The notes under the pieces: generated by a model
What the model was told of the DNA's origin: nothing
The model's input: only the letters and a program-made list of their open reading frames with translations
Database searches by the model: none
Program-made: the position numbers and the translations under genes
NCBI GenBank assembly: GCA_015039365.1
Contig: WION01000237.1
Coordinates: 1 to 64,000, forward strand
Origin: Amanita rubescens
Lineage: Eukaryota > Basidiomycota > Agaricomycetes > Agaricales > Amanitaceae
DNA length: 64,000 nucleotides
Direction of reading: 5' to 3'
In this document: piece by piece, positions 1-64,000 of the stretch
Layout of the letters: each line of letters begins with the position of its first letter
Numbering within the stretch: position 1 is the first letter of the stretch

Positions 1-1019
1 AAGCCTCTTCACGAGGTCTTGATCCTTTTTCGGGACTTCAAAGACAAAGGGAACGCCAGGCTTTCACGACTTATGATAATGATTCCGTGTGGGGCTCTGT
101 ACCGGCTTCGAGTGCGCGCCAAGCACCAAGCTTTGCCGGAAAGAAAGCTACAAACAAAATCGTTATTGCTCTGCTCATCGCCGTACTTTCAACATTCCGC
201 ACCATGTAATTGTCTGCTTGGCTCATGACCATATTTTGGACATTGTATATGCGATGTGTTTGGTGAGGTTGCGAATGTGCAGCCTTGCAACCAAAGCCTT
301 GGCGCTACACCTGCTGCGGTCGTGTATTTAGCGTGGAAAATCGGACTCGTCGACACTTACATCTCAGATTACTTGTTTGTATCTGTCACAATATGCAACA
401 CCCTTGTATGCAAACTTTGCTTTAAAATTGCCTGGACAAGCTAGCGCGAATTGTATTGCTGATGATCGATGAGGTGGTATGTGTCCCGTAGCTCGTTTGT
501 CAGTTTGTCCATTCAGGACTGATGTGACATTTCGGTGTATGCGAGCTCGGTGCCATTTCGGCCTTCCCAGAGGCTTCGTAGGACGCCAAGGAACCCTTGT
601 TGCCATCTGGAAATCGGCCGCTTTGATGTTGTACGTATGACGCCTCTCCGAATCGAACCAAGCTAAAAATAGAATCGCCCTGATGCCTACATCCGACGCC
701 CCCTTGAATAATCCTCCAGAATTATGCCTGACATATCGACTAAGTATCTGGAAGACCTGTCATGTTTTTTATGAGAGGAAGCTTGCCTTTTCCGAGTTAA
801 CCTCTGCCGCAAATCAAATTTTACGGACGGTGGGCCTTCTTCTGTGCTTTCCGTGAAGAATCATACTTTAGATTATCACGACTCCGGCCACCGCGGCCAC
901 CGTGACACTTCTATTTTCGTCGTTTGTGTTCTCTTGTTGTATACTGCTTGAAAAAAATATCGAGCTGGCCTGTGTATCGTACACAAAATAACAAACCAGA
1001 ACTCGGTGGATGCCGCTGA
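1..1019. other. No gene recognised
   Basis: About 1 kb with only short overlapping open frames on both strands, none with a motif, splice structure or composition that supports coding. I see no repeat, RNA gene or transposon end here. Confidence 0.5.
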
Positions 1020-2628
1020 ATGCTAGTTAGGAAGCAAGACATCTTTCCCAGTCATTATCTCTCAGAAACCTTCGCGCCATCCCCTCGTATGACACCTCAG
1101 GGTCTAGAAGATTTCGACTTCTATTTAGCAAATCTGGCGACCCCCACAGGATCGACAAAAATGTTCACTACTTTCTCTCAATTTTTACCTTCGCTGATTT
1201 TTCGCTTCGCCCAGGAATAGCTCCGAAGCACCACTTTGGCAACCAAGCGTCTTTCAGCTACCCGACGATCTCTTCTCTATAACCAGTTCCGCAGAGGACG
1301 ACCTCGTCTCTGTCCTATTGAGGGACATTCAGTCCAGTAACTTTGATAATCGCATTGGTGACGTGCCGTCGATTTGTGATTTTCTGGACACAGAATTTAG
1401 TCATGAGTTTGACGTGCACGACGTCCTACACTACGAGGACAAAGAGATTAATGCTTCAGTACCGAGCGCCGTGACAGCGGCCGTTGACACTAACGAAAAT
1501 GATACAGAATGGCGACAGCTAGCGTGCCAGTTTCCGGAGGTGGCCTCTGATGAAACTTTGTCAGCGGAAACTGTCCACAATGCAGTTTCCCGACAGTCTG
1601 ATGTCACAGGCCACCATGCAGCAAGGGATCAGTCCTCTGTCAACTCCGACGAAGAGAGAACCCAGCGCGGCATAATTGATGCATCCGTTCCGGCAAAGCC
1701 ACCGCACGGGCGAGAAATCAGTCCTCCTTTGTCTAGGCCACAAACCAGGCGCTCCAATCAAAGACCAACAGATTCGCATGCTGCCACGCACCCTCCTCGT
1801 CCTGACAATGCCAAAGGCGAGCTTTCATCTTATCCTGATTTTAACAGTATTTCAATACCACAACGCAGATACAAGTGACATGGGCGCGCCGAGCCTCCAA
1901 AATATGCATGAAGAGCATGGTGGCGTCGACGAACACCCTCCGAGGTAATTCGACGCGTCTCTCTAGCGGAAACATTCCTTACTGAACGTGGGACAAGCCC
2001 GACGCGTGAAAGTGCGCATATACCCGATACTCCCCCAGTAAACCCCAAATCTGGCTGAAGCCAAGATTAATCAAAACGCCAGCCGGGTGCGAAGTTGCGG
2101 ATGCCACTAGTCCAACATTTCACCCGGCGCCAGTCCAATATCATCTTCTTCCAATTCGCGGTCGTCCTCGTGGCTCAAAGACAGGCGGGAAACAGAATCA
2201 ACTAACGCATCCTCAAGCTCCGGTTTGGGCGACGCGCCACAGCCTTTTGATTATTCCGCACCAACAACGACTCTAGATTCTACAACAGAGAAGCAGAAAA
2301 AGGCTAGAGCCAAGCCAAAGAAAGTCGTCCAACCAAATCCCTATCCAGATTTATCAAAGTATCCTGCGAGAGGCGAAAAACGCACTAATGACGATATTTC
2401 CACTCCACGGTCCCCAACGGCATCTTCTTGTGGCTCCGATTCCATCATCGGTAATACTACATTCTTGCATTCGATAGGGAGTCCACCGACGATGCATTAC
2501 CCTTTGTCGATCCCGGACGATCCAGGTTCTTTGTTCTAACAAACGCTGAATGGGACGCGCGTCTCAGGCACCAGCGCTCGCCCTTATGCCCCGACATGTC
2601 GCGGCGATCGCTTCCTTTGTTCTTCTAA
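1020..2628 (+). pseudogene. Decayed hypothetical gene, low-complexity acidic protein
   Basis: I do not recognise the family. A first exon (ATG at 1020 or 1089) can be spliced at about 1164 (GTTCAC donor, weak) to an acceptor at 1219. This opens a frame of about 220 codons to 1876, rich in D, E, S and P and without a motif. After the stop at 1876-1878 coding-like text resumes in another frame (to about 1948), and again in others near 2225-2539 and 2470-2628. Adjacent frames carry protein-like text that no simple GT-AG intron joins, so a gene broken by several frameshifts is the best reading. An intact gene with unrecognised introns is possible. Confidence 0.35.
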
Positions 2629-3226
2629 TGAAACTTCAGTCCCAGAAGGATCACTGGTCTATCCTGTCCTGATGCCGCCCGACTGACACCTCGTGTGGGA
2701 AGCGGAAGCGGGTTATGGACGACAATGAACTGGTTGAAACAAAGAACAGCCACAAACGATGGGCTGTGAAAGCCTCAAGTTCCTCACGGCAGGGATTGTA
2801 TGGCAATCGTGTCGCGGCTATCTCATCTACACCTACGCGCGTATCTACGAGAAGCATCTCGATTTCATCAGTCTCCGATGACCAAAAAAGATGAAAGCCA
2901 TAGCAGATCTGCAGAGAGATTTGCGAGCTATAACCTTACATTCGTCGTCCCATAGAGAGCATCCAGCGTCAACCCACTGTACCATACACGCCATGTACTA
3001 GGCCTAGTCGGCAGGAAGAGTAAATTAGCGAATGATGTACACTAAATAGTAAATCAAATAAATAACGACGTGCTGCAATTCTTGCCTGTTCCCCTGGGCT
3101 CGATCTTCGTGATGGTATCACAGGGCATCTAACACACCCCGTTCATAGTCTATGGCGAAGATGCGTTACACATTCAAAAGGTCAGATCAAGTGTTGCGAT
3201 CGGAATCACCAACTAACTAACTACGT
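2629..3226. other. Intergenic, nothing recognised
   Basis: No gene supported. The first 300 bases may hold more of the decayed upstream gene. The rest is AT-richer spacer between that gene and the convergent minus-strand gene. Confidence 0.4.
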
Positions 3227-4840
3227 TCATATAGTACATAGTAGTATACCGGGAGTCATCAGGCATTTAGGGTGCTGCGGTGGATGGCGTCGGAACTTAT
3301 GAAGATAAGAAAGAGCAGATGACTTACGGCAAAATTCATATAGGGTGCCGGAAGGAAGATCTACATGCCGTGCACTTGACCAGTCATATATGAACGCCAT
3401 AAGATTGCTTCCCCCAATCCTGTAGTAGGTAAAATATTTATCGGATAGTTTCCTGAGAACCAATTAAGATAAGTATATCCGGCAAAGAACGCCGACACGT
3501 ACGTATTTACCATCTTGTACTCTTTCCTATACTTCTCTATGGCAAGTGTTTGAAGCCTTTCCTTCGTTCCATAATGCAGGCCCAGCTCATTTGCACTCTT
3601 TCCTGGGAACTTGATGATAAGGAATGATATAAGCATAACTCCCTCAAACTCCACCGACCCGCCAGCGATGAATTGGTCAACCATCTTCAAGTTTGAAATC
3701 TCTGCAAAAAGGGACTGCCATTTCCGCATGTTCCCGTGAAATTGGACTTTGAGACCAGCCGGAAAACCTTCGACGGGGAGACGGAATTTGTAATAACTAG
3801 CTTCGTCATTCGCCCATAGAAAATCATAAGCGTCGTGTCTTAAAATGAGTTTTTCAAGCGTAGGAAGCCCCTATGAACATAAGCAAGGATCAAACTGGTT
3901 ATGATAAGTACGATGGGTTTTAGGTACGCACTGATGCCGGGGGGCGATGTACAGGGACCAATCGGGGTGCTGGTGCGCGCGGTGGTGGTGGTCGCGGGGA
4001 GGCCCAAAGACCCATAAAATACTTCTAATGCTTCGTACTCGGGAAACTTTCTCATATTGTGCACATCCCCAATCCACTAGCTTCAGATGTGAGTCGTCGT
4101 CCTTATCATGAGCAAAATTTTTGATATACGGATCCCTGCGGTCAGTACAACCAGTTAGCAGACGGGTGAATTATAACGCTATACGCATACATATGAACCA
4201 TGCCGTGTTTGAGCTTATATTCGGCCCTAGTAGATTCCTTGAGCTTTTCATGCTTAGCCCTGTCCTTGTCATTTTCCGGATCCAATGCAACACCCATGTT
4301 CTTCAGCAAGAGATACACATCATTCTTCCGTTCAGCGGTTCTTACGAACCGCCAGCAATATAGTGCTGAACTTGCTTCAGGTTTGTGACTTCGGTGGCAA
4401 TCTCCTTCTTCATCTCTGAGTCGCTCTGGCTTCTGTACACTTTCAGAACGGGATTCTCGTTCCCCATGTAGTTTCCTTTGAGTATTCGCACTTCGGAATT
4501 CTTGCTGTGCACCGTTTTGGCTACTTCCATCTTCATCCAAACAGGAGTAGGGAGGCCACATGGCTGGAGGGAGGGCGCGAGTAAGACTAGTTATACATAT
4601 AGGAATGGTGAGAACGTACTTCAGGAGTATGGTTTACGGGTTTAGGAAGGAGTACCCGGGTGTGATGTCTATCGGGAGGCGTCCTTTTCTGAGAGACGAG
4701 CGATGTTTAACGAAGTTAGAAGCAACTCGCTGAGGATGGTCAACACTTACGAAAATGTCTGCCTCGCATGCTACGACGTTTACTACAAGCCATGAGCATA
4801 TGGTGGAGACAAGGACGACAGCGGATGCGAAGAGGCGCAT
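3227..4840 (-). pseudogene. Secreted kinase-like repeat protein, copy 1 (frameshifted)
   Basis: This is the most diverged of three paralogues (others at 8036-9636 and 10151-11744). Exon 1 encodes a signal peptide starting MRLFASAVVLVSTICSWLVV, cut by a GTAAGT donor at about 4750. The next exon carries an ILKGNY...VLKVY segment and EVTNLKQVQHYIAGG, but the frame runs into TAA at about 4348-4351. The continuation (DVYLLLKNMGVALDP, GMVHMYAYS) lies one frame over. In copies 2 and 3 the same place is open, so a one-base indel is likely. The 3' part repeats the layout (EISNLKMVDQFIAGGS, then YDWSSARHVDLPSG). The layout recalls a degenerate protein-kinase fold (Gly-rich strand, VxKVY lysine, hinge, HxD-like loop), but that is inference. 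The 3' end is uncertain. Confidence 0.55.
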
Positions 4841-5385
4841 GCCAGAGGCGTTTCCACGGTTTGAAATACGCCGTACATAGCTGGCATAGCTTGCGGTTCC
4901 GGATCCCTAATCAAAGATGGTCACCTCCGCGCGCTAAAGTGTTGGTAGCAAGTTCTGATCCGCCTCGGCCGTTGCCATTGACGACCTCCCCGGGTGAGAG
5001 TGTCCGAAGGCTTGATCTTGGTGAAAAGATATCTCCCACGACGTTATGTCATGAACTCGAACAGGGAATTCACAAACTCCTCATGCTTCAAGCGTTCCCC
5101 ATGCCTCGCCGTGTGTTTTGCGCAGGATCCCGCCGAAAGCTGGGATCCTAGGACAGCGTAAGTCGCAATTACCGAAACGTTGGAATATTTCAAACTCGGA
5201 CAGCAGGTAGAATCTGCAGGAAGCCAACGAGTCAACTCACGCTAGCCGTTAATGAGTGCTCGCGACGAGGTTACTGGAGCTACGTGTCCCGTTGTGACTC
5301 GGATTGCCGTTTTTTCAAAAGTTCGTCCGCAACCCCATTTTCCTTTATCTCCTTTTAATCTATCGCAATTAGCGGCCCCGTTACT
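4841..5385. other. Intergenic between divergent genes
   Basis: Spacer between the signal-peptide start of the minus-strand gene at 4840 and the F-box gene. It probably holds both promoters and an unresolved short first exon of the F-box gene (an ATG lies at 5252). No TATA box stands out. Confidence 0.4.
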
Positions 5386-7127
5386 TTGCTTGCACTCCCC
5401 CACGATTTGCTCGAACGAATTTTCCTGTATCTAGACGCCCAAGACGTCAGAAGGCGCACCTTTGTATCAAGGCGAATCAACAATTTCGTACCTTCCTCGG
5501 TGATTCTACGGTATCGCTTGGCCTGTCATGCGGCAGGCGTCGTTGACAACCCGTGTTGCAACCTCTCGTTTGCGGAACGCTACGAGGCTCTAATAAAGCG
5601 AGAAAAGGCGTGGTGGAGATTTCAGCCAGCTTTTATAAAGACGTTTCATGATGCGTTTAAGGCATCCCCCATATGCAGCTTAACATCGGGTGTCCATCTG
5701 TACGGCGAAAGCGGGAGCCGTAATCTGCACTATTGCTTCCTTCCATCCACACCAGACGATGTTCTACGATGGACAACCATGCCCAGCCATGCTCCAGTCA
5801 AGAACTGGGATCGTCCCTTTGCACATATCCGTCAGGTGGGCATGGCCGGTGGTGATAATGATCTCATGGTCCTCGTCATCTCGTGCGTTCGTCAAAACCT
5901 AATTGATGAATGATGATTCTCACTTTAACACCAGGTCGACGAATGAGGATCAAGTACGCGTCTGGTATTCATTATACATCACTCTTCTTCAATTCTCCAC
6001 CGGAGAACACCATCCGTTGGCTCCACCGTCCACGAATTGACGTAGGAGAATACGAAATGGGCCAGCATGTTTTTCTGGAAGTCGCCGGCGACAACATTGC
6101 TCTCCTAATTGACACTTACGGGATATCACAACTATCTATTTTGACTGGAAGACGGGCCTTAAGAAATTGGTACGCAGCTACACTAATCTGTCTCCCATTT
6201 CTTTCCTAAATATTTGCCCCTCTTGAGACAGCAACATCACACTTTAGAGACGGCCTACTGTCGTCTTGCTTTCGTATCACCATGAAATTCTTCTCGTACC
6301 CAACGCGATCAAGGGCCAATACGAAGTTTGGAGGATCCCATGGAAGCAGATGGCGTTCCATATCAGATGTTAGGTCTTTGTTTTCCTGCTCTATCCAAGG
6401 GGCATTCTATCATCAGGTTTGAAGATTGCCGTGGTAGACCTAACCCACATAATATGCTGCGAACTTCACCTAAACCATTCCACACTTCTCCGGACGAAAC
6501 CGTGATCATCACCATAGTCAATATCGCTATTTCCCCAAACCAATTTGGCCCAAGATTGGCCCTTTTCACATCCGCCGCCGATATCTTCTAGAAGCCATTA
6601 CGAATCTCACACAGTCAGGCGTGCCTCCCCCATTCGATGTCCGGCATCATTTCAATGATGTGGAGGTCAATTATGACGACTCTGGAAACACGTACACCAT
6701 ACTCTTTCACTTCACCTCCTCCACCACGGGCTCTCAGGCTGCCTCTAGCCATGGAAAGGGGTATAGCGTGAAATCCATTCCTTGGTCTGAATGGGGACCG
6801 CCTGTATCAAGGTGGTTCAGTACTGGGAACGGGGATCAAACCTGGAGTAATACTTCCGGACAAAGATAGGTGTTCCTTGAGCCTGTTGATGATGGTGATG
6901 AAAGGTACCGATTGAGCATAATCGATTTCAACCCTTATAACGTCTACAATCCTCAAGACTATTTACCGGGCGATTTGGTTGTAAGACGAAAAGGAGACTA
7001 CTTCGATCACGGTAATGTTTTTGCGGAGGAGATCGAGATGAGATTGGGCTGTACGATATACACGGCTCCCCAGGCGTATGATCATAATACGTGGTTCATA
7101 AACGACGAGAGTGTGTTGGCTTTAAAG
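5386..7127 (+). pseudogene. F-box protein gene, broken by frameshifts
   Basis: The F-box is clear at the N-terminus (LPHDLLERIFLYLDAQDVRR, then VSRRINNFV). F-box proteins bind Skp1 and bring substrates to SCF ubiquitin ligases. Coding continues through a GT-AG intron at about 5884-5932 and resumes as STNEDQVRVWYS. The frame then has to change near 6110 (IYFDWKTGLKKL lies in another frame), again in 6290-6600, and a TAG stands at 6867-6869 between SGQR and VFLEP. The C-terminal part (PPFDVRHHFNDVEVNYDD, LGCTIYTAPQAYD, ESVLALK) is typical of the large agaricomycete F-box families. The upstream start is unresolved because the first in-frame codon is TTG. Several breaks point to a pseudogene, though sequence error cannot be excluded. 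Confidence 0.6.
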
Positions 7128-7434
7128 GTACGTGCGAGGTATAGCTTTTTTTTGCCTTTTTACTTATGGTTGGCAGACTGTCGCTTACGAAGGGCGTGTG
7201 GTTGGAAATATGACCTTATTCCATTTTGGCTGAGAATTAATGTGTCCACTCGTCGTTGCTACTCGTCAGACATATATCACTTCTTGGAACCTGCTGTCTT
7301 CAGATCTATAACACTATGATAAATGACTAAAATTAAGCTATTTGCTGCTCTACTGACCTCCCCGTTCCCAAAAGACGCTAATGAGCAAGCTACCTTTTCC
7401 TAGCCCTTGTTGACTCCACCACGCTAACCGTCAC

Positions 7435-7665
7435 CAGTTCTCCCCACTACGAACCAGTTCTGCCCGCGCTGTCCAAGGATCATTCTATCGTGCTACGCGT
7501 TTCGCCCACGCTCCTACGGATGTATCGCTTTTTTCCCAAACGAATTTGGCCCAACATTTGCTCTTTTCACGCGCCGCCGATCTCTTCTAGAAACCGTTAC
7601 AAGCTTCACGCAAACAGATGTGCCGAATGTCCGGGAACATTTTAATAAAGAGGTGAACGACTTGG
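7435..7665 (+). pseudogene. F-box C-terminal fragment
   Basis: This stretch repeats, in degraded form, the 6380-6680 part of the preceding F-box gene. Both contain text for YxxPxLSKDHSI, then SQTNLAQ, then a run ending TSSRRRYLLE-like and an HFN motif. It is out of frame and short: the tail of a second F-box copy. Confidence 0.5.
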
Positions 7666-8035
7666 GGGTTTCCCTGATCTTCGCAACATTTATATAATAT
7701 CGCAACATATACATAAGTAATTCACGTATTCTCCCTATGCCCTCTCGGTAGAAAAAATGCAGGATAGAGGGTGGAAAAGTAGGTAGGTGTATTAGAGAGT
7801 GATATGGGCGCGGCTCGAACATTGGTGGTAGGCGAGCGCACGCTTGGATCGAGTTTCTGTTGCACGCTCGGAACTACTATATGTCTCGAAATACTCCAGC
7901 CTAGTGTGGTACTTCAGGCCTTCGTATGTTGACTCTTGAGTGCAGCATCTTCCGTGCAATATTCCTTCCCGATAGCCCTAAGGTCCTCATGGCCCTGGTT
8001 AGGCAAAGCTTTTGACAGAGATTAAACAGAGTCGA
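7666..8035. other. Intergenic, nothing recognised
   Basis: No gene or repeat supported. It is downstream sequence of the minus-strand gene ending at 8036. Confidence 0.4.
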
Positions 8036-9636
8036 TTATTCAGCTTGAAACTTACGGCAAATGTAATCCAAGGTGCCGTCTGGGAGATCTACATGCCGTG
8101 CGCTTGACCAGTCGTATATGTACGCCTTGAACTTGTTATCGACGTCCTTGCCGTAGATAAAATATTTATCTATTGGATGCCTGAGCGATATCAAATGATT
8201 GACACACTTCATCAGCTGAGAGCGACAACACTTACGTATTTACCATCCCGAAGTCTTTCTTATACCGTTCTATTGCTTCTTGTTTCAGCTTTTCTCGCTC
8301 TTGATCATCTAGGCCCTTCACGTCCATCTCACCCTCAAACTTCACAACCAGATACACCACAGTTATGCTGTTCTCATCATTTACAAGCAGCGACCCCCCT
8401 GTAAGGAATCTTTCAACCGCCTTCAAGTTTGTAACCTCGTGTACAAGGTGCTGTTGTTTCCGGGTTCCTTCGACCCAGAATACTTTGAGGGCAGCCGGGA
8501 AACCATCAACGAGGCCACGTAATTTGTAATAATTAGCTTCGGCATTACCCCAAAGATGAACTGGCTGGTCTTTAATGATGAATTTCTCGAGGTCAGGAAG
8601 AAGCTAAGAACAGGAACAGGTATCAAGCTGAGTATGATAGATACGAAAGTCTTGTGTACGTACTACGTGATCTTTGACTCGGAGGCCTTGCGGTATGGGC
8701 TTCGGTGGCGGTGGAAGTGCTCTGCGGTCGCCAGGCAAATAAAACGTATCTAAGAAGGGCCATTCCAGGCCCGGAAGTTTCTTATACCTCGCATGGGCCC
8801 AATCAAGCAATCTTAGCGAGTTGGAGGAGCGCGCATCCGGGCCATTAGCATAATTGGCGATATACTTATCCCTGTTATCGGCACAAACTGGTTAGCGGAT
8901 ATAATACATTTCAACGCTATACACGTACATGTGAATCATCCCATACTTTTGCTTATATTCTTCCCTAGTCTTCGCCCCCAGCGCTAGAAACTTAGCCCTA
9001 TCCCCCCCAATTTTCGGATCCAATGCAACCCCCATGTTCACCATCAGGAGATATATGTTCATCTTCAGCGGACCGGCAGGCCATTCGAACACGCCGTCAA
9101 TATACTGCCCAACCTGCTTCAGATGTGAGACTTCCGCGAGAATAAATTTCATGTCTTCCTCGGTTTGGTCTGTATACACCTTTACGACGGGATTGATATA
9201 CTTCTTGACGTGACTCTCGGTATATGTTCCTTTGAGAATCAGGACGCATGCATGTTTGCTGAATATAGTTTTCTTTTGTACATTCTTCAAAAGCAGCCAA
9301 GCAGGGAACTCATCACGACGCTTCTATAAACCCCAGATATAGCAAGATTGGTTATACATCAGGGCACGGTACGTACTAGTTTCGGCATCAGTTGACCGAC
9401 TCGTTGTCCTGACGGAGGTCCACAAATAAGAGTACGTTGATCATTTACAGGTGTAGTATTCCCTCTCTCTCCCGCCCTTTTCTGGAAAGATGTAAGGTGA
9501 ACAAGGTCAAAATGTCGCAAGAACAGTCGGCACGTACGACGATGGTCATTGGATCATTCTCGCAGGCTAATACGTTTATCGCAAACCACGAACATAGCAT
9601 GGAGAAAGCGAAGACTATGATTACAAGGAGGCGCAT
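8036..9636 (-). CDS. Secreted kinase-like repeat protein, copy 2
   Basis: Apparently intact. Exon 1 (9636 to about 9543) encodes a signal peptide MRLLVIIVFAFSMLCSWFAI ending at a GTACGT donor. Exon 2 (from about 9300) carries VLILKGTY, VVKVYTD, EVSHLKQVGQYIDG and VNMGVALDP, and ends in GMIHM at a GTACGT donor. Splicing to about 8882 gives GMIHMDKYIANYANG. A later exon repeats the plan: ALKVFWVEG, EVTNLKAVERFLTGGS, ERYKKDFGMVNT, then HPIDKYFIYGKD and FKAYIYDWSSARHVDLPDG to a TAA at 8036-8038. The two halves look like an internal duplication. Order and spacing recall a protein-kinase or phosphotransferase fold, but no canonical HRD or DFG is present, so any activity is unknown. Expected to be secreted, possibly effector-like. 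Minus-strand tandem with the 10151-11744 gene. Confidence 0.65.
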
Positions 9637-10150
9637 GGTGTGACTGGTGCAGTGAAGACTTCAAAACGTAGAGGTTGCTTGAGTAAAATTGACAAGGGTA
9701 CTAAAAGATACCACATCTGGTAACGGGCACAGCCCGCGACGTATTACCATCACTTGTGGTCGTTGCCTTGTGATGGTGCCTACCCGTGCCGCCCGATACC
9801 TTGACTCGGAGCCGATCATGATGTGATGAAGTGGATCCGCCTCGGCAGTTGCAAGTGACGCTTTGCGCGTGCGTAACAAGTTGCGTTCAAAGTAAACTAA
9901 ACTTCGAAGAAAGATGAGGTAGATATGCCAGAGATAACAAAGAGCGCTTGAGCGTTGGTGATGAGCGAGTTGCGATATCAGAACTAGACTACCATGTGTG
10001 AGTACCGCCGCCTAGCGGTGGATTTCACGCTTTGATATGTCGACTCCTGCGCGCGGCGTCCTTCGAGCAATATTCCTTCTCGATTCTCCTAAGGTCCTCG
10101 TAGCCCTTGTTAGGCAAAGCTTTTGGTAGGGATTAAGCAGAGTCGATTAT
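9637..10150. other. Intergenic spacer in the tandem cluster
   Basis: No gene supported. Parts of 10030-10150 resemble 7930-8040 (downstream flank of copy 2), so the duplicated unit includes 3' flanking sequence. Confidence 0.45.
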
Positions 10151-11744
10151 TTATTTAGCTTGAAACTTACGGCAAATGTAATCCAAGGTGCCGTCTGGGA
10201 GATCTACATGTCGTGCACTTGACCAGTCATATATGTACGCCTTCAACTTGTTATCGATGTCCTTGCCATAGATAAAATATTTATCTATTGGATGCCTGAG
10301 CAATATAAATAATCAGCATCCGCTGAGACTCGAGAGCGGCAACACTTACGTATTTACCATCCCGAAGTCCGTCTTATACCGTTCCATCGCTTCTCGTTTC
10401 AGTTCTTCACGCCTTTCTGGAGTCAGGCCCTCTACTTCCATCTCGCCTTGAAACTTCATCACAAAGTACACCACACTTATTTCCCTTGCCCCATCCACCC
10501 TTAGCTGCCCGCCTGCAAGTAAACATTTAACCGCTATCAAATTTGTGATCTCATGATAAAGGTACTGGTGTTTCCGGGATCCTTGGACCCAAGATACTTT
10601 GACGACGGCCGGGAAACCATCGACGAGTTTGTGTAATTTGTAATAATTAGCTTCGGCATTGCCCCAAAGATAGACAGGCTTGTCATTAATGATGTTCTTC
10701 TCGAGCGTAGGAAGAAGCTAAGAACATGAACGAAAATCAAGATAAGTATGATAGATACGAAATGTTGTGTCGTACTGAGAAACCTTTGGTTCCAAGGTTG
10801 TCTGGTATGGGTTTTGGCGGTAATGGAAGGCCGCCAGACTTTCCGGGCCAATAAAACGCTTCCAACCAGTTAGAGGGTGGGGCCCCAATGCCCGGAACTT
10901 TGCAATACCTTGCGTGGGCCCAATCAAACAGGTTCAGACGTGAATTGGAGTCATAGTCATGAGCGGAATTGGCCATATGTAGATCCCTGACATTGGTACA
11001 AACTAGTAATCAGAAATGATAAAATCCAACTACATGCACGTACTTATGAATCATGCCATACTTGTGCTGATATTCGCGATTAGTTGTCATCATCAGCGCG
11101 GAATACTTTGCTTTGTCCTCTGCATTATTCGGATCCAATGCAACACCCATGTTCACAAACAGGAGATATACATTCATCTTCAACTGACCGGCAGGCCATT
11201 CAAACACACCGTCAATATACTGCTCAACCTGTTTCGAATTCGAGACTTCTAATAGGACGGATTTCATATCTTCTTCGGTTAATCCTCTGTACACTTTCAA
11301 GATGGGATTGATATACTGCACGACACGGCCGTCCAATCGCTGATGATTGTATGTTCCTTTGAGAACCAGGACGCATGAATGTTCGGTGAGAATAGTTTTC
11401 TGTATGGCCATTTCTAGCCAGGGTGGAAATTGTTTACGACGCTTCTAGAAATCCCGGGCAATAGCAAGACTAGTTTACATACAGAGCAAAATAAGTACGT
11501 ACTAGTTCCGGCATCACATTTCCGAGTCGTTGTCCTGGCGGAGGTCCACAGAAGATATTGATAGGATTTGATGCTTTCTTTCCTGCCCTTTTCTGGAAAG
11601 GTGTAAAGCGAATAAGGTCGAAATATCGCAAGGATAGTCAGCACGTACGACGATGAAAACGGCATCATTCTTGCAGGCTAAGGCGTCAGCTACAAGCCAC
11701 GAGCATAGCATGGAGACAACGAAGACCACGGTTGAGAGGCGCAT
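10151..11744 (-). CDS. Secreted kinase-like repeat protein, copy 3
   Basis: Paralogue of the 8036-9636 gene with the same exon plan. The signal peptide starts MRLSTVVFVVSMLCSWLVAD, followed by ACKND, and ends at a GTACGT donor near 11648. Exon 2 has VLVLKGTY, ILKVYRG, EVSNSKQVEQYIDG, FEWPAGQLKMN, VNMGVALDP and GMIHK. Next comes an exon with LFDWAHARYCKVPG and proline-rich PLPPKPIPD. The second half has EVxNLxAVKCLLAGGQL, ERYKTDFGMVNT, and YIYDWSSARHVDLPDG ending in TAA at 10151-10153. I chose the start at 11744 because the longer frame upstream has no signal peptide. Copies 2 and 3 share flanks and intron positions, so they arose by tandem duplication. Confidence 0.65.
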
Positions 11745-12253
11745 GAGTTGACTAGCGCAGTAAAGGCCTGTACTATCGCAGAACGTTGAACAGTCTAGGA
11801 GCCAAGGCAAGTTGAGGAGGAGATCGCATCTAGCAACGGCCAACGGGCGTCGGGCACAGCCTTGAGCTCGCGATTGGTTGTCAGGGTGGCCCTGTGATCG
11901 GGCCTACCGGCGCAATCTGCCTGTACTTGATGCAATTCATTTTCGGTAAGTAGACACTGGCGCCAGCGTGAAACGACGCCCGACTAGATAACATTTACAG
12001 CGCCTTTTCGGTGACCCTTTGCTAAGACCAGGTTATATGATTTTCGTCAGTTGAGTCGTGGCGGAAAGACGTAACCCTAAACTATGGTCACCGAACTCGT
12101 CCACCGGCTAAGTAGCTTCCTCTTCTTCCACTACCAGCAATCCACCTTGTCCAACGCAACGTCAAAAAGCTGGCTGACGCGTACGTAGCTTGCTAATTGT
12201 CTATAGTAGTCACATGTCACGCGTGATCAATCGATCCTCACCAACCTTCTACT
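11745..12253. other. Intergenic between divergent genes
   Basis: Spacer between the divergent starts at 11744 (minus) and 12254 (plus). It should contain both promoters. No motif stands out. Confidence 0.4.
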
Positions 12254-13618
12254 ATGGACACCGACAGTTTGCTGACTTCAGAACAGCTTCAAGCGCTCAG
12301 ACAGTCTATCTCATCCCATGCGCCATTTTGTAGCGGCGTCTTGCCAGTGTCCAATCCCGTAGACTTGGCCTTGTACTATGGGAAAGGAGAAAACGCTCGG
12401 TGACTTGGGCTCCTTGACATCTCGCTTGCAATACTTAACAGGCTCTTCATAGCTGGATCGATCTCTATCGCCCTTCAAATGAATCCATATCAAACCTTGT
12501 CAACGCATGCGAACCTGCAACATTTGGTTTCAAGGGCGAGGACGTGTATGATGAATGTTACAGAAAAGCCGGAAAGCTCGACTGCACCTCATTTCGGCCT
12601 ATGCTCGACATTTCGAGCCTCGGTCTCGTCGAGATTGTACGCGATGGCCTTTTACATGGGATGGAGGCGCAGAAACCTATTCGAGCCGAGCTGTACAATT
12701 TGAACGTCTATGGTGTCGTCCTACATCTGAAACATGTCGCACACGTACTAATGCGTTCTCGTAGGAGAGGGATCATTCTTCAAGGCACACAGGGATACTC
12801 CCCACGGTCAAAAGATGTTCGGATCTCTAGTCATCTTCTACCCAACTTCCCACCAAGGCGGTAGGTTGCACATCAGGAAAGACGACAAGGAATGGTATTT
12901 CGACTCTGAAATATTGACCGAAACCGAGGAGCCTCACATCGGCTATGTCGCCTTGTACAGCGATGTCGAACACGAAGTTGATTTGGTCAAATCCGGCCAC
13001 AGAGTATCGATCACCTACAATCTCTTCTACGAATCGGACCACTTTGTGCAGCATCCTACTTCCTTGTCTCCTAATGCTCTTGCTTTTAAAAACTTGTTGC
13101 AAGGCCTTTTGGATGATCCGACGTTTCTCCCGGACGGAGGGTGGCTTGGTTTCGGCCTTGAATATCACTATCCGCTACCCACTGCTACCAAACACATCAA
13201 ACTGGACAAAATCTCCAACAACCTTAAAGGAAGCGACGCGGAAATCATGCAAGTCGCGGAACAACTTGGTCTTAACGCGTCGCTCTGGTGCCTGGTCGAG
13301 TCTGCCCGTGCCAAGGTGGCATGCAAAGGAATATTACCTGATATAAGTGGGATGGAATTTGGCGAAAATACAATCGCTCTCGACTCATTCCTCCGCGAAG
13401 AAGTCGGGGCCAAGATGTTGCAAGAAAGCGAGGAAGGAGAGGTTGACGAGAGGTGTTACATCAATTGGGTCACGCGTCCGACTGGTACGAACCGTACCCG
13501 GACGGCTTACCTGTATTATGGAAACGAGACAACCTCCGAATATGCATATAACACGGTTTGTTTGGTTATACGAGTGGAGAAAAGAGGGCAAAATCAGACC
13601 CAGAACCCTAGTGACTGA
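12254..13618 (+). CDS. 2OG-Fe(II) oxygenase (prolyl 4-hydroxylase-like)
   Basis: Three exons: 12254-12399, 12453-12712 and 12765-13618. Introns of 53 and 52 nt have GT-AG ends and keep the frame (NARWIDLYR and VYGEGSFFKAHRD across the joins). The catalytic core has the Fe(II) ligands HRD in FFKAHRDTPHG, the second histidine in YSDVEHEV, and the 2-oxoglutarate-binding arginine in SGHRVSITYNLFY, all in family order and spacing. The family uses 2-oxoglutarate, O2 and Fe(II) to hydroxylate proteins or small molecules; this substrate is unknown. The ATG at 12254 opens the first exon MDTDSLLTSEQLQALRQS. The tail after VCLVIRVEKRG could contain a further intron, so the C-terminus is less certain. 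Looks intact. Confidence 0.85.
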
Positions 13619-13698
13619 TACGCTCCGGTTTATGCATGTATATATCCCGTCAATGTTCTGTCTATTTCATTTCGTCTACGTTGAATCCAAAAGTCAAT

Positions 13699-14748
13699 TT
13701 AAAGTCTTGTAATACTCCACTTCATCCAATGGACTATCTCACCACCTCTATCGACCGGAAAAACTTCCGTCTCTACCTTGACAGTGCCCTTTTCGAATAT
13801 TTCACCATCCCAAAGCTCATTCCAAGAATCGGACGAATGACAAAATATTTGATGCTGCACGCCATCCACCAAGGTATATCTTGCTCCCTTCACAAGTGCC
13901 CCGCGATTCGCCCCGAATATAGTTGATCCAGGAAGCGGTGAGATTAAAGACCCGAATTTCTGTGCGATATCGCGCTGCCCTGCTTCATCAAAGAGATGGA
14001 AGAATGAGGATGCGCAAATGGCGGAAACGTGACCTTGGAGAGGATTCAAGCTGGTTAAGGATTTGAGATTGGCAGGGCGAGGATTGATATTGAGGGGTGG
14101 ATTGGAGGAGTAGAAAGGAGCGCGTGGTGTACTAAGCATTGCTGCGTCGAATATGTCACCAGCGATGAATGCCGCTGGGAATGTTTCGGGAGTGCTCCGG
14201 AAGAGCTCATGGCCGTAGTCCCAAAAAGCTATATACAACGTCAGTTAAGAGTAAGAAGATTTCGTGGATGCTCGCCTTGACGCAGTTCGAACCCCATTAC
14301 GTTCTCCGCCGGCCAGCCATCAGCTACGGCTTTCCTCAGGTCGCATCCGACTTGAAAAAAATAAGATCAGTTGGCAATTAAATAAGGGGGAAATTATCTC
14401 GTACAACAACATCCAACGTCGAGTAAAATCGCGTCCTTTCTTTCTTTAGCGAGTTCCAAAACACGCGGGTAAACAGATACGTTGGACGCTCGAAATCTTG
14501 TCATTCCCAAAGTCAGCAATATATAATGACGCAACTTATTTTAAGAGCAACATACTTGGTAAACATGAACCTGCTAATGCAGCCATATGGAAATACACTG
14601 TACGCCTTGGCCTGAACTGCGAAGATGTGGCTCTTCAATTCATCATCGTCATCATCCCAGTTTGAGCTTTGAAAAAAGCAAGCTCGACTTCGGTGAGAGA
14701 AAGGGTTTCCTCGGTCCCTAACACGTTGGAAGGCAGCATGTTTGACAT
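13699..14748 (-). pseudogene. SAM-dependent methyltransferase, copy 1 (frameshifted)
   Basis: Tandem paralogue of the gene at 14951-16001. The last exon (about 14230-13699) carries AFWDYGHELFRSTPETFPAA, FIAGDIFD, LNPLQGHVSAICASSFFHLF, FGANRGALVKG, and WNELWDGEIFEKGTV, ending SITRL. Upstream exons exist in the expected order (start MSNMLPSNVLGTEETLSL; YPRVLELAK-type and LLDVGCC-type segments at 14400-14500). In exon 1 a base is missing relative to copy 2 just after KAQTG, near 14663, which leads to a quick stop. The break removes the N-terminal region, so this copy is probably inactive unless a downstream start is used. Confidence 0.65.
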
Positions 14749-14950
14749 GGGAGTGCGCACACGAGTGATCTTATATAAACACTACAACGGTTACGTTATT
14801 TCGGCTATGTATGAGTCAAAACTCGGATATCCCAATCCGTTCAAATTACTGTCACCTCAGATTGCTTGACGTACTGACCTGCAAATGAATCGTGTATTTC
14901 ACTTCGCCCACATTGAACATCCAAGTTTGAACGTACGTCTAAAGTCAATT

Positions 14951-16001
14951 TCAAAGTCTGGTAACACTCCATCTCATCCAATGGGCTATGTCACCGCCTC
15001 TATTGACTGGAATAAGTTCCGTCTCTACGCGAACAGTGCCCTTTTCAAATATTTCACCGTCCCAAAGCTCATTCCAAGAATCGGGGGAATGACAAAAGAC
15101 GTGGCGCTGCACGACGTTCGGCGAGGTGAGCCTGGTTCCTTTGACAAGTGCTCCGCGATTCGCCCCGAATATAGTTGACCCAGGAAGTGGTGAAATCAGC
15201 GACGCGAATTTCTGTGCGATATCACGCTGCCCTGCTTCATCAAAGAGGTGGAAGAACGAGGATGCGCAAATGGCAGAAACGTGCCCCTGGAGAGGGCCCA
15301 AGCTGGTTAAGGATTTGAGATCAGGGCGAGGATCGAGGGGTGGATTTGAGGCATAGAAAGGAGCATGTGGCGGAAGTACTGTTGAGTCAAATATGTCACC
15401 AGCTATGAACGCTGCTGGGCAAGTTTCGGGAGTGCTCCGGAAGAGCTCGTGGCCATAGTCCCAAAATGCTGTAGGCGATGTCAGTTAGATTGAAAGCGGA
15501 TAAATTGGGCAGGGACGCTCACCTTGACGCAGTTCGAATCCCATTACGTTCTCCACTGGCCAACCATCAGCTACCGCTTTTCTGAGGTCGCATCCGACTT
15601 CAAAAACATCAATCAGTTAGATAAGGGAATTGATATTAAGCGTTCTTACAGCAACAGCCAACATCGAGTAAAATTGCATCCTTTCTTTCTTTAGCGAGTT
15701 CCAGGACACGCGGGTAAGCTGGCACGCCGGATGCTCGAAATCTGCCATTTTGCAAGTCAGCGATGGAAGGAAATATAAAATAAAGGCTTGCATAGCAAGC
15801 GACATACTTGGTAAACATGAATCTGCGAATACAGGGATACGGATAGACATTATGCGCTTTGGCCTGAACTGCAAAGATGTGGTCCTTTAGTTTCTCATCA
15901 TCATCAATCCCGGTTTGAGCTTTGAAAAAAGCAAGTTCGTCTTCAGTGAGAGAAAGAGTTTCCTCCAAGTCGGGCTTGTTAGGGGGCAGCGAGTTCGACA
16001 T
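14951..16001 (-). CDS. SAM-dependent methyltransferase, copy 2
   Basis: Looks intact, in about four exons. Exon 1 (16001 to about 15809) starts MSNSLPPNKPDLEETLSLT and ends FMFTK at a GTATGT donor. Exon 2 has YPRVLELAKERKDAILLDVG, where LLDVG is the glycine-containing SAM motif I. Exon 3 has CDLRKAVADGWPVENVMGFE, with an acidic residue at the end of strand 2 as expected for SAM binding. The last exon covers FWDYGHELFRSTPET, FIAGDIFDS, SLGPLQGHVSAICASSFFHL, FGANRGALVKG and WDGEIFEKGTVRVE, ending SVTRL at 14951. This class I fold family is widespread in agaricomycetes, often without a defined substrate. Minus strand, same orientation as the broken copy downstream. Confidence 0.75.
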
Positions 16002-16743
16002 GGGAGTGGTGCACAGCGCAGCGTCTAGCTAGCTGATCTTAAATGCTTTTGGCGTGCCGTGGTGTGTGTCACGATAGATGAGTCAAGACTCGGATATCAT
16101 CCCGTGCGGCTGTGGGGATAGACTGATGGGGTACCGTTGGGAGCAGCCTGGAGCAGCACCTCCTTTCGCGCTAACCCGTTTTGATAATGCCCCAGGCGCC
16201 ATTCCGAACATCTTGTATACTTCATTTCATCTGCGTTGAACATTTGAACACCCGTCCGAAAGATACAGTGGACGCTCGAAATCTGTCATTTCCGAAGTCA
16301 GCGTTGCGATGACACAGCTTCAAATTCAAGAGCAACATATTACTTGGTAAACATGAACCTGCTAGTAGGGAGTATAGTGCAGGGTGCAGTCGTATTGAAA
16401 GGGCTTTGAGTTGTTGTCCGCTTCTAGCTCCGCTCGGATCCGCTTCTGACGTGCGTCAACCCATCACACCCTGAGAGGCGTGGTGAGAGACTTGGATAGA
16501 GTCCCGCATCATCAACTCAACCAACACAACTTGTAAGTCCGTCGTTCAACTGCGAGGCCGTTGCCACTGACGTTTACGCCAACAGGCCGTGAAGCATTGA
16601 CGTGGCAATTCCCGAAGCGCAAGTTTGTGCTTCCGTTTTTAGGAATCTATGAATGTGAAGATGGAACCACATCATTTGTTTCCCCACATATGTAGAACGG
16701 CACTCTAATCCTGTGGCGTCAAAAGCAAACAAATGTATCAATT
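16002..16743. other. Spacer with a methyltransferase remnant
   Basis: Between about 16195 and 16370 the sequence resembles pieces of the methyltransferase loci: the flank near 13660-13700 and 14890-14945, and the ERPF...FTK exon junction near 14480-14575. They are joined with deletions. The rest shows no gene. This is a third, degenerate methyltransferase copy. Confidence 0.4.
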
Positions 16744-17045
16744 AGCTGGGATAGAAAAACGCGTACGGCTTCTCTTCCTTCAACTGTTTTTAATGCTTAT
16801 ATCATGGAAGATGTCGCAAGTGGCTCAAGGCCTTGAATACATTCGTTCAGAAGGCGTGGTTCATGGTGATATCCGTGGGGTATTTCATCTGAATATTTAG
16901 CATGCTGAAATCTTGACCCTTTTCTTTAGGCAAATATTCTCCTGGACGACAACCTCCAAGTTCAGATTGCTGACTTTGGATTAACGCACGTCTTAGAAGC
17001 TACAAGCCCCGTTCGATCGGGAACCCTCGCGGGTGATGGCCATCG
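16744..17045 (+). pseudogene. Protein kinase catalytic-core fragment, copy 1
   Basis: The frame encodes AQGLEYIRSEGVVHGDIRG, interrupted by an intron of about 57 nt (GTATTT at about 16879 to TTAG at about 16931), then ANILLDDNLQVQIADFGLTH. HGDIRGAN is the catalytic loop and DFG the metal-binding motif of a eukaryotic protein kinase. Neither the N-lobe nor the C-lobe is present: homology starts abruptly at 16744 and fades after VRSGTLAG. A near copy lies at 18776. This copy keeps DFG in frame. Confidence 0.6.
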
Positions 17046-17738
17046 AATCGGGGGAACAGTCGGAAACAGTTGTCCAATGCGCTCGATCACGCCGATATGA
17101 TGGCTAAGAACGTCGCAAAGATCCTATTATATATGAAGGTTCGGCGGAGGTTATTGGTCCAACAATGGGAAAGGTAAGTGACATATAAACCATGCCTTTT
17201 TTACCGATTTGGTGTAATCGTATTTCTTATTTGACAGGGACGGATCCCTGCAGTTCGAAAACGTGTTCACCAATAAATATGGACTCTACGCATTCGATGA
17301 TTTACGAGAGGTTCAATGTCAGGTCATAAGTCAATATACCGCTGGCGCTCATCCTTTTTTCTTTGTCATATTCCCTTACTATACCTGACTCGAATGCTAT
17401 GACATTCTGTGTTGATTAATAAACCAAGTAGTGTACTTTAACGATATTGACTGTAATCTTTGTATTCAGGATGACACGATGTACCAGCTGGAATCACGCG
17501 GAGCTAGCGTTATCCAGAGTTTAGTCTGCCTCGGGTCACACCATATTGTGATCGATTGTAGATTTGGCCATTTCATATGTCCCCAGGCCAAACCCTTCGC
17601 AAGCAAACACGATTCCAGATCGTTGGTCATTTGACACAACCCCGAATAATTATCAAGGCCTAGAACAAAGAATGTGAGGCTGAACAAATGGTTATAATCC
17701 GTCATCGGTTCAAAAAAAGCAGGAAATCGCCATGGCTT
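17046..17738. other. Spacer, nothing firm
   Basis: Possible decayed continuation of the kinase fragment (weak GT-AG signals at 17174-17238 and 17321-17470), but no recognisable kinase C-lobe. No gene called. Confidence 0.35.
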
Positions 17739-18760
17739 CTAACAAGGAATATGAGCCGCCGCAGCATGTTGGGATACGAGCTGGTGGCTTACTTGTATGT
17801 ACTTTTCATGGACGATAATGCTGATATTCACCGATTCGTAGCTCGGATCACGAGGACAATCCTGCACCATCGCCACCATCGTTTCCTCGACCAAATTTAT
17901 ATTTTTCTCCGAAATCCCGAGGAGACTGATGCCTAGAGAGTAACTTCGACCATTGCCCCAAGGCCATTTGTTTATCAATGTTGCCGTCTTCCTGCATACT
18001 TTAGGCACTTCTCCGGGGCGATAAAGAAAAGGTAACATATAGATTACGGGATGACCCTTATGATCTAGCATAAAGAATGATGGAAGTGGATGCTGAGAAG
18101 ATAGGGTTTGAGAGAGTCTGTCAAACGTTTCCCAAAGACGCGTGTTTGGTTCGTCGATGTTGAAAAAAATCCCAAAGACTTCCAGGTGCGGCTGTTCTGT
18201 GACGATGCCTTCGATGTCATGAAAACCTTCCAGACATAGTGAATTGAGTTTGAAATAACCGCCCCTATGTATATGATACCAGATTGTGGTAAATTGCGGG
18301 ATCATGACTGACTATTGGATACGAACCTGATCACCTGGCTAATTCTCCCTCCGCACGGATCCGTTTCCGTGTCGTATATAATACGCAAGTCTACTAACGC
18401 AGACATTTTCTCGAGTGCTTCGGCGAGCTTTTCCACGACGAGATGCATAGAATGACAACAAATGCCTCCAAAGTGAACGTAAAGCGCCTTCACTATGGAT
18501 GCTTTCCGCGGGTTTGTGATCAATGTGTGCAAGGGTGACTCCTCTTCGTCCAATACAAGATAAGAGTTGTCGTAGAGCAGATTGTATTGCCGCGTACAGA
18601 TATCGATGCGGCCATAGAGAACGTGCTCTGCGGCATCCCGTAATGAGGAATGAGTCCTGGAAATAACCGCCACGTCACCGGGAGAACAGAATTGCAATAC
18701 GCGATTCTGTGTTTCGAGGGGAAGGTCTCCAAGCTGCATATGATTTCGGAATGTGACCAT
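17739..18760 (-). CDS. F-box-like / leucine-rich repeat protein
   Basis: The start at 18760 (MVTFRNHMQLGDLPLETQNR) precedes an F-box-like segment: LPLETQNRVLQFCSPGDVAV and SSLRDAAEHVLYGRIDI. A GT-AG intron near 18321-18250 joins the first exon (ending GRISQ) to GGYFKLNSLCLEGFHDIEGI. The second exon ends HIPC at 17739 and includes LEVFGIFFNI and YSLGISLLGIS, irregular LRR-type strands. The pattern (short F-box-like motif, then poorly conserved LRRs) is common in agaricomycetes, where such proteins are presumed substrate adaptors of SCF ubiquitin ligases. The longer frame starting at 18880 runs antisense into the kinase fragment, so I prefer 18760. Confidence 0.6.
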
Positions 18761-18775
18761 GTCACGCTCACTGGG

Positions 18776-19340
18776 GCTGGGATAGAAAAACGCGTACGGC
18801 TTCTCTTCCTTCAACTGTTCATAACACTTCTGTTGGCATGGAAGATGTTGCAAGTGGCTCAAGGCCTTGAATATATTCATTCAGAAGGCGTGGTTCATGG
18901 TGATATCCGTGGGGTATTTCATCTGAATATTTAGCATGTTGAAATCTTGACCCTTTTCTTTAGGCAAATATTCTCCTGGACGACAACCTCCGACTTTGGA
19001 TTAACTCACGTCTCAGAAGCTACAAATTCTGTTCGATCGGGAACCCTAAAAATCAACTTTGCAGCCCCCAAGTTATTCGGAATCTTGGAGGACGATGACA
19101 CCTTTGATGCTTCCTTTAGAACGCAAATGTCGGGCGTCTATGCCTTTATTATGAAGTAAGTTTCAATAAACATTTCGACAAGGTTCTCGTTTAACCAGTG
19201 CCCAGATCTTTTATGCCTCTTGCCGATAAACTTGACATTCAAATCTTTGCCCTCGTCGCTCGAGGTGTCAAATCATAAACCGGTAGTGCTTATCCGTATA
19301 TGCAGACGGATTCAAACGTTGGGTGCGAGACCTAATAGCT
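18776..19340 (+). pseudogene. Protein kinase catalytic-core fragment, copy 2
   Basis: Near-identical to 16744-17000 over the AQGLEYIHSEGVVHGDIRG exon, the intron and the ANILLDDNL start. It lacks 14 bases present in copy 1 just before the DFG codons (about 18991), which shifts the frame. Further text (LKINFAAPKLFG, FDASFRTQMSGVYAF) resembles a kinase C-lobe. A broken duplicate. Confidence 0.6.
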
Positions 19341-20466
19341 TTAACTATCGAGTTACTTATACTAAAAATGAATTGGACCGTGCCGCTAGTGCTTTGATGA
19401 TACTTGTACATGCCTCAAATCCCTCAGTTCATCTCGTTGCCGCGCACAAGTTCACTCTTTTACTCTTTCTACCCACACGCCCCCCCACATTATTCCTCCC
19501 TTTACCAAAAAAACGACTGAGTAAAAAGAAAAGAAAGAGAAGCGGGCGCCATTTGAACAAAAAACAGAGTGTAGCATACGTGTGGACCGGCAGAATAGGT
19601 CCAAAGGAATGAAAAAAGTGTCAATGTTTCCATGTCCCTCGCTCGGGTTCATTGTAAGCATCAGCCGATCCTATGTCGCCATATTTGGATCTATACGCGC
19701 GTCGTTAATTCCAGCTCGATCCAGAGAGAGAGGAACGAAAACGCCCACTCGTATACGCGTCGATATCATTCTGTCGTCCCCTTTCTCTGATAAACCCTCA
19801 CGATTCTTCGGAGAAGTCTGGGGTCTCTTTCATGGGTCGCCCCGATATTCGAAGCTTACGAATGATTAGCAAGGAAGGAAGGACGCCCGCGCGCACACGC
19901 AGACATACTATGAAAAACCGCACCGCTGCCTTGAAACATATCACTCGGCACCTCCGCCAAACTCAACACAGCCTGCTGCAGTGACCGCCTTACCTTTATA
20001 CATATTCGACCTCGCTCACTCGGCACATTACGAATAACAAACTCATCTTGCGTATCGTCCCCAATTGCGCCCGTTGAGAAGCGACGGGTTGACTTTATCT
20101 TTTTCAATTCCAAATTTGTATATTTCGGCTGCATCGCGGCCGGTGGAGGGGGGAGGACTTGTCAGAGCTGACACTGTCCTCTTCGAACGTTGCTTAGACA
20201 ATGCATATCACTTTAGAAACGCACATCGCGACGTGCGGTGTATCGCCTTCGGAAATATTCTTCCGTTTCTCGCTCGAGATCGTATCGTGAGGAGGTACCT
20301 GACTTTGTATTGCCTATTTCTAGGACAATAAAAAAAAGCAACGATACTTGTATATAACCTCGCACGTGAATGATCCACTGCCCTTGAAATGATTCCTATC
20401 GCGTTGACAAGATGCGCTATTGAGCCCCGTCCTGGACAGCCCCATTTCAGTTGAACCAAAACCCGT
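19341..20466. other. No gene recognised
   Basis: About 1.1 kb with only short overlapping frames on both strands and homopolymer-rich stretches (19480-19560). No motif, RNA gene or transposon end seen. Confidence 0.45.
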
Positions 20467-20724
20467 TCAACTAGGTACAATTTTGTGGCCAGCAAGGGCC
20501 GACCTCGATTCTTTACCGCGTGCTTCCAAGAGATAAGATATTGCCGTCATGAGCTCCTCGCCAGCTTGCCCTGGACAACGTATCACCTGTAATTCCTGTA
20601 AGTCGGGAAAGTAGGTAGCATCATCAGAATTTGCAAGACGCCGAATAAGCACGGGAGCAGTCCCTGGAGATGGGTTATTGATGCAAAGGCGCTCAATACT
20701 GGCTAGTGCGCGCATAATAATCAA
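20467..20724 (-). pseudogene. F-box/LRR C-terminal fragment
   Basis: An open frame with FPDLQELQVIRCPGQAGEEL and a following helix, ending KIVPS. The LQxLxV...C pattern is that of the last LRR strands of F-box/LRR proteins. There is no upstream F-box in this window. Fragment, low confidence. Confidence 0.35.
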
Positions 20725-21115
20725 GCCAGGTCGTCATGTCCTCCGGTACAGCAACATCCAACGTGAAGTAAAATTGTGTTTTTTCTCTCTTCTGAGAGTT
20801 TCAGGACACGCGGGTAAATCGGTACGCAGGACGATCGAAATCTATGATTGCCAGATTCAGCGGCGGAAATGACTATGACAGTGAGGCCTGAAGGAGTGAC
20901 GTACTCTGTAAACATGAACTATGTTATCTTCATGTCTAATTCACGATCGCCTAACATGCCCTGGGGGTTAGACCATTCATATCTCTCTTTTAGTGAAGAC
21001 GAGCTTGCTCTTAAAACGCTCAAATTAATCTGTATCCCTGTATTCGCAAAGTTACCGCGCAGAGAGGGTGTTGTTTTTAGCACGCTCAATGTCAAAGAAG
21101 ATACAATGTAAGTTT
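20725..21115. pseudogene. Rearranged methyltransferase remnants on both strands
   Basis: On the minus strand at 20915-20730 the text SCVPIYPRVLKLSEERKNTI followed by LLHVGCC matches the motif I exon of the methyltransferases at 13.7-16 kb (YPRVLELAKERK, LLDVGCC), with the D of motif I replaced by H. On the plus strand, 20932-21019 encodes MSNSRSPNMPWGLD followed by LSFSEDELAL, like their exon 1. Two exons of one gene in opposite orientation mean an inversion and decay. Confidence 0.5.
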
Positions 21116-21263
21116 CGTCTGGAATGGCAGGTTACCCGGTCAAGCTGACCGAAGTCGAAGCTTTAAAAGCGGTAATTCTCAAAAAGGCGACCCGGTTATT
21201 TGCTTAAATTAGAATGCGGTATTTTCTGCACAAACATTAAACAAGGTGGCTGACCGTCGAACG

Positions 21264-21270
21264 TATATAA
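21264..21270 (+). promoter_or_regulatory. TATA box of the repeat-protein gene
   Basis: TATATAA followed by an A lies 52-58 bases upstream of the ATG at 21322, with pyrimidine-rich text between (CACTCCTCTTTCC), as expected for a strong fungal promoter with a short leader. The start of transcription is inferred to be near 21295. Confidence 0.6.
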
Positions 21271-21321
21271 ACCCACTCACGCGTGTCACACTCCTCTTTC
21301 CAGTTAACCACATCCTACACC

Positions 21322-22962
21322 ATGCACGCTATTATCACTTGCAATGCTGCTACCTTCACCGACGCTGGTCGTCAACCTTTCACCGAAATCCAAAACCTCC
21401 CTAATTATTCCTCTAAAGTCATCTTCATCGAAGTGTCTGACGACATTTTAGGTTGCTTGGACAACGTTCAAGTCAACTCGGCGGTGAACTCGCCGGTCGC
21501 CCAATCGCCAGTGCTCATCTCAACTCTTAGGCGTGTCAAGACAATCAATAGACTTGAAGGTCTGGCGATGCTTGAACGCAGAAAAATGCACCTCGCCCGG
21601 GAAGAATTCACTGTCGCTGTTCCGCTTGCTGGTCTGGCTCCTGTCTCAATTCTCAAACGCGTTAAGACCATCAATAAACTTGAAGGCTTGGCGATTCTTG
21701 AACGTAGACGTGCCTTACTTGCGGAGAACACGCCGGTTGCCCAGTTGCCAGTGCCAGTGCCAGTGCCCACTATTAAGCGCGTCAAGACCATCAATAGACT
21801 TGAAGGCTTGGCTATGCTTGAACGCAGAAAGGCTCACCTCGCCGGGGAGGAATTTACTGTTGCTCTTCCTCTTGCTGGTCTGGCTCCTGTTTCTACTCTC
21901 AAGCGCGTTAAGACCATCAATAAACTTGAAGGCTTGGCGATTCTTGAACGTAGACGTGCCTTACTTGCGGAGAACACGCCGGTTGCCCAGTTGCCAGTGC
22001 CAGTGCCAGTGCCCACTATTAAGCGCGTCAAGACCATCAATAGACTTGAAGGCTTGGCTATGCTTGAACGCAGAAAGGCTCACCTCGCCGGGGAGGAATT
22101 TACTGTTGCTCTTCCTCTTGCTGGTCTGGCTCCTGTTTCTACTCTCAAGCGCGTTAAGACCATCAATAAACTTGAAGGCTTGGCGATTCTTGAACGTAGA
22201 CGTGCCTTACTTGCGGAGAACACGCCGGTTGCCCAGTTGCCAGTGCCAGTGCCAGTGCCCACTATTAAACGCGTCAAGACTATCAATAGGCTTGAAGGCT
22301 TGGCTATGCTTGAACGCAGAAAGGCTCACCTCGCCCGGGGGGAATTTACCGTTGCTCTTCCTCTTGCTGGTCTGGGTCTTGTTTCTACTCTTGAGCGCGT
22401 TAGGACCATCAATAAACTTGAAGGCTTGGCCATCCTTGAACGCAGACGTGAAGATGACTCTTTGGCCGCTGGCGAGACTTCCTCTCTTAAGCGCGTTAGG
22501 ACCATCAATAAACTTGAAGGTTTAGCAATCCTTGAACGCAGACGCGCTGGATCTGAAGATGACTCTTTGGCTGCTGGCGAGGCTTCCTCTCTTAAGCGCG
22601 TTAGGACTATCAACAGGCTAGAAGGTCTTTCCAAACTTGAACGCAGAAAAGGCCGGTTCGTCCAAGAAGATTTTACTATTGCTTTCCCTCTGGCTGGTCT
22701 CGCTCAGGCTCCTACCCTCAAGCGCGTCCGAACGATCAACAAATCTGCTGGTCTTGCTATTCTCGGTCAACGCTCTGCCAAGGAAGACTCTAATGATGAT
22801 TCAATTGTACTCGCCGAATCTGGTTGTACTCTCAAGCGCGTGAGGACGATTAACAAGCGCGCTGGACAAAACATTCTTGAACGCAGGAAGGCTCGTGTCT
22901 TTGATAAGTCAGCTGTTCAGGCTTATCTCGCTGCGGCGGCAGCGGGAGAAGCCAGCTCTTAA
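21322..22962 (+). CDS. Tandem-repeat protein with 12 dibasic-flanked VKTIN...LERR cores
   Basis: Single-exon gene of 546 codons from the ATG at 21322. An in-frame start at 21283 exists but lies too close to the TATA box. The N-terminus (MHAIITCNAATFTDAGRQPF) is not a convincing signal peptide. From about residue 68 a core of roughly 17 residues, LKRVKTINKLEGLAILERRR and variants, recurs 12 times. Linkers alternate between ALLAENTPVAQLPVPVPVPT and a HLAGEEFTVALPLAGLAPVS type, and become acidic (EDDSLAAGE) near the C-terminus. Each core is bounded by KR before and RR or RK after, like Kex2 sites, but no secretion signal is visible. Cores would form basic amphipathic helices. No known family recognised. 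The good promoter and long open frame argue for a real gene. Confidence 0.75.
   Translation: MHAIITCNAATFTDAGRQPFTEIQNLPNYSSKVIFIEVSDDILGCLDNVQVNSAVNSPVAQSPVLISTLRRVKTINRLEGLAMLERRKMHLAREEFTVAVPLAGLAPVSILKRVKTINKLEGLAILERRRALLAENTPVAQLPVPVPVPTIKRVKTINRLEGLAMLERRKAHLAGEEFTVALPLAGLAPVSTLKRVKTINKLEGLAILERRRALLAENTPVAQLPVPVPVPTIKRVKTINRLEGLAMLERRKAHLAGEEFTVALPLAGLAPVSTLKRVKTINKLEGLAILERRRALLAENTPVAQLPVPVPVPTIKRVKTINRLEGLAMLERRKAHLARGEFTVALPLAGLGLVSTLERVRTINKLEGLAILERRREDDSLAAGETSSLKRVRTINKLEGLAILERRRAGSEDDSLAAGEASSLKRVRTINRLEGLSKLERRKGRFVQEDFTIAFPLAGLAQAPTLKRVRTINKSAGLAILGQRSAKEDSNDDSIVLAESGCTLKRVRTINKRAGQNILERRKARVFDKSAVQAYLAAAAAGEASS
21657..22394 (+). repeat. Three near-identical 246-bp direct repeats
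   Basis: The same 246-bp (82-codon) block, containing one K-type and one R-type core with both linkers, begins at about 21657, 21903 and 22149. The first two junctions look almost base-identical while the third copy drifts, suggesting recent unequal exchange. The period is a multiple of three, so the frame is kept. Confidence 0.85.
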
Positions 22963-24000
22963 GGGGCTGGCTCGGGCGAGGGTGCCCGAATAGGATTTGT
23001 TTTCTGTTCTTTCTTTTCGTTTTTGGCTGACGTCTTTTGTAGGGTTTTCTGCTTTGCTTCCAGGGCAAGACGGCAAGGGCTTTAACGAGCAACCGGCGGT
23101 AATATGTGAGTACCGTCTTAAGCGCATTGAACATCTCTTAACAAACATTGAAGCGCCACGGTCGACGCCTTCAGAGAGTACTTCCGACGGATACACGAGA
23201 ACAGTGAGGTTCGCTTCTCTGCTATGGCGACCAGGCAGAATGATTAATACGCTTCCTTGCAGACGCCTCCCAGCGGCGGGAGCCGGTGACGTCTTTTATT
23301 CTTTTTTCCGTCTGTTGGGGCTTGGCTGATTGCTGGATCATTGTTTTGCATTCCGTCTAGATACCGGGTCCACTTGGACGACAGCGACATTCAACGGTCT
23401 CTCTCGCGGCGCGGCTATGCTCAGACACGGACCCTGGCCAGGCACGTCGTCTGAGCGGGGATGATGGGCTCTCGTGAACGGGCGGTCCTGGCCAGGCATG
23501 CTATTCACGGTTGCCTTGACCCATGGTTTCGTTTCTTTTTTCTTTTTCTTTTTCTCTTCATCTTTCTTTTCTTCTCCTCGTAGGTAGCGTAGATAGTTCC
23601 CAGAGGAGGTGGAGAGGTTATCCTCTCTTCCGCGTGCTCCCTTGCCGTGGGTTCTGGGCTTAAGACCTCTTGGTCGAACTAAACGCACGTTAAATCAAAA
23701 AGGTTTGGAGTTGTTTCCTCACTTTTTCATAGATATCACTGGCAATGCAAATCATCCCAAGGTTCGTTTTTAGCCTGCTTTTTGTCGACGTCGTTCACTG
23801 ACGAGTTTGTCGTTTCCGGTTACTTTTTTCTGTATGCAAGGTATATGTACCACTCGCGCCGCTTTCTTTTCTCCTTTACTTATATTCTTCAGCGCTTTCG
23901 TTACAGATTTTTTTAACCTACACGAGCCGTGAACCAATGGGCTTGTTTTATGCTGCTGGTTTTCCGTGTAATTTGCTCAATTGTATATGCGTTTGACTTT
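22963..24000. other. No gene recognised
   Basis: Downstream of the repeat gene. Open frames here are short, overlapping and low-complexity (poly-Lys/Glu text at 23520-23590 from a CTTTTT-rich run). No feature supported. Confidence 0.4.
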
Positions 24001-24429
24001 TCATCGTTTGAACTGTGAGAACTCGGATTGAATGTTGAACTTGGAAGTGGATTGAGACTGGGGTTGCTTGCAAGTCATATTACGCTTGAGATCAAGCCGA
24101 CTCTGAAAGTGCGTTTGGAGGTTAGAACTTGCGACATTCTCGAGAAACACTGATAATCGACGCAGACTCTCAGATGTGCGAATGATGGTCGTTGCCTCGG
24201 CGCAGCAGGCAGCCACTCCACTGTATCATGGATAATCTGGGACGAGTTATCCAGAGACTAGGAGCGCGTACGCAGCGTCGTTCTGAGTAGACCGCAAAAC
24301 GAAAAATTTATGTGACAACATCACAGTCACATTCATAACCATGTCACGTTCAATGTCGCGCACTTTGAACGACGCTCGGCCTGTTGATCTTTCAGCTTTC
24401 TTCACTCTAAAACGGAATAGAGAACGCAA
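24001..24429 (-). CDS. Hypothetical gene segment
   Basis: Two minus-strand frames (24429-24247 and 24216-24001) read RSLFRFRVKKAERSTGRASF with KVRDIERDMVMN, then LSVFLENVASSNLQTHFQSR. A short intron could join them near 24250-24210. No family recognised and no start resolved. It may be a fragment. Confidence 0.25.
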
Positions 24430-24743
24430 GGAATATGATTAATCGATTGGTGTGAGTAACAACTGGAAACTGTGTTAATAACTCTGTGAAATGATGCTGA
24501 TAACGTTTTTCCAGCGGCGTAGAACAAAGATGAGAGCACTTGGTTGTTTCTGCGCCGAACGCCATTCAGACGAAATCTTGGGTCTTAATTGGTATCGGGG
24601 GCATTATCGAGCACCCCATTGTTGAAGTCATGAAAAAAACTGGGTTTACGTGGGTCGTCAGTCGGTCTCCATAAAGTTCACGTCTGGAACACTAATAGAA
24701 ACAGGTTAGCAAACTAAAATTCATACTGGACGTCTCTCGCCAC

Positions 24744-25991
24744 TCACCATGTAAGACCAGCAACATACGGTTTCACGTTTGGATTTTCCGCAAAATAATA
24801 GTTGTTCCAAGAGTCCACTTCGCTTGCAACGGGCACAATGATGTTTCGTGTGCGTGAAGGGAAAGGGATGCCGCATATATTTGTAAACTTTTGACTGTGG
24901 GGATGACAGACTTCAGGTAACATGTCTTTCATCAAGGCGCCTCTCCACTGATGGAGCAAAGAATTTGGGTGGCTACTACTTAAGTCCACTTCTTGAGCAA
25001 GGTGCAAGTTGACAGGCCTACCTGTCCGTCGTATCCCAGAGGTCGTACTGGTAATCGGTGAAAATATCCGGCGGCGCGTGGTTTGCGGTCCCGGGATTCC
25101 TTCGTGCGTATGCTGCCTCTTGCTCAATGACAAACACAAATTCCAGGGGGTCGCAAAGAAATGGGTAATCGTCGTCGTCTTCTAGCTCAATGCTAGCGTT
25201 TTGCTGAGTAAACGGTTAGCGAACGGAGTTGGATGGGATACTATCACGACTTTACACAGGCATAGGTACGACACGTGTCCAACGCGTCGTATGGATGGCT
25301 TGCAGACTGGTCTTGTTGCATTTTGAGGCGTGACTGGACCTTTTCGCACCGTAAGCGCCCACGGTTCGACTCTTTTTTGAACTTGCGTTAGTGTAAAAAG
25401 TCTCGGGTGTGAGAGAAGAACTTGGTAATAGCAAACAAAGCAGAGATTGGAAGAAGGTACTTGGGAAGAACAGTCGCGAGGTTAGAGAATAAAAGGGTAT
25501 TTCCCAAGCCAGTTGTTTGCACAGACGGAGTAGGCCTGGGAAAAGCAAAAAAATGTTGTAATCAGGGACCCACAACTTTGGACCAACCACGACACACGCT
25601 TTTTAGTAAAGGTTTGTAATATACTCGTCTTGTTGAAGATTACCCTGAGACTCTCGCTTCACCAGCCCCATCATGATGGTGATGACGTTTGGCTGCACGG
25701 TTCAAACGTTCAAGTCGGAACGGTACACAAGCAGGGTCGATTTTGTCCACCGCCAAGTAACGCGATCGGATCTCGGTCCATCCGTAACTCAGTGACGCTC
25801 GCATCGAAACAGATATCGCGGGAAGGTACTGTATTTTCCAGGATGCCCGGTGGCTTGCAGATATTACTCGGGATACCCGTTTTATGATGATCGATGATCT
25901 TCTCGTTTGTGGCATAGGTAGCCACCATTTCCTCTCGCACGCTAACATCCACCCGCGCATTCTCCACAACATAGTAATCAAGACAATACAA
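24744..25991 (-). CDS. Hypothetical multi-exon gene
   Basis: Start proposed at 25991 (MYCLDYYVVENARVDVSVRE). One well-supported splice joins ...TRVVPMP (donor GTGTAA at about 25253) to QNASIELEDDDDYPFLCDPL, after an acceptor at about 25207, in frame. That exon continues FVFVIEQEAAYARRN and ends DLWDTTDR near 25021. The last exon contains CHPHSQKFTNICGIPFPSRT, IIVPVASEVDSWNNYYFAEN and VKPYVAGLTW. The joins between the first and second segments and between DTTDR and the last exon are not resolved. I recognise no domain. Confidence 0.4.
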
Positions 25992-26078
25992 TAAAAGCTA
26001 CAATATCAAGACCTGCTGATAATACAACGTTGAACTTCTACTACACATATCCGAGCCCGTTGCCATACCAGATGGCCC

Positions 26079-27749
26079 CTAGTGATTTTTGCCTCGCGGT
26101 TCGCCATCATGGACTTCCTTCCTATGCCTCCCATACGCATCTGTACGGCTGAACCGCTCATCACAATCCTCACACGTCATCATCAAGCTGAGGAGATGCG
26201 TTCCGCATATATGCTTGATCAAGCTCTGAACGCTGATCAAAGATCCGTTGGGCTGAACTCCTCTCGACCGCCCAGCCTTGGCCTCGATTTCCGAGTCCGA
26301 TTCTTCGCTGGGCGTATCCGAATGTCGCACATGGATATTCCTACCCCAATCACTTCTCTTGACGCCCCGTCCAAACCTTTTCTGCATTTTCCTTCGCTTC
26401 TTCCTCAACATCGCCTCGTGCGTCTTGCTTTCGTACACGTCTGAATAAGGACAAGGAATATCGTCCCTCCATCTGCAATGGGTTTGGCATTTGCTAATTA
26501 GCCTGGATTTGGCTGGGCCTTTGAAAGGGCGGCCGTCGATGCTGGTGAAGAGCAAACCCTGCACGTATAGATCTCGGATGTGCTGACGCATGTGATCGTT
26601 GACGCTGCTCCTGTCGCAGGCGATGAGCTCGCCACAATGTTCCCACTGGCAATACTCCGATTGGGTTTCTTCGCCGATCCTAGGCTTCAAATAGCTTCCT
26701 TGTCTCTTCCTAATCATGACGGCGGTGCGACCTGCGGGAGGTGACGGTTCTGCTATCGCTGTAGAGTCCAAGACCACAGGTGATGTATGTGGCGGAGGAG
26801 GCGGCGTCTCAAAGTCAGACAAAGAAGACATCGATGGAGAAGAAAGTGGGGGCATATGATCGGCATTGCGTAGTGGATTTTGGAGAGGCTCCCACCAGTC
26901 CGCAGGATCGCAAGGCGGTGCAACCGTAAAGGGAACAGCTGTGGGTATTTCTATATCCATCGGCCTATACATGGCTTGGCCGGGGAACGGTGCTATGGCG
27001 ATTATTAGACGCGAGAGCATTAGCGGTGGCACGAGTAACTGACCTGGGCAAGAAGCCATCTGATAATTCCACGGGCCTGGCGCATGCATAGTCCCAAGCC
27101 TGGCAGTGTTCGTTTGATATGGCGCTGGGACGCCGAAAACAATGCTAAAAAAACGCATTAAGTAAGTAATGAGCTGCATATAGAACGGAGTTGATGGTTA
27201 CTTGCCTTGGTGGCATGGTGGCATTCACGACCCATGGATGGCTCGTATACCCTTGGAACGGCGTGCCACCGTACATTGGTAAAGGTTGCGGAGGTGCGAA
27301 GACTTCATTTCTGGGAAGCGAGGTTTGGTCGTTGACAATGGAAACGCCAGGTCCATAATTTAACCTATTAAAATTATGTAGCTATAGCCCAGTGCAATGT
27401 AACAGCATTACAGTAAAGCTCACCAATTTGAAGAATATAAATATTGAGAAGGGACTGGAAGGGATGAAGAAATTGGCGCAGCCTGTGCGTCGAAGGAAGG
27501 AATATATTTGGGCGTAATAAAACCATCGTAAAATGGGTAAGAGTTGGTCTCTGGTTGGTTCGGTAAATTTGAGAGACCCAGTAGAATTGATGAATGAGGA
27601 TTCCAGCGGTTCGTATACAAATCCGACGGCTCCATAGACTGGAACAACAATGATAATAGCTCCTCGTCCAAAGAGTGGTGGTGGTGGTTTACAACACCGC
27701 CTTCAAGGGGGCGCGGCAACGAAGAAGGGTCTTTCAAGGAAAAGTGCAT
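26079..27749 (-). CDS. C2H2 zinc-finger protein
   Basis: Exon 1 (27749 to about 27424) starts MHFSLKDPSSLPRPLEGGVV. Exon 2 starts LNYGPGVSIVNDQTSLPRNE and appears to end at a GC-AG donor (CAAG/GCAAGT) near 27206. Exon 3 starts IVFGVPAPYQTNTARLG, and a further intron near 27043-26995 leads to APFPGQAMYRP. The C-terminal half holds YCQWEHCGELIACDRSSVND (a finger-like CxxxxC...HxxxH), a basic MLRKKRRKMQKRFGRGVKR stretch, and a classic finger CEDCDERFSRTDAYGRHRKE followed by VH, ending GKNH. A nuclear DNA-binding protein is inferred. The gene at 28707-29896 shares the finger arrangement and Pro/Ser-rich N-terminus, so the two are probably old paralogues. Confidence 0.65.
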
Positions 27750-28706
27750 GGATATGGATGCAAAGAAAGTGAAAAAAAAAATGCAGTGTGCAGTGTGGTC
27801 TAGCTACTACAGCTTTATACCGCACATACAGGAAACAAAGAAGGGACTCGTGTAAAGGCTGCTAGCTAGAGGCGTGATCCCGAGGCCAAAAAAATCCTTT
27901 GTCGTTGTTCTGAGAGGCAGACACGCGATGGCAACAATGACCACATTGAGCGACGGGGGGCTTAGCGGACAAAGCCTCTTTACCGTAATAGTCAATCCAC
28001 CTTTGAAAGGTGGCATATACACAGCAGGTGCGTGGCTTTGCTTAGCACATACATACCCCCAACTTGGAAATGGCCGTTGCCGGTGTCGTTTTGGAAAGAA
28101 CCCTGTTTTTTTTTTGGCTGTTTGTTTTGATCTACACGTTGTTTTAATGATGGTTATGGCAGGGAAGCACGGTGTTTGGGGGGTTCCCGAGTCAGAGGCG
28201 CTAGAAGCGTCTGGGTTTGAACGTATAGCCGTCGATGTTTGTAATAAGTTTGAATTGTGGGTTCCTGTTTTATTTGATGTTCTTTTGTTGGTCCTTGACA
28301 AACATTTTCCCATCTTGCGCGTAATCCTCTCCGTCGCTGTGGGTTGATCTATTTTTAAAGACCGCGTTTGATCCAGCGGCAACAGTTTGTTTCATTCACA
28401 TTGTCACATCGGAGTTTATGCGGCTGCACGCGCCCTTTCTTGGGAACACTGAGCGTGCCCGCCCCGAAGATGAAACTTTGCAAGAATGACTTAGAGTGTC
28501 AATGTGGGTACATTGTGGACGTGCATATGATGGCAGGGCCAATCATTCGAAGCACAGCCACCCGAACCGCCGTTTTGGCCCCCAAATCTCACGGATGACT
28601 GCGACCCTTTTTGCACTCTGATCTGAGATTTTGCGGTACGATGAAACATTTTGGATAACGCTATACTGAGAGTACGCAACAAAAAAAAAATGGAGGCTTG
28701 GCCTAA
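27750..28706. other. Intergenic, nothing firm
   Basis: Long frames exist on both strands across 27807-28382 but share no motif with anything, overlap completely and lack splice logic. Treated as spacer and promoter of the zinc-finger gene at 27749. Confidence 0.4.
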
Positions 28707-29896
28707 TCACGAGAACGTTGTATAGCATCTTGTCGGTAATACTGTACACAGGAAAGAGTCAGCAGCCCACTCTGCAACAGCATATTTAACGTGACTAGCC
28801 ACAGCTTTTTCCCTATTCGAGGTTTCCTCAAACACGCACATAATCAATCCACCCCCCAAATCAGTCTCGTGGCACAGCATCGAGCTGTTCAGAAAATTAT
28901 TACCCGACTGGGGATTCAACGGACAGTCCTTCGAATGCCGATCAAGTACATCTCTGCGAAAGTAGCCTCGCTGTAGGCAGTGTTCGCAGCCGTGTATGGC
29001 TCCAGACAGGTGACCTATCGCAGAAGAAATATGGCGGGCTAACGAATCCGCGTTCATGAGTCCGGATTGGCAGCCGGGCCATAAGCAAGCGATGGGAGGT
29101 GCTTTTTTTCGAAGGTCGAGGTGGTGAGCGCTTCGGAGGTGTTCGGAGACCGAACGACGGTCGGTGTTGATCAGTCGGCCGCAATTGCCACGCCAGCGGC
29201 AGTAGTCTTTTGGGGTGTTTTCTCCAGATGGGGGGTCGTGGACGTAGTGGTCGTCTGGTGAGGCTGCGTCGATTTGGATGACTGTGTTTCCTGGAGAACC
29301 GCCAGTGGTAGGCGACGCGTCGTGTGGCCGCGGTTGGACCTGGGGTTGAGACAACAACAATGGGCTAGAGGGTATCTCCGGTGATGGATCAACCCTACTA
29401 ATTGTCGCTTTTGGTACTTGTGTTATCGAGTGGATCATGAAATGAACTCACTGGTGAATTTGAACGTCGTCTGGAATGGGCACGTCAACGACCACACTGC
29501 AGGCCCAACGAGGCAATATCGTTAGCGTAAGGCGGGCGAAAGAACCAACTTTATAGCCCGTACCCGTAGATCTCCGAGGCTGCAGGGGAAAATATTGGAG
29601 AGGCTGCCAAATCCTCGTTCGCTCCTGGATGGAGGAACGGCTCTGGAATTTGAGGACTTGGAACGCCCGTAGGTCTAGGTGAAGGAGGTTCAGAGACAAC
29701 ATCCATTAGCGTGGTATAGTCGCGAGTAACCAAGGCCAAGTCAACGTCGGCTTGGGCGTCTTCAATCCGAACTTGCAGGGGATGCTGTAGGCCGTAGGTA
29801 AGAAGGCTGTGAAAGCGTTGCTTAGCAATACGTTTTGACCGCCAAAGCAACTTACACATCGCATATATAGGCGTAATCCTCTGGCGTGAAAGACAT
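28707..29896 (-). CDS. C2H2 zinc-finger protein, second copy
   Basis: The start at 29896 gives MSFTPEDYAYICD followed by a GT donor. The second exon carries LQVRIEDAQADVDLALVTRD and MDVVSEPPSPRPTGVPSPQI to YGYG. A short exon (VVVDVPIPDDVQIHQ) and the last exon follow. The last exon has three finger-like units: YCRWRGNCGRLINTDRRSVS with EHLRSAHH, CLWPGCQSGLMNADSLARHI with SSAIGH, and CEHCLQRGYFRRDVLDRHSK with DC. The Pro/Ser-rich region before them suits a transcription factor. The frame after the fingers runs to 28707, but the true end may come earlier through another intron. Confidence 0.6.
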
Positions 29897-30589
29897 CAGG
29901 AGAGGGCAAAGGTAAAGAGCGTCTTCTGGGATTAATAAGGAAGAAAATTGGGGTCCAAACTTTTCATCAAGTCGAGATAGGGCACAACAGCCTTCTCTCC
30001 AAGTATACGTTATGCGGCGTGCCGGGAGGAGAAATATGTAAATGGTGTCATGCTATCCTATCCGGGCACGAAGAAGCCCAAATCATCCCTTGTGGGATTG
30101 TGAAACTGGCCAATCACCCAGTCCAGGATTAGGGAGAGGAAAAAGAGAGAAAAAGTTTGTCCACTCGCGGGAGAAGGGGGTGGATCTGAGATTGATGTGG
30201 AATGTGGCTTTTTGCACCGAACGGACGTTTTGGGACAAATAAAGGGGATGGGTGGCACAGGCGCGTGCTTGCCAGAGGCAGTTCGGCTCGGCTACAGTGG
30301 TTATGTTTGGAATTACTAGATCGGCTGAGCTCGAATTGATGACATGATAGATTGGTGTGGCGCTAGGTTGATTAAACGCCCTTCGTCCAAGTAGTGAATT
30401 CAAGGGAGGGGAAAGCGTGTGCCTACCTTCACCTTTGTTCACTGGGATAAAAGAGATTCGATCCTAGAGGCCGCATACGTTAGCTTTCCGTCGTCTCTGA
30501 ATCGCCGGCGCAACAAAACGACGCATATAAGGCCACCCGCGTGACTGTTGTTGGACATAAGTATCCCTCTCAAAGTATGATGAGCTCAT
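29897..30589. other. Intergenic, promoter side of the zinc-finger gene
   Basis: No gene supported; short frames on both strands only. Confidence 0.4.
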
Positions 30590-30765
30590 CGTGGTGTATA
30601 CGTACATGCGCAGCGCTTGCTCGACCGAGTCAACCTTAACTGTGGCAGTGTCCAATTCCGCCTCGGTCACGCCAGCGGTGTCACGGCCTCCCCGTCCCGG
30701 CCGAACCGAGCCTAATTCTGCTTACAACATCCTCCTTGAATTCCGTGCAGTCACGCCAGCCTCAC
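30590..30765 (+). pseudogene. DnaJ 5' fragment (fourth, partial copy)
   Basis: The text from CGCAGCGCTTGC through the leader (CCTTAACTGTGGCAGTGTCC, CAATTCCGCCTCGGTCACGC) to the codons for TCLEFR-like residues matches 36410-36590, the 5' end of the intact DnaJ gene, with deletions. Homology stops near 30765. Confidence 0.6.
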
Positions 30766-31366
30766 CAGGTTCTTCGCTATGGGAATGAACCAGTTTCAGA
30801 GTTCTGGTTCTACGCGAAGGATCCAAATACGGTGCCTGTTCCTCGAACGCGCATCCGTTGGATTAGACGACGGTGTCGTAATAAAGATATCCCAATCCAT
30901 TTTTTCCTCCCATACCATCCCACTCAATATATGCTAGCTCGGCCGATACAGACCCACCTTTAGCATGGAGCCATCCGGGAAACTCATCTACACCCGCACA
31001 CGAAGTCCTCTCCTTCAACTTCAAAATCCTCCAAGACGCACCAGCCCAACATCAGACGATACCTGCATCATCATGCTCTCAAAAATGTGAACGGAGTAGT
31101 ACGAGTGTATGGGGGAAGCAGCGATGGCAACGACGGGATACGGGTGACCTTCTTTCGGTATGGCTTCGTCTCTGGTACACCGTCATATGGGGAAAGGGAC
31201 GGGTTCGCTGAAATTGTTTGTAGTACTAGTACTTTACCCAACCTTTTTGCGTGAGAATGGTAGCGGCGGTCGAGTACGAGTTTGCGATAGGCAGTGGAAG
31301 GAGTGGCTAGACCGATGGGGTGGAAGAGAGTTGCCTTGGAGCGGCGGGAGAGTTGGGGAAATGGGC
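30766..31366. other. Spacer, possible gene remnant
   Basis: Weak coding-like text on the plus strand at 31150-31250 (YGFVSGTPSYGERDGFAEIV), not assigned to a family. The sequence is cut by the LTR element at 31367 and resumes at 35471. Confidence 0.3.
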
Positions 31367-31601
31367 TGTGAAGACTTAGCCTATCGAAGCTGTAAGCACG
31401 AAAGGTAATGTCTCCAACGGAGGATGAGAGAGAGAGAGAGAGAGATCACGCGTAGATATGCGTAGTCAAAGGGTTAGAGAAATCCTACGGTAACGAGTAC
31501 AAGCTCGGCTTAAGTACTCTAGTATTCTAAATATATGTAGTCAAGGAGCCTGATAAGGCTCTTACGAGTTAATATCGGTGTTTGCGGCCTCATTCTTTAC
31601 A
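31367..31601 (-). repeat. LTR (3' LTR in element orientation)
   Basis: 235 bp, TG...CA ends, containing a (GA)n run near 31431-31445. Matches 35236-35470. Confidence 0.9.
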
Positions 31602-34101
31602 TTCGCCCTCCAAGGTTTGAACCTGCAAACCTTCTTGCCGCAAGCAAACACGGTTTCTTCATCATAACATCTTGGTGGTGACCACTCCCATCGTCGGCAT
31701 CACGGTTGTCATCCTCTCCAGGCGCGCGTGGTTCGTCGACGTCCGCGGGAAGTCTGGACTGCTCGGCGAGGGACCTCTTAGACCACTTATCCGTCTCGTC
31801 CTCGCACGTGTCCACAACCTCGATTAGCGTCTCCGCGCCACTACGAGTATGGTTTTGTCTTGTAAAGCATCCGCGTCCACGGGCAGGGCCGTTCGGCGAG
31901 TCATCCTGTGTGCCGCTTGCGTGCGGCTTTTGAGCCTCGGTAGGCTGGGTGCCATCTGATGGCTTTTGAGGGCCTTTTCGAATGAGTCTTTTGGTAAGCC
32001 TTGTCCTGTCACCACCGTGTAGTTGTTCGGCAAGTTCAACGCGCGTGCGTCTAGTGGTGGATGTAGCTAGGCAGCCGTGGGAGTAACCAATGTCGGGCCG
32101 GTCTATGGGTTTGCCAAATCCGGATGTGCCCGAGTCACCAATCTCGGTGCGTCGTCCCATCTCTCTTACGCCCTCCATAACGAGCTCTAACATGGAGAGG
32201 CCCATGTTAGGTTCCTTGTCAAAACGAGCCTCGTCCGCGAGCCTATCAGTCAACTTCTGTGAGTCATCCCTGACGCTCTCGGCTGCAGCGGAGCTAATAG
32301 AATCAATCTCGCCGCCGCACATTTCCAGGGCTTCTGTAGAACCAACTACCACACGCGTGGGATTTAGGCCCATGAGAACTTTGTGCTGGTATAAGAAGGG
32401 TGTCCCCAGGATCATGTCGTAACTGTCCAGGTTTATGACGTCGAAGCGTCGTTTCTCGTTTATCCCCTGATACTTGAAGTTCACAGTTACGGAACAGCTA
32501 ATTTTCGAACGTGAACCGTGTACGGCCAGCTGAACGTTGGTCCGCCCAGCCGAAACCACGAGAGAAAGTTTCAGCTGGTCTACAACTGCGGTAGACATAA
32601 AATCAGCCATTGAGCCCGTGTCGAGCAAGGCATGTATGGGCTGGCCATTCATGTCGACAGTCAGAATGATAGGTTTCGGGATGACCCGACTAAAATCTTT
32701 CGAGCGGAGTGTGGTACGTTCTGTGGTACGTTCGACTGCGTCTGGCGTTTCTTCGGCTGTTTTCTCAACGTCCTTGCAGAACGTGAGTCGCAACTGCTCC
32801 TCGTTTTTGTCCGGTCTGTCGCCATTCTCGGGCATCTCAGACCCGCCCTCCATTTCTTCGGTAGGGAAGTGTACCATATTGAATTGCAAGTCCACTTCCC
32901 GGGCGTGGTTGTCTTTCGATTGGATCGAACTAAGGTTAATTGCACCCGCATTGATAGTGGGAGCTTTGGCCTGACGACGTTTCGGGCAATTTCGGCTCTC
33001 GTGACCCACATCCTTGCACGAGAAACAGCGCTGTTCAGCGCGCAACCTATCCCGTTCCTCTTCAGACATTCGGGATCGAGCAGTCTTTCGGAAGTCACGT
33101 CTTTGTGAGTATTGGGTTTCCGTTCCAGTGTTAGGAGCTGACATATTCTCGGAGGGTTCGTCAGTTTCTAGGAGCTCTTCTTCATATGAGCCAGTACCCT
33201 CCGGTTGAACTGCTTCAGCTTCGTCCATCCGGTTTACAAAGCGGCCCCAACGGCGACCCGTAGTGCGGCCTTTCCACATGCGCTCTTCGCGCTTTTTAGT
33301 TTCAATAGCGTCTTCACGACGCTGAGCATATTTCACAAGTTTTTCAAACCCGGTGCGTTCAGGATTCATACCCTTCTCGATTAGGTTCAGACGAAGATCC
33401 TGACGCATCCCCTTCCAGAAGATCTGCGTAACTTCACGATCGGTTACATCTGGGAAGCGGACGGCCATAGCTTCAAGTTCGCGGGCGTAGTCACGGACGG
33501 ACATGGGACCCTGGACTGCGCTCATCATTCTTTCGCGCAGCTCCAGTTTGAAGTGGGAGGGAAAACAGTAGTCGAAGAGTCCTTCATAGACTAGTTGCCT
33601 ATCCCATTTCTTTATGTCCCTTACTACGTGCTTCATCATGAATTGACTAGCTTTTCCGCTCGTCCATTTCACCATAAACTGGACCGACGTCCTAGGGCCA
33701 ATCTCATACCAGTTGCAGTAGGTGTCGACCTCGAACGTCCATTGGTCGAATATGTCCAAGTCCGCCGTACCGTTATACTCAAACGGGTCTTTCATCTTAA
33801 TGTTTTTCATACTCGTTTTCTTCGCCTTCTTATGATTACGTCCCTTCGGCGAAGCCTTGGACGACACGGAAGAGTCATCGCTTTCATTTTCGGAAGAGTC
33901 GGGGCCCGGCGGACTTGGTGGTCCGTGCCCATTTCCTTCGTCGGACTCCGAGTCACTCGAGGAAGGAGGTGGACTAGGGTCCGCTTTTTTAGTTGTAGCT
34001 CGGAACCAACCGCCGTCAGGCTTCTCCGAGTCGTCACGTCTGAAGTGCTCAGGCCTCTGATGGAACAGGGAGTTAGACTCCGAGGCTTTCTTTTTTTTCA
34101 A
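31597..34101 (-). CDS. Retrotransposon ORF2 (Gag with zinc knuckle, aspartic protease)
   Basis: About 830 codons. It contains a capsid-like region (DPFEYNGTADLDIFDQWTFE, VDTYCNWYEIG; FPDVTDREVTQIFWKGM), a CCHC knuckle CFSCKDVGHESRNC (C-x2-C-x4-H-x4-C) and a retropepsin site HALLDTGSMADFMS with FDVINLDSYDMILGTPF. After the protease comes low-complexity text and the frame ends in the LTR at 31597. Ty3/gypsy elements normally continue into reverse transcriptase; this one does not. The frame opens at a TTG at 34101, so translation by frameshift from ORF1 is likely. Confidence 0.8.
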   Translation of the reverse strand: MKKKKASESNSLFHQRPEHFRRDDSEKPDGGWFRATTKKADPSPPPSSSDSESDEGNGHGPPSPPGPDSSENESDDSSVSSKASPKGRNHKKAKKTSMKNIKMKDPFEYNGTADLDIFDQWTFEVDTYCNWYEIGPRTSVQFMVKWTSGKASQFMMKHVVRDIKKWDRQLVYEGLFDYCFPSHFKLELRERMMSAVQGPMSVRDYARELEAMAVRFPDVTDREVTQIFWKGMRQDLRLNLIEKGMNPERTGFEKLVKYAQRREDAIETKKREERMWKGRTTGRRWGRFVNRMDEAEAVQPEGTGSYEEELLETDEPSENMSAPNTGTETQYSQRRDFRKTARSRMSEEERDRLRAEQRCFSCKDVGHESRNCPKRRQAKAPTINAGAINLSSIQSKDNHAREVDLQFNMVHFPTEEMEGGSEMPENGDRPDKNEEQLRLTFCKDVEKTAEETPDAVERTTERTTLRSKDFSRVIPKPIILTVDMNGQPIHALLDTGSMADFMSTAVVDQLKLSLVVSAGRTNVQLAVHGSRSKISCSVTVNFKYQGINEKRRFDVINLDSYDMILGTPFLYQHKVLMGLNPTRVVVGSTEALEMCGGEIDSISSAAAESVRDDSQKLTDRLADEARFDKEPNMGLSMLELVMEGVREMGRRTEIGDSGTSGFGKPIDRPDIGYSHGCLATSTTRRTRVELAEQLHGGDRTRLTKRLIRKGPQKPSDGTQPTEAQKPHASGTQDDSPNGPARGRGCFTRQNHTRSGAETLIEVVDTCEDETDKWSKRSLAEQSRLPADVDEPRAPGEDDNRDADDGSGHHQDVMMKKPCLLAARRFAGSNLGGRM

Positions 34102-35107
34102 GTTTTTTCAGTTTGGGCTTAAAGCCCGAGTAGCGCGGACCGGTCTCGAGGGGGTCAACATTCTTTCCTTTTCGTTCATAAATAGACCCGCCCTCCATTT
34201 CGGTAGTCAGCCTAGGAGACGAGGCTCCCTTTTTTGTCTCTTCGTCTCCAAGCTCTAGTATGACAGCCATAACATGAATTGGTTCATATTCCATATCAGA
34301 TATGTCTCGTAGTTTACTTAATAATTCATCTACGAGGTCTTCGTCATCACTGGTATCAATTTCAGGTAAACGAGGAGGCTCGATGCTCGCCCGAGTGGGG
34401 AGGTATTCAACTTTGTAGTCGTCCTCACTCAGTTGGTTATCACGGGGTCCCAGTTGAGCCTCGTCGTCGCTCGACTCGTGTTGTTGTAGTCGGCTTAGGT
34501 TGGGGTGGAGGACGAGAGACCCGCCCTCCATTTCGGCCCCAGATTTAGCCACGAGATTATCACTCAAGTGGGCTGATAACTCCTCGGGGACGAGCCCGCT
34601 GCTCGAGTCCCTAGCCGCGAGCTCACCGCTCAAGCGATACTTCTCGGGGACGAGCTCCCCGCTCGAGTCCCTAGTCGCGAGCTCACCGCTCAAGCGCCAC
34701 TCCTCATCCACGAGCTCACCGCTCAAGTGGGAAATGTCCTCGGAGAATTCTCGTGTCGAATTCTCCAGCGCTGGTGTCGTGAGTTGAGACTCATTTGGGT
34801 TGTCAAGTTTTTCGACGATACGCGTGACGTGGCAGTAAAAGTCGGCGATGTGTCGATTCAACGGGGAGTCGTGTACCGGCTCCCGTCGCGCCTGTCCAGC
34901 GGGCGTCTGTCTCGGATTTTCGGAATCGTCACCCCATTTATTACCTAGGTCATTAGTGGCAAAACCTACGTCGGATCGGGTCACGACGTTGTGTGTCTGG
35001 TATCGCGACTTGCGGTGACTGGATGCTGTCTCTAGTTCCTTGGCCAGGTTCCCGGGCATGGCGCAAAGGTCGCTGTCGACTGATTTTGTAGTTCTTCTCG
35101 TTGTCAT
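34073..35107 (-). CDS. Retrotransposon ORF1 (Gag N-terminal region)
   Basis: 344 codons from ATG at 35107 (MTTRRTTKSVDSDLCAMPGN). Acidic and serine-rich, with an imperfect repeat of the SGELxxEExRLSGELAxRDS type at 34590-34740. The frame ends KKLEKKESLGV at 34073, overlapping ORF2 by about 29 bases across a run of eight A residues on the coding strand (34098-34091). ORF2 has no ATG at its start, so ORF1 is probably joined to it by ribosomal frameshifting at the A run. A plain one-base indel would look the same. Confidence 0.6.
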   Translation of the reverse strand: MTTRRTTKSVDSDLCAMPGNLAKELETASSHRKSRYQTHNVVTRSDVGFATNDLGNKWGDDSENPRQTPAGQARREPVHDSPLNRHIADFYCHVTRIVEKLDNPNESQLTTPALENSTREFSEDISHLSGELVDEEWRLSGELATRDSSGELVPEKYRLSGELAARDSSSGLVPEELSAHLSDNLVAKSGAEMEGGSLVLHPNLSRLQQHESSDDEAQLGPRDNQLSEDDYKVEYLPTRASIEPPRLPEIDTSDDEDLVDELLSKLRDISDMEYEPIHVMAVILELGDEETKKGASSPRLTTEMEGGSIYERKGKNVDPLETGPRYSGFKPKLKKLEKKESLGV

Positions 35108-35235
35108 TGTCGGTGAACGCAGAGAAAAAATTTTTTTTTTGATGTTGTTTGTGGTTGTTTGTAGGCGACGTCGGGGGTGATCAAGCCCTTTGGAAGCCTT
35201 GTAGGGTTTCTAAGATAGTGTTATACGCAAAAAAA

Positions 35236-35470
35236 TGTGAAGACTTAGCCTATCGAAGCTGTAAGCACGAAAGGTAATGTCTCCAACGGAGGATGAGAGA
35301 GAGAGAGAGAGAGATCACGCGTAGATATGCGTAGTCAAAGGGTTAGAGAAATCCTACGGTAACGAGTACAAGCTCGGCTTAAGTACTCTAGTATTCTAAA
35401 TATATGTAGTCAAGGAGCCTGATAAGGCTCTTACGAGTTAATATCGGTGTTTGCGGCCTCATTCTTTACA
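35236..35470 (-). repeat. LTR (5' LTR in element orientation)
   Basis: 235 bp, apparently identical to 31367-31601; flanked on its outer side by the TGGGC target duplication. Confidence 0.9.
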
Positions 35471-35695
35471 TGGGCGGTGGGGCGGAGGAGATAAGCCTGG
35501 GATGGGAAAAGTTGGGCGCACAGAGCACTTCCCACAGTGGGGAGGAACCCACCTCAATCACATCTCTCTCATTCCAAACAAGGGTTCGTACAGCTATTGC
35601 TCACTGTCGTTCCCTTTCTGACTTGTTGCTCTGCTATCAGATGGCCGAAATAGGTGGGTCTAAGCCTCGTGTTCATCTTGCGACTGTCTTTGATC

Positions 35696-36010
35696 ATGCC
35701 ATGTTTAGACATCGCTCCAATGTCCGGCTTCGATACAAGGCCTAGGGGCTTCACAATCACCAACAGAACTGAACGTACTGTATACCTGCAGATTCAGGAT
35801 TCGCCTCCTGAATTTGAGGTAATTACGCCTCAGCAAACTTCAGAGCATCACGTGGACGTCAAGAGCTATCCTCTCCGTACCGAGCCTACGACCAATGCGT
35901 CTGTGTATTTGACCGTCGTCGTTGAATTAGTCACCCCTGTCAGCGTTCGTTTCAAGGTTGAGCCTGATGCTGTACGCGGCGAATTCACCGTGACTGCCAA
36001 CTTCAAGTAA
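35696..36010 (+). CDS. Small hypothetical protein
   Basis: About 104 residues from ATG at 35696 (MPCLDIAPMSGFDTRPRGFT) or from the internal ATG at 35720. It contains alternating hydrophobic strands (GFTITNRTERTVYLQI, ASVYLTVVVELVTPVSVRFK) and ends FTVTANFK. It looks like an all-beta protein. An upstream ATG at 35641 with a GTGGGT donor could supply another first exon. No family recognised. It lies between the LTR element and the DnaJ gene. Confidence 0.45.
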   Translation: MPCLDIAPMSGFDTRPRGFTITNRTERTVYLQIQDSPPEFEVITPQQTSEHHVDVKSYPLRTEPTTNASVYLTVVVELVTPVSVRFKVEPDAVRGEFTVTANFK

Positions 36011-36496
36011 TCGGTGAGCTTCATCTGGTTTGCTTTAAACTTGGCCCAATCTCCCACAGGATATATCAACTTTGCATCAACTTTGCATGTTTCTTCTGGA
36101 TCCGCAGATCCGAATTCAACTTCGGATTTTTTTTTTGTAGTTCTACTAGCGTGTACGCATCGTAGTCCGTTTGAATTGACTCTTGTTGGCCAACGGATTC
36201 TCTGACTTTGTAACGACCTAGTGTCTGTTTACTGTTCGATGGGAAGAAAAGGATTCGACTTTGAAGGGCGCGCAACTGGTTAAATTAACCCTCGTCCTGT
36301 CTTGACCTCCCTAGCTTTCCAACGTCGTCTCTGTATAGCTGCGACGACCAGCTTACTTTGTCCCGTCCCATGCAAGGCCCAACCGTAGTTTTCCACACGC
36401 ACGGTACATGCGCAGCGCATTTGCTTCAAAACCTTAACTGTGGCGGTGCCCAATTCCGCCTCGGTCACGCCAGCGATGTCACACAACGGCACGACC

Positions 36497-38145
36497 ATGG
36501 ACCCTCTACCCTCCCGACCAATCGAGCCTCACCTCCCCACCCGCTGTCCAAATTCTACCTGCAACACCCACCTTGAATTCCGTATACCATCTCCACCACC
36601 ACCACCACGCTTTCCTCTCAAAATCCGCTGCTTCGCTTGCAAAACCATCTTCACCTCTCCATTCAACCCTACCCAACCCGAACCTCCCCCTCGCCCTCGT
36701 TCATCCGAGTCCTCCTCCTCACCTTCCACACCACTCAATGGCTATTCTACAAAACCACCATCATCATCATCCACACCCGCGCGTAAATCCCGAATGATCG
36801 GCACCCAAGAAAAACCCTTGGAAACCGAATACTACGACCTCCTAGGCCTAACCCCCACTTCCACCCAAGACGACATCAAACGCGCCTACCGCCGCCTCGC
36901 CATCAAACACCACCCAGACAAAAACCTTGACGACCCCACCGCCTCTGAACGATTCAAGAAAATCTCCATCGCTTACCAAACGTTATCGGATCCTGAACTC
37001 AGGAGGCGTTATAACGAGTTGGGAGCGAAAGCTGGGACGCCGGAGGGAGGGTATGTTGACCCTGAACAGGTGTTTAGTGCGTTGTTTGGTGGCGACAAGT
37101 TTGTGCCGATTATTGGGAGTATTAGTTTGGCGAAGGAGATGAAGGCGGCGATGCAAGAGGCTGGGGGAGAAGATGATGATAATGAAGAGGATGCCAGTGC
37201 TGTTGCTGCGGGTGGAGGTGCGAAGTTGGACGTTAGCAAGCAGGCAGGGGAGAAGAATTCGAAACGAGATTCAAAGGTGTTGTCTCCGGAGGAAAGAGCG
37301 GCGCGGGATGAAAAGGCGAGAAAGAAGTCGGCGGAAAGGGCGGCGGTGAGAGAAGAACGGGTCTCGAAACTTTTTGAGAACCTTGAACGCAAAGTGGCTA
37401 TATTCACGGAGATCGCTGCGGGTCCGAACGACAGGGATATGCTCAATGGTTATAAACAGATGTGCGAGCTAGAAGCCGAGTACGTCTGTCTTCCCGACTT
37501 ATTTTCTGATTTTTTACACAACGTCCAACCAGTGACCTCGTCCACGAATCGTATGGCTACGAACTTTTACAAACGATCGGTTTCGTCTACGCCTCCAAAG
37601 CCAAACACTTCCTCGCCACTCACCAAACCTTTTTCGGCGTCGGTGGATGGATACACAACGTCCAATCTAAATACCACGTATTTTCCGAAACCGTATCTAC
37701 CCTTCGTTCCGCAATCGAACTCAAAGCCGTGTTTGACCAACTCCAAGCGGCTGAAAAGGCAGGCGGACTTTCCCCAGAGGAGAGGAAGAAACTCGAAGAG
37801 CAAGCTGCGGAAAAGGGCGTTCAAGCCTTGTTCAAAGGGACCAAATTAGAAGTGGAGAGCGTGTTGAGGGAAGTTTGTGATAGGTTATTGGATGCTGGAG
37901 CGGGGAGGGATAAGGTATTGTTGAGAGCGATCGCGTTGCAGATTTTGGGGGAGGCGTATATGGCTGTCAAGAAGGATCCAGATGCGCCTGGGTTGGGTAC
38001 GGGGTTGGGTGGGATGGCGCAGTCTGGACAGGGTCGGGCGCAAGGGTCGGCGGCGAGTTCGGCGCGCGGAAATGGGATGGGAGATGATAGTGAGTATGTC
38101 AAGGTAGAGACGAAGGCGAGTAGGGAGCGTTCGGGCCGGAGGTGA
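36497..38145 (+). CDS. DnaJ-domain co-chaperone with DnaJ-X C-terminus (copy A, intact)
   Basis: Start ACCATGGAC at 36497 gives MDPLPSRPIEPHLPTRCPNS with a CPNSTC...CFACKT cysteine set that may bind zinc. Residues from ETEYYDLLGLTPTSTQDDIK onward are a J domain with the HPD motif (IKHHPDKNLDD) that stimulates Hsp70 ATPase. A linker with an acidic run follows (EDDDNEEDAS). One GT-AG intron (37480-37532) joins ...CELEAD to LVHESYGYELLQTIGFVYAS, the start of a DnaJ-X domain as in yeast Caj1/Djp1-type proteins, which continues through FGVGGWIHNVQSKYHVFSET to a coiled AAEKAGGLSPEERKKLEEQA. The stop is at 38145. Copies B and C are broken, so this is the functional copy of the cassette. Confidence 0.85.
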
Positions 38146-38258
38146 TGGATCCGATTCGAGATACCGTAGTACCTGATGATCATTGTAGATTAGAGTGCAT
38201 TGTTTAATTTGGACTTGTGAGGTTTAGTATCGGGGTCCATAACGCGGCAGTTGGTGCC

Positions 38259-38430
38259 CTCGGGGTCCGTTCTGCAGGTTATCGGTTATCTCTCGCGCTC
38301 ATCTACACGCCTTACACGCCTTTTGGCTACAAAACACCGTTATTCACCTCGGGGTCCGTTCTGCAGGTTATCTCTCGCGCTCATCTACACGCCATACACG
38401 CCTTTTGGCTACAAACCATCATTATTCACC
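38259..38430 (+). repeat. Tandem duplication in the GTPase A promoter
   Basis: A unit of about 89 bp beginning CTCGGGGTCCGTTCTGCAGG at 38259 is repeated from 38348. Both contain CTCATCTACACGCC and CACGCCTTTTGGCTAC. The promoter of copy B has a single shortened unit, so the duplication is specific to A. Confidence 0.8.
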
Positions 38431-38519
38431 GATCTCTCGCCGCCCTACATCATTGTTGTATATCAAATTGTCCATCTTCCAGTGTATCATTTCTCCAGTG
38501 GCGATAAAAGCATCAAGCA

Positions 38520-41500
38520 ATGTCCGAGGCGAATAGCAGTGCGTTCTATGCACGTCGGTACACATAGTAACGATGATTAATTTTAAGTCACAGATCTTAT
38601 TGATATGCTCAAGGAGCGATACAACTGCCCTTATTTTCGCATTCTTGTCATTGGGAGGGCAAATGCAGGCAAGACTACTATTCTTGAGAAAGTTTGTGGT
38701 GTAGCAATGGGCACAAAACCCATTGTCTACCATCAGGACGATAGTGACCTTAAACGTAATACATCTTTTGCACATCAAGCATTTTTTGCTTAAAATTTAA
38801 TGTTAGAACCTTTGGACATCCATCTGGCTCCAACAATTGAGGTGAGTCGACTCATTTGGTAGCTAGCCCCTCCATTGAGACATAATCAATATCCAGAGAG
38901 GCATACATGATATTGAAGACCAAATTACATACCCTGGAAGCAATTTCATCTTCCATGACTCGCAGGGGTTTGAGGCTGGTAATAATAGGGAACTTGAAGA
39001 TGTCTGGAAATTCATTGAGAGGAGATCTGCTTCAACTACAACAAGGCAGCAGTTGCATATGATTTGGTATTTTGTACTCTATTTTTATGGGGCTGGCAAG
39101 CTTAACTGCCACAGGTACTGCATACCTATGGAAGGGTCTCGCCCTATTCAATCTGAAGAGCTCAAATTCTTCACTAAAGGAATTGGGGAAGGTACTATGC
39201 AAACCACCAGGCATAAAATTGGATTACTGACCAGAAGAGGCCCACAGTTCCTTTGGTGGCAATATTCACCAAATTTGATGCACAAATTATCAAGGAATAT
39301 GTGCAATTAAATGACATGGAAGATGATGGAGATAAGTGGTACAAGGCCAAGGAGAATGCTGAAGACACTTTTCAGAGAGTATATCTCCCCAAGGTCATGA
39401 AAACTGGATATCCTCCTAAGACATATGTACACTTGGAAGGTGAGAATGACAACATTTGATCATTTAAAGGGAGAGATAATCATGGTTGGAAGATATGGAT
39501 ATGCCAGAGACAGACTGTCATGAACTGACTGCAATATCAGCTGCTGCAATTGATGACCCCAGTCTTAACAGGCTGTTTGTATCAACACAAATGAACAATC
39601 TTGATCTTTGTGTCAAGTCAGCTGTTAAGTGAGGATCTTATTGTAGGACCAGTTTTAAAGTTTCATGGCTTCCAGATTTTCCTTGGGTGCAAGTGGTTTG
39701 GACTATGTTGTTCATCTTGCATTCAATAGCTTTCCTCATTATTGGGTGAGTTTTGAATACTTTGATATGGACAACAACTTACCAATGAGTCAAAGTTCCA
39801 AAGAACAGTAAGTATGTATGATCAATGGATAGCAGCACTAAAACTTATTCTCTAGAATGTGAGTATGCTGATACATTATTCCATGATTTTGCTAAATGCT
39901 AAAATTAATAGGATGTATGTGATTTGCACATATCTACCATTGAATGCTACTACAAATCTCTAAGCATGTTTTGATGAAAGTGAGTGTCACTATAGTTGCA
40001 CCTGCAATAAGTCTGATTCAATTGGTAACAGTGGGTAGGCAAAATTAGACCATATTTTGCAATCACTTATGATCATATGAGCAACAGGAAGTGAGTGACA
40101 CCATCTTTCCCTGGAAGGCAAATTCATCTCATGGCCAACAGGATGTATGTTACATACATTGCACCTTTCTTTTCAGGTAATTAGCTTATTGTATCTATTC
40201 TCAAACAGAGAAAAGTGGGTGAAAACACATCTCTTTAGATCTGCATTTTGAATTTTATGACAAATAGGAAGTTGGTGACCATGCAATATCATTGGGCAAA
40301 TTGTTTAATGATTTGGTCCATAAATACATAATAGCGTGTGAGTGACAGTGTATTCTATTCTCTTGGGTAATTGTGCCCTAACTGGTTGCCAACAGTCTGT
40401 GAGTGGAACTACATCTCAGTCTTCATACAGACAATGTCATACATAATATTCATTCCCATCCAACAGTCTGTGAGTAGCTCTCTCTACACTTCACCTCCAA
40501 GGCAGTCTATCATGTGATTCATATGTTATTTTATGACCAACAGAAGGTAAGTAACACAGAAGCTTATTTATATGCAGAAAGTCACACCTTATTTCTTCTG
40601 GGATCAAAAGTTTGTAAGCAACATTGAACTTCTTTCTCAGAATTCCAACACATTTCTCACCATGACCAACAAGAGTGTGAGTACACCACAATTTGTTCTA
40701 CTGATCAGCTTTTCATCTCATACCACAACCAACAGAAAGTGAGTGGATGCTGCACTCTTACCTATCAGAAACTTTATCATGCATGACCAAAAGGGAGTAA
40801 GCAGCATTTAGTCATATGTATCAAGTGATGTCATAAAATCTTATCTTACAATGAACAGAGTGTAAGTGACTTTTTCTTCCAGGCATCTCATCAGATCTTA
40901 TACCATATTTGGCAGGTTGTGAGTAACATTATGCCTTTATCTCTTTATCTTACTTGATTTCATGATAAGGAGAGTGTGAGTGAAAGGACAGCTTCAACAA
41001 GTCTGATCTCTTATCTTCTAATGATAAACAGAAAGTGAGCAATACTGCACTTTCATGTTGGTCTCATGAGTCATGTTATCCTATCTCACAGAATGTTAGT
41101 AATGCTGCACTTGCTTATCAATGAACAACTCCATCTAATTTCACCTGATTGCTCACAGCCTGTGCATAACATTTAATGTTTTCATCCCAAGTAGTCATCT
41201 TGATAATAACCAACAGAAAGTGAGTAACATTGTATGTACTGCAATTTTACATATCTCCATAACCAACAGGATGCAAGTACATGTCACTTGATGTTTTGTC
41301 TCTAATCCAATGATGCCCATAATACCACACCCATGGACAACAGGAAGCAAGTAGCTCTGTACATTACTTGCTATTGCCTCTTATCATATTTTGTGTTTAC
41401 AGAATGTAAGTGTCATGAGACTATCATATGTCATGTGCTTGCACCATGTCTTATTATCAACAAACAGACTGTAAGTGAGGCACTGCAATAGCAAAAAAAT

Positions 41501-42641
41501 CATCTGACCTCATCATATCTTCTAACCAACAGGCTGTGAGTGGCCCTGACATTTGTCTGAAAATCAGTTCTGATCTTGTAATCAACAGTTTGTATGTAAT
41601 GTTGTATTTCTATCCATTTGTGGCCTGATTTGATGTCCTATTATGACCGACAGGATGTAAGTTGCATTGTATTTGGCATCCCACAAGCTATCCTAATTTA
41701 TTTCATGGCTGATAGGATGTGAGTGTTGCCATCATTTATTTGCTATTCAATCTTACTAGATCAATTCCAACAGGTTGTGAGTGATATGGCAAATTTTCTG
41801 CTGATAGATCTGATAATAGGGTCAATAGGATGTGGGCTTGAATGCATCTTTGTTTTTGTACAGATTATTGATTCAATTATCAATAGAAGGTGAGTAAGAT
41901 GATATTTCCACATGGAATTTATCTCATAATTAACAGAAAGTGGGTGTTGGTGCAGTCTCATCACCATCACCATCTCATGGTCATAGATTGTGAGCAACAT
42001 TGGATTTCTGAAATAGAATATTTCCATAAGGATATTACAGAATGTAGGGGAAAATATTGTCCTTTCTGGGGTCAATCTTTATGTTTCCTTCACAGATGGT
42101 GCAGCTCTATTTTAATTTTTCCATAGCTGTTCCCTCACTTTTCCTATGTCCTAGGTGAGCAGTGATGTACACATCACATCATCAGAGACATTCTAACCTG
42201 CTTTAGGTTGTAGGTCATTCACTGAACTGAACTTGGAAATATTGCCTATCATGATTCACCTCCTCAGGGCCAACTTTGTGATCTGTTTGACTTTGGAGAA
42301 CAAGCAAAAGATTTCAGTGAGACAGTGAGACTATCAATACATATCTTGCTGTTTAAAAGTTCTCACCCTTGAACCAGCCCACATGCTATCAAATTATAGC
42401 AGGTAGTAAGATGCACTGTTCTGTATTTTCCCTCAATTAAGAATTCACAGCAAGTGTCATCATTGCCAAGAAATCATTTTGGATAAAAAAGCCACTTATT
42501 GAATCAATCCCAGAAGCTTTTAATCACTTCAAGAAAGCTGGAAGTGTTGATAAACTGAAGGCTAGAATCAAATCAGAATATCTTCCACATGATCATCAAG
42601 ATTTAATTGAATTTTTATATGATATAATTAAGGATTTCTGA
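38520..42641 (+). CDS. P-loop GTPase with a single-codon microexon array (copy A)
   Basis: Eight ordinary exons (38520-38553, 38594-38755, 38807-38841, 38897-39066, 39115-39191, 39248-39439, 39493-39628, 39676-39745) splice in frame to 292 codons. They contain the P-loop GRANAGKTTILEKVCG, HDSQGFEAG (DxxG), IWYCIPM, VPLVAIFTKFD (TKxD) and MPETDCHELT, and end FPHYW. Except for a weak GTCGGT donor in intron 1, the donors look normal. This is the agaricomycete G-domain family, of unknown cellular role. Next comes a 2.5-kb array of 38 microexons plus GTT at 42207, an exon GQLCDLF...GEQAKDFSET (42268-42324), and a last exon (42451-42641) reading VIIAKKSFWIKKPLIESIPE, ending IKDF. The frame into the last exon is off by one base in my model, so one junction there is unresolved. 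Confidence 0.75.
39746..42267 (+). other. Array of about 40 introns separated by 3-nt exons (copy A)
   Basis: Each junction reads (A/T)AG, then three bases, then GT(G/A)AGT. Examples: TCT at 40396 and 40467, AAG at 40544, ACT near 41468, ATG at 42096. I count 38 microexons: 35 of exactly 3 nt, one of 15 nt (39965-39979), one of 6 nt (40209-40214), and one of 6 (or 3) nt near 40971. Intron lengths measured are 47-76 nt. Many introns end in a common TGACCAACAG or TAACCAACAG and begin GTGAGTGACA or GTGAGTAACATT, so they are related in sequence. All microexon lengths are multiples of three and none is a stop codon in phase 0. Two adjacent donors are GCAAGT (41273 and about 41349). Confidence 0.75.
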
Positions 42642-43423
42642 TTGCTCAAATGCCACTACAGAATATTGTATTAACTGCTTGCTAGTGTGCATCTGCTAGT
42701 ACCCACCTGTTCTATTTGTGCTAGCATATTTTCCTTCCTACATCATGTGACATGCTTCCATAAGTTTGTACTATGAGTCTCATCAATTCTGTAATGTTAG
42801 CAGAAACTTCTTTTGATGTAAGTTTTCAATTTCAGGTGAAAAAGGTGGCTAGTTTGAGAGGCTGTTGCTTATAAATAATGCTGAATGGACCTGTAGTCCC
42901 CTGATGGTTCCATGGTGGACTCAAATCCTCCAATTTGTGTATTCTTCTGGGTCCCAACTCCAGTGTTGTACTACACCTTGAATGTAAGCCTGCTTTACCA
43001 GTTCATCCATTGGGGTTTATTTACACATGATCATGACATGATGAGGGATTATACTACTTGTGCAGATGGGTTTTGTTGCCCACTGTAGTTATGGGTTACT
43101 TTTGGTCTTGTGCTGTGGCATGGTAGTCCACTGTCATCATATGCACCTAAATATCAAATTTGTTTCTTGGACCCTCCATGAAGTTTTTGCTCAATTTTTC
43201 CAAATGTACTGTGAATTCATAGACTTACAGTTCAAGTCTATGACCCCAAATTACTGATTTTTTCACCTCAACTTGTTGAACAGTGAACTTAGCTATCATC
43301 AAAACAAGTATACAAGAGCTAATAAAAGCAAAGTGAAAGAACCAATGAAATGGAAGCATGTAGGAAGGAAATAGTATCATGGTAAAAACAGTACTGGTAA
43401 AGCCCTGAAGTGGCATTGAGCAA
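42642..43423. other. Shared 3' region between convergent copies A and B
   Basis: Copies A and B point at each other here. The two downstream flanks are homologous to each other and to the flank after copy C at 60168-60290 (text such as CTTCCTACATG and GTTGAGGTGAAAA). No separate gene seen. Confidence 0.6.
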
Positions 43424-46131
43424 TCAGAAATCCTTGATTTGATCATATAAAAATGTAATCAAATATTGAGGATCAGATGGAAGACATTTGGCATTAATTC
43501 TGGTCTTCAGTTTTTCAACATTTCCATCTTTCTTGAAGTGGTCCAAAGCTTCTTGAATTGATTCAACAATTGGCTTCTTCATCCAAAAGGATTTCTTGGC
43601 AATGATGATGGATGCTGACACTTGTTAATTGATGAAGAAATAAGACAGAACATATTACCTGCTAAAATTTGACAACCTATGGGCTGGTTAGACAAGTGAG
43701 AACTTTTAAGACAGAAGAATACATATGGATGTCCTTACAGTCTTGTGAAATTTCACTGTTTGTTCTCCAAACAACTTGCAAAGTTGGTCCTAAGGAGGTC
43801 AATAGGTAAGATTCCCAAGTTCAGCTCAGCAAATAACTTACAACCTAACCAGCAGATTAAAACCTTTCTTGATATCACTTGTACATCATTGCTTACCTAT
43901 GAGATCAGACAGGTAAGTGAATAGCTGTGAAAAAATTGAAATGGTATTGCACAATCTGTGCATGAAATTAGTAGCAGAACAACAAAATATTTTCCCTCAC
44001 TTTCTGTGAAATATTTATAGAAATACTGCATTTCAGAAGTCAAGACTTGCTCACAATCTGTGGCCATGAGATGGGAATGATGAGATTGCACAAGCACTAA
44101 CTTCCTGTCAATTGTGAGATGACAACCTAGTGGAAAAATGCGGTGTTACTCACATTCTTTTGATCATGAGATAATTGACATTGAAGACAAGAATGCAATG
44201 CTGCTCACATCCTGTTGATTATAATGGCAGATCATTCAGCAGGAAGGTGCAGTATCACTCACAAGCTGTAATCATGATTGATATAATGAGACTATATATA
44301 CAGGGGCATTGACACTCACAGACTGTTGGTCATGAGATAAATTAAAACAACTTGAGAGACCAAATGCAGTACAACCCACCACCTGTATATCATGATGGAA
44401 CATCTGATAAAACTGGGTTATGAATAGGAATATGTGATATCACATACAAACTATTGGTTATGATGTTGAAACTAATTTTCAGATGAAATTTCAAGGCCAC
44501 TCACAGGCTGGATTTTTAAGATGGAATCATTATGGGGTTTCTAATGCAGTATTTCACTCACCATCTATTTGTTAGCAATGAGACAGAATCACAGATGGTA
44601 GTCAGACCATGAAACTTACAGGCTGTTAGCCATGGAATGAGATGAGGTTGCAATACATATATGGAATAATATTGTAGTATCACTTACTTCCTGTTGGCCA
44701 AGGATGGTGAGCATGGATGACAGATGAAATTTCAATGATGCTTACAACCTGTAAGTTGTCCAAATAAGAAAGTGCAGGGTAGAAAAAGTGTGTGTATAGC
44801 ATACTAACTTCCTGTTGGTTATGAGATGAAATGGCCACTTGACACAAAAGCTCAATGTCACCCACAATCTGTTAGTCATTGAATGGGATGAGTTTATCTA
44901 CAGATAGGTGAAGTGCAGTATTACATACATCCTGTGCCTGGGGTAGAATGGTATAAGATCAATATATGTACAAATGCAAGGTTACTACTCACTTTCTGTT
45001 CATAGTGGGCGATAGGGATCAAACATGCAGGTAAATTGCAGTCTTGCTCACCATGCCCTCCTTACAACGGGGTGAACTTGATAAGATTTGTCAGGAGATA
45101 ATGTGAACTGTTACTCACAATCTGTCAAACATGGGGTGAGACTTCCTGGAAGAAAAATGTCCAATTTAACTTACACTCTGTTGTAGGATGAGTTTAGATG
45201 ATTGACAAAGTACAAGTATGGCCTTCCTACTCACATTCTTTTGATCATACATGATGTTTATTGCATAATAGGAAAATGCAAAGTGCCACCCACTTTCTGT
45301 TGGTCATGGTGTGAGATGGAAAGACTGTCTGACATATATGGTACTGTGATCCCTCACATTCTGTTATTCTTGGTGAGAATTCTAATGGAACTCTAATACT
45401 AAAGTTCAGTGCCACTCACATACTACTTGTCACAAAATAAGATATGAATTCCTGGATATGAACAAATCTTGTTGCTTACACCACGCTAGCCATGGAATGA
45501 GTAGCCTTGGAGGTTGTAGTGAATGGCCACTCACATCCTATTGGATAATAATATGTAGTAAGTACATAGAAGAGGAAATGTCGATCTACTCACTTCCTGT
45601 TGACCATTAATCAGTAATAAATCATGATAGAGACTGTTAGATGATGTTGCAGGACCACTCACACCCTGTTTTAACAGAATAAAAATGTTGATAGAGAGAG
45701 GTGTAGTGCCACCTACATCTCGCTGTTTAAGGATAGATGCAATCACAAACTACAATCTGGAAAGAAAAGTAACTTACATCCTTTGGCCATGCATTAGTTT
45801 GCTCTCTGGACAGAACTGTTGCCACTCACTTCCTGTTCCCCATCCCATAAAACTTGCAAAATGTGCACTGGTTTTGCTTACCCACTGCAATTATATGGAT
45901 CAGATTTGCTTGCGGGTACATATGAGCATTGGAGTCAGTGACACTCACTCTCATCAAAACATGCTTATTTGGGATGATTCCCACATAACCCATTACTAGT
46001 GATAAATGCTAGATATTTGGAGAATTACACACATCCTACTCATTCAGACATTCAGCAAGGCATTCATCATGAGAGGGTGATGTCTCAAACACTCACTCTC
46101 TGCAAGAAACTTTTGAGATATCCAGTATGAT

Positions 46132-49100
46132 TAGTGCTGCAGAGTCCTGTCCTGTCCTGTCTTTTGGCCCCGGAGGGCAGGACTGAAGACAGGACTGAAG
46201 ACTGCAAGCTCAAAAGACCAGAGGACAGGACCAAGACTGCTGTAGGACAGGACTGCAGTCCTGGATCAGTCTTGGACCGGTCCTGACCAGTCTCGGACTT
46301 AATTCAGTCTCGGACCGGTCTGGACTGGTCCTGACCGGTCCTGTGCAGTCTCGATGATTAGTATATTACTATTATAAGATAAATATCTATATACTAAGTA
46401 AAGGTAACGGTGTAATCTACCATGTATGGTAATTTCAATTAAAACCATCATCATAGTCTTCCGCATATAGCTCCTCCTCGTCTTTAAGTATTAGCGAAAA
46501 ATCATTGAAGTCTACATCTACCTCTTCAATAGAACGGGAATTTACTCGTGCCCAGTCAATTATATTACCTTTCCAGTTGTACTGTAGGCACTCGAGTGCC
46601 TCAATGAGATCGGGCCCAATAGATGAGCGACGATCAGTAGTGACCTGTTTCGTGCGTGAAAAGAGTCGTTCACAGGAAACAGATGATCCGGGGATGGGCA
46701 AGATATCGAGTGCTATGCGGGCAAGGGTCGGATACCTCGTTGTATGCATCTGCCACAAATCCTACTAATTAGCACCGTTATGCTGCTCATTGATATTACA
46801 CTCACAGCCCACCATTTTAGAGTATCCATCTTCTTCTTCACGTCACATAAAGGTTCCTCGACATATCGCTTGAGCTCCCCTTCCCATCCTTGTGTCACCG
46901 CCATTAAACGCCCCTTACGTGCCCGGTCGAAGTCATCGTCGTCGTCGTGATCATCGTCATCGTCATCATCACGGCGATGACAATGCTTGTTGGTATCCAG
47001 ATCGATCACCTCATTCGCTGTTTGAATTGCGACGCCGAAGCGTTTCGGCCAGTATTCAGCCATCTACTATGATGTCAGCACAGATATTACTAGGTAAGAA
47101 GAGACTCACGGCTTCACGGACAATGACCCATGCCTCTGCCTGCCAATCCTTCGCATCGTGACTTCCCGCTTGAATCTCCTCTTCCCACTCATTCCTTCCA
47201 CCCCATTTCGTCTCTATGTATTCCATTCGATAGTAGGGGTGCAATACTGTTGTCAAGGATCAGCTACTCATCAAACAACGATGGAAATGAAAAACGTACA
47301 CATTGATAAGACATATACATACCGGCGTATTATCGAGGTTAACGTAGTACTTGTTCAATTTCGATAATCCGCTCTTGATTGCAGAGCGAAAGTCGCTGAA
47401 TTTGGGGTTTGCAAGCTTGCGCTCCCATCGTGTCAAGAGGCCTTCGAGTGCGGGGATAACACGGTGCAGCGTGGGGAAGGCGTCCGATGAGAACTTCTGC
47501 TGGTATTCGTTGGCATCCTGCGAGAATATGTGAGCATCCATGAAAAGAACGCACAAACGAGTCAGTCGAGATCCATACCTCTAGTATTTCGGCACACCAC
47601 GCCACCCGTTCCCATTTTGGCTCATCTAGTAAAAAAGCCGTCCATGGAATCTTCTTCACTACCTTTCCATGTTTATGAATGGTTGTTATGGGGCCAAATT
47701 TCTTATCTGCGCTCAGAATAAACAAATCAATAGGCTACAAAGATGTGTTTAAGTCCAGAAATGCAGTACTACTACCAAGAGTCCACGCACCTCGCGTAGC
47801 TTGTATGCACGCTCGCACATGGCAAACGCAGTGCCCCATCGAGTATTACCATGCAGGGGTATCTTCAGTGGCTTATCAAAGCCATGATCGCGTTGCTGCT
47901 TTTCGAACCACTCCTTGCGCTGACCTGAAGCTTGAATCTGAATCATGCGATCGATCAGAAATCAGTCAAGTGACAAGGATGGGAAGAAGCCAAGATACCT
48001 TGACGACGAGTGTCCGGATCGTAGCGATGACATCCAGCCCGCCAATAACTAACCGATTTTCAGGCAAAGAGGGATCAAAGTCCCAGATTGCCTGCTTCGT
48101 CTCAACGACCGCCAGCTGGGTGATCTCAGACATGAAGTCTGAGATCCCCAACTGGATCACATGCGCTAGGCACCTGTATGTGGTGCGTGAAATGTGATTC
48201 ATGAAGAACAAAACAACTTAACTCACCCAAGTTGACGGGATTCTGCTGACCACTTTGTAAACCCACACCGCCTTAACACGGATGCCACCTTCTTTACTGT
48301 GGTCATGTTATTACTTGCATTGTCCGCAGTGACGTAGCCAAGCTAAGTTGCCGAAGATAAGAAGATGGTAAGGAAAAGATTTGCTAACGCACATTGTTAG
48401 ATGTTTTGGAAGTAACACCGACACGATCCAAGAGCTTGATAACGTAGCGGCCAAGGTTGTCGCCATCGTGTGGACCGGAAATCTTGTGCATCGCGAGAAC
48501 TTCTGAACGAAAAACCCAGCCGTCCGCCTTCACATCAATCCACTGGGCGCAAAGACCCAAAAATGCGGTGCTTGTGTGCGGAGCTGTCCAGGTATCCCAA
48601 TTAACTGAAACATCTCCAATGGTTTGCCGGAAGGTGAGCTTCAGATTGCTGATATATTCATTAAAGTCACTGATTATCTTGCTGCGAATTGCTGAGCGCC
48701 CTGGAAGATCTTCGCGAGTTGTTTTTGGACGCATCGTGACCAGGCAATTGGTGAAGGTGAGATCATCACCAAGGACAAGGGCCTAACCGGGGTTTAGGGT
48801 AAGGACTCAATGCGATCTTATCGATATTAAATTACTAAGCACGTACCTCATCACTGCAGACAACATGTTTGACAATCGCGTTGAGGATGGCAGCTTGGGA
48901 GAACGCGGTCGGACCCTCAACCTTCTGTACGACGCTGTCAAGCGTCTTTTGCGTGTGGACCGGCTTCTTCCTCTCTGCTTCATTACGCTCTCGCTCCAAC
49001 ACGCTCTTTGGTACCGCAGCTGGCTTTTCGGCGTACCCCTTCTCTTTGCACCGCTTTGAATACTCTTGGTAGTGGAAGGCGGCGATGTGGCGGCGGCAGC

Positions 49101-50381
49101 TTGTGTTACTGCCACTAAGCCAACCCGCCATCGCACCACGTTTCTTTTTAACTACGGCATCTTCTCTGCAAGAAACACGACTGGGTATGCATAAACCACT
49201 CGGTGTATCCACATGACTAACGTACCTGCAGATTCCACACCACCGTCCCTTCTTCATATCAGAAGACCCATCGCGACGATTAAACTTGACCGTTACGCAG
49301 GTGGAGAAGATTGTCTCCATGTCACGCGTTTTTTCGACCTTCGCCTCATGATGACCTGTGCATTCATCAGGCTCCATCTGTAAATGCGAATTAGCCTGTA
49401 CGTTCGAAATGCTGACTCTTAATATAGAGGACTTACCTCGCTCTGAACTTCAGCATCCTCTTCATCTCCCTCAGGCGCCCTTCTTTCCTCGTCCACTTCT
49501 TCAACTAGGTTATTGCTACTCCTGTTCTCAACTTCAATTATTTCATCTTCAGAGTCTTCGGGTGTCCGGGTATAGCGACGTTTTGGTGCCGGCGTCAAGT
49601 CATCAACTTCAACATCAAGTGTTCGTTTATTGGATCTCGACGATGACGACACGGAATCTTGTGCCTCAAGAAGTCTCTGAGAGGGAACATGCTTGCGTGA
49701 TGATTTGCGCAACATGGCTGACTCCATGTCTCGTGAACGAATGAACCCAGAGGTGGGCCGACGTTTTTTATTCCAAAAAAAAGAGACTAATTACTAATTG
49801 CTAGTACACCTGAGTCGGAGTTAGGTGCGCGCACTAGTGTTGCGGCGTTAAGTCCACACAATGATCCGAAGAGCATGCCGCCTTGCACTTACTGCACCAT
49901 CTACTCAACGTCTCGAACTTAAGAAGTACTATATTAAGCACTAATCGACGCGTGCCACCTTGATCTAATACTCAACACTCTGAACCTGAGCTAAGTTAGG
50001 CATCCAACACCTGAGTCTTCCGTGTAACGAGCGACGCCCACTTGGCATCACCCGTTTGATGTTTCAAACCTCTCCCATACCCCATTGAGTTATTATTAAT
50101 AGTAATACACATCAGATGGCTGTCATTGCCCGGGCGCCGGTATTCAACGGCCGCTGAGTCAAGTTGTCGTCTCAAATGCCATTGCCTGCCTAAGCTTTAA
50201 GACCGGTCAGGACCGGTCCCAACCAGTCTTGGCCGGTCCTTCATTTCCCTGAGTTCCCCAGGACCGGGACCGGGACCGAGACAGGACAGCAAAAGACTGA
50301 GCTGCAGTCCCGTCTTTGACCAGTCCTACTCCGGTCTTTGATCAGTCTCGGACCGGTCCGGGACCGGACTCTGCAGCACTA
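46132..50381 (-). mobile_element. hAT-family DNA transposon
   Basis: Terminal inverted repeats TAGTGCTGCAGAGTCC (46132-46147) and its complement (50366-50381) match over 16 bp. The 8-bp direct repeat AGTATGAT flanks both ends (46124-46131 and 50382-50389), the hAT signature. Both subterminal regions (46140-46350 and 50195-50365) are packed with GGTCCTGACCGGTCC-like motifs in both orientations, probably transposase binding sites. The interior encodes a multi-exon hAT transposase on the minus strand. Complete ends plus full-length coding suggest recent activity. Confidence 0.93.
46435..49727 (-). CDS. hAT transposase
   Basis: The start at 49727 (MESAMLRKSSRKHVPSQRLL) opens an acidic, Ser-rich exon ending at a GTAAGT donor near 49440. 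Next comes a BED-type zinc finger split by an intron: WCGICR, then SNTSCRRHIAAFHYQEYSKR (C-x2-C ... H-x4-H). Later exons carry VNWDTWTAPHTSTAFLGL with its catalytic Asp, LGYVTADNASNNMTTVKKVA with the second Asp, YRCLAHVIQLGISDFMSEI (CxxH insert), PLHGNTRWGTAFAM, and the C-terminal dimerisation region YPTLARIALDILPIPGSSVS with CERLFSRTK. The last frame ends DDGFN at 46435. Exons alternate with roughly 50-70-nt GT-AG introns. The order is that of full-length hAT transposases, and I see no obvious break, though not every junction was checked. Confidence 0.8.
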
Positions 50382-51958
50382 AGTATGATAAAGCATCCCC
50401 CTATACTTACTGTTCTTTTGAACTTTGAATGACTCAGCCAAAGCTGCTATCTATATCAACATATTCACAAACTCACCCAATAATGTGGGAAGCTACGTGT
50501 TACAGTCATTATAGCCTGTTTCATGCTAATCCCATCATCAATTTGGAGGCCCAGTCTGGATACTATCAAGGTTTGAAATTGATCATGAAGTATGATGCTT
50601 ACTGAAGTGCTGACTTGACACAAAGATTGAGATTGTTCATTTGTGTTGATACAAACAGCCTGTTAAGACTAGGGTTATCAATGGCAGCAGCAGATATTTC
50701 AGTAAGTTCATGACAGTGTGTCTCTGGCATATCCATATCTTCCAATCATTATTACCTCTGCATTTGTAAATGATGCAATGTTGTCATTCTCACCTTCCAA
50801 GTGCACATATGTCTTAGGAGGATATCCAGATTTCATGACCTTGGGGAGATATACTCTCTGAAAAGTGTCTTCAGCATTCTCCTTGGCCTTGTACCACTTA
50901 TCTCCATCATCTTCCATGTCATTTAATTGCACATATTCCTTGATAATTTGTGCATCAAATTTGGTGAATATTGCCACCAAAGGAACTGTGGGCCTCTTCT
51001 GGTCAGTAGTCTAATTTTATGCCTGGTGGTTTGCATAGTACCTTCCCCAATTCCTTTAGTGAAGAATTTGAGCTCTTCAGATTGAATAGGGCGAGACCCT
51101 TCCATGGGTATGCAGTACCTATGACAATTAAGCTTGCCAGCCCCATAAAAATAAAGTACAAAATACCAAATCATATGCAACTGCTGCCTTGTTGTAGTTG
51201 AAGCAGATCTCCTCTCAATGAATTTCCAGACATCTTCAAGTTCCTTATTATCACCAGCCTCAAATCCCTGTGAATCATGGAAGATGAAATTGCTTCCAGG
51301 GTATGTAATCTGGTCTTCAATATCATGTATGCCTCTCTGGACATTTGTTATGTGAGGTAATAGCTACCAAATGAGTTGACTCACCTCAATTGTTGGAGCC
51401 AAATGGATGTCCAAAGGTTCTAACATTATATTTAAGCAAAAATGCTTGATGTGCAAAAGAAGTATTACGTTTAAGGTCACTATCATCCTGATGGTAGACA
51501 ATGGGATTTGTGCCCATTGCTACACCACAAACTTTCTCAAGAATAGTAGTCTTGCCTGCATTGGCCCTCCCAATGACAAGAATGCGAAAATAAGGGCAGT
51601 TGTATCGCTCCTTGAGCATATCAATAAGGTCTGTGACTTAAAATTAATCATCGTTACTATGTGTACACGTGCGCAGAACGTACTGCTGTTTGCCTCAGAC
51701 ATTGCTTGATGCTTTTATCGCCACTGGAGAAATGATACACCGGAAGATGATGTAGGGCGGCGAGAGATCGGTGAATAACGTAGCCAAAAAGGCGTGTAAG
51801 GCGTGTAGATGAGCGCGAGAGATAACCTGCAGAACGGACCCCGAGAGCACCAACTGCCGCGTTACGGACCCCGATACTAAGCCTCACAAGTCCAAATTAA
51901 ACAATGCGCTCTAATCTAAAATGATCATCAGGTACTACGGTATCTCGAATCGGATCCA

Positions 51959-53176
51959 TCACCTCGGGCCCGAACGCTCCCTACTCGCCTTCGTTTCTAC
52001 CTTGACATACTCACTATCATCTCCCATCCCATTTCCGCGCGCCGAATTCGCCACCGACCCTTGCGCCCGACCCTGTCCAGACTGCTCCATCCCGCCCAAC
52101 CCCGTACCCAACCCAGGGGCATCTGGATCCTTCTTGACAGCCATATACGCCTCTCCCAAAATCTGCAACGCGATCGCTCTCAACAATACCTTATCCCTCC
52201 CCGCTCCAAGATCCAATAACCTATCACAAACTTCCCTCAACACGCTCTCCACTTCCAATTCGGTGCTTTTGAACAAGGCTTGAACGCCCTTTTCAGCAGC
52301 TTGCTCTTCGAGTTTCTTTCTCTCCTCTGGGGAAAGCCCGCCTGCCTTTTCAGCCGCTTGGAGTTGGTCAAATACGGCTTTGAGTTCGATAGCGGAACGG
52401 AGGGTAGATATGGTTTCGGAAAAGACGTGGTATTTAGATTGGACGTTGTGTATCCATCCACCGACGCCGAAAAAGGTTTGGTGAGTGGCGAGGAAGTGTT
52501 TGGCTTTGGAGGCGTAGACGAAACCGATCGCTTGTAAGAGTTCGTAGCCATACGATTGGTGGACGAGGTCACTGGTTGGACGTTGTGTAAAAAATCAGAA
52601 AAAAAGCGACAGACGTACTTGGCTTCTAGTTCGCACATCTGTTTATAACCATTAAGCATATCCCTGTCGTTCGGCGTCCCAGCTTTAGCGCCCAACTCGT
52701 CATAACGCCTCCTCAGCTCAGGATCCGACAAACTTTGGTAAGCGATGGATATCGTTCAGCGGCGGTGGGGTCATTGTAGGTTTTTGTCTGGGTGGTGTTT
52801 GATGGCGAGGCGGCGGTAGGCGCGTTTGGTGTCGTCTTGGGTGGAAGAGGGGGGAAGAGGCGGTTAGGCCGAGGTCGTAGTATTCGGTTTCCAAGGGTTT
52901 TTCTTGGGTACCGATCATTCGGGTTTTACGCGGGGTGTGTGGATGATGATGATGAAGGGCCTGGTGGTGGTACCGCTGGTGGTTTTGTACTATAGCCATT
53001 GAGTGGTGTGTAAGATGAGGAGGTTGAGGATGAACGAGGGCGGGGAGGTTGAGGATGGGTAAGATTGAAGGGAGAGGCGAAGATGGTGTTGCAAGCGAAG
53101 CAGCGGATGGTGAGAGGAATGCGTGGAGGTGGTGGTGGAGATGGTACACGGAATTCAAGGAGAATGTTGCGGGCAA
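51959..53176 (-). pseudogene. DnaJ/DnaJ-X gene, copy B (broken)
   Basis: Inverted copy of 36497-38145. The C-terminal exon is conserved (LREVCDRLLDLGAGRDKVLL, GMGDDSEYVKVETKAS), as is the DnaJ-X part. The whole linker between KAGTP and NDRDMLNGYKQMCELEAK is deleted. The J-domain region (52730-52900) has small deletions that shift the frame, and the N-terminal exon is rearranged. It cannot make a full protein. Confidence 0.75.
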
Positions 53177-53295
53177 AATTTGGACAGCGTGCGGGGAGAT
53201 GAGGCTCGATTTACCGGGAGGGCAGAGAGTGGTCGTTATGCGACACCGTTCGTATGCACAGGCAAGAAGGGAGAGCTCAAATATTCTTGTAGTGT
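53177..53295. other. Leader and junction of the copy B cassette
   Basis: Resembles the 5' flank of the DnaJ gene around 36440-36560 on the opposite strand, then joins unrelated sequence. Confidence 0.4.
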
Positions 53296-54340
53296 CTAGG
53301 CTTGAAAATAAAAAACGATGAGCTCATCACACTTTACGTAGTAACGAACAGGGGAGGAACTTACCAACTGGATACATCCAATAACGGTCGCGCCGGCGCC
53401 GGGTTCCCGCTCGGGTGCCCATACAATAGTAATGAAGACCCGCTTCAACCGTCTGCAGGGGGGGAGGTAGCATTCAGCAAGATCATTCGAACCGCATATA
53501 CATGTCCAAGTACCATTTGTAGTCTCTCCGGATGGTCCAGGCAATAGAGGGTGTTTGAGAATGAGGAGACCTTCGACGTTGTTCCCCATAAGTTCATTTC
53601 TGGTGAAGGCATCTAAGATTGCAGGTTCAATACCGAAGAAGGGGTCCGCGGCGGAGCCGGGTTTGCCCTCAATGGCGCATTGTCACCTTCTGACCAGTTT
53701 TGCACTTTGGGGTTGATAGGCTCACCTACGCTCCCTAACACGCAGAGAATGGACAAGCCGAAGTCCTTGACGTGTTTGCCAAAGCGGCGGGGAAGCCTAA
53801 TCACGGTGGAGACAGAGTAGAATTGAGTCAAGGCACGTTTCTTGGATGATTTTTCAGTAGCGAGAGGGGGTGGTGGATGCGCAGCTGCGGAGACAATGTA
53901 GGTGTGGCTGGTGATCCGACCAATGTCGGACATGCAGGCGAACTTGTCGTCGGGGTCGACATCAAAGATGTGTTTGACGGTACCAAGAGGAGCGATGATT
54001 CAGAACTTCAGGCTAGAACTCATAAGGCGGAGACGAGGGAGGGGTGAGTCGGTGACAGTAGAGAGCAAAGTTGGGCTGAGGCGTCCAAAGACTACGGCGG
54101 CAGAGGTATGTGCACGTCGTGGCATTTGATGGGCAGTTAAACCGGTTGCGTGGGCCGGGGGGCCTCGAGCTCCAGAGGATCGGGTCGAGTCTTCGGTGAC
54201 GAAGGATGTTTCAGAATGGCTGGACCTATGGAACTGGAAATCGTCGACCAGGAGGCAACCTTGACTCGGATCTTTGAGTCGATGTTGAGAACGCGCAGGG
54301 TATTCATCCTTCCAGTGAGGCGGTGGAGAAAAGCCTAAAC
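53296..54340 (-). pseudogene. Acetyl-CoA synthetase remnant
   Basis: Minus-strand text in several frames matches, in order, segments of AMP-forming acetyl-CoA synthetase. They are a stretch like the AVVFAGFS region (SAAVVFGRLSP, 54110-54070), [20 protein letters not shown] with ITSHTYIV (53990-53880), [40 protein letters not shown] with NP (53850-53700), and [13 protein letters not shown] then [14 protein letters not shown] (53645-53530). The enzyme makes acetyl-CoA from acetate, ATP and CoA. Frames shift repeatedly and the substrate-binding middle part is missing, so this is a dead fragment. Ordered matches to the family make the identification reasonably firm. Confidence 0.6.
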
Positions 54341-55059
54341 AGCTGTGAGCGCAAAGCCAGTGTCGTGCGCGCTGGTTTGGTTTTGGCTGGAAAGTAGGCT
54401 GGAGAGCTTCGTGGCCTGGGGGACGATGAAAGAGTCTGTCGCATGCGCCGGGCCGATTTGCCGCGCAGGTGCGTTCCACGAGAGGCTGTGCTAACGTTAC
54501 TATGGCAATTCATCGTACGCGTCCCGCTCTCTGCCCCGCGTCCTCAAGCAGGGTTCGGCTAGATCGAAGCGGTGGATGGTGTGGAGACGAAGGTGATGGA
54601 TTCTTTCAACTACCACAAACGTTCGGACATTGCACAAATCACCGTGACGGCTCACACAATTTTTCCTCGAAAATCATCCGCTGACGTAGCAAATACCAAC
54701 GCATATAGGGCCATCCCAACATTGGGAGGATGCTCTGTGCGACTCTTATTGGAGGTGTAAATCCCCTCTCCTGCTCGTTACTACCGGACGAGTGCTACAC
54801 AATCCGACCCGACCATTACACTCATCTTCATGTAGAAGGAAAACGGTCTATGAAGAATTCAACTAAATTCCACCCTCGATCTTCCTCCGACCTCTTCTCG
54901 CTCTGATGTTACTTTGCCCGCAACCGAATCTCCACCACAATACAGAACCTTGCAGGCACGGGCAAGGGATAACAGCTCATCGCACGGATAAGATGTCTCT
55001 GGGCCTTGAGACGCTTATGACGACTTCATCTACGTCCACCACTCTCCAAGGGAAAAGGG
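54341..55059. other. Spacer, nothing firm
   Basis: Possible further decay of the acetyl-CoA synthetase N-terminus; no frame, motif or repeat I can support. Confidence 0.35.
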
Positions 55060-55740
55060 AGAGTGTGCCTACCTGCACCTTTGATCGCTAGGAAAGCGCA
55101 AATCATTGACTCTACCCTCTGCCGTCGCGCAAATGGTTTTACACCCCGACCACGGACCCTCTGGGGAGAAGAAGACGATAATCAAGAGGACGCCGCTGTT
55201 GCTGCAGGTCCAAATGCTAGTGGAGGTACGAAGCTGGATGTTAGCAAACAGCGCGTGGTGGTGGCGGCGGTGGTTTGGAAAGCAATTCAAAGGCGTTGTC
55301 TCCAGCGGCGCGGGATGAACACGTGCGGCGGTGAGGGCGGTGGTGAGAGAAAAACGGGTCTTGAAACTGTTTGAGAACCTCGAACCAAAGTGGCTATATT
55401 CAGAGATCCGAATGACAGGGATATGCCAAATGGCCACTTATAAGCAGAGTGCGTGTGTCCTCCCGACGTTTATGTTTTTACCTAACATTTGCCAGTGACT
55501 TCGTCCACGAACCTTACGGCTACGATCTCTGACTATGTCTTGGGAGTGGGCGTATATGGCTACTATCAAGAATGATCCGGATGTGCCTGAGCTAAATGCG
55601 GGACGGCGCAGCCTGGTCATGGATGGGGAAGGGGCCGGCCATTTTGGCGCAAGGAAATGGGATGGGAGATGATAGTGAGGATGTCAATGTCGAGACGAGG
55701 ATCACGCGCGCTGGAGGTGACGGATCGATTCAAGTACCTA
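55060..55740 (+). pseudogene. DnaJ remnant, copy C
   Basis: Scattered matches to the intact DnaJ gene in the right order: the acidic linker with GGTKLDVSKQ (55165-55250, as at 37170-37250), the ERAAxREERVSKLFENLE region (about 55320-55385), NDRDM (55410-55425), TSSTN (55500), YMAxIKNDPDVPEL (55555-55595) and GNGMGDDSE near 55660. Everything else is deleted. The J domain is absent. Confidence 0.65.
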
Positions 55741-56016
55741 CTACCTACCTGATGTTCATTGTAAATTAGAGCCCATGTTTAATGAACTCCTGTTCGGCGA
55801 TAATGCCGAGGCGGAATCGGTGTTCTTGGGGTCCATCGGACTGTGCTAGTTTCTCGGGGTCCATAACGCAGGTTATCTCCCGCGCTCATCTCTTCAGCCT
55901 TACAAGCCTTACTCGCCGCAACAGTGTGCAACTAACCATCATCTCCCTCGACACCCACCTTGCAGAGTTACTATTTCTTTGGCTAAGAGTGTCTAGTATC
56001 CTACAAGGATTGAGCA

Positions 56017-59000
56017 ATGTATGAGGCAAAGAATGGTGTGTTTATCATCCTATTCATCCAAATTAACAGTGATGATTGATCTCAATGGGTTAAAGACCTT
56101 CTCAATATACTCAAAGAGCGATATAAATGCTCTCATTTTCGCATTCTTGTCATTGGGAGGGCTAATGCAGGCAAGACTACTATTCTTGAGAAAGTTTGTG
56201 GTGTAGCAAAGGGCACAAAACCCATGGTCTATAGTTGGTATGATCATGACCTCAAAAGTAATAATTCTTTTGCACATCAGGCATCTTTACTTAAAATATA
56301 ATCTCAGGACCTTCCAATATCCATCTGGCTCCAACAATTGAAGTGAGCCAAGTTGTAACTTGTTTGGAAGCTAGTCCTCCATTGATGTATAATAAATATC
56401 CAGAGAGGCATACATAATATTGAAGCCCAGATTTCATACCAAGGAAGCAACTTCATCTTCCATGATTCACAGGGGTTTGAGGCTGGTGACAAGAAGGAAC
56501 TTGAAGATGTCTGGGCATTCATTGAAAAGAGGAGGACTGATTCAACCAGAACAAGGGAGCAGTTGCACATGATTTGGTATCTTGGGCTCTGTTTTTATGG
56601 AGATGGAAAACTTAACTACTCTAGGTATTGCATACCCATGGGGGGATCTCGCCCTATTCAATCTGAAGAACTCAAGTTCTTTACTAAAGGAACTGGGGAA
56701 GGTATGCAAACCACCAGGTGCAAAACTAGACTACCAATCAGATGAGGCCCACAGTTCCCCTGGTGGCTGTATTCACCAAATTTGATGCCGAAATTATTAA
56801 GGAATATGTGAAATTAAATGACATGGAAGATGATGAGGATAAGTGGTGCAAGGCCAAGGAGAATGCTGAAGACACTTTTCAGAGGGTATATCTCCCCAAG
56901 GTCATGAATACTGAATATCCTCCTAGGACATATGTGCAGTTAGAAGGTGGGAGTCACAATGTTGCATCATTTAAAAGCAGAGATAATCATACATAGCCAA
57001 AGATATGGATTTGCCAGAGACAGACTGTACTGAACTGACTGAAAAATCAGCTTCTACAATTGATGATCCAATTCTTAACAGGCTGTTTGTATCAACACAA
57101 ATGAACAATCTTGATCTTTGTGTCACAACAGCATTTCAGTAAGGATGATACCTCATGATCAGTTTCAAACCTTGATATTTCCAGGCATGTCCTTAATAGA
57201 GATGGAATCAATATGCGTGATGCTCTATGGCTTGTAACCAACAGCTTCCCACATTATTGGGTGAGTTTGGTAAATATGATGATATAGATAGGAGCTGAGG
57301 CATTCAAAGCACAAAAGAGTAAGTACTATAAGCTAGTACATGATGGCACTGGATAAATCAAAATCATCCTCCAGAACTTAGTCACAGTGAGTCTAAGCTC
57401 TGTTGAGACCTCCTTGCATAATGAATGTCTTACTGAATGTCTAAAGGAGCAAGATGTGGTGATTATGCAATTTTTTTGCATTTACATAACATCATTGAGT
57501 CATGTGGCAATTGCCCAAATAGCATATTTTGATGAGAGTGAGTGTCACTGATGGTACCAGCAAGCAAATCTGATTTGCATGATTGCAGTGGGTAAGCAAA
57601 GCCAGTGCACATTTTGCAAGCCTTTATCATGGCATGAACAACAGCAAGTGAGTGACACAAGCTCTTTCTGGAAGGTAGACTCACATATGGCTGATTGAAA
57701 GGGTGTAAGTTACTTTTCTTTCCAGGTTGTTAGCTTATGATTGCATTTATCCTCAAACAGCGAGGAGTAGGTGGCACGATACCTCTCTCTATCAATATTA
57801 TATGACAAACAGGATGTGAGTGGTCCTGAAATGGCATTCAACAGTTACTTTCATGATCTATGTATTGCATCTAATCCTGTGAACAGCCTGTGAGTGCCAT
57901 GGACTCTATTCTTTCATGGACTCCTACTCTCATACACTAATCAATCATCAACAGCATGTGAGTAGATCCACATTTCCTTTTCCATGCAATTTCATAACTC
58001 TTATCATTGTTCAATAGTATGTGAGTGACTCTTCACTCCAATGTCCAAGGCTATTCACTAGATCCAATCCCATGGATAACAGCCTGTAAGCAATATGCAA
58101 CACAGATATTTATTTATATGCAGGGACTCACACATTCATCTCATTTTGTGACAAGTAGTATGTGAGTGGCACTGAACTCTGTTAGAGGTCCATTATATTT
58201 CTCACTTGGACTAACAGACTGTGAGGACATCACAATATCTAATTGCAAAACAGTATTTCCATCTTATACCATGACCAACAGTCAGTGAGTGGCACTTTGC
58301 AGTTTCCTATCAGGCAATATTCATCATGTGTGATCAAAGGATGTAAGCAGTATTGTACTATACTTGATCAAATGGTCTCATCCAAACTCATCCTACAATA
58401 GAGTGTAAGTCACCTTTTTCTTCCCAGAAGCCTCTCTTACTACCCCAGATTTAACAGGTTGTGAGTAACAGTTCACATTTATCTCCAGACAGGTCTTATC
58501 TTTGTCACAAGGAGGGCCCGGGAATTGTGGTGAGCAAGACCACAATTTATCTGCATCTTTGATCTCTATTTATCTTCAATGATGGGCAGGAGGTGAGTAA
58601 CCCTGCACTTGTAAATTGGTCTTACATATGTCATTTCAGGGGCAAATTGTATGTAATACCACACTTTACCTATCTATAGAGAAACCTGTCACATTCCATA
58701 ACTAACAGATTGTGGGTGACGTTGGGATTTTGTTTCAATTACTGGCCATCTCATCTCTTAACCAACAGGAAGTGAGTGAGCCACACATTTTCTGCCCTGC
58801 ACTTCCCCAATAACTTACAGAGTGCAAGTATCATTGAATTTCTATTTGTGATGCATGCTTATTGCCAATAGGAAGTAAGTGACACTACATTATCTTTCCA
58901 TATATTGTGATCTTACCTGAACTCACAACAAACAGACTGTAAGTGTCATTGTCTGACCATCATCTGTCATGCTGTTTCAGCCTGTCTTATTGCTAACAAA

Positions 59001-60167
59001 TAGATGGTGAGTGAGATACTGCACTAGAAACCCTATGACCTCACTTCATCATACATATTCTCAAAAATCCAGCATGTGAGTTGCCCTGAAACTTCCTTAG
59101 AAAGTTTTCATCTCATGGCCAACAGATTGTATGTGACATTATCCATCACCCAGCTTTATCAGATGTTCTGTCATGATGAGCAGCTGGTGGGTTGTACTGC
59201 ATTTGTTACCTTCTAGGCCATTTTAGTTTATCTTATGACCAACAGCAAGTGAGTCTTACTGCCCTTTATATACAGTTATTAGACCAATTTTAATTCATGA
59301 ATGACAGATTGTGAGTGATATTGCATGTCTGCTCAATGATCTGCCATCATGATCAACAGGAAGTCAGCAGTTTTTCATTTTTGTCTTCCATGTTAAGTAT
59401 CACATGATCAACAGGAAGTGAGTGAAACCACATTTTCCCACCAGGCTATCATCTCATAATTAACAGAAAGTGAGTGCAATCATCAATGTGGTCTCATTAT
59501 TCTCATCTCGTGGTCATACATAGATTGTGAGCAAGTTTTAATTTCTGATATGCAATATTTTTTATGGAAACCTGACAGAAAGTGAGGGAGGAATTTTTGT
59601 TTTTCCACTACTGATATATTTCATACACAGATTGTGAAGTACCATTTCAATTTTTCCACAGCTATTCCCTTACTTGCCTGACCCCATAGGTAAGTGATGA
59701 TGTACAAGTGATATCAACAAAGATTCTAACCTTCTGGTTAGATTGTATGCCATTTGCTGAATTGAGTGTGGGGATCTTGCCAATTCACACCTTTAGGACC
59801 AACTTTGCAATTTGTTTGGAGAACAATCAAGGGAATTTCACAAGACTGTAAGACCATCCACATGTGTTCTTCTGTCATAAAGATCTCAATTTCCTAACCA
59901 GCCCAAGTTTTGTCAAATCTTAGCAGGTAATATGTTCTGTCTTATTTCTTCCTTAATTAACAAGTCACAGCATGTGTCATTATTGCCAAGAAATCCTTTG
60001 GGATAAAGAAGCCACTTGATGAATCAGTTTCAGAAGCTTTGGATCAATTAAAGAAAGATGGAAGTGTTGAAAAACTGAAGACTAGAATCAATTATGAATC
60101 TCTTCCATCTGAGCCTGATATTCAGTGTTTCATTACATTTCTATCTGATCAAATTAAGGATCTCTGA
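56017..60167 (+). CDS. P-loop GTPase with microexon array (copy C)
   Basis: Start MYEAKN at 56017 with donor GTGTGT, then LKERYKCSHFRILVIGRANA and GKTTILEKVCG. Later exons carry HLAPTIE, FHDSQGFEAG, IWYCIPM, VPLVAVFTKFDAEIIKEYVK, LPETDCTELTEKSASTIDDP, RLFVSTQMNNLDLC and NMRDALWLVTNSFPHYW (ending 57260). Introns sit where they do in copies A and B. The array follows (57261-59796), then DQLCNLFGEQSREFHKT and a last exon reading VIIAKKSFGIKKPLDESVSE, ending IKDL at 60167. The GTPase part is clearly diverged from A and B yet open, which indicates selection. The frame into the last exon has the same one-base mismatch as in A. Confidence 0.75.
57261..59796 (+). other. Array of about 40 introns separated by short exons (copy C)
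   Basis: Same architecture as copy A: 38 microexons, mostly 3 nt, each preceded by AG and followed by GT(A/G)AGT or a close variant. The longer ones are 12, 9, 15, 6, 18 and 9 nt (for example the 15-nt exon near 57523 and the 18-nt exon near 58515), all multiples of three. One donor is GCAAGT (58824), at the same ordinal position (24th) as a GCAAGT donor in copy A. No phase-0 stop codon occurs in any microexon. Confidence 0.75.
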
Positions 60168-60480
60168 TTCTTCAATGTCACCATTTCTTCCATTTCTCTT
60201 TTTACCTCGATACTTCTCCTTCCTACATGCTTCTATTAGTTGTCATATATATGTTGAGGTGAAAATATTCCAAGGTTATTTGAGGGCATAAAGTTGGATC
60301 CTTGTTTATCATCACTGTATTCACATGACTCAGAATTGGGTCAGACATGTATGTGATGTCAATAGCTCTGTTATGCTTGGCTCTTGCTTAGCTGGCTCTA
60401 TCTCTTTGGCTTCAGAGCAGTGATACCAGTTGGTACTAGCCATAAATTTCTGGGACAATGATCTACATAAGACTACCACC
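60168..60480. other. 3' flank of copy C
   Basis: The first 120 bases resemble the 3' flanks of copies A and B. The rest is spacer up to the LTR at 60481. Confidence 0.5.
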
Positions 60481-60933
60481 TGTTACGAACTCGTTAATCT
60501 CAACTTAAGTTGCAGCGGCAACTCTAGTCACGATTACAAGTCTTAAGTCAAACCGTTAAGATTATAAGTTCAATACTAAGTCAAGACGTTGACTTAGGAT
60601 CTGAGGACGATTGTGGTAGATGAGTTTAAGAGTACAGTTATATTGCCAGACGACAATAAACAGCTAAGTCGAACTTAGGGTTCGACTCTAGAATACATGC
60701 GGTACTTATACTAGCAAGTACAATAAGACGTACTAATTAGTGAATAATGGTAAGTACGGAAGTAAGTATAAGGACGGCGTCATATGTGGAACAAGGGATG
60801 GTATAAGTAAGGAAACGAGCTTGTCCGTATGAATCGAGCATAAGGGAGATGACAAGTAAGGTAGGCATAAAGAAATAAACATGTCCGACGTATCATGTAA
60901 GCATAATGCGGGAGTCCGTACCGTGTTGTAACA
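60481..60933 (-). repeat. LTR of the Ty3/gypsy element
   Basis: 453 bp bounded by the inverted hexamer TGTTAC...GTAACA. The boundary at 60933 is set by the purine-rich tract immediately beyond it. The partner LTR is outside the window. Confidence 0.75.
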
Positions 60934-60973
60934 CTAGCTCTCCCCTACGTTGTTGACCGCAACAACAAGACGT

Positions 60974-62731
60974 TCAGGTGTTCATGTTGTGCATGGCATC
61001 GTCGTCGTGCTGATAGCCGTAGTCGCCGTAAAGGTCGCAGGCGTCGTCGTCGGCTCCGTCGCACTGTCGTCCGTTGACGCATGCCTGACACTGTGACGCG
61101 TGGTGTGCCTTCTTCTTTCCCTTCTTTTTCGGCTGGTGAGGGCGGCGGCTAGTGGAAGCGGGGGTAATGGCGGCATCTGTGGTAGTTCGAGAACGTCCTT
61201 TCTTTTTAGTGGAAGGACCGGGCGTCGGATCGCGTCGGCGCGTGGGAGCGCGTGGAGGTAGAGTAGACATAGGAGGAATTGCAGTAGCAAGATGGTGATC
61301 CTCAGAGGCATGTTTACCTCGGCAGTGAATGCAGCGGTTGTAGCGGTGGGGGCGTTGGTTGGCGGCATTGGTCATACTGCGGGTCGTAGGTCGTCGAGAA
61401 GGCGGAGTGTCGTTTCGTCGAGAAGTGGGGACAGGAATATTCCAGACTCCGTGGCGAATAACGGTGGTGGTTGGGGGTGATGCGGATCGAGGAGGAGGAG
61501 GAGCCTTCTTATCTCGTTTCGGTTCTTCCTCAATGAGATCGCCTGTTGTACGGATTCGGCGATGAAGATCGAGATCGCTGATCGCATTATTGATCTGCGC
61601 AATGTGGTCGCTAGTGAGTTGATGCAGGGGAACTCCGTCTGCGAATTCGGCCGTAGTCCATTCCGTGTCTCCTTGGATACTAGACAAGAGGTCTCGGATC
61701 TTTCCGGTGAGGCACCAGATTTCTCTTGATTTACGATCTGTCTCCATAATGCATCTAGTTGCTCGGTGTCGGTCGGGTGTAGCTTCGGTAGCGCGAAACC
61801 AATGGTTGACAGCGATGCGGTTATTCTGATCGTGAGGCTGTATTTTTAGTCCAAACCTTTGATCGTCGATGCTTTCTATAGCAAGGATGATATAGCGTTC
61901 GATGTCAGCCGTGAGAAGTCGTCGTAATAGATCTATTGCCAGTTGATCTAGGTTTCCTCCTTTCGGATGAATGTCTTCCCAGTATAGTGACGTAACGTTT
62001 ACAAACGTTTCGATTAAATCGGCACAGTGATAGTTGTACTGATCTCGGGCTTGACCGGCAAGGGTAGTGGCGGTTCGGAAATCCATGAGAAGTCGCCAGA
62101 CTCGAGCTATCCTTTCTTGGTCAAAGATGTCAACCTGTAATCTAGCGGCGTTACAGATTAGAGTGACGCGGTCTCTAACCTTGGTGTAAGTAGTAATTCC
62201 GTGATAACTGAGATAGAGATCGGGGGTGGTTCGTATGATGGGGCCAGCCATATCGCGGTTAATCCCATCTGTACCGTGACTCTGGTCGTTGCCTCGAATA
62301 GATTCGTTATGAGATTGAGTCGAAGCGTGACCGGCAAGTACCGTCTCTCTATGTAAGGTAACGCTAATGTCTTCAGCGTTTCTAGGTGGGATCGGTCGGC
62401 TATTGCGATCTTCCGTAATTCGTCCAGGTACAGCCAGAGTTTCTGATGTTCCGTGGTGGGTTTCCTGGGTTTCGGTGGGAGTGATCGGGATCGTCTGAGA
62501 CGAGGTTTGATCGGGAGATCTGTGGGGAACATCAACGAAGTCGTTCGGGTCAATGTCTTCTTCGTCGGTGTCGGTGGTATGAAGAATGAGTCGAGGTCGG
62601 TGGGGTGAAGAGGAAGTGGTGAATCGGGTGTCGGTGGTGTCTCCGGCATAGAATTCAGACCAGGGGAAGCGCTGAACGGTGTCGGTGGTGTCGTTTCCAT
62701 TCTGCATAGTAACGTGGTGTGTGAGTGGCAT
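60974..62731 (-). CDS. Extra ORF downstream of pol in the Ty3/gypsy element
   Basis: 585 codons starting MPLTHHVTMQNGNDTTDTVQ. The pol stop TGA (62735-62733) and this ATG (62731-62729) are one base apart (TGAAATG), a layout suited to termination-reinitiation. A low-complexity N-terminus is followed by a helical region (YLSYHGITTYTKVRDRVTLI, RIARVWRLLMDFRTATTLAG, DQLAIDLLRRLLTADIERYI). A Pro/Arg-rich tail follows with CIHCRGKHASEDHH, which resembles a zinc knuckle but with spacing C-x2-C-x4-H-x4-H, then CQACVNGRQCDGADDDAC. It is not an envelope: no membrane segments or signal peptide. A nucleic-acid-binding Gag-like accessory role is a guess. Confidence 0.7.
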   Translation of the reverse strand: MPLTHHVTMQNGNDTTDTVQRFPWSEFYAGDTTDTRFTTSSSPHRPRLILHTTDTDEEDIDPNDFVDVPHRSPDQTSSQTIPITPTETQETHHGTSETLAVPGRITEDRNSRPIPPRNAEDISVTLHRETVLAGHASTQSHNESIRGNDQSHGTDGINRDMAGPIIRTTPDLYLSYHGITTYTKVRDRVTLICNAARLQVDIFDQERIARVWRLLMDFRTATTLAGQARDQYNYHCADLIETFVNVTSLYWEDIHPKGGNLDQLAIDLLRRLLTADIERYIILAIESIDDQRFGLKIQPHDQNNRIAVNHWFRATEATPDRHRATRCIMETDRKSREIWCLTGKIRDLLSSIQGDTEWTTAEFADGVPLHQLTSDHIAQINNAISDLDLHRRIRTTGDLIEEEPKRDKKAPPPPRSASPPTTTVIRHGVWNIPVPTSRRNDTPPSRRPTTRSMTNAANQRPHRYNRCIHCRGKHASEDHHLATAIPPMSTLPPRAPTRRRDPTPGPSTKKKGRSRTTTDAAITPASTSRRPHQPKKKGKKKAHHASQCQACVNGRQCDGADDDACDLYGDYGYQHDDDAMHNMNT

Positions 62732-62732
62732 T

Positions 62733-64000
62733 TCAGAGTTTCCTTCGTCTTTTATATTCTAGAAGGAGGTCTTCCATATGCGTCAAGTTATTTTCTGGTT
62801 CCCATGTGTTTTCGCTGGTGTCATAGCCTTTCCACTTTACTAGGAATTGTAATTTCCCTCTAAACTTGCGATGTGCAAGCAGTGCTTCCACTTCGTATTC
62901 TTGTTCTCCTTCGATCAGATCGGGAGGGGGCCTTGTTTCCGTTATTCCGTGAAAGGAAGTTTCTTTGAACGGCGTTAGTAAGGCGGCGTGGAATACGTTA
63001 TGAATTTTCCATTGTCTTGGTAGCGTGAGACGATATGTCACTGGTCCTAAGACTTCTTTGATGGAAAAGGGACCTTCTCGTTTAGGTGCGAGCTTTCTGC
63101 TCTGATAAGGAATCTTCAGGTTCCTAGACTCTAACCATACTTTGTCATTGACTTTGAACGGTTTAGTCTTTCTCGTTGTTCTTTCCATCATCTTAGCTCG
63201 TGCTAGATCATGTGCGGCGAGTGCTTCTTCTCGTGCGCGGAACAAGGAGTTGATGCGGTTATCGGCGGTTGGTGTATTTGTCTTATTTGAGACAAGGGGA
63301 AGTGCAACCGGGGATGTTCCATACATTAATTGAAAGGGCGATTGTTTCAATGCTTCATGAGTGCGTGAATTATGCGCGAATTGTGCTATTGGTATCATCT
63401 TGTTCCAAGTATCTGGTTCATAGGCACAGAATATTCGGAGATAAGCTTCTAATTCGGCATTATATCGCTCCGTTTGTCCATCAGTCTGTGGATGGAAGGC
63501 GGTACTCATTTTGTGTTTGATCTTTAATGAGTCCATTATGCCGTTAAAGACATGTGATGCGAACTGTGGTCCTCGATCGGAGATCATAACGTCGGGTAAA
63601 CCGAAGTTTTTGAATACATTCCGAATGTAGAGGTCGGCGGTTTCGTCGGCGGTGATAGTTTTGTTACAAGGCATGAGAATTACTCCCTTTGTAAGTCCTT
63701 GATCGACCACGATAAAGATAGAATCGAAACCGTTACTTGTGGGTAAATCGGTTATGAAATCCATAGTTATTTGTTGAAAGGGTCGGTGTGCGTGAGACTT
63801 GATTGGCATCAGAGGTGCGGCAGTAGGGTGTGTATTCGATTTCATTTGTTGACATGCCGTGCATCCGTCAATGAACTGTTTAACCATTTTAGACATTAAT
63901 GGCCACCAGTAATATTCTTTTAATAAGGCGAGTGTTTTGAAGAAACCGGGGTGTCCGCTTGTTGGTGATTCATGAAAATCTCTAATAATATCTCGGCGAA
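62733..64000 (-). CDS. Pol C-terminus: integrase and chromodomain
   Basis: The frame is open to the window edge. It has the end of the HHCC zinc domain (HESPTSGHPGFFKTL, CTACQQMK), then the catalytic DD35E triad: MDFITDLP, ISDRGPQFASHVFN and QTDGQTERYN, with exactly 35 residues between the second Asp and the Glu. Next are the GPY/F-like PFSIKEVLGPVTYRL and a chromodomain (EYEVEALLAHRKFRGKLQFL, VKWKGYDTSENTWEPENNL), typical of chromoviruses that target heterochromatin. The stop is at 62733-62735. No frameshift seen. Confidence 0.9.
   Translation of the reverse strand, partial: RRDIIRDFHESPTSGHPGFFKTLALLKEYYWWPLMSKMVKQFIDGCTACQQMKSNTHPTAAPLMPIKSHAHRPFQQITMDFITDLPTSNGFDSIFIVVDQGLTKGVILMPCNKTITADETADLYIRNVFKNFGLPDVMISDRGPQFASHVFNGIMDSLKIKHKMSTAFHPQTDGQTERYNAELEAYLRIFCAYEPDTWNKMIPIAQFAHNSRTHEALKQSPFQLMYGTSPVALPLVSNKTNTPTADNRINSLFRAREEALAAHDLARAKMMERTTRKTKPFKVNDKVWLESRNLKIPYQSRKLAPKREGPFSIKEVLGPVTYRLTLPRQWKIHNVFHAALLTPFKETSFHGITETRPPPDLIEGEQEYEVEALLAHRKFRGKLQFLVKWKGYDTSENTWEPENNLTHMEDLLLEYKRRRKL

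Follow-up and report, generated by a model that had tools for sequence, protein, structure and literature searches.

Micro-exon genes (MEGs) of Schistosoma contain 10-20 tiny exons, mostly of 15 bp and ranging from 6 to 81 bp (3-81 bp in the abstract), separated by introns of 0.1-5 kb (excerpted text of PMC10526429). In plants, microexons measure 1-15 nt, for example in APC11 and VPS55, and for the APC11 microexon intron definition with removal of the introns one after another has been proposed (excerpts of PMC4674806 and PMC8831610).

Here, we analyse a 64,000-nt stretch of Amanita rubescens DNA, termed the window (assembly GCA_015039365.1, contig WION01000237.1, positions 1-64,000). It holds three genes, c1, c2 and c3, that contain arrays of mostly 3-nt exons between short introns and are GTPase genes of a large family. 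By far the best explanation, and a highly probable one, is that the spliceosome joins the single-codon exons in order into a linker, which would span 49-59 residues in the window genes. A single messenger is predicted to contain dozens of these single-codon exons, and no precedent for such an arrangement was found: among the matches listed from the open-licence full-text literature none described runs of 3-nt exons, which does not prove that such runs are unreported.

A sequence-only reading of the window had placed a chain of 3-nt exons at 39746-42267, and a length-blind parse together with shuffled controls confirms it. The parse used dynamic programming and generic fungal splice-site weights, and exon length was not favoured. 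It yields 40 exons in c1, 35 of exactly 3 nt and 38 with a length that is a multiple of 3; the corresponding counts are 32 and 34 of 40 exons in c2 (transposon omitted) and 31 and 37 of 41 exons in c3. The parse score of c1 is 518, compared with a mean of 269 (sd 15, maximum 309) for dinucleotide shuffles, 290 of 300 of which were parsable. These shuffles contain on average 1.2 and at most six 3-nt exons, versus 35 in c1. The reverse complement of c1 gives three, and control stretches from window positions 1-36000 give at most four (28/30 parsable). Furthermore, the three arrays hold 9-11 copies of the motif AG-N3-GTRAGN per kb, versus about 0.1 per kb in window positions 1-36000.

Features of the three array-bearing genes (positions in the window; AG/GT, acceptor abutting donor)
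Feature	Position	Strand	Remark
c1 GTPase part, 8 ordinary exons	38520-38538, 38594-38755, 38807-38841, 38897-39066, 39115-39191, 39248-39439, 39493-39628, 39676-39745	+	ends FPHYW
c1 array, 40 tiny exons	39746..42267	+	length-blind parse and hand curation
c1 longer small exons	12 nt at 39796, 15 nt at 39965, 6 nt at 40209 and 40970	+	
c1 3-nt exon starts, first half	39856, 39912, 40032, 40088, 40142, 40268, 40335, 40396, 40467, 40544, 40611, 40674, 40736, 40794, 40859, 40916, 41032, 41092	+	
c1 3-nt exon starts, second half	41159, 41217, 41270, 41344, 41403, 41468, 41533, 41589, 41654, 41716, 41774, 41829, 41887, 41937, 41987, 42041, 42096, 42207	+	
c1 zero-nt junction	42154..42155	+	CCTAG/GTGAGC
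c1 terminal exons	42268-42324, 42378-42402, 42451-42641	+	stop TGA 42639-42641
c2 upstream exon	about 51634-51455	-	by search only
c2 GTPase exons	51419-51385, 51336-51167, 51118-51042, 50985-50794, 50738-50603, 50555-50477	-	gene part 50477..51634
c2 array, 39 tiny exons	43790..50476	-	zero-nt junction at 43896; 34 x 3 nt, 12 nt at 50422, 15 nt at 45963, 6 nt at 45722 and 45485, 9 nt at 45060
Transposon in c2 intron 2	46132..50381	-	flanked by 8-bp direct repeat AGTATGAT
c2 terminal exons	43789-43739, 43683-43659, 43614-43424	-	
c3 ordinary exons, 8	56017-56035, 56096-56257, 56308-56342, 56404-56576, 56625-56701, 56755-56946, 57003-57138, 57185-57260	+	
c3 array, 40 tiny exons	57261..59796	+	zero-nt junction at 59690; 33 x 3 nt, 3 x 9 nt, one each of 6, 12, 15 and 18 nt
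c3 terminal exons	59797-59847, 59902-59926, 59971-60167	+	

The curated c1 array consists of 36 exons of 3 nt, two of 6 nt and one each of 12 and 15 nt, in total 147 nt or 49 residues with the peptide FQRTNDHVLMKWEDRKERSSKFSKGSVESKNPKDENTAFDDVDKKINMV, plus one zero-nt AG/GT junction. The sequence-only reading had counted about 38 exons, 35 of them of 3 nt; the chain as such stands, while the count is replaced by the curated one. Taking TAA as the first exon of the chain, as the length-blind parse did, was rejected in favour of a 12-nt exon, TTCCAAAGAACA at 39796-39807, encoding FQRT, since a 12/12/9-nt exon suits all three copies and the intron-free protein P0002 has YRRT at this place. A 28-nt exon at 42127-42154 was likewise rejected because it would break the frame and require a 28-nt intron; the site was treated as the zero-nt junction. 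The c1 array introns are 47-74 nt long and of the GT/GC-AG type. Their cores resemble one another little more than shuffled cores do, and the array was rejected as a plain tandem repeat, the repeat finder reporting none at c1.

The further copies that had been proposed in the window proved to be c2 and c3, which have the same array. The ordinary exons of c3 are identical to the annotated partial protein P0001, which ends at FPHYW, and its array encodes HKRNLVTEQDHILMRWQGRGDPHYPYTSDSVEGPGIVEGQIIESETMHILQIEEKIKII. The c2 array is without one unit that c1 (CGT) and c3 (CCT) have, and its intron 2 is 4311 nt long because of a transposon that the copies on contigs C190 and C313 lack. From its termini, the flanking 8-bp repeat and a transposase motif we take this element to be of the hAT type. 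All curated small exons of the three genes are 3, 6, 9, 12, 15 or 18 nt long and in phase 0, and the length differences from copy to copy are also multiples of 3. The zero-nt junction lies in the same place in each (42155 in c1). Apart from the transposon-bearing one, the window array introns measure 44-74 nt; three of the 122 start with GC (two in c1, one in c3), and a YTRAY branch-site motif lies within the last 40 nt of only 43/122.

Upstream of the array, the GTPase part of c1 contains the motifs GRANAGKTT and TKFD, and the annotated protein P0003 matches the first part of the gene. The P-loop (GRANAGKTT) and TKxD (FTKFD) G-domain motifs are present in the sequence; scores for Pfam MMR_HSR1 and Arf and for NCBIfam small_GTP were all below the curated family cut-off. 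The best PDB matches of a structure model of P0006, an intron-free homologue, are GM4951, IIGP1/Irga6 and Irgb6, with TM-scores of only about 0.3-0.4. GM4951 is an IRG-like (immunity-related) GTPase. For the C-terminal part of c1 the homology search returned no homologue at E <= 0.001.

The arrangement extends to paralogues across the genome. Of 38 loci considered, the 31 with an FPHxW donor were parsed, and all of them carry an array, with 8-74 single-codon exons each; none fell under the rule that arrays with fewer than eight 3-nt exons be dropped. L017, L019, L021, L027, L045, L051 and L054 have no donor by pattern and were left unparsed. The set of 31 does not include the window itself, L001-L003 and L007-L014 (fragments or additional copies of the window cluster), L004-L006 (short fragments of a further paralogue), L030 and L031 (alleles of L029) and L038 (near-copy of L035). 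A 1.5-bit bonus for 3-nt exons was used in the stop count of these 31 arrays, in the comparisons of L037, L056 and L057 and in the within-array intron and codon identities given below; the parses of c1-c3 and the chance control of c1 were run without it. With this bonus, one of 1238 three-nt exons is a stop, compared with about 80 expected. Without it, the count is 1/859, the single stop being c1's misread TAA. These 859 exons come from 28 of 30 donors, with the window genes and L038 included and L025 (seven 3-nt exons) and the transposon-bearing c2 (two) excluded. In a length-blind, uncurated parse of 28 arrays, 998/1174 exons have lengths that are multiples of 3, and the other 176 are taken to be mostly misparses, curation having covered the window copies only. 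One exon of L056 is 4 nt long and would disrupt the frame of this copy, and L022 gave no in-frame parse through to its end. Genome-wide, AACAGNNNGTGAGT occurs 3803 times versus 31 times for the reversed pattern, and we estimate that the assembly holds about 13,000 single-codon exons, haplotypes included.

Intron-free homologues bear most directly on the joining of these exons. Six such JGI proteins were placed on 33 arrays by guided spliced alignment, in which the far ends of some alignments are meaningless. P0006 on L032 is identical at 40/48 and positive at 45/48 single-codon exons (median identical over the 33 arrays, 12), P0007 on L042 at 31/50 and 38/50 (median 10) and P0008 on L029 at 28/42 and 39/42 (median 8). 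An earlier version of the alignment gave 35/46 and 28/42 identical exons, with 10/39 and 8/44 for swapped pairs. When the codon order of L029 was shuffled 1000 times, identities never exceeded 40 versus 50 in the real order. L029 and its allele L030 have a zero-nt junction like that of the window genes, and at the L029 junction P0008 is without an extra residue. P0004, P0005 and P0015 match none of the 33 arrays closely (best 25/53, 21/46 and 27/65 identical).

The JGI contigs of the three matching proteins are 1.5-1.7 kb long. Those of P0006 and P0008 measure 1486 and 1669 nt, compared with 3.6 and 3.2 kb for the corresponding stretches of genome between the FPHYW donor and the end of the parse. 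The contigs are too short for the introns, so that such exons were joined in RNA, or the contigs copy such RNA. Their length and lack of introns make it likely that they are cDNA; a genomic retrocopy would look alike, yet would also require spliced RNA. For the window genes, intron-free coverage is limited to the first five small exons and comes from P0002, which shares 85% identity with the annotated part of c1. P0002 reads FPHYW-YRRT-N-D-HVLMK-W and then resembles a c3 intron if retained; beyond the five exons its guided alignment is meaningless (free end). P0002 joins the first array exons and then runs into an apparently retained intron. The sequence-only reading had proposed that each codon is an exon of its own and that these exons are joined in order. 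Matches of intron-free homologues to three paralogous arrays, the near absence of stops and curated lengths that are all multiples of 3 bear this out.

These data also bear on two other readings of the chain. The array might be a single 2.5-kb intron that is skipped whole, its AG-NNN-GT sites being decoys or leftovers, the outcome against which the sequence-only reading had set its own proposal. A database model, P0027 of paralogue locus L024, does go from FPHYW straight to the next large exon, and the models P0001 and P0003 end at or before FPHYW. However, the intron-free sequences contradict a whole skip, since they agree with three arrays codon after codon, and the scarcity of stops in the 3-nt exons also speaks against it; we consider it very improbable. 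Even less credit is due to a recursive-splicing relay that merely aids long-intron removal with irrelevant codons, for although a zero-nt AG/GT junction lies near the array end in c1, c2, c3 and L029/L030, the residues are conserved with intron-free homologues (45/48 positive for P0006/L032) and only 1 stop is found in 1238 codons versus 80 expected.

If the single-codon exons are joined in order, the introns would be recognised one at a time by intron definition, because they are complete units of 44-74 nt and a 3-nt exon leaves no room for exon definition. Each splicing event would lengthen the upstream exon by 3 nt, and the donor of the added exon would be used next, zipper-like. Any small exon could be skipped without loss of the frame, as its length is a multiple of 3. 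The array may encode a linker, flexible and fast-changing, that connects the G domain with a helical part at the C-terminus.

The linker is hypervariable. Between c1, c2 and c3, codons diverge by 0.30-0.41 versus 0.18-0.26 for introns (Fisher p 0.0016-0.032, codon-composition limits not factored in). None of the 70 changed codons is a synonymous change, which together with the higher codon divergence hints at diversification; C hardly ever occupies the third base of the 3-nt exons (5/1238), and this removes many synonymous changes. Mean intron identity within an array is 0.754 in c1 and 0.987-0.990 in L037, L056 and L057. In the young array of L057, nine different codons come after 23 exact copies of a single intron, and the intron identity of 0.987 compares with a codon identity of 0.39. 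Arrays probably grow and shrink by whole intron-plus-codon units. As the introns of the youngest arrays are nearly identical and the codons are not, recombination within introns could swap whole codons and leave the frame intact.

How such arrays arose might be explained in three ways. Gene conversion may have homogenised the introns, with selection or unit swaps setting the codons; this account could well be correct, if not quite to be expected. In L057, nearby units share an intron variant and differ in codon (55A>G with CTT and ATC, 6T>C with GGA and CGA, 23T>C with GAT and GGA), and between L056 and L057 three neighbouring codons differ with only one intron substitution there. On the other hand, conversion tracts would have to end before the codon or be selected against, which was not seen directly, and the L057 variant 23T>G pairs with the same codon both times. 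Alternatively, copies of an introner-like intron could have entered one codon boundary after another in a coding stretch that was already there, which would make the introns young and the codons old. A codon identity of 0.35-0.44 whether introns are near-identical or diverged (9 arrays) and an intron consensus that recurs, by eye, in L036, L037 and L047 are consistent with this. However, the copies L037 and L057, 98.6-99% identical beside the array, differ in array codons, and we know of no insertion mechanism that strikes every third base in phase 0, leaving this origin rather unlikely. Tandem duplication of intron-plus-codon units followed by ordinary codon mutation seems more doubtful still. 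Neighbouring introns are alike beyond expectation in 26/31 arrays (permutation p <= 0.05), in L036 similar intron pairs recur at a distance of 11 units, c2 is short of exactly one unit, and two variants keep their codon: the 52-nt intron variant of L037 precedes CGA 3/3 times and 23T>G of L057 precedes CTT 2/2 times. Yet the 23 identical introns of L057 with their nine codons would need strongly targeted mutation or extreme selection.

Tentatively, and with some reserve, we suggest that the arrays might act as a codon-by-codon diversity generator. Near-identical introns would serve as recombination spacers, and gain, loss and exchange of units would rewrite the linker residue by residue with the frame always kept, plausibly for recognition of non-self or partners. 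Such a gene design would let reading frame, indels and recombination all operate in whole codons, and the youngest arrays, with near-identical introns and differing codons, make intron gain and codon diversification directly testable. Moreover, dozens of introns would have to be removed correctly and each exon is one codon, so that intron definition, splicing order and the minimum exon could be studied in one gene. P0001, P0003 and P0027, which stop at or before the array or skip it, suggest that many gene models of this GTPase family are truncated or wrong.

Several known systems share single traits with these arrays, as far as the excerpts of the cited papers go. Introners are likewise many near-identical spliceosomal introns, a trait seen in L037, L056 and L057 and not in the window genes; they are reported in many genes, whereas the Amanita copies lie 3 nt apart within one family, almost the sole family examined (PMC9860276, PMC4457414). 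Introners are expected in many unrelated genes, with target-site duplications or terminal inverted repeats. Intron gain in Cryptococcus also involves intron-bearing repeat units that multiply inside a gene, but there a repeat of ~107 nt including exon ends led to two gained introns, and the units are not single codons (PMC2395259). Zero-nt recursive splicing shares the AG/GT junction and the predicted stepwise removal; it is known from very long introns and leaves no residues, whereas the Amanita steps would leave one codon each (PMC13149111). An AG/GT junction inside a longer intron is found once per window gene. In human RPS24, several microexons also follow in a row, but these are three, between exons 4 and 6, and alternatively spliced, with no codon array in the excerpts (PMC11162997, PMC12686416). 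Plant microexons are similarly tiny exons between introns, with GTRAGT donors at the 1-nt VPS55 microexon; in the excerpts they are single or an adjacent pair (5-nt and 12-nt, rice) and form no single-codon arrays (PMC4674806, PMC8831610). Schistosoma MEGs resemble the Amanita genes in having consecutive tiny exons, mostly multiples of 3, that are hard for gene finders and give variable products (PMC10526429). MEG products are typically secreted proteins with a signal peptide. The Amanita arrays fall outside the MEG size definition (10-20 exons of 6-81 bp, introns of 0.1-5 kb): their exons are mostly exactly 3 nt, number 8-74 per gene and are separated by introns of about 57 nt, in another protein and another kingdom (PMC10526429).

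The sequence-only reading had proposed about 38 consecutive 3-nt exons behind the exon ending in FPHYW in c1, one of three GTPase gene copies (c1-c3) in the window, and this chain is present: 35 such exons were returned by a parse that used generic fungal weights for donors and acceptors and favored no exon length, and 36 by hand curation. In the length-blind parse, 35 of the 40 c1 exons are 3 nt and 38 are a multiple of 3, and the other two copies contain 32/40 and 31/41 3-nt exons. Dinucleotide shuffles of c1 (290 parsable of 300) scored at most 309 vs 518 for the real sequence and yielded at most 6 three-nt exons vs 35. The same parse found 3 on the reverse strand of c1 and no more than 4 in each of 28 other window stretches used as a control. 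The curated lists cover the window copies (exon lists beyond the window are machine parses), and a script verified that every small exon in them is preceded by AG and followed by GT or GC. Every curated small exon in c1-c3 is a multiple of 3 in phase 0, exon-length differences among the copies (6/9/18, 3/9, 12/9 nt) are multiples of 3, and each window array has one zero-nt AG/GT junction close to its end.

Features of the window and of two further loci (positions in the window unless a contig is named)
Feature	Position	Strand	Details
c1 array	39746-42267		curated; 40 small exons, 36 of 3 nt
c2 array			curated; 39 small exons, 34 of 3 nt
c3 array			curated; 40 small exons, 33 of 3 nt
Transposon in c2 array intron	46132-50381	-	presumably hAT-type; ends TAGTGCTGC...GCAGCACTA, 8-bp direct repeat AGTATGAT
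Gene next to c1	36440-38140		presumed DnaJ-like domain
Diverged fragments of that gene, next to c2	52200-53200
ORFs resembling gag and integrase	60974-63896	-	presumably gypsy-type retroelement
Coding tandem repeat	21523-22647		unit ~246 bp, within a 559-aa open frame
Locus L024	C650:812900-816900		annotated protein P0027 omits the entire array
Locus L036	C56:64500-69300		like array introns pair 11 units apart (35/24, 31/20, 36/25)

The G domain, which contains GRANAGKTT and TKFD motifs, is encoded by ordinary exons at the start of each gene: eight each in c1 and c3, and in c2 six that were read plus one located by search. Three further ordinary exons close each gene. In a protein search, P0001, an annotated partial protein of Amanita rubescens, is identical to the first part of c3 and ends exactly at FPHYW. 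Against curated family models the GTPase sequence remained below their cut-offs. In the predicted structure of the intron-free homolog P0006, the G domain is confident, the C-terminus is helical, and pLDDT is <50 at residues 316-359, which form the initial portion of what the array encodes (FPHYW at 309-313). The top PDB matches of this model are GM4951, which we take to be an immunity-related GTPase, IIGP1/Irga6 and Irgb6. Because TM-scores are only about 0.3-0.4, this modeled resemblance to immunity-related GTPases may serve as a hint, no more. The window lies on contig C154 of a 75.7-Mb assembly in 786 contigs, and copies of the gene cluster on C190 and C313 are 99.5-99.9% identical. The c2-intron transposon is missing from both and is thus polymorphic in the assembly. 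The gene cluster seems to have been duplicated along with its flank, to judge from the presumed DnaJ-like gene next to c1 and its diverged pieces at c2.

The arrays extend across the gene family, which comprises at least 150 terminal-exon and 322 GTPase-exon matches, haplotypes included. Outside the window cluster, 41 stretches (L015-L055) were taken, and dropping two alleles and one near-copy left 38 loci. An FPHxW donor is found in 31 of these, each followed by an array; the remaining 7 were left unparsed. With a parser giving 3-nt exons a small bonus, the number of such exons in each of the 31 arrays ranges from 8 to 74 (the latter in L049), with a median of 43. Without the bonus, 859 three-nt exons are found at 28/30 donors, and 998/1174 exons of any length are a multiple of 3. 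Among the 1238 three-nt exons of the 31 arrays there is one stop vs 80 expected from base composition by position. Their third base is C in 5 cases, a scarcity that would fit a constraint from the downstream donor. Genome-wide, the pattern AACAGNNNGTGAGT has 3803 occurrences and its reversed form 31. The forward pattern describes 356 of the 1238 exons; scaled from this proportion at chosen loci, the assembly would contain roughly 13,000 single-codon exons, with haplotypes counted in. Seven stretches were fetched for AACAGNNNGTGAGT; six of them carry the motifs of this GTPase family, and L054 has a single match to the pattern and lacks GTPase motifs. The paralogues L025 and L026 intersperse bigger exons (63, 15, 18, 33 or 18 nt) with 3-nt ones and are possible intermediates in array gain or loss. 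Unit 19 of the L056 array (a unit being one intron and its codon) has a 4-nt exon, CTTC, that would disrupt the frame and might be an assembly error, a decayed copy or a real variant. For L022, the machine parse gave no in-frame reading to the locus end. The annotated proteins P0001 and P0003 end at or before the array, and errors are probably frequent among the family's gene models.

Evidence that the codons are joined comes from JGI proteins of this GTPase group whose genes, on 1.2-1.7-kb contigs, have no introns; P0004, P0005, P0006 and P0008 reach as far as the C-terminal part. These contigs are too short to hold even a genomic array by itself and so lack its introns. We infer that they are cDNA of related mushrooms; a retrocopy origin would equally need spliced RNA. 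A spliced-alignment script was used to compare six intron-free proteins with 33 arrays. P0006 aligns to L032 over 48 single-codon exons (40 identical, 45 positive; median identical over the 33 arrays 12), P0007 to L042 over 50 (31, 38; median 10) and P0008 to L029 over 42 (28, 39; median 8). P0004, P0005 and P0015 have no close partner among the 33 arrays (best 25/53, 21/46 and 27/65 identical). The unguided parse of L029 reads HGKGKLKLTLFGLDMFHNYFNIDTKRFN where P0008 has HGKGKLKLSLFGHDIFHNYYNLNTRRFS, and 1000 shuffles of its codon order gave at most 40 identities with P0008 vs 50 for the real order. P0002, nearest to the window genes, joins YRRT, N, D, HVLMK and W, corresponding to FQRT, N, D, HVLMK and W in c1. 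Beyond W it continues DSD-VNYFTFPVVSL, close to VSYFSFQVVSL, the read-through of one c3 intron.

Apart from the transposon-bearing one, window array introns are 44-74 nt long. Their ends are GT-AG in 119 and GC-AG in 3 cases; the strong donor GTGAGT occurs in 51/122, the acceptor AACAG in 49/122, and a YTRAY branch-site motif within the last 40 nt in only 43/122. Because a 3-nt exon is too small to be flanked by two complexes simultaneously, the introns would be recognized singly and removed in turn, the splicing order being a prediction. The same reasoning appears in passages of a published account of a 1-nt exon in Arabidopsis (PMC4674806). In P0002, a single molecule, early introns are out and a later one is retained, which is compatible with removal from 5' to 3' without proving it. 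The zero-nt junction resembles a step leaving no codon, and P0008 has no extra residue at the like junction of L029 and L030.

The array-coded linker, predicted to lie between the G domain and the C-terminal helical part, is hypervariable. Pairwise, c1, c2 and c3 agree at 203/225, 177/227 and 181/228 positions before the array (up to 230 residues) and at 21/49, 13/49 and 20/50 aligned residues of the array peptides. P0004 and P0005 agree at 279/292 residues before the array, 23/29 in its first part, 11/29 aligned residues in its middle (lengths 31 and 48) and 87/92 after it. A single gene is represented by the copies L037, L056 and L057; between the FPHYW donor and the young units, 1084/1099 positions match in L037 and L057, and past those units 495/500 match. 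Within each of the three arrays, mean identity is 98.7-99.0% for introns and 0.39-0.44 for codon letters, and nine different codons follow the 23 identical copies of a 62-nt intron in L057. The L037-L057 pair differs at 64/147 codon and 37/3322 intron letters, with unit pairing partly arbitrary, and the L056-L057 pair at 5/147 and 12/3476. Pairs without young units behave normally, with 4/105 codon and 83/2556 intron letters differing between L029 and L030 and 1/24 and 88/1060 between L025 and L026. Codon diversity therefore does not track intron age. Introns could have been homogenized while codons were retained or swapped, the explanation we lean to, or intron copies could have been inserted between older codons. 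Unit duplication followed by ordinary mutation of the codons fails to explain near-identical introns beside differing codons. Local copying does occur, because adjacent introns are more alike than distant ones in 26/31 arrays (p <= 0.05). The spacing in L036 suggests that whole blocks of units may have been duplicated.

Among the matches listed in the open-licence full-text literature, we recognized no earlier report of single-codon exon runs. According to passages of the published accounts, plant microexons are single or paired (PMC8831610), human RPS24 has three microexons between two exons, and introners are many near-identical introns, reported from a large number of genes (PMC9860276). 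The nearest named kind is the schistosome micro-exon genes, with 10-20 short exons, mostly of 15 bp, and long introns (PMC10526429). Runs of single-codon exons are described in these passages for none of the four systems.
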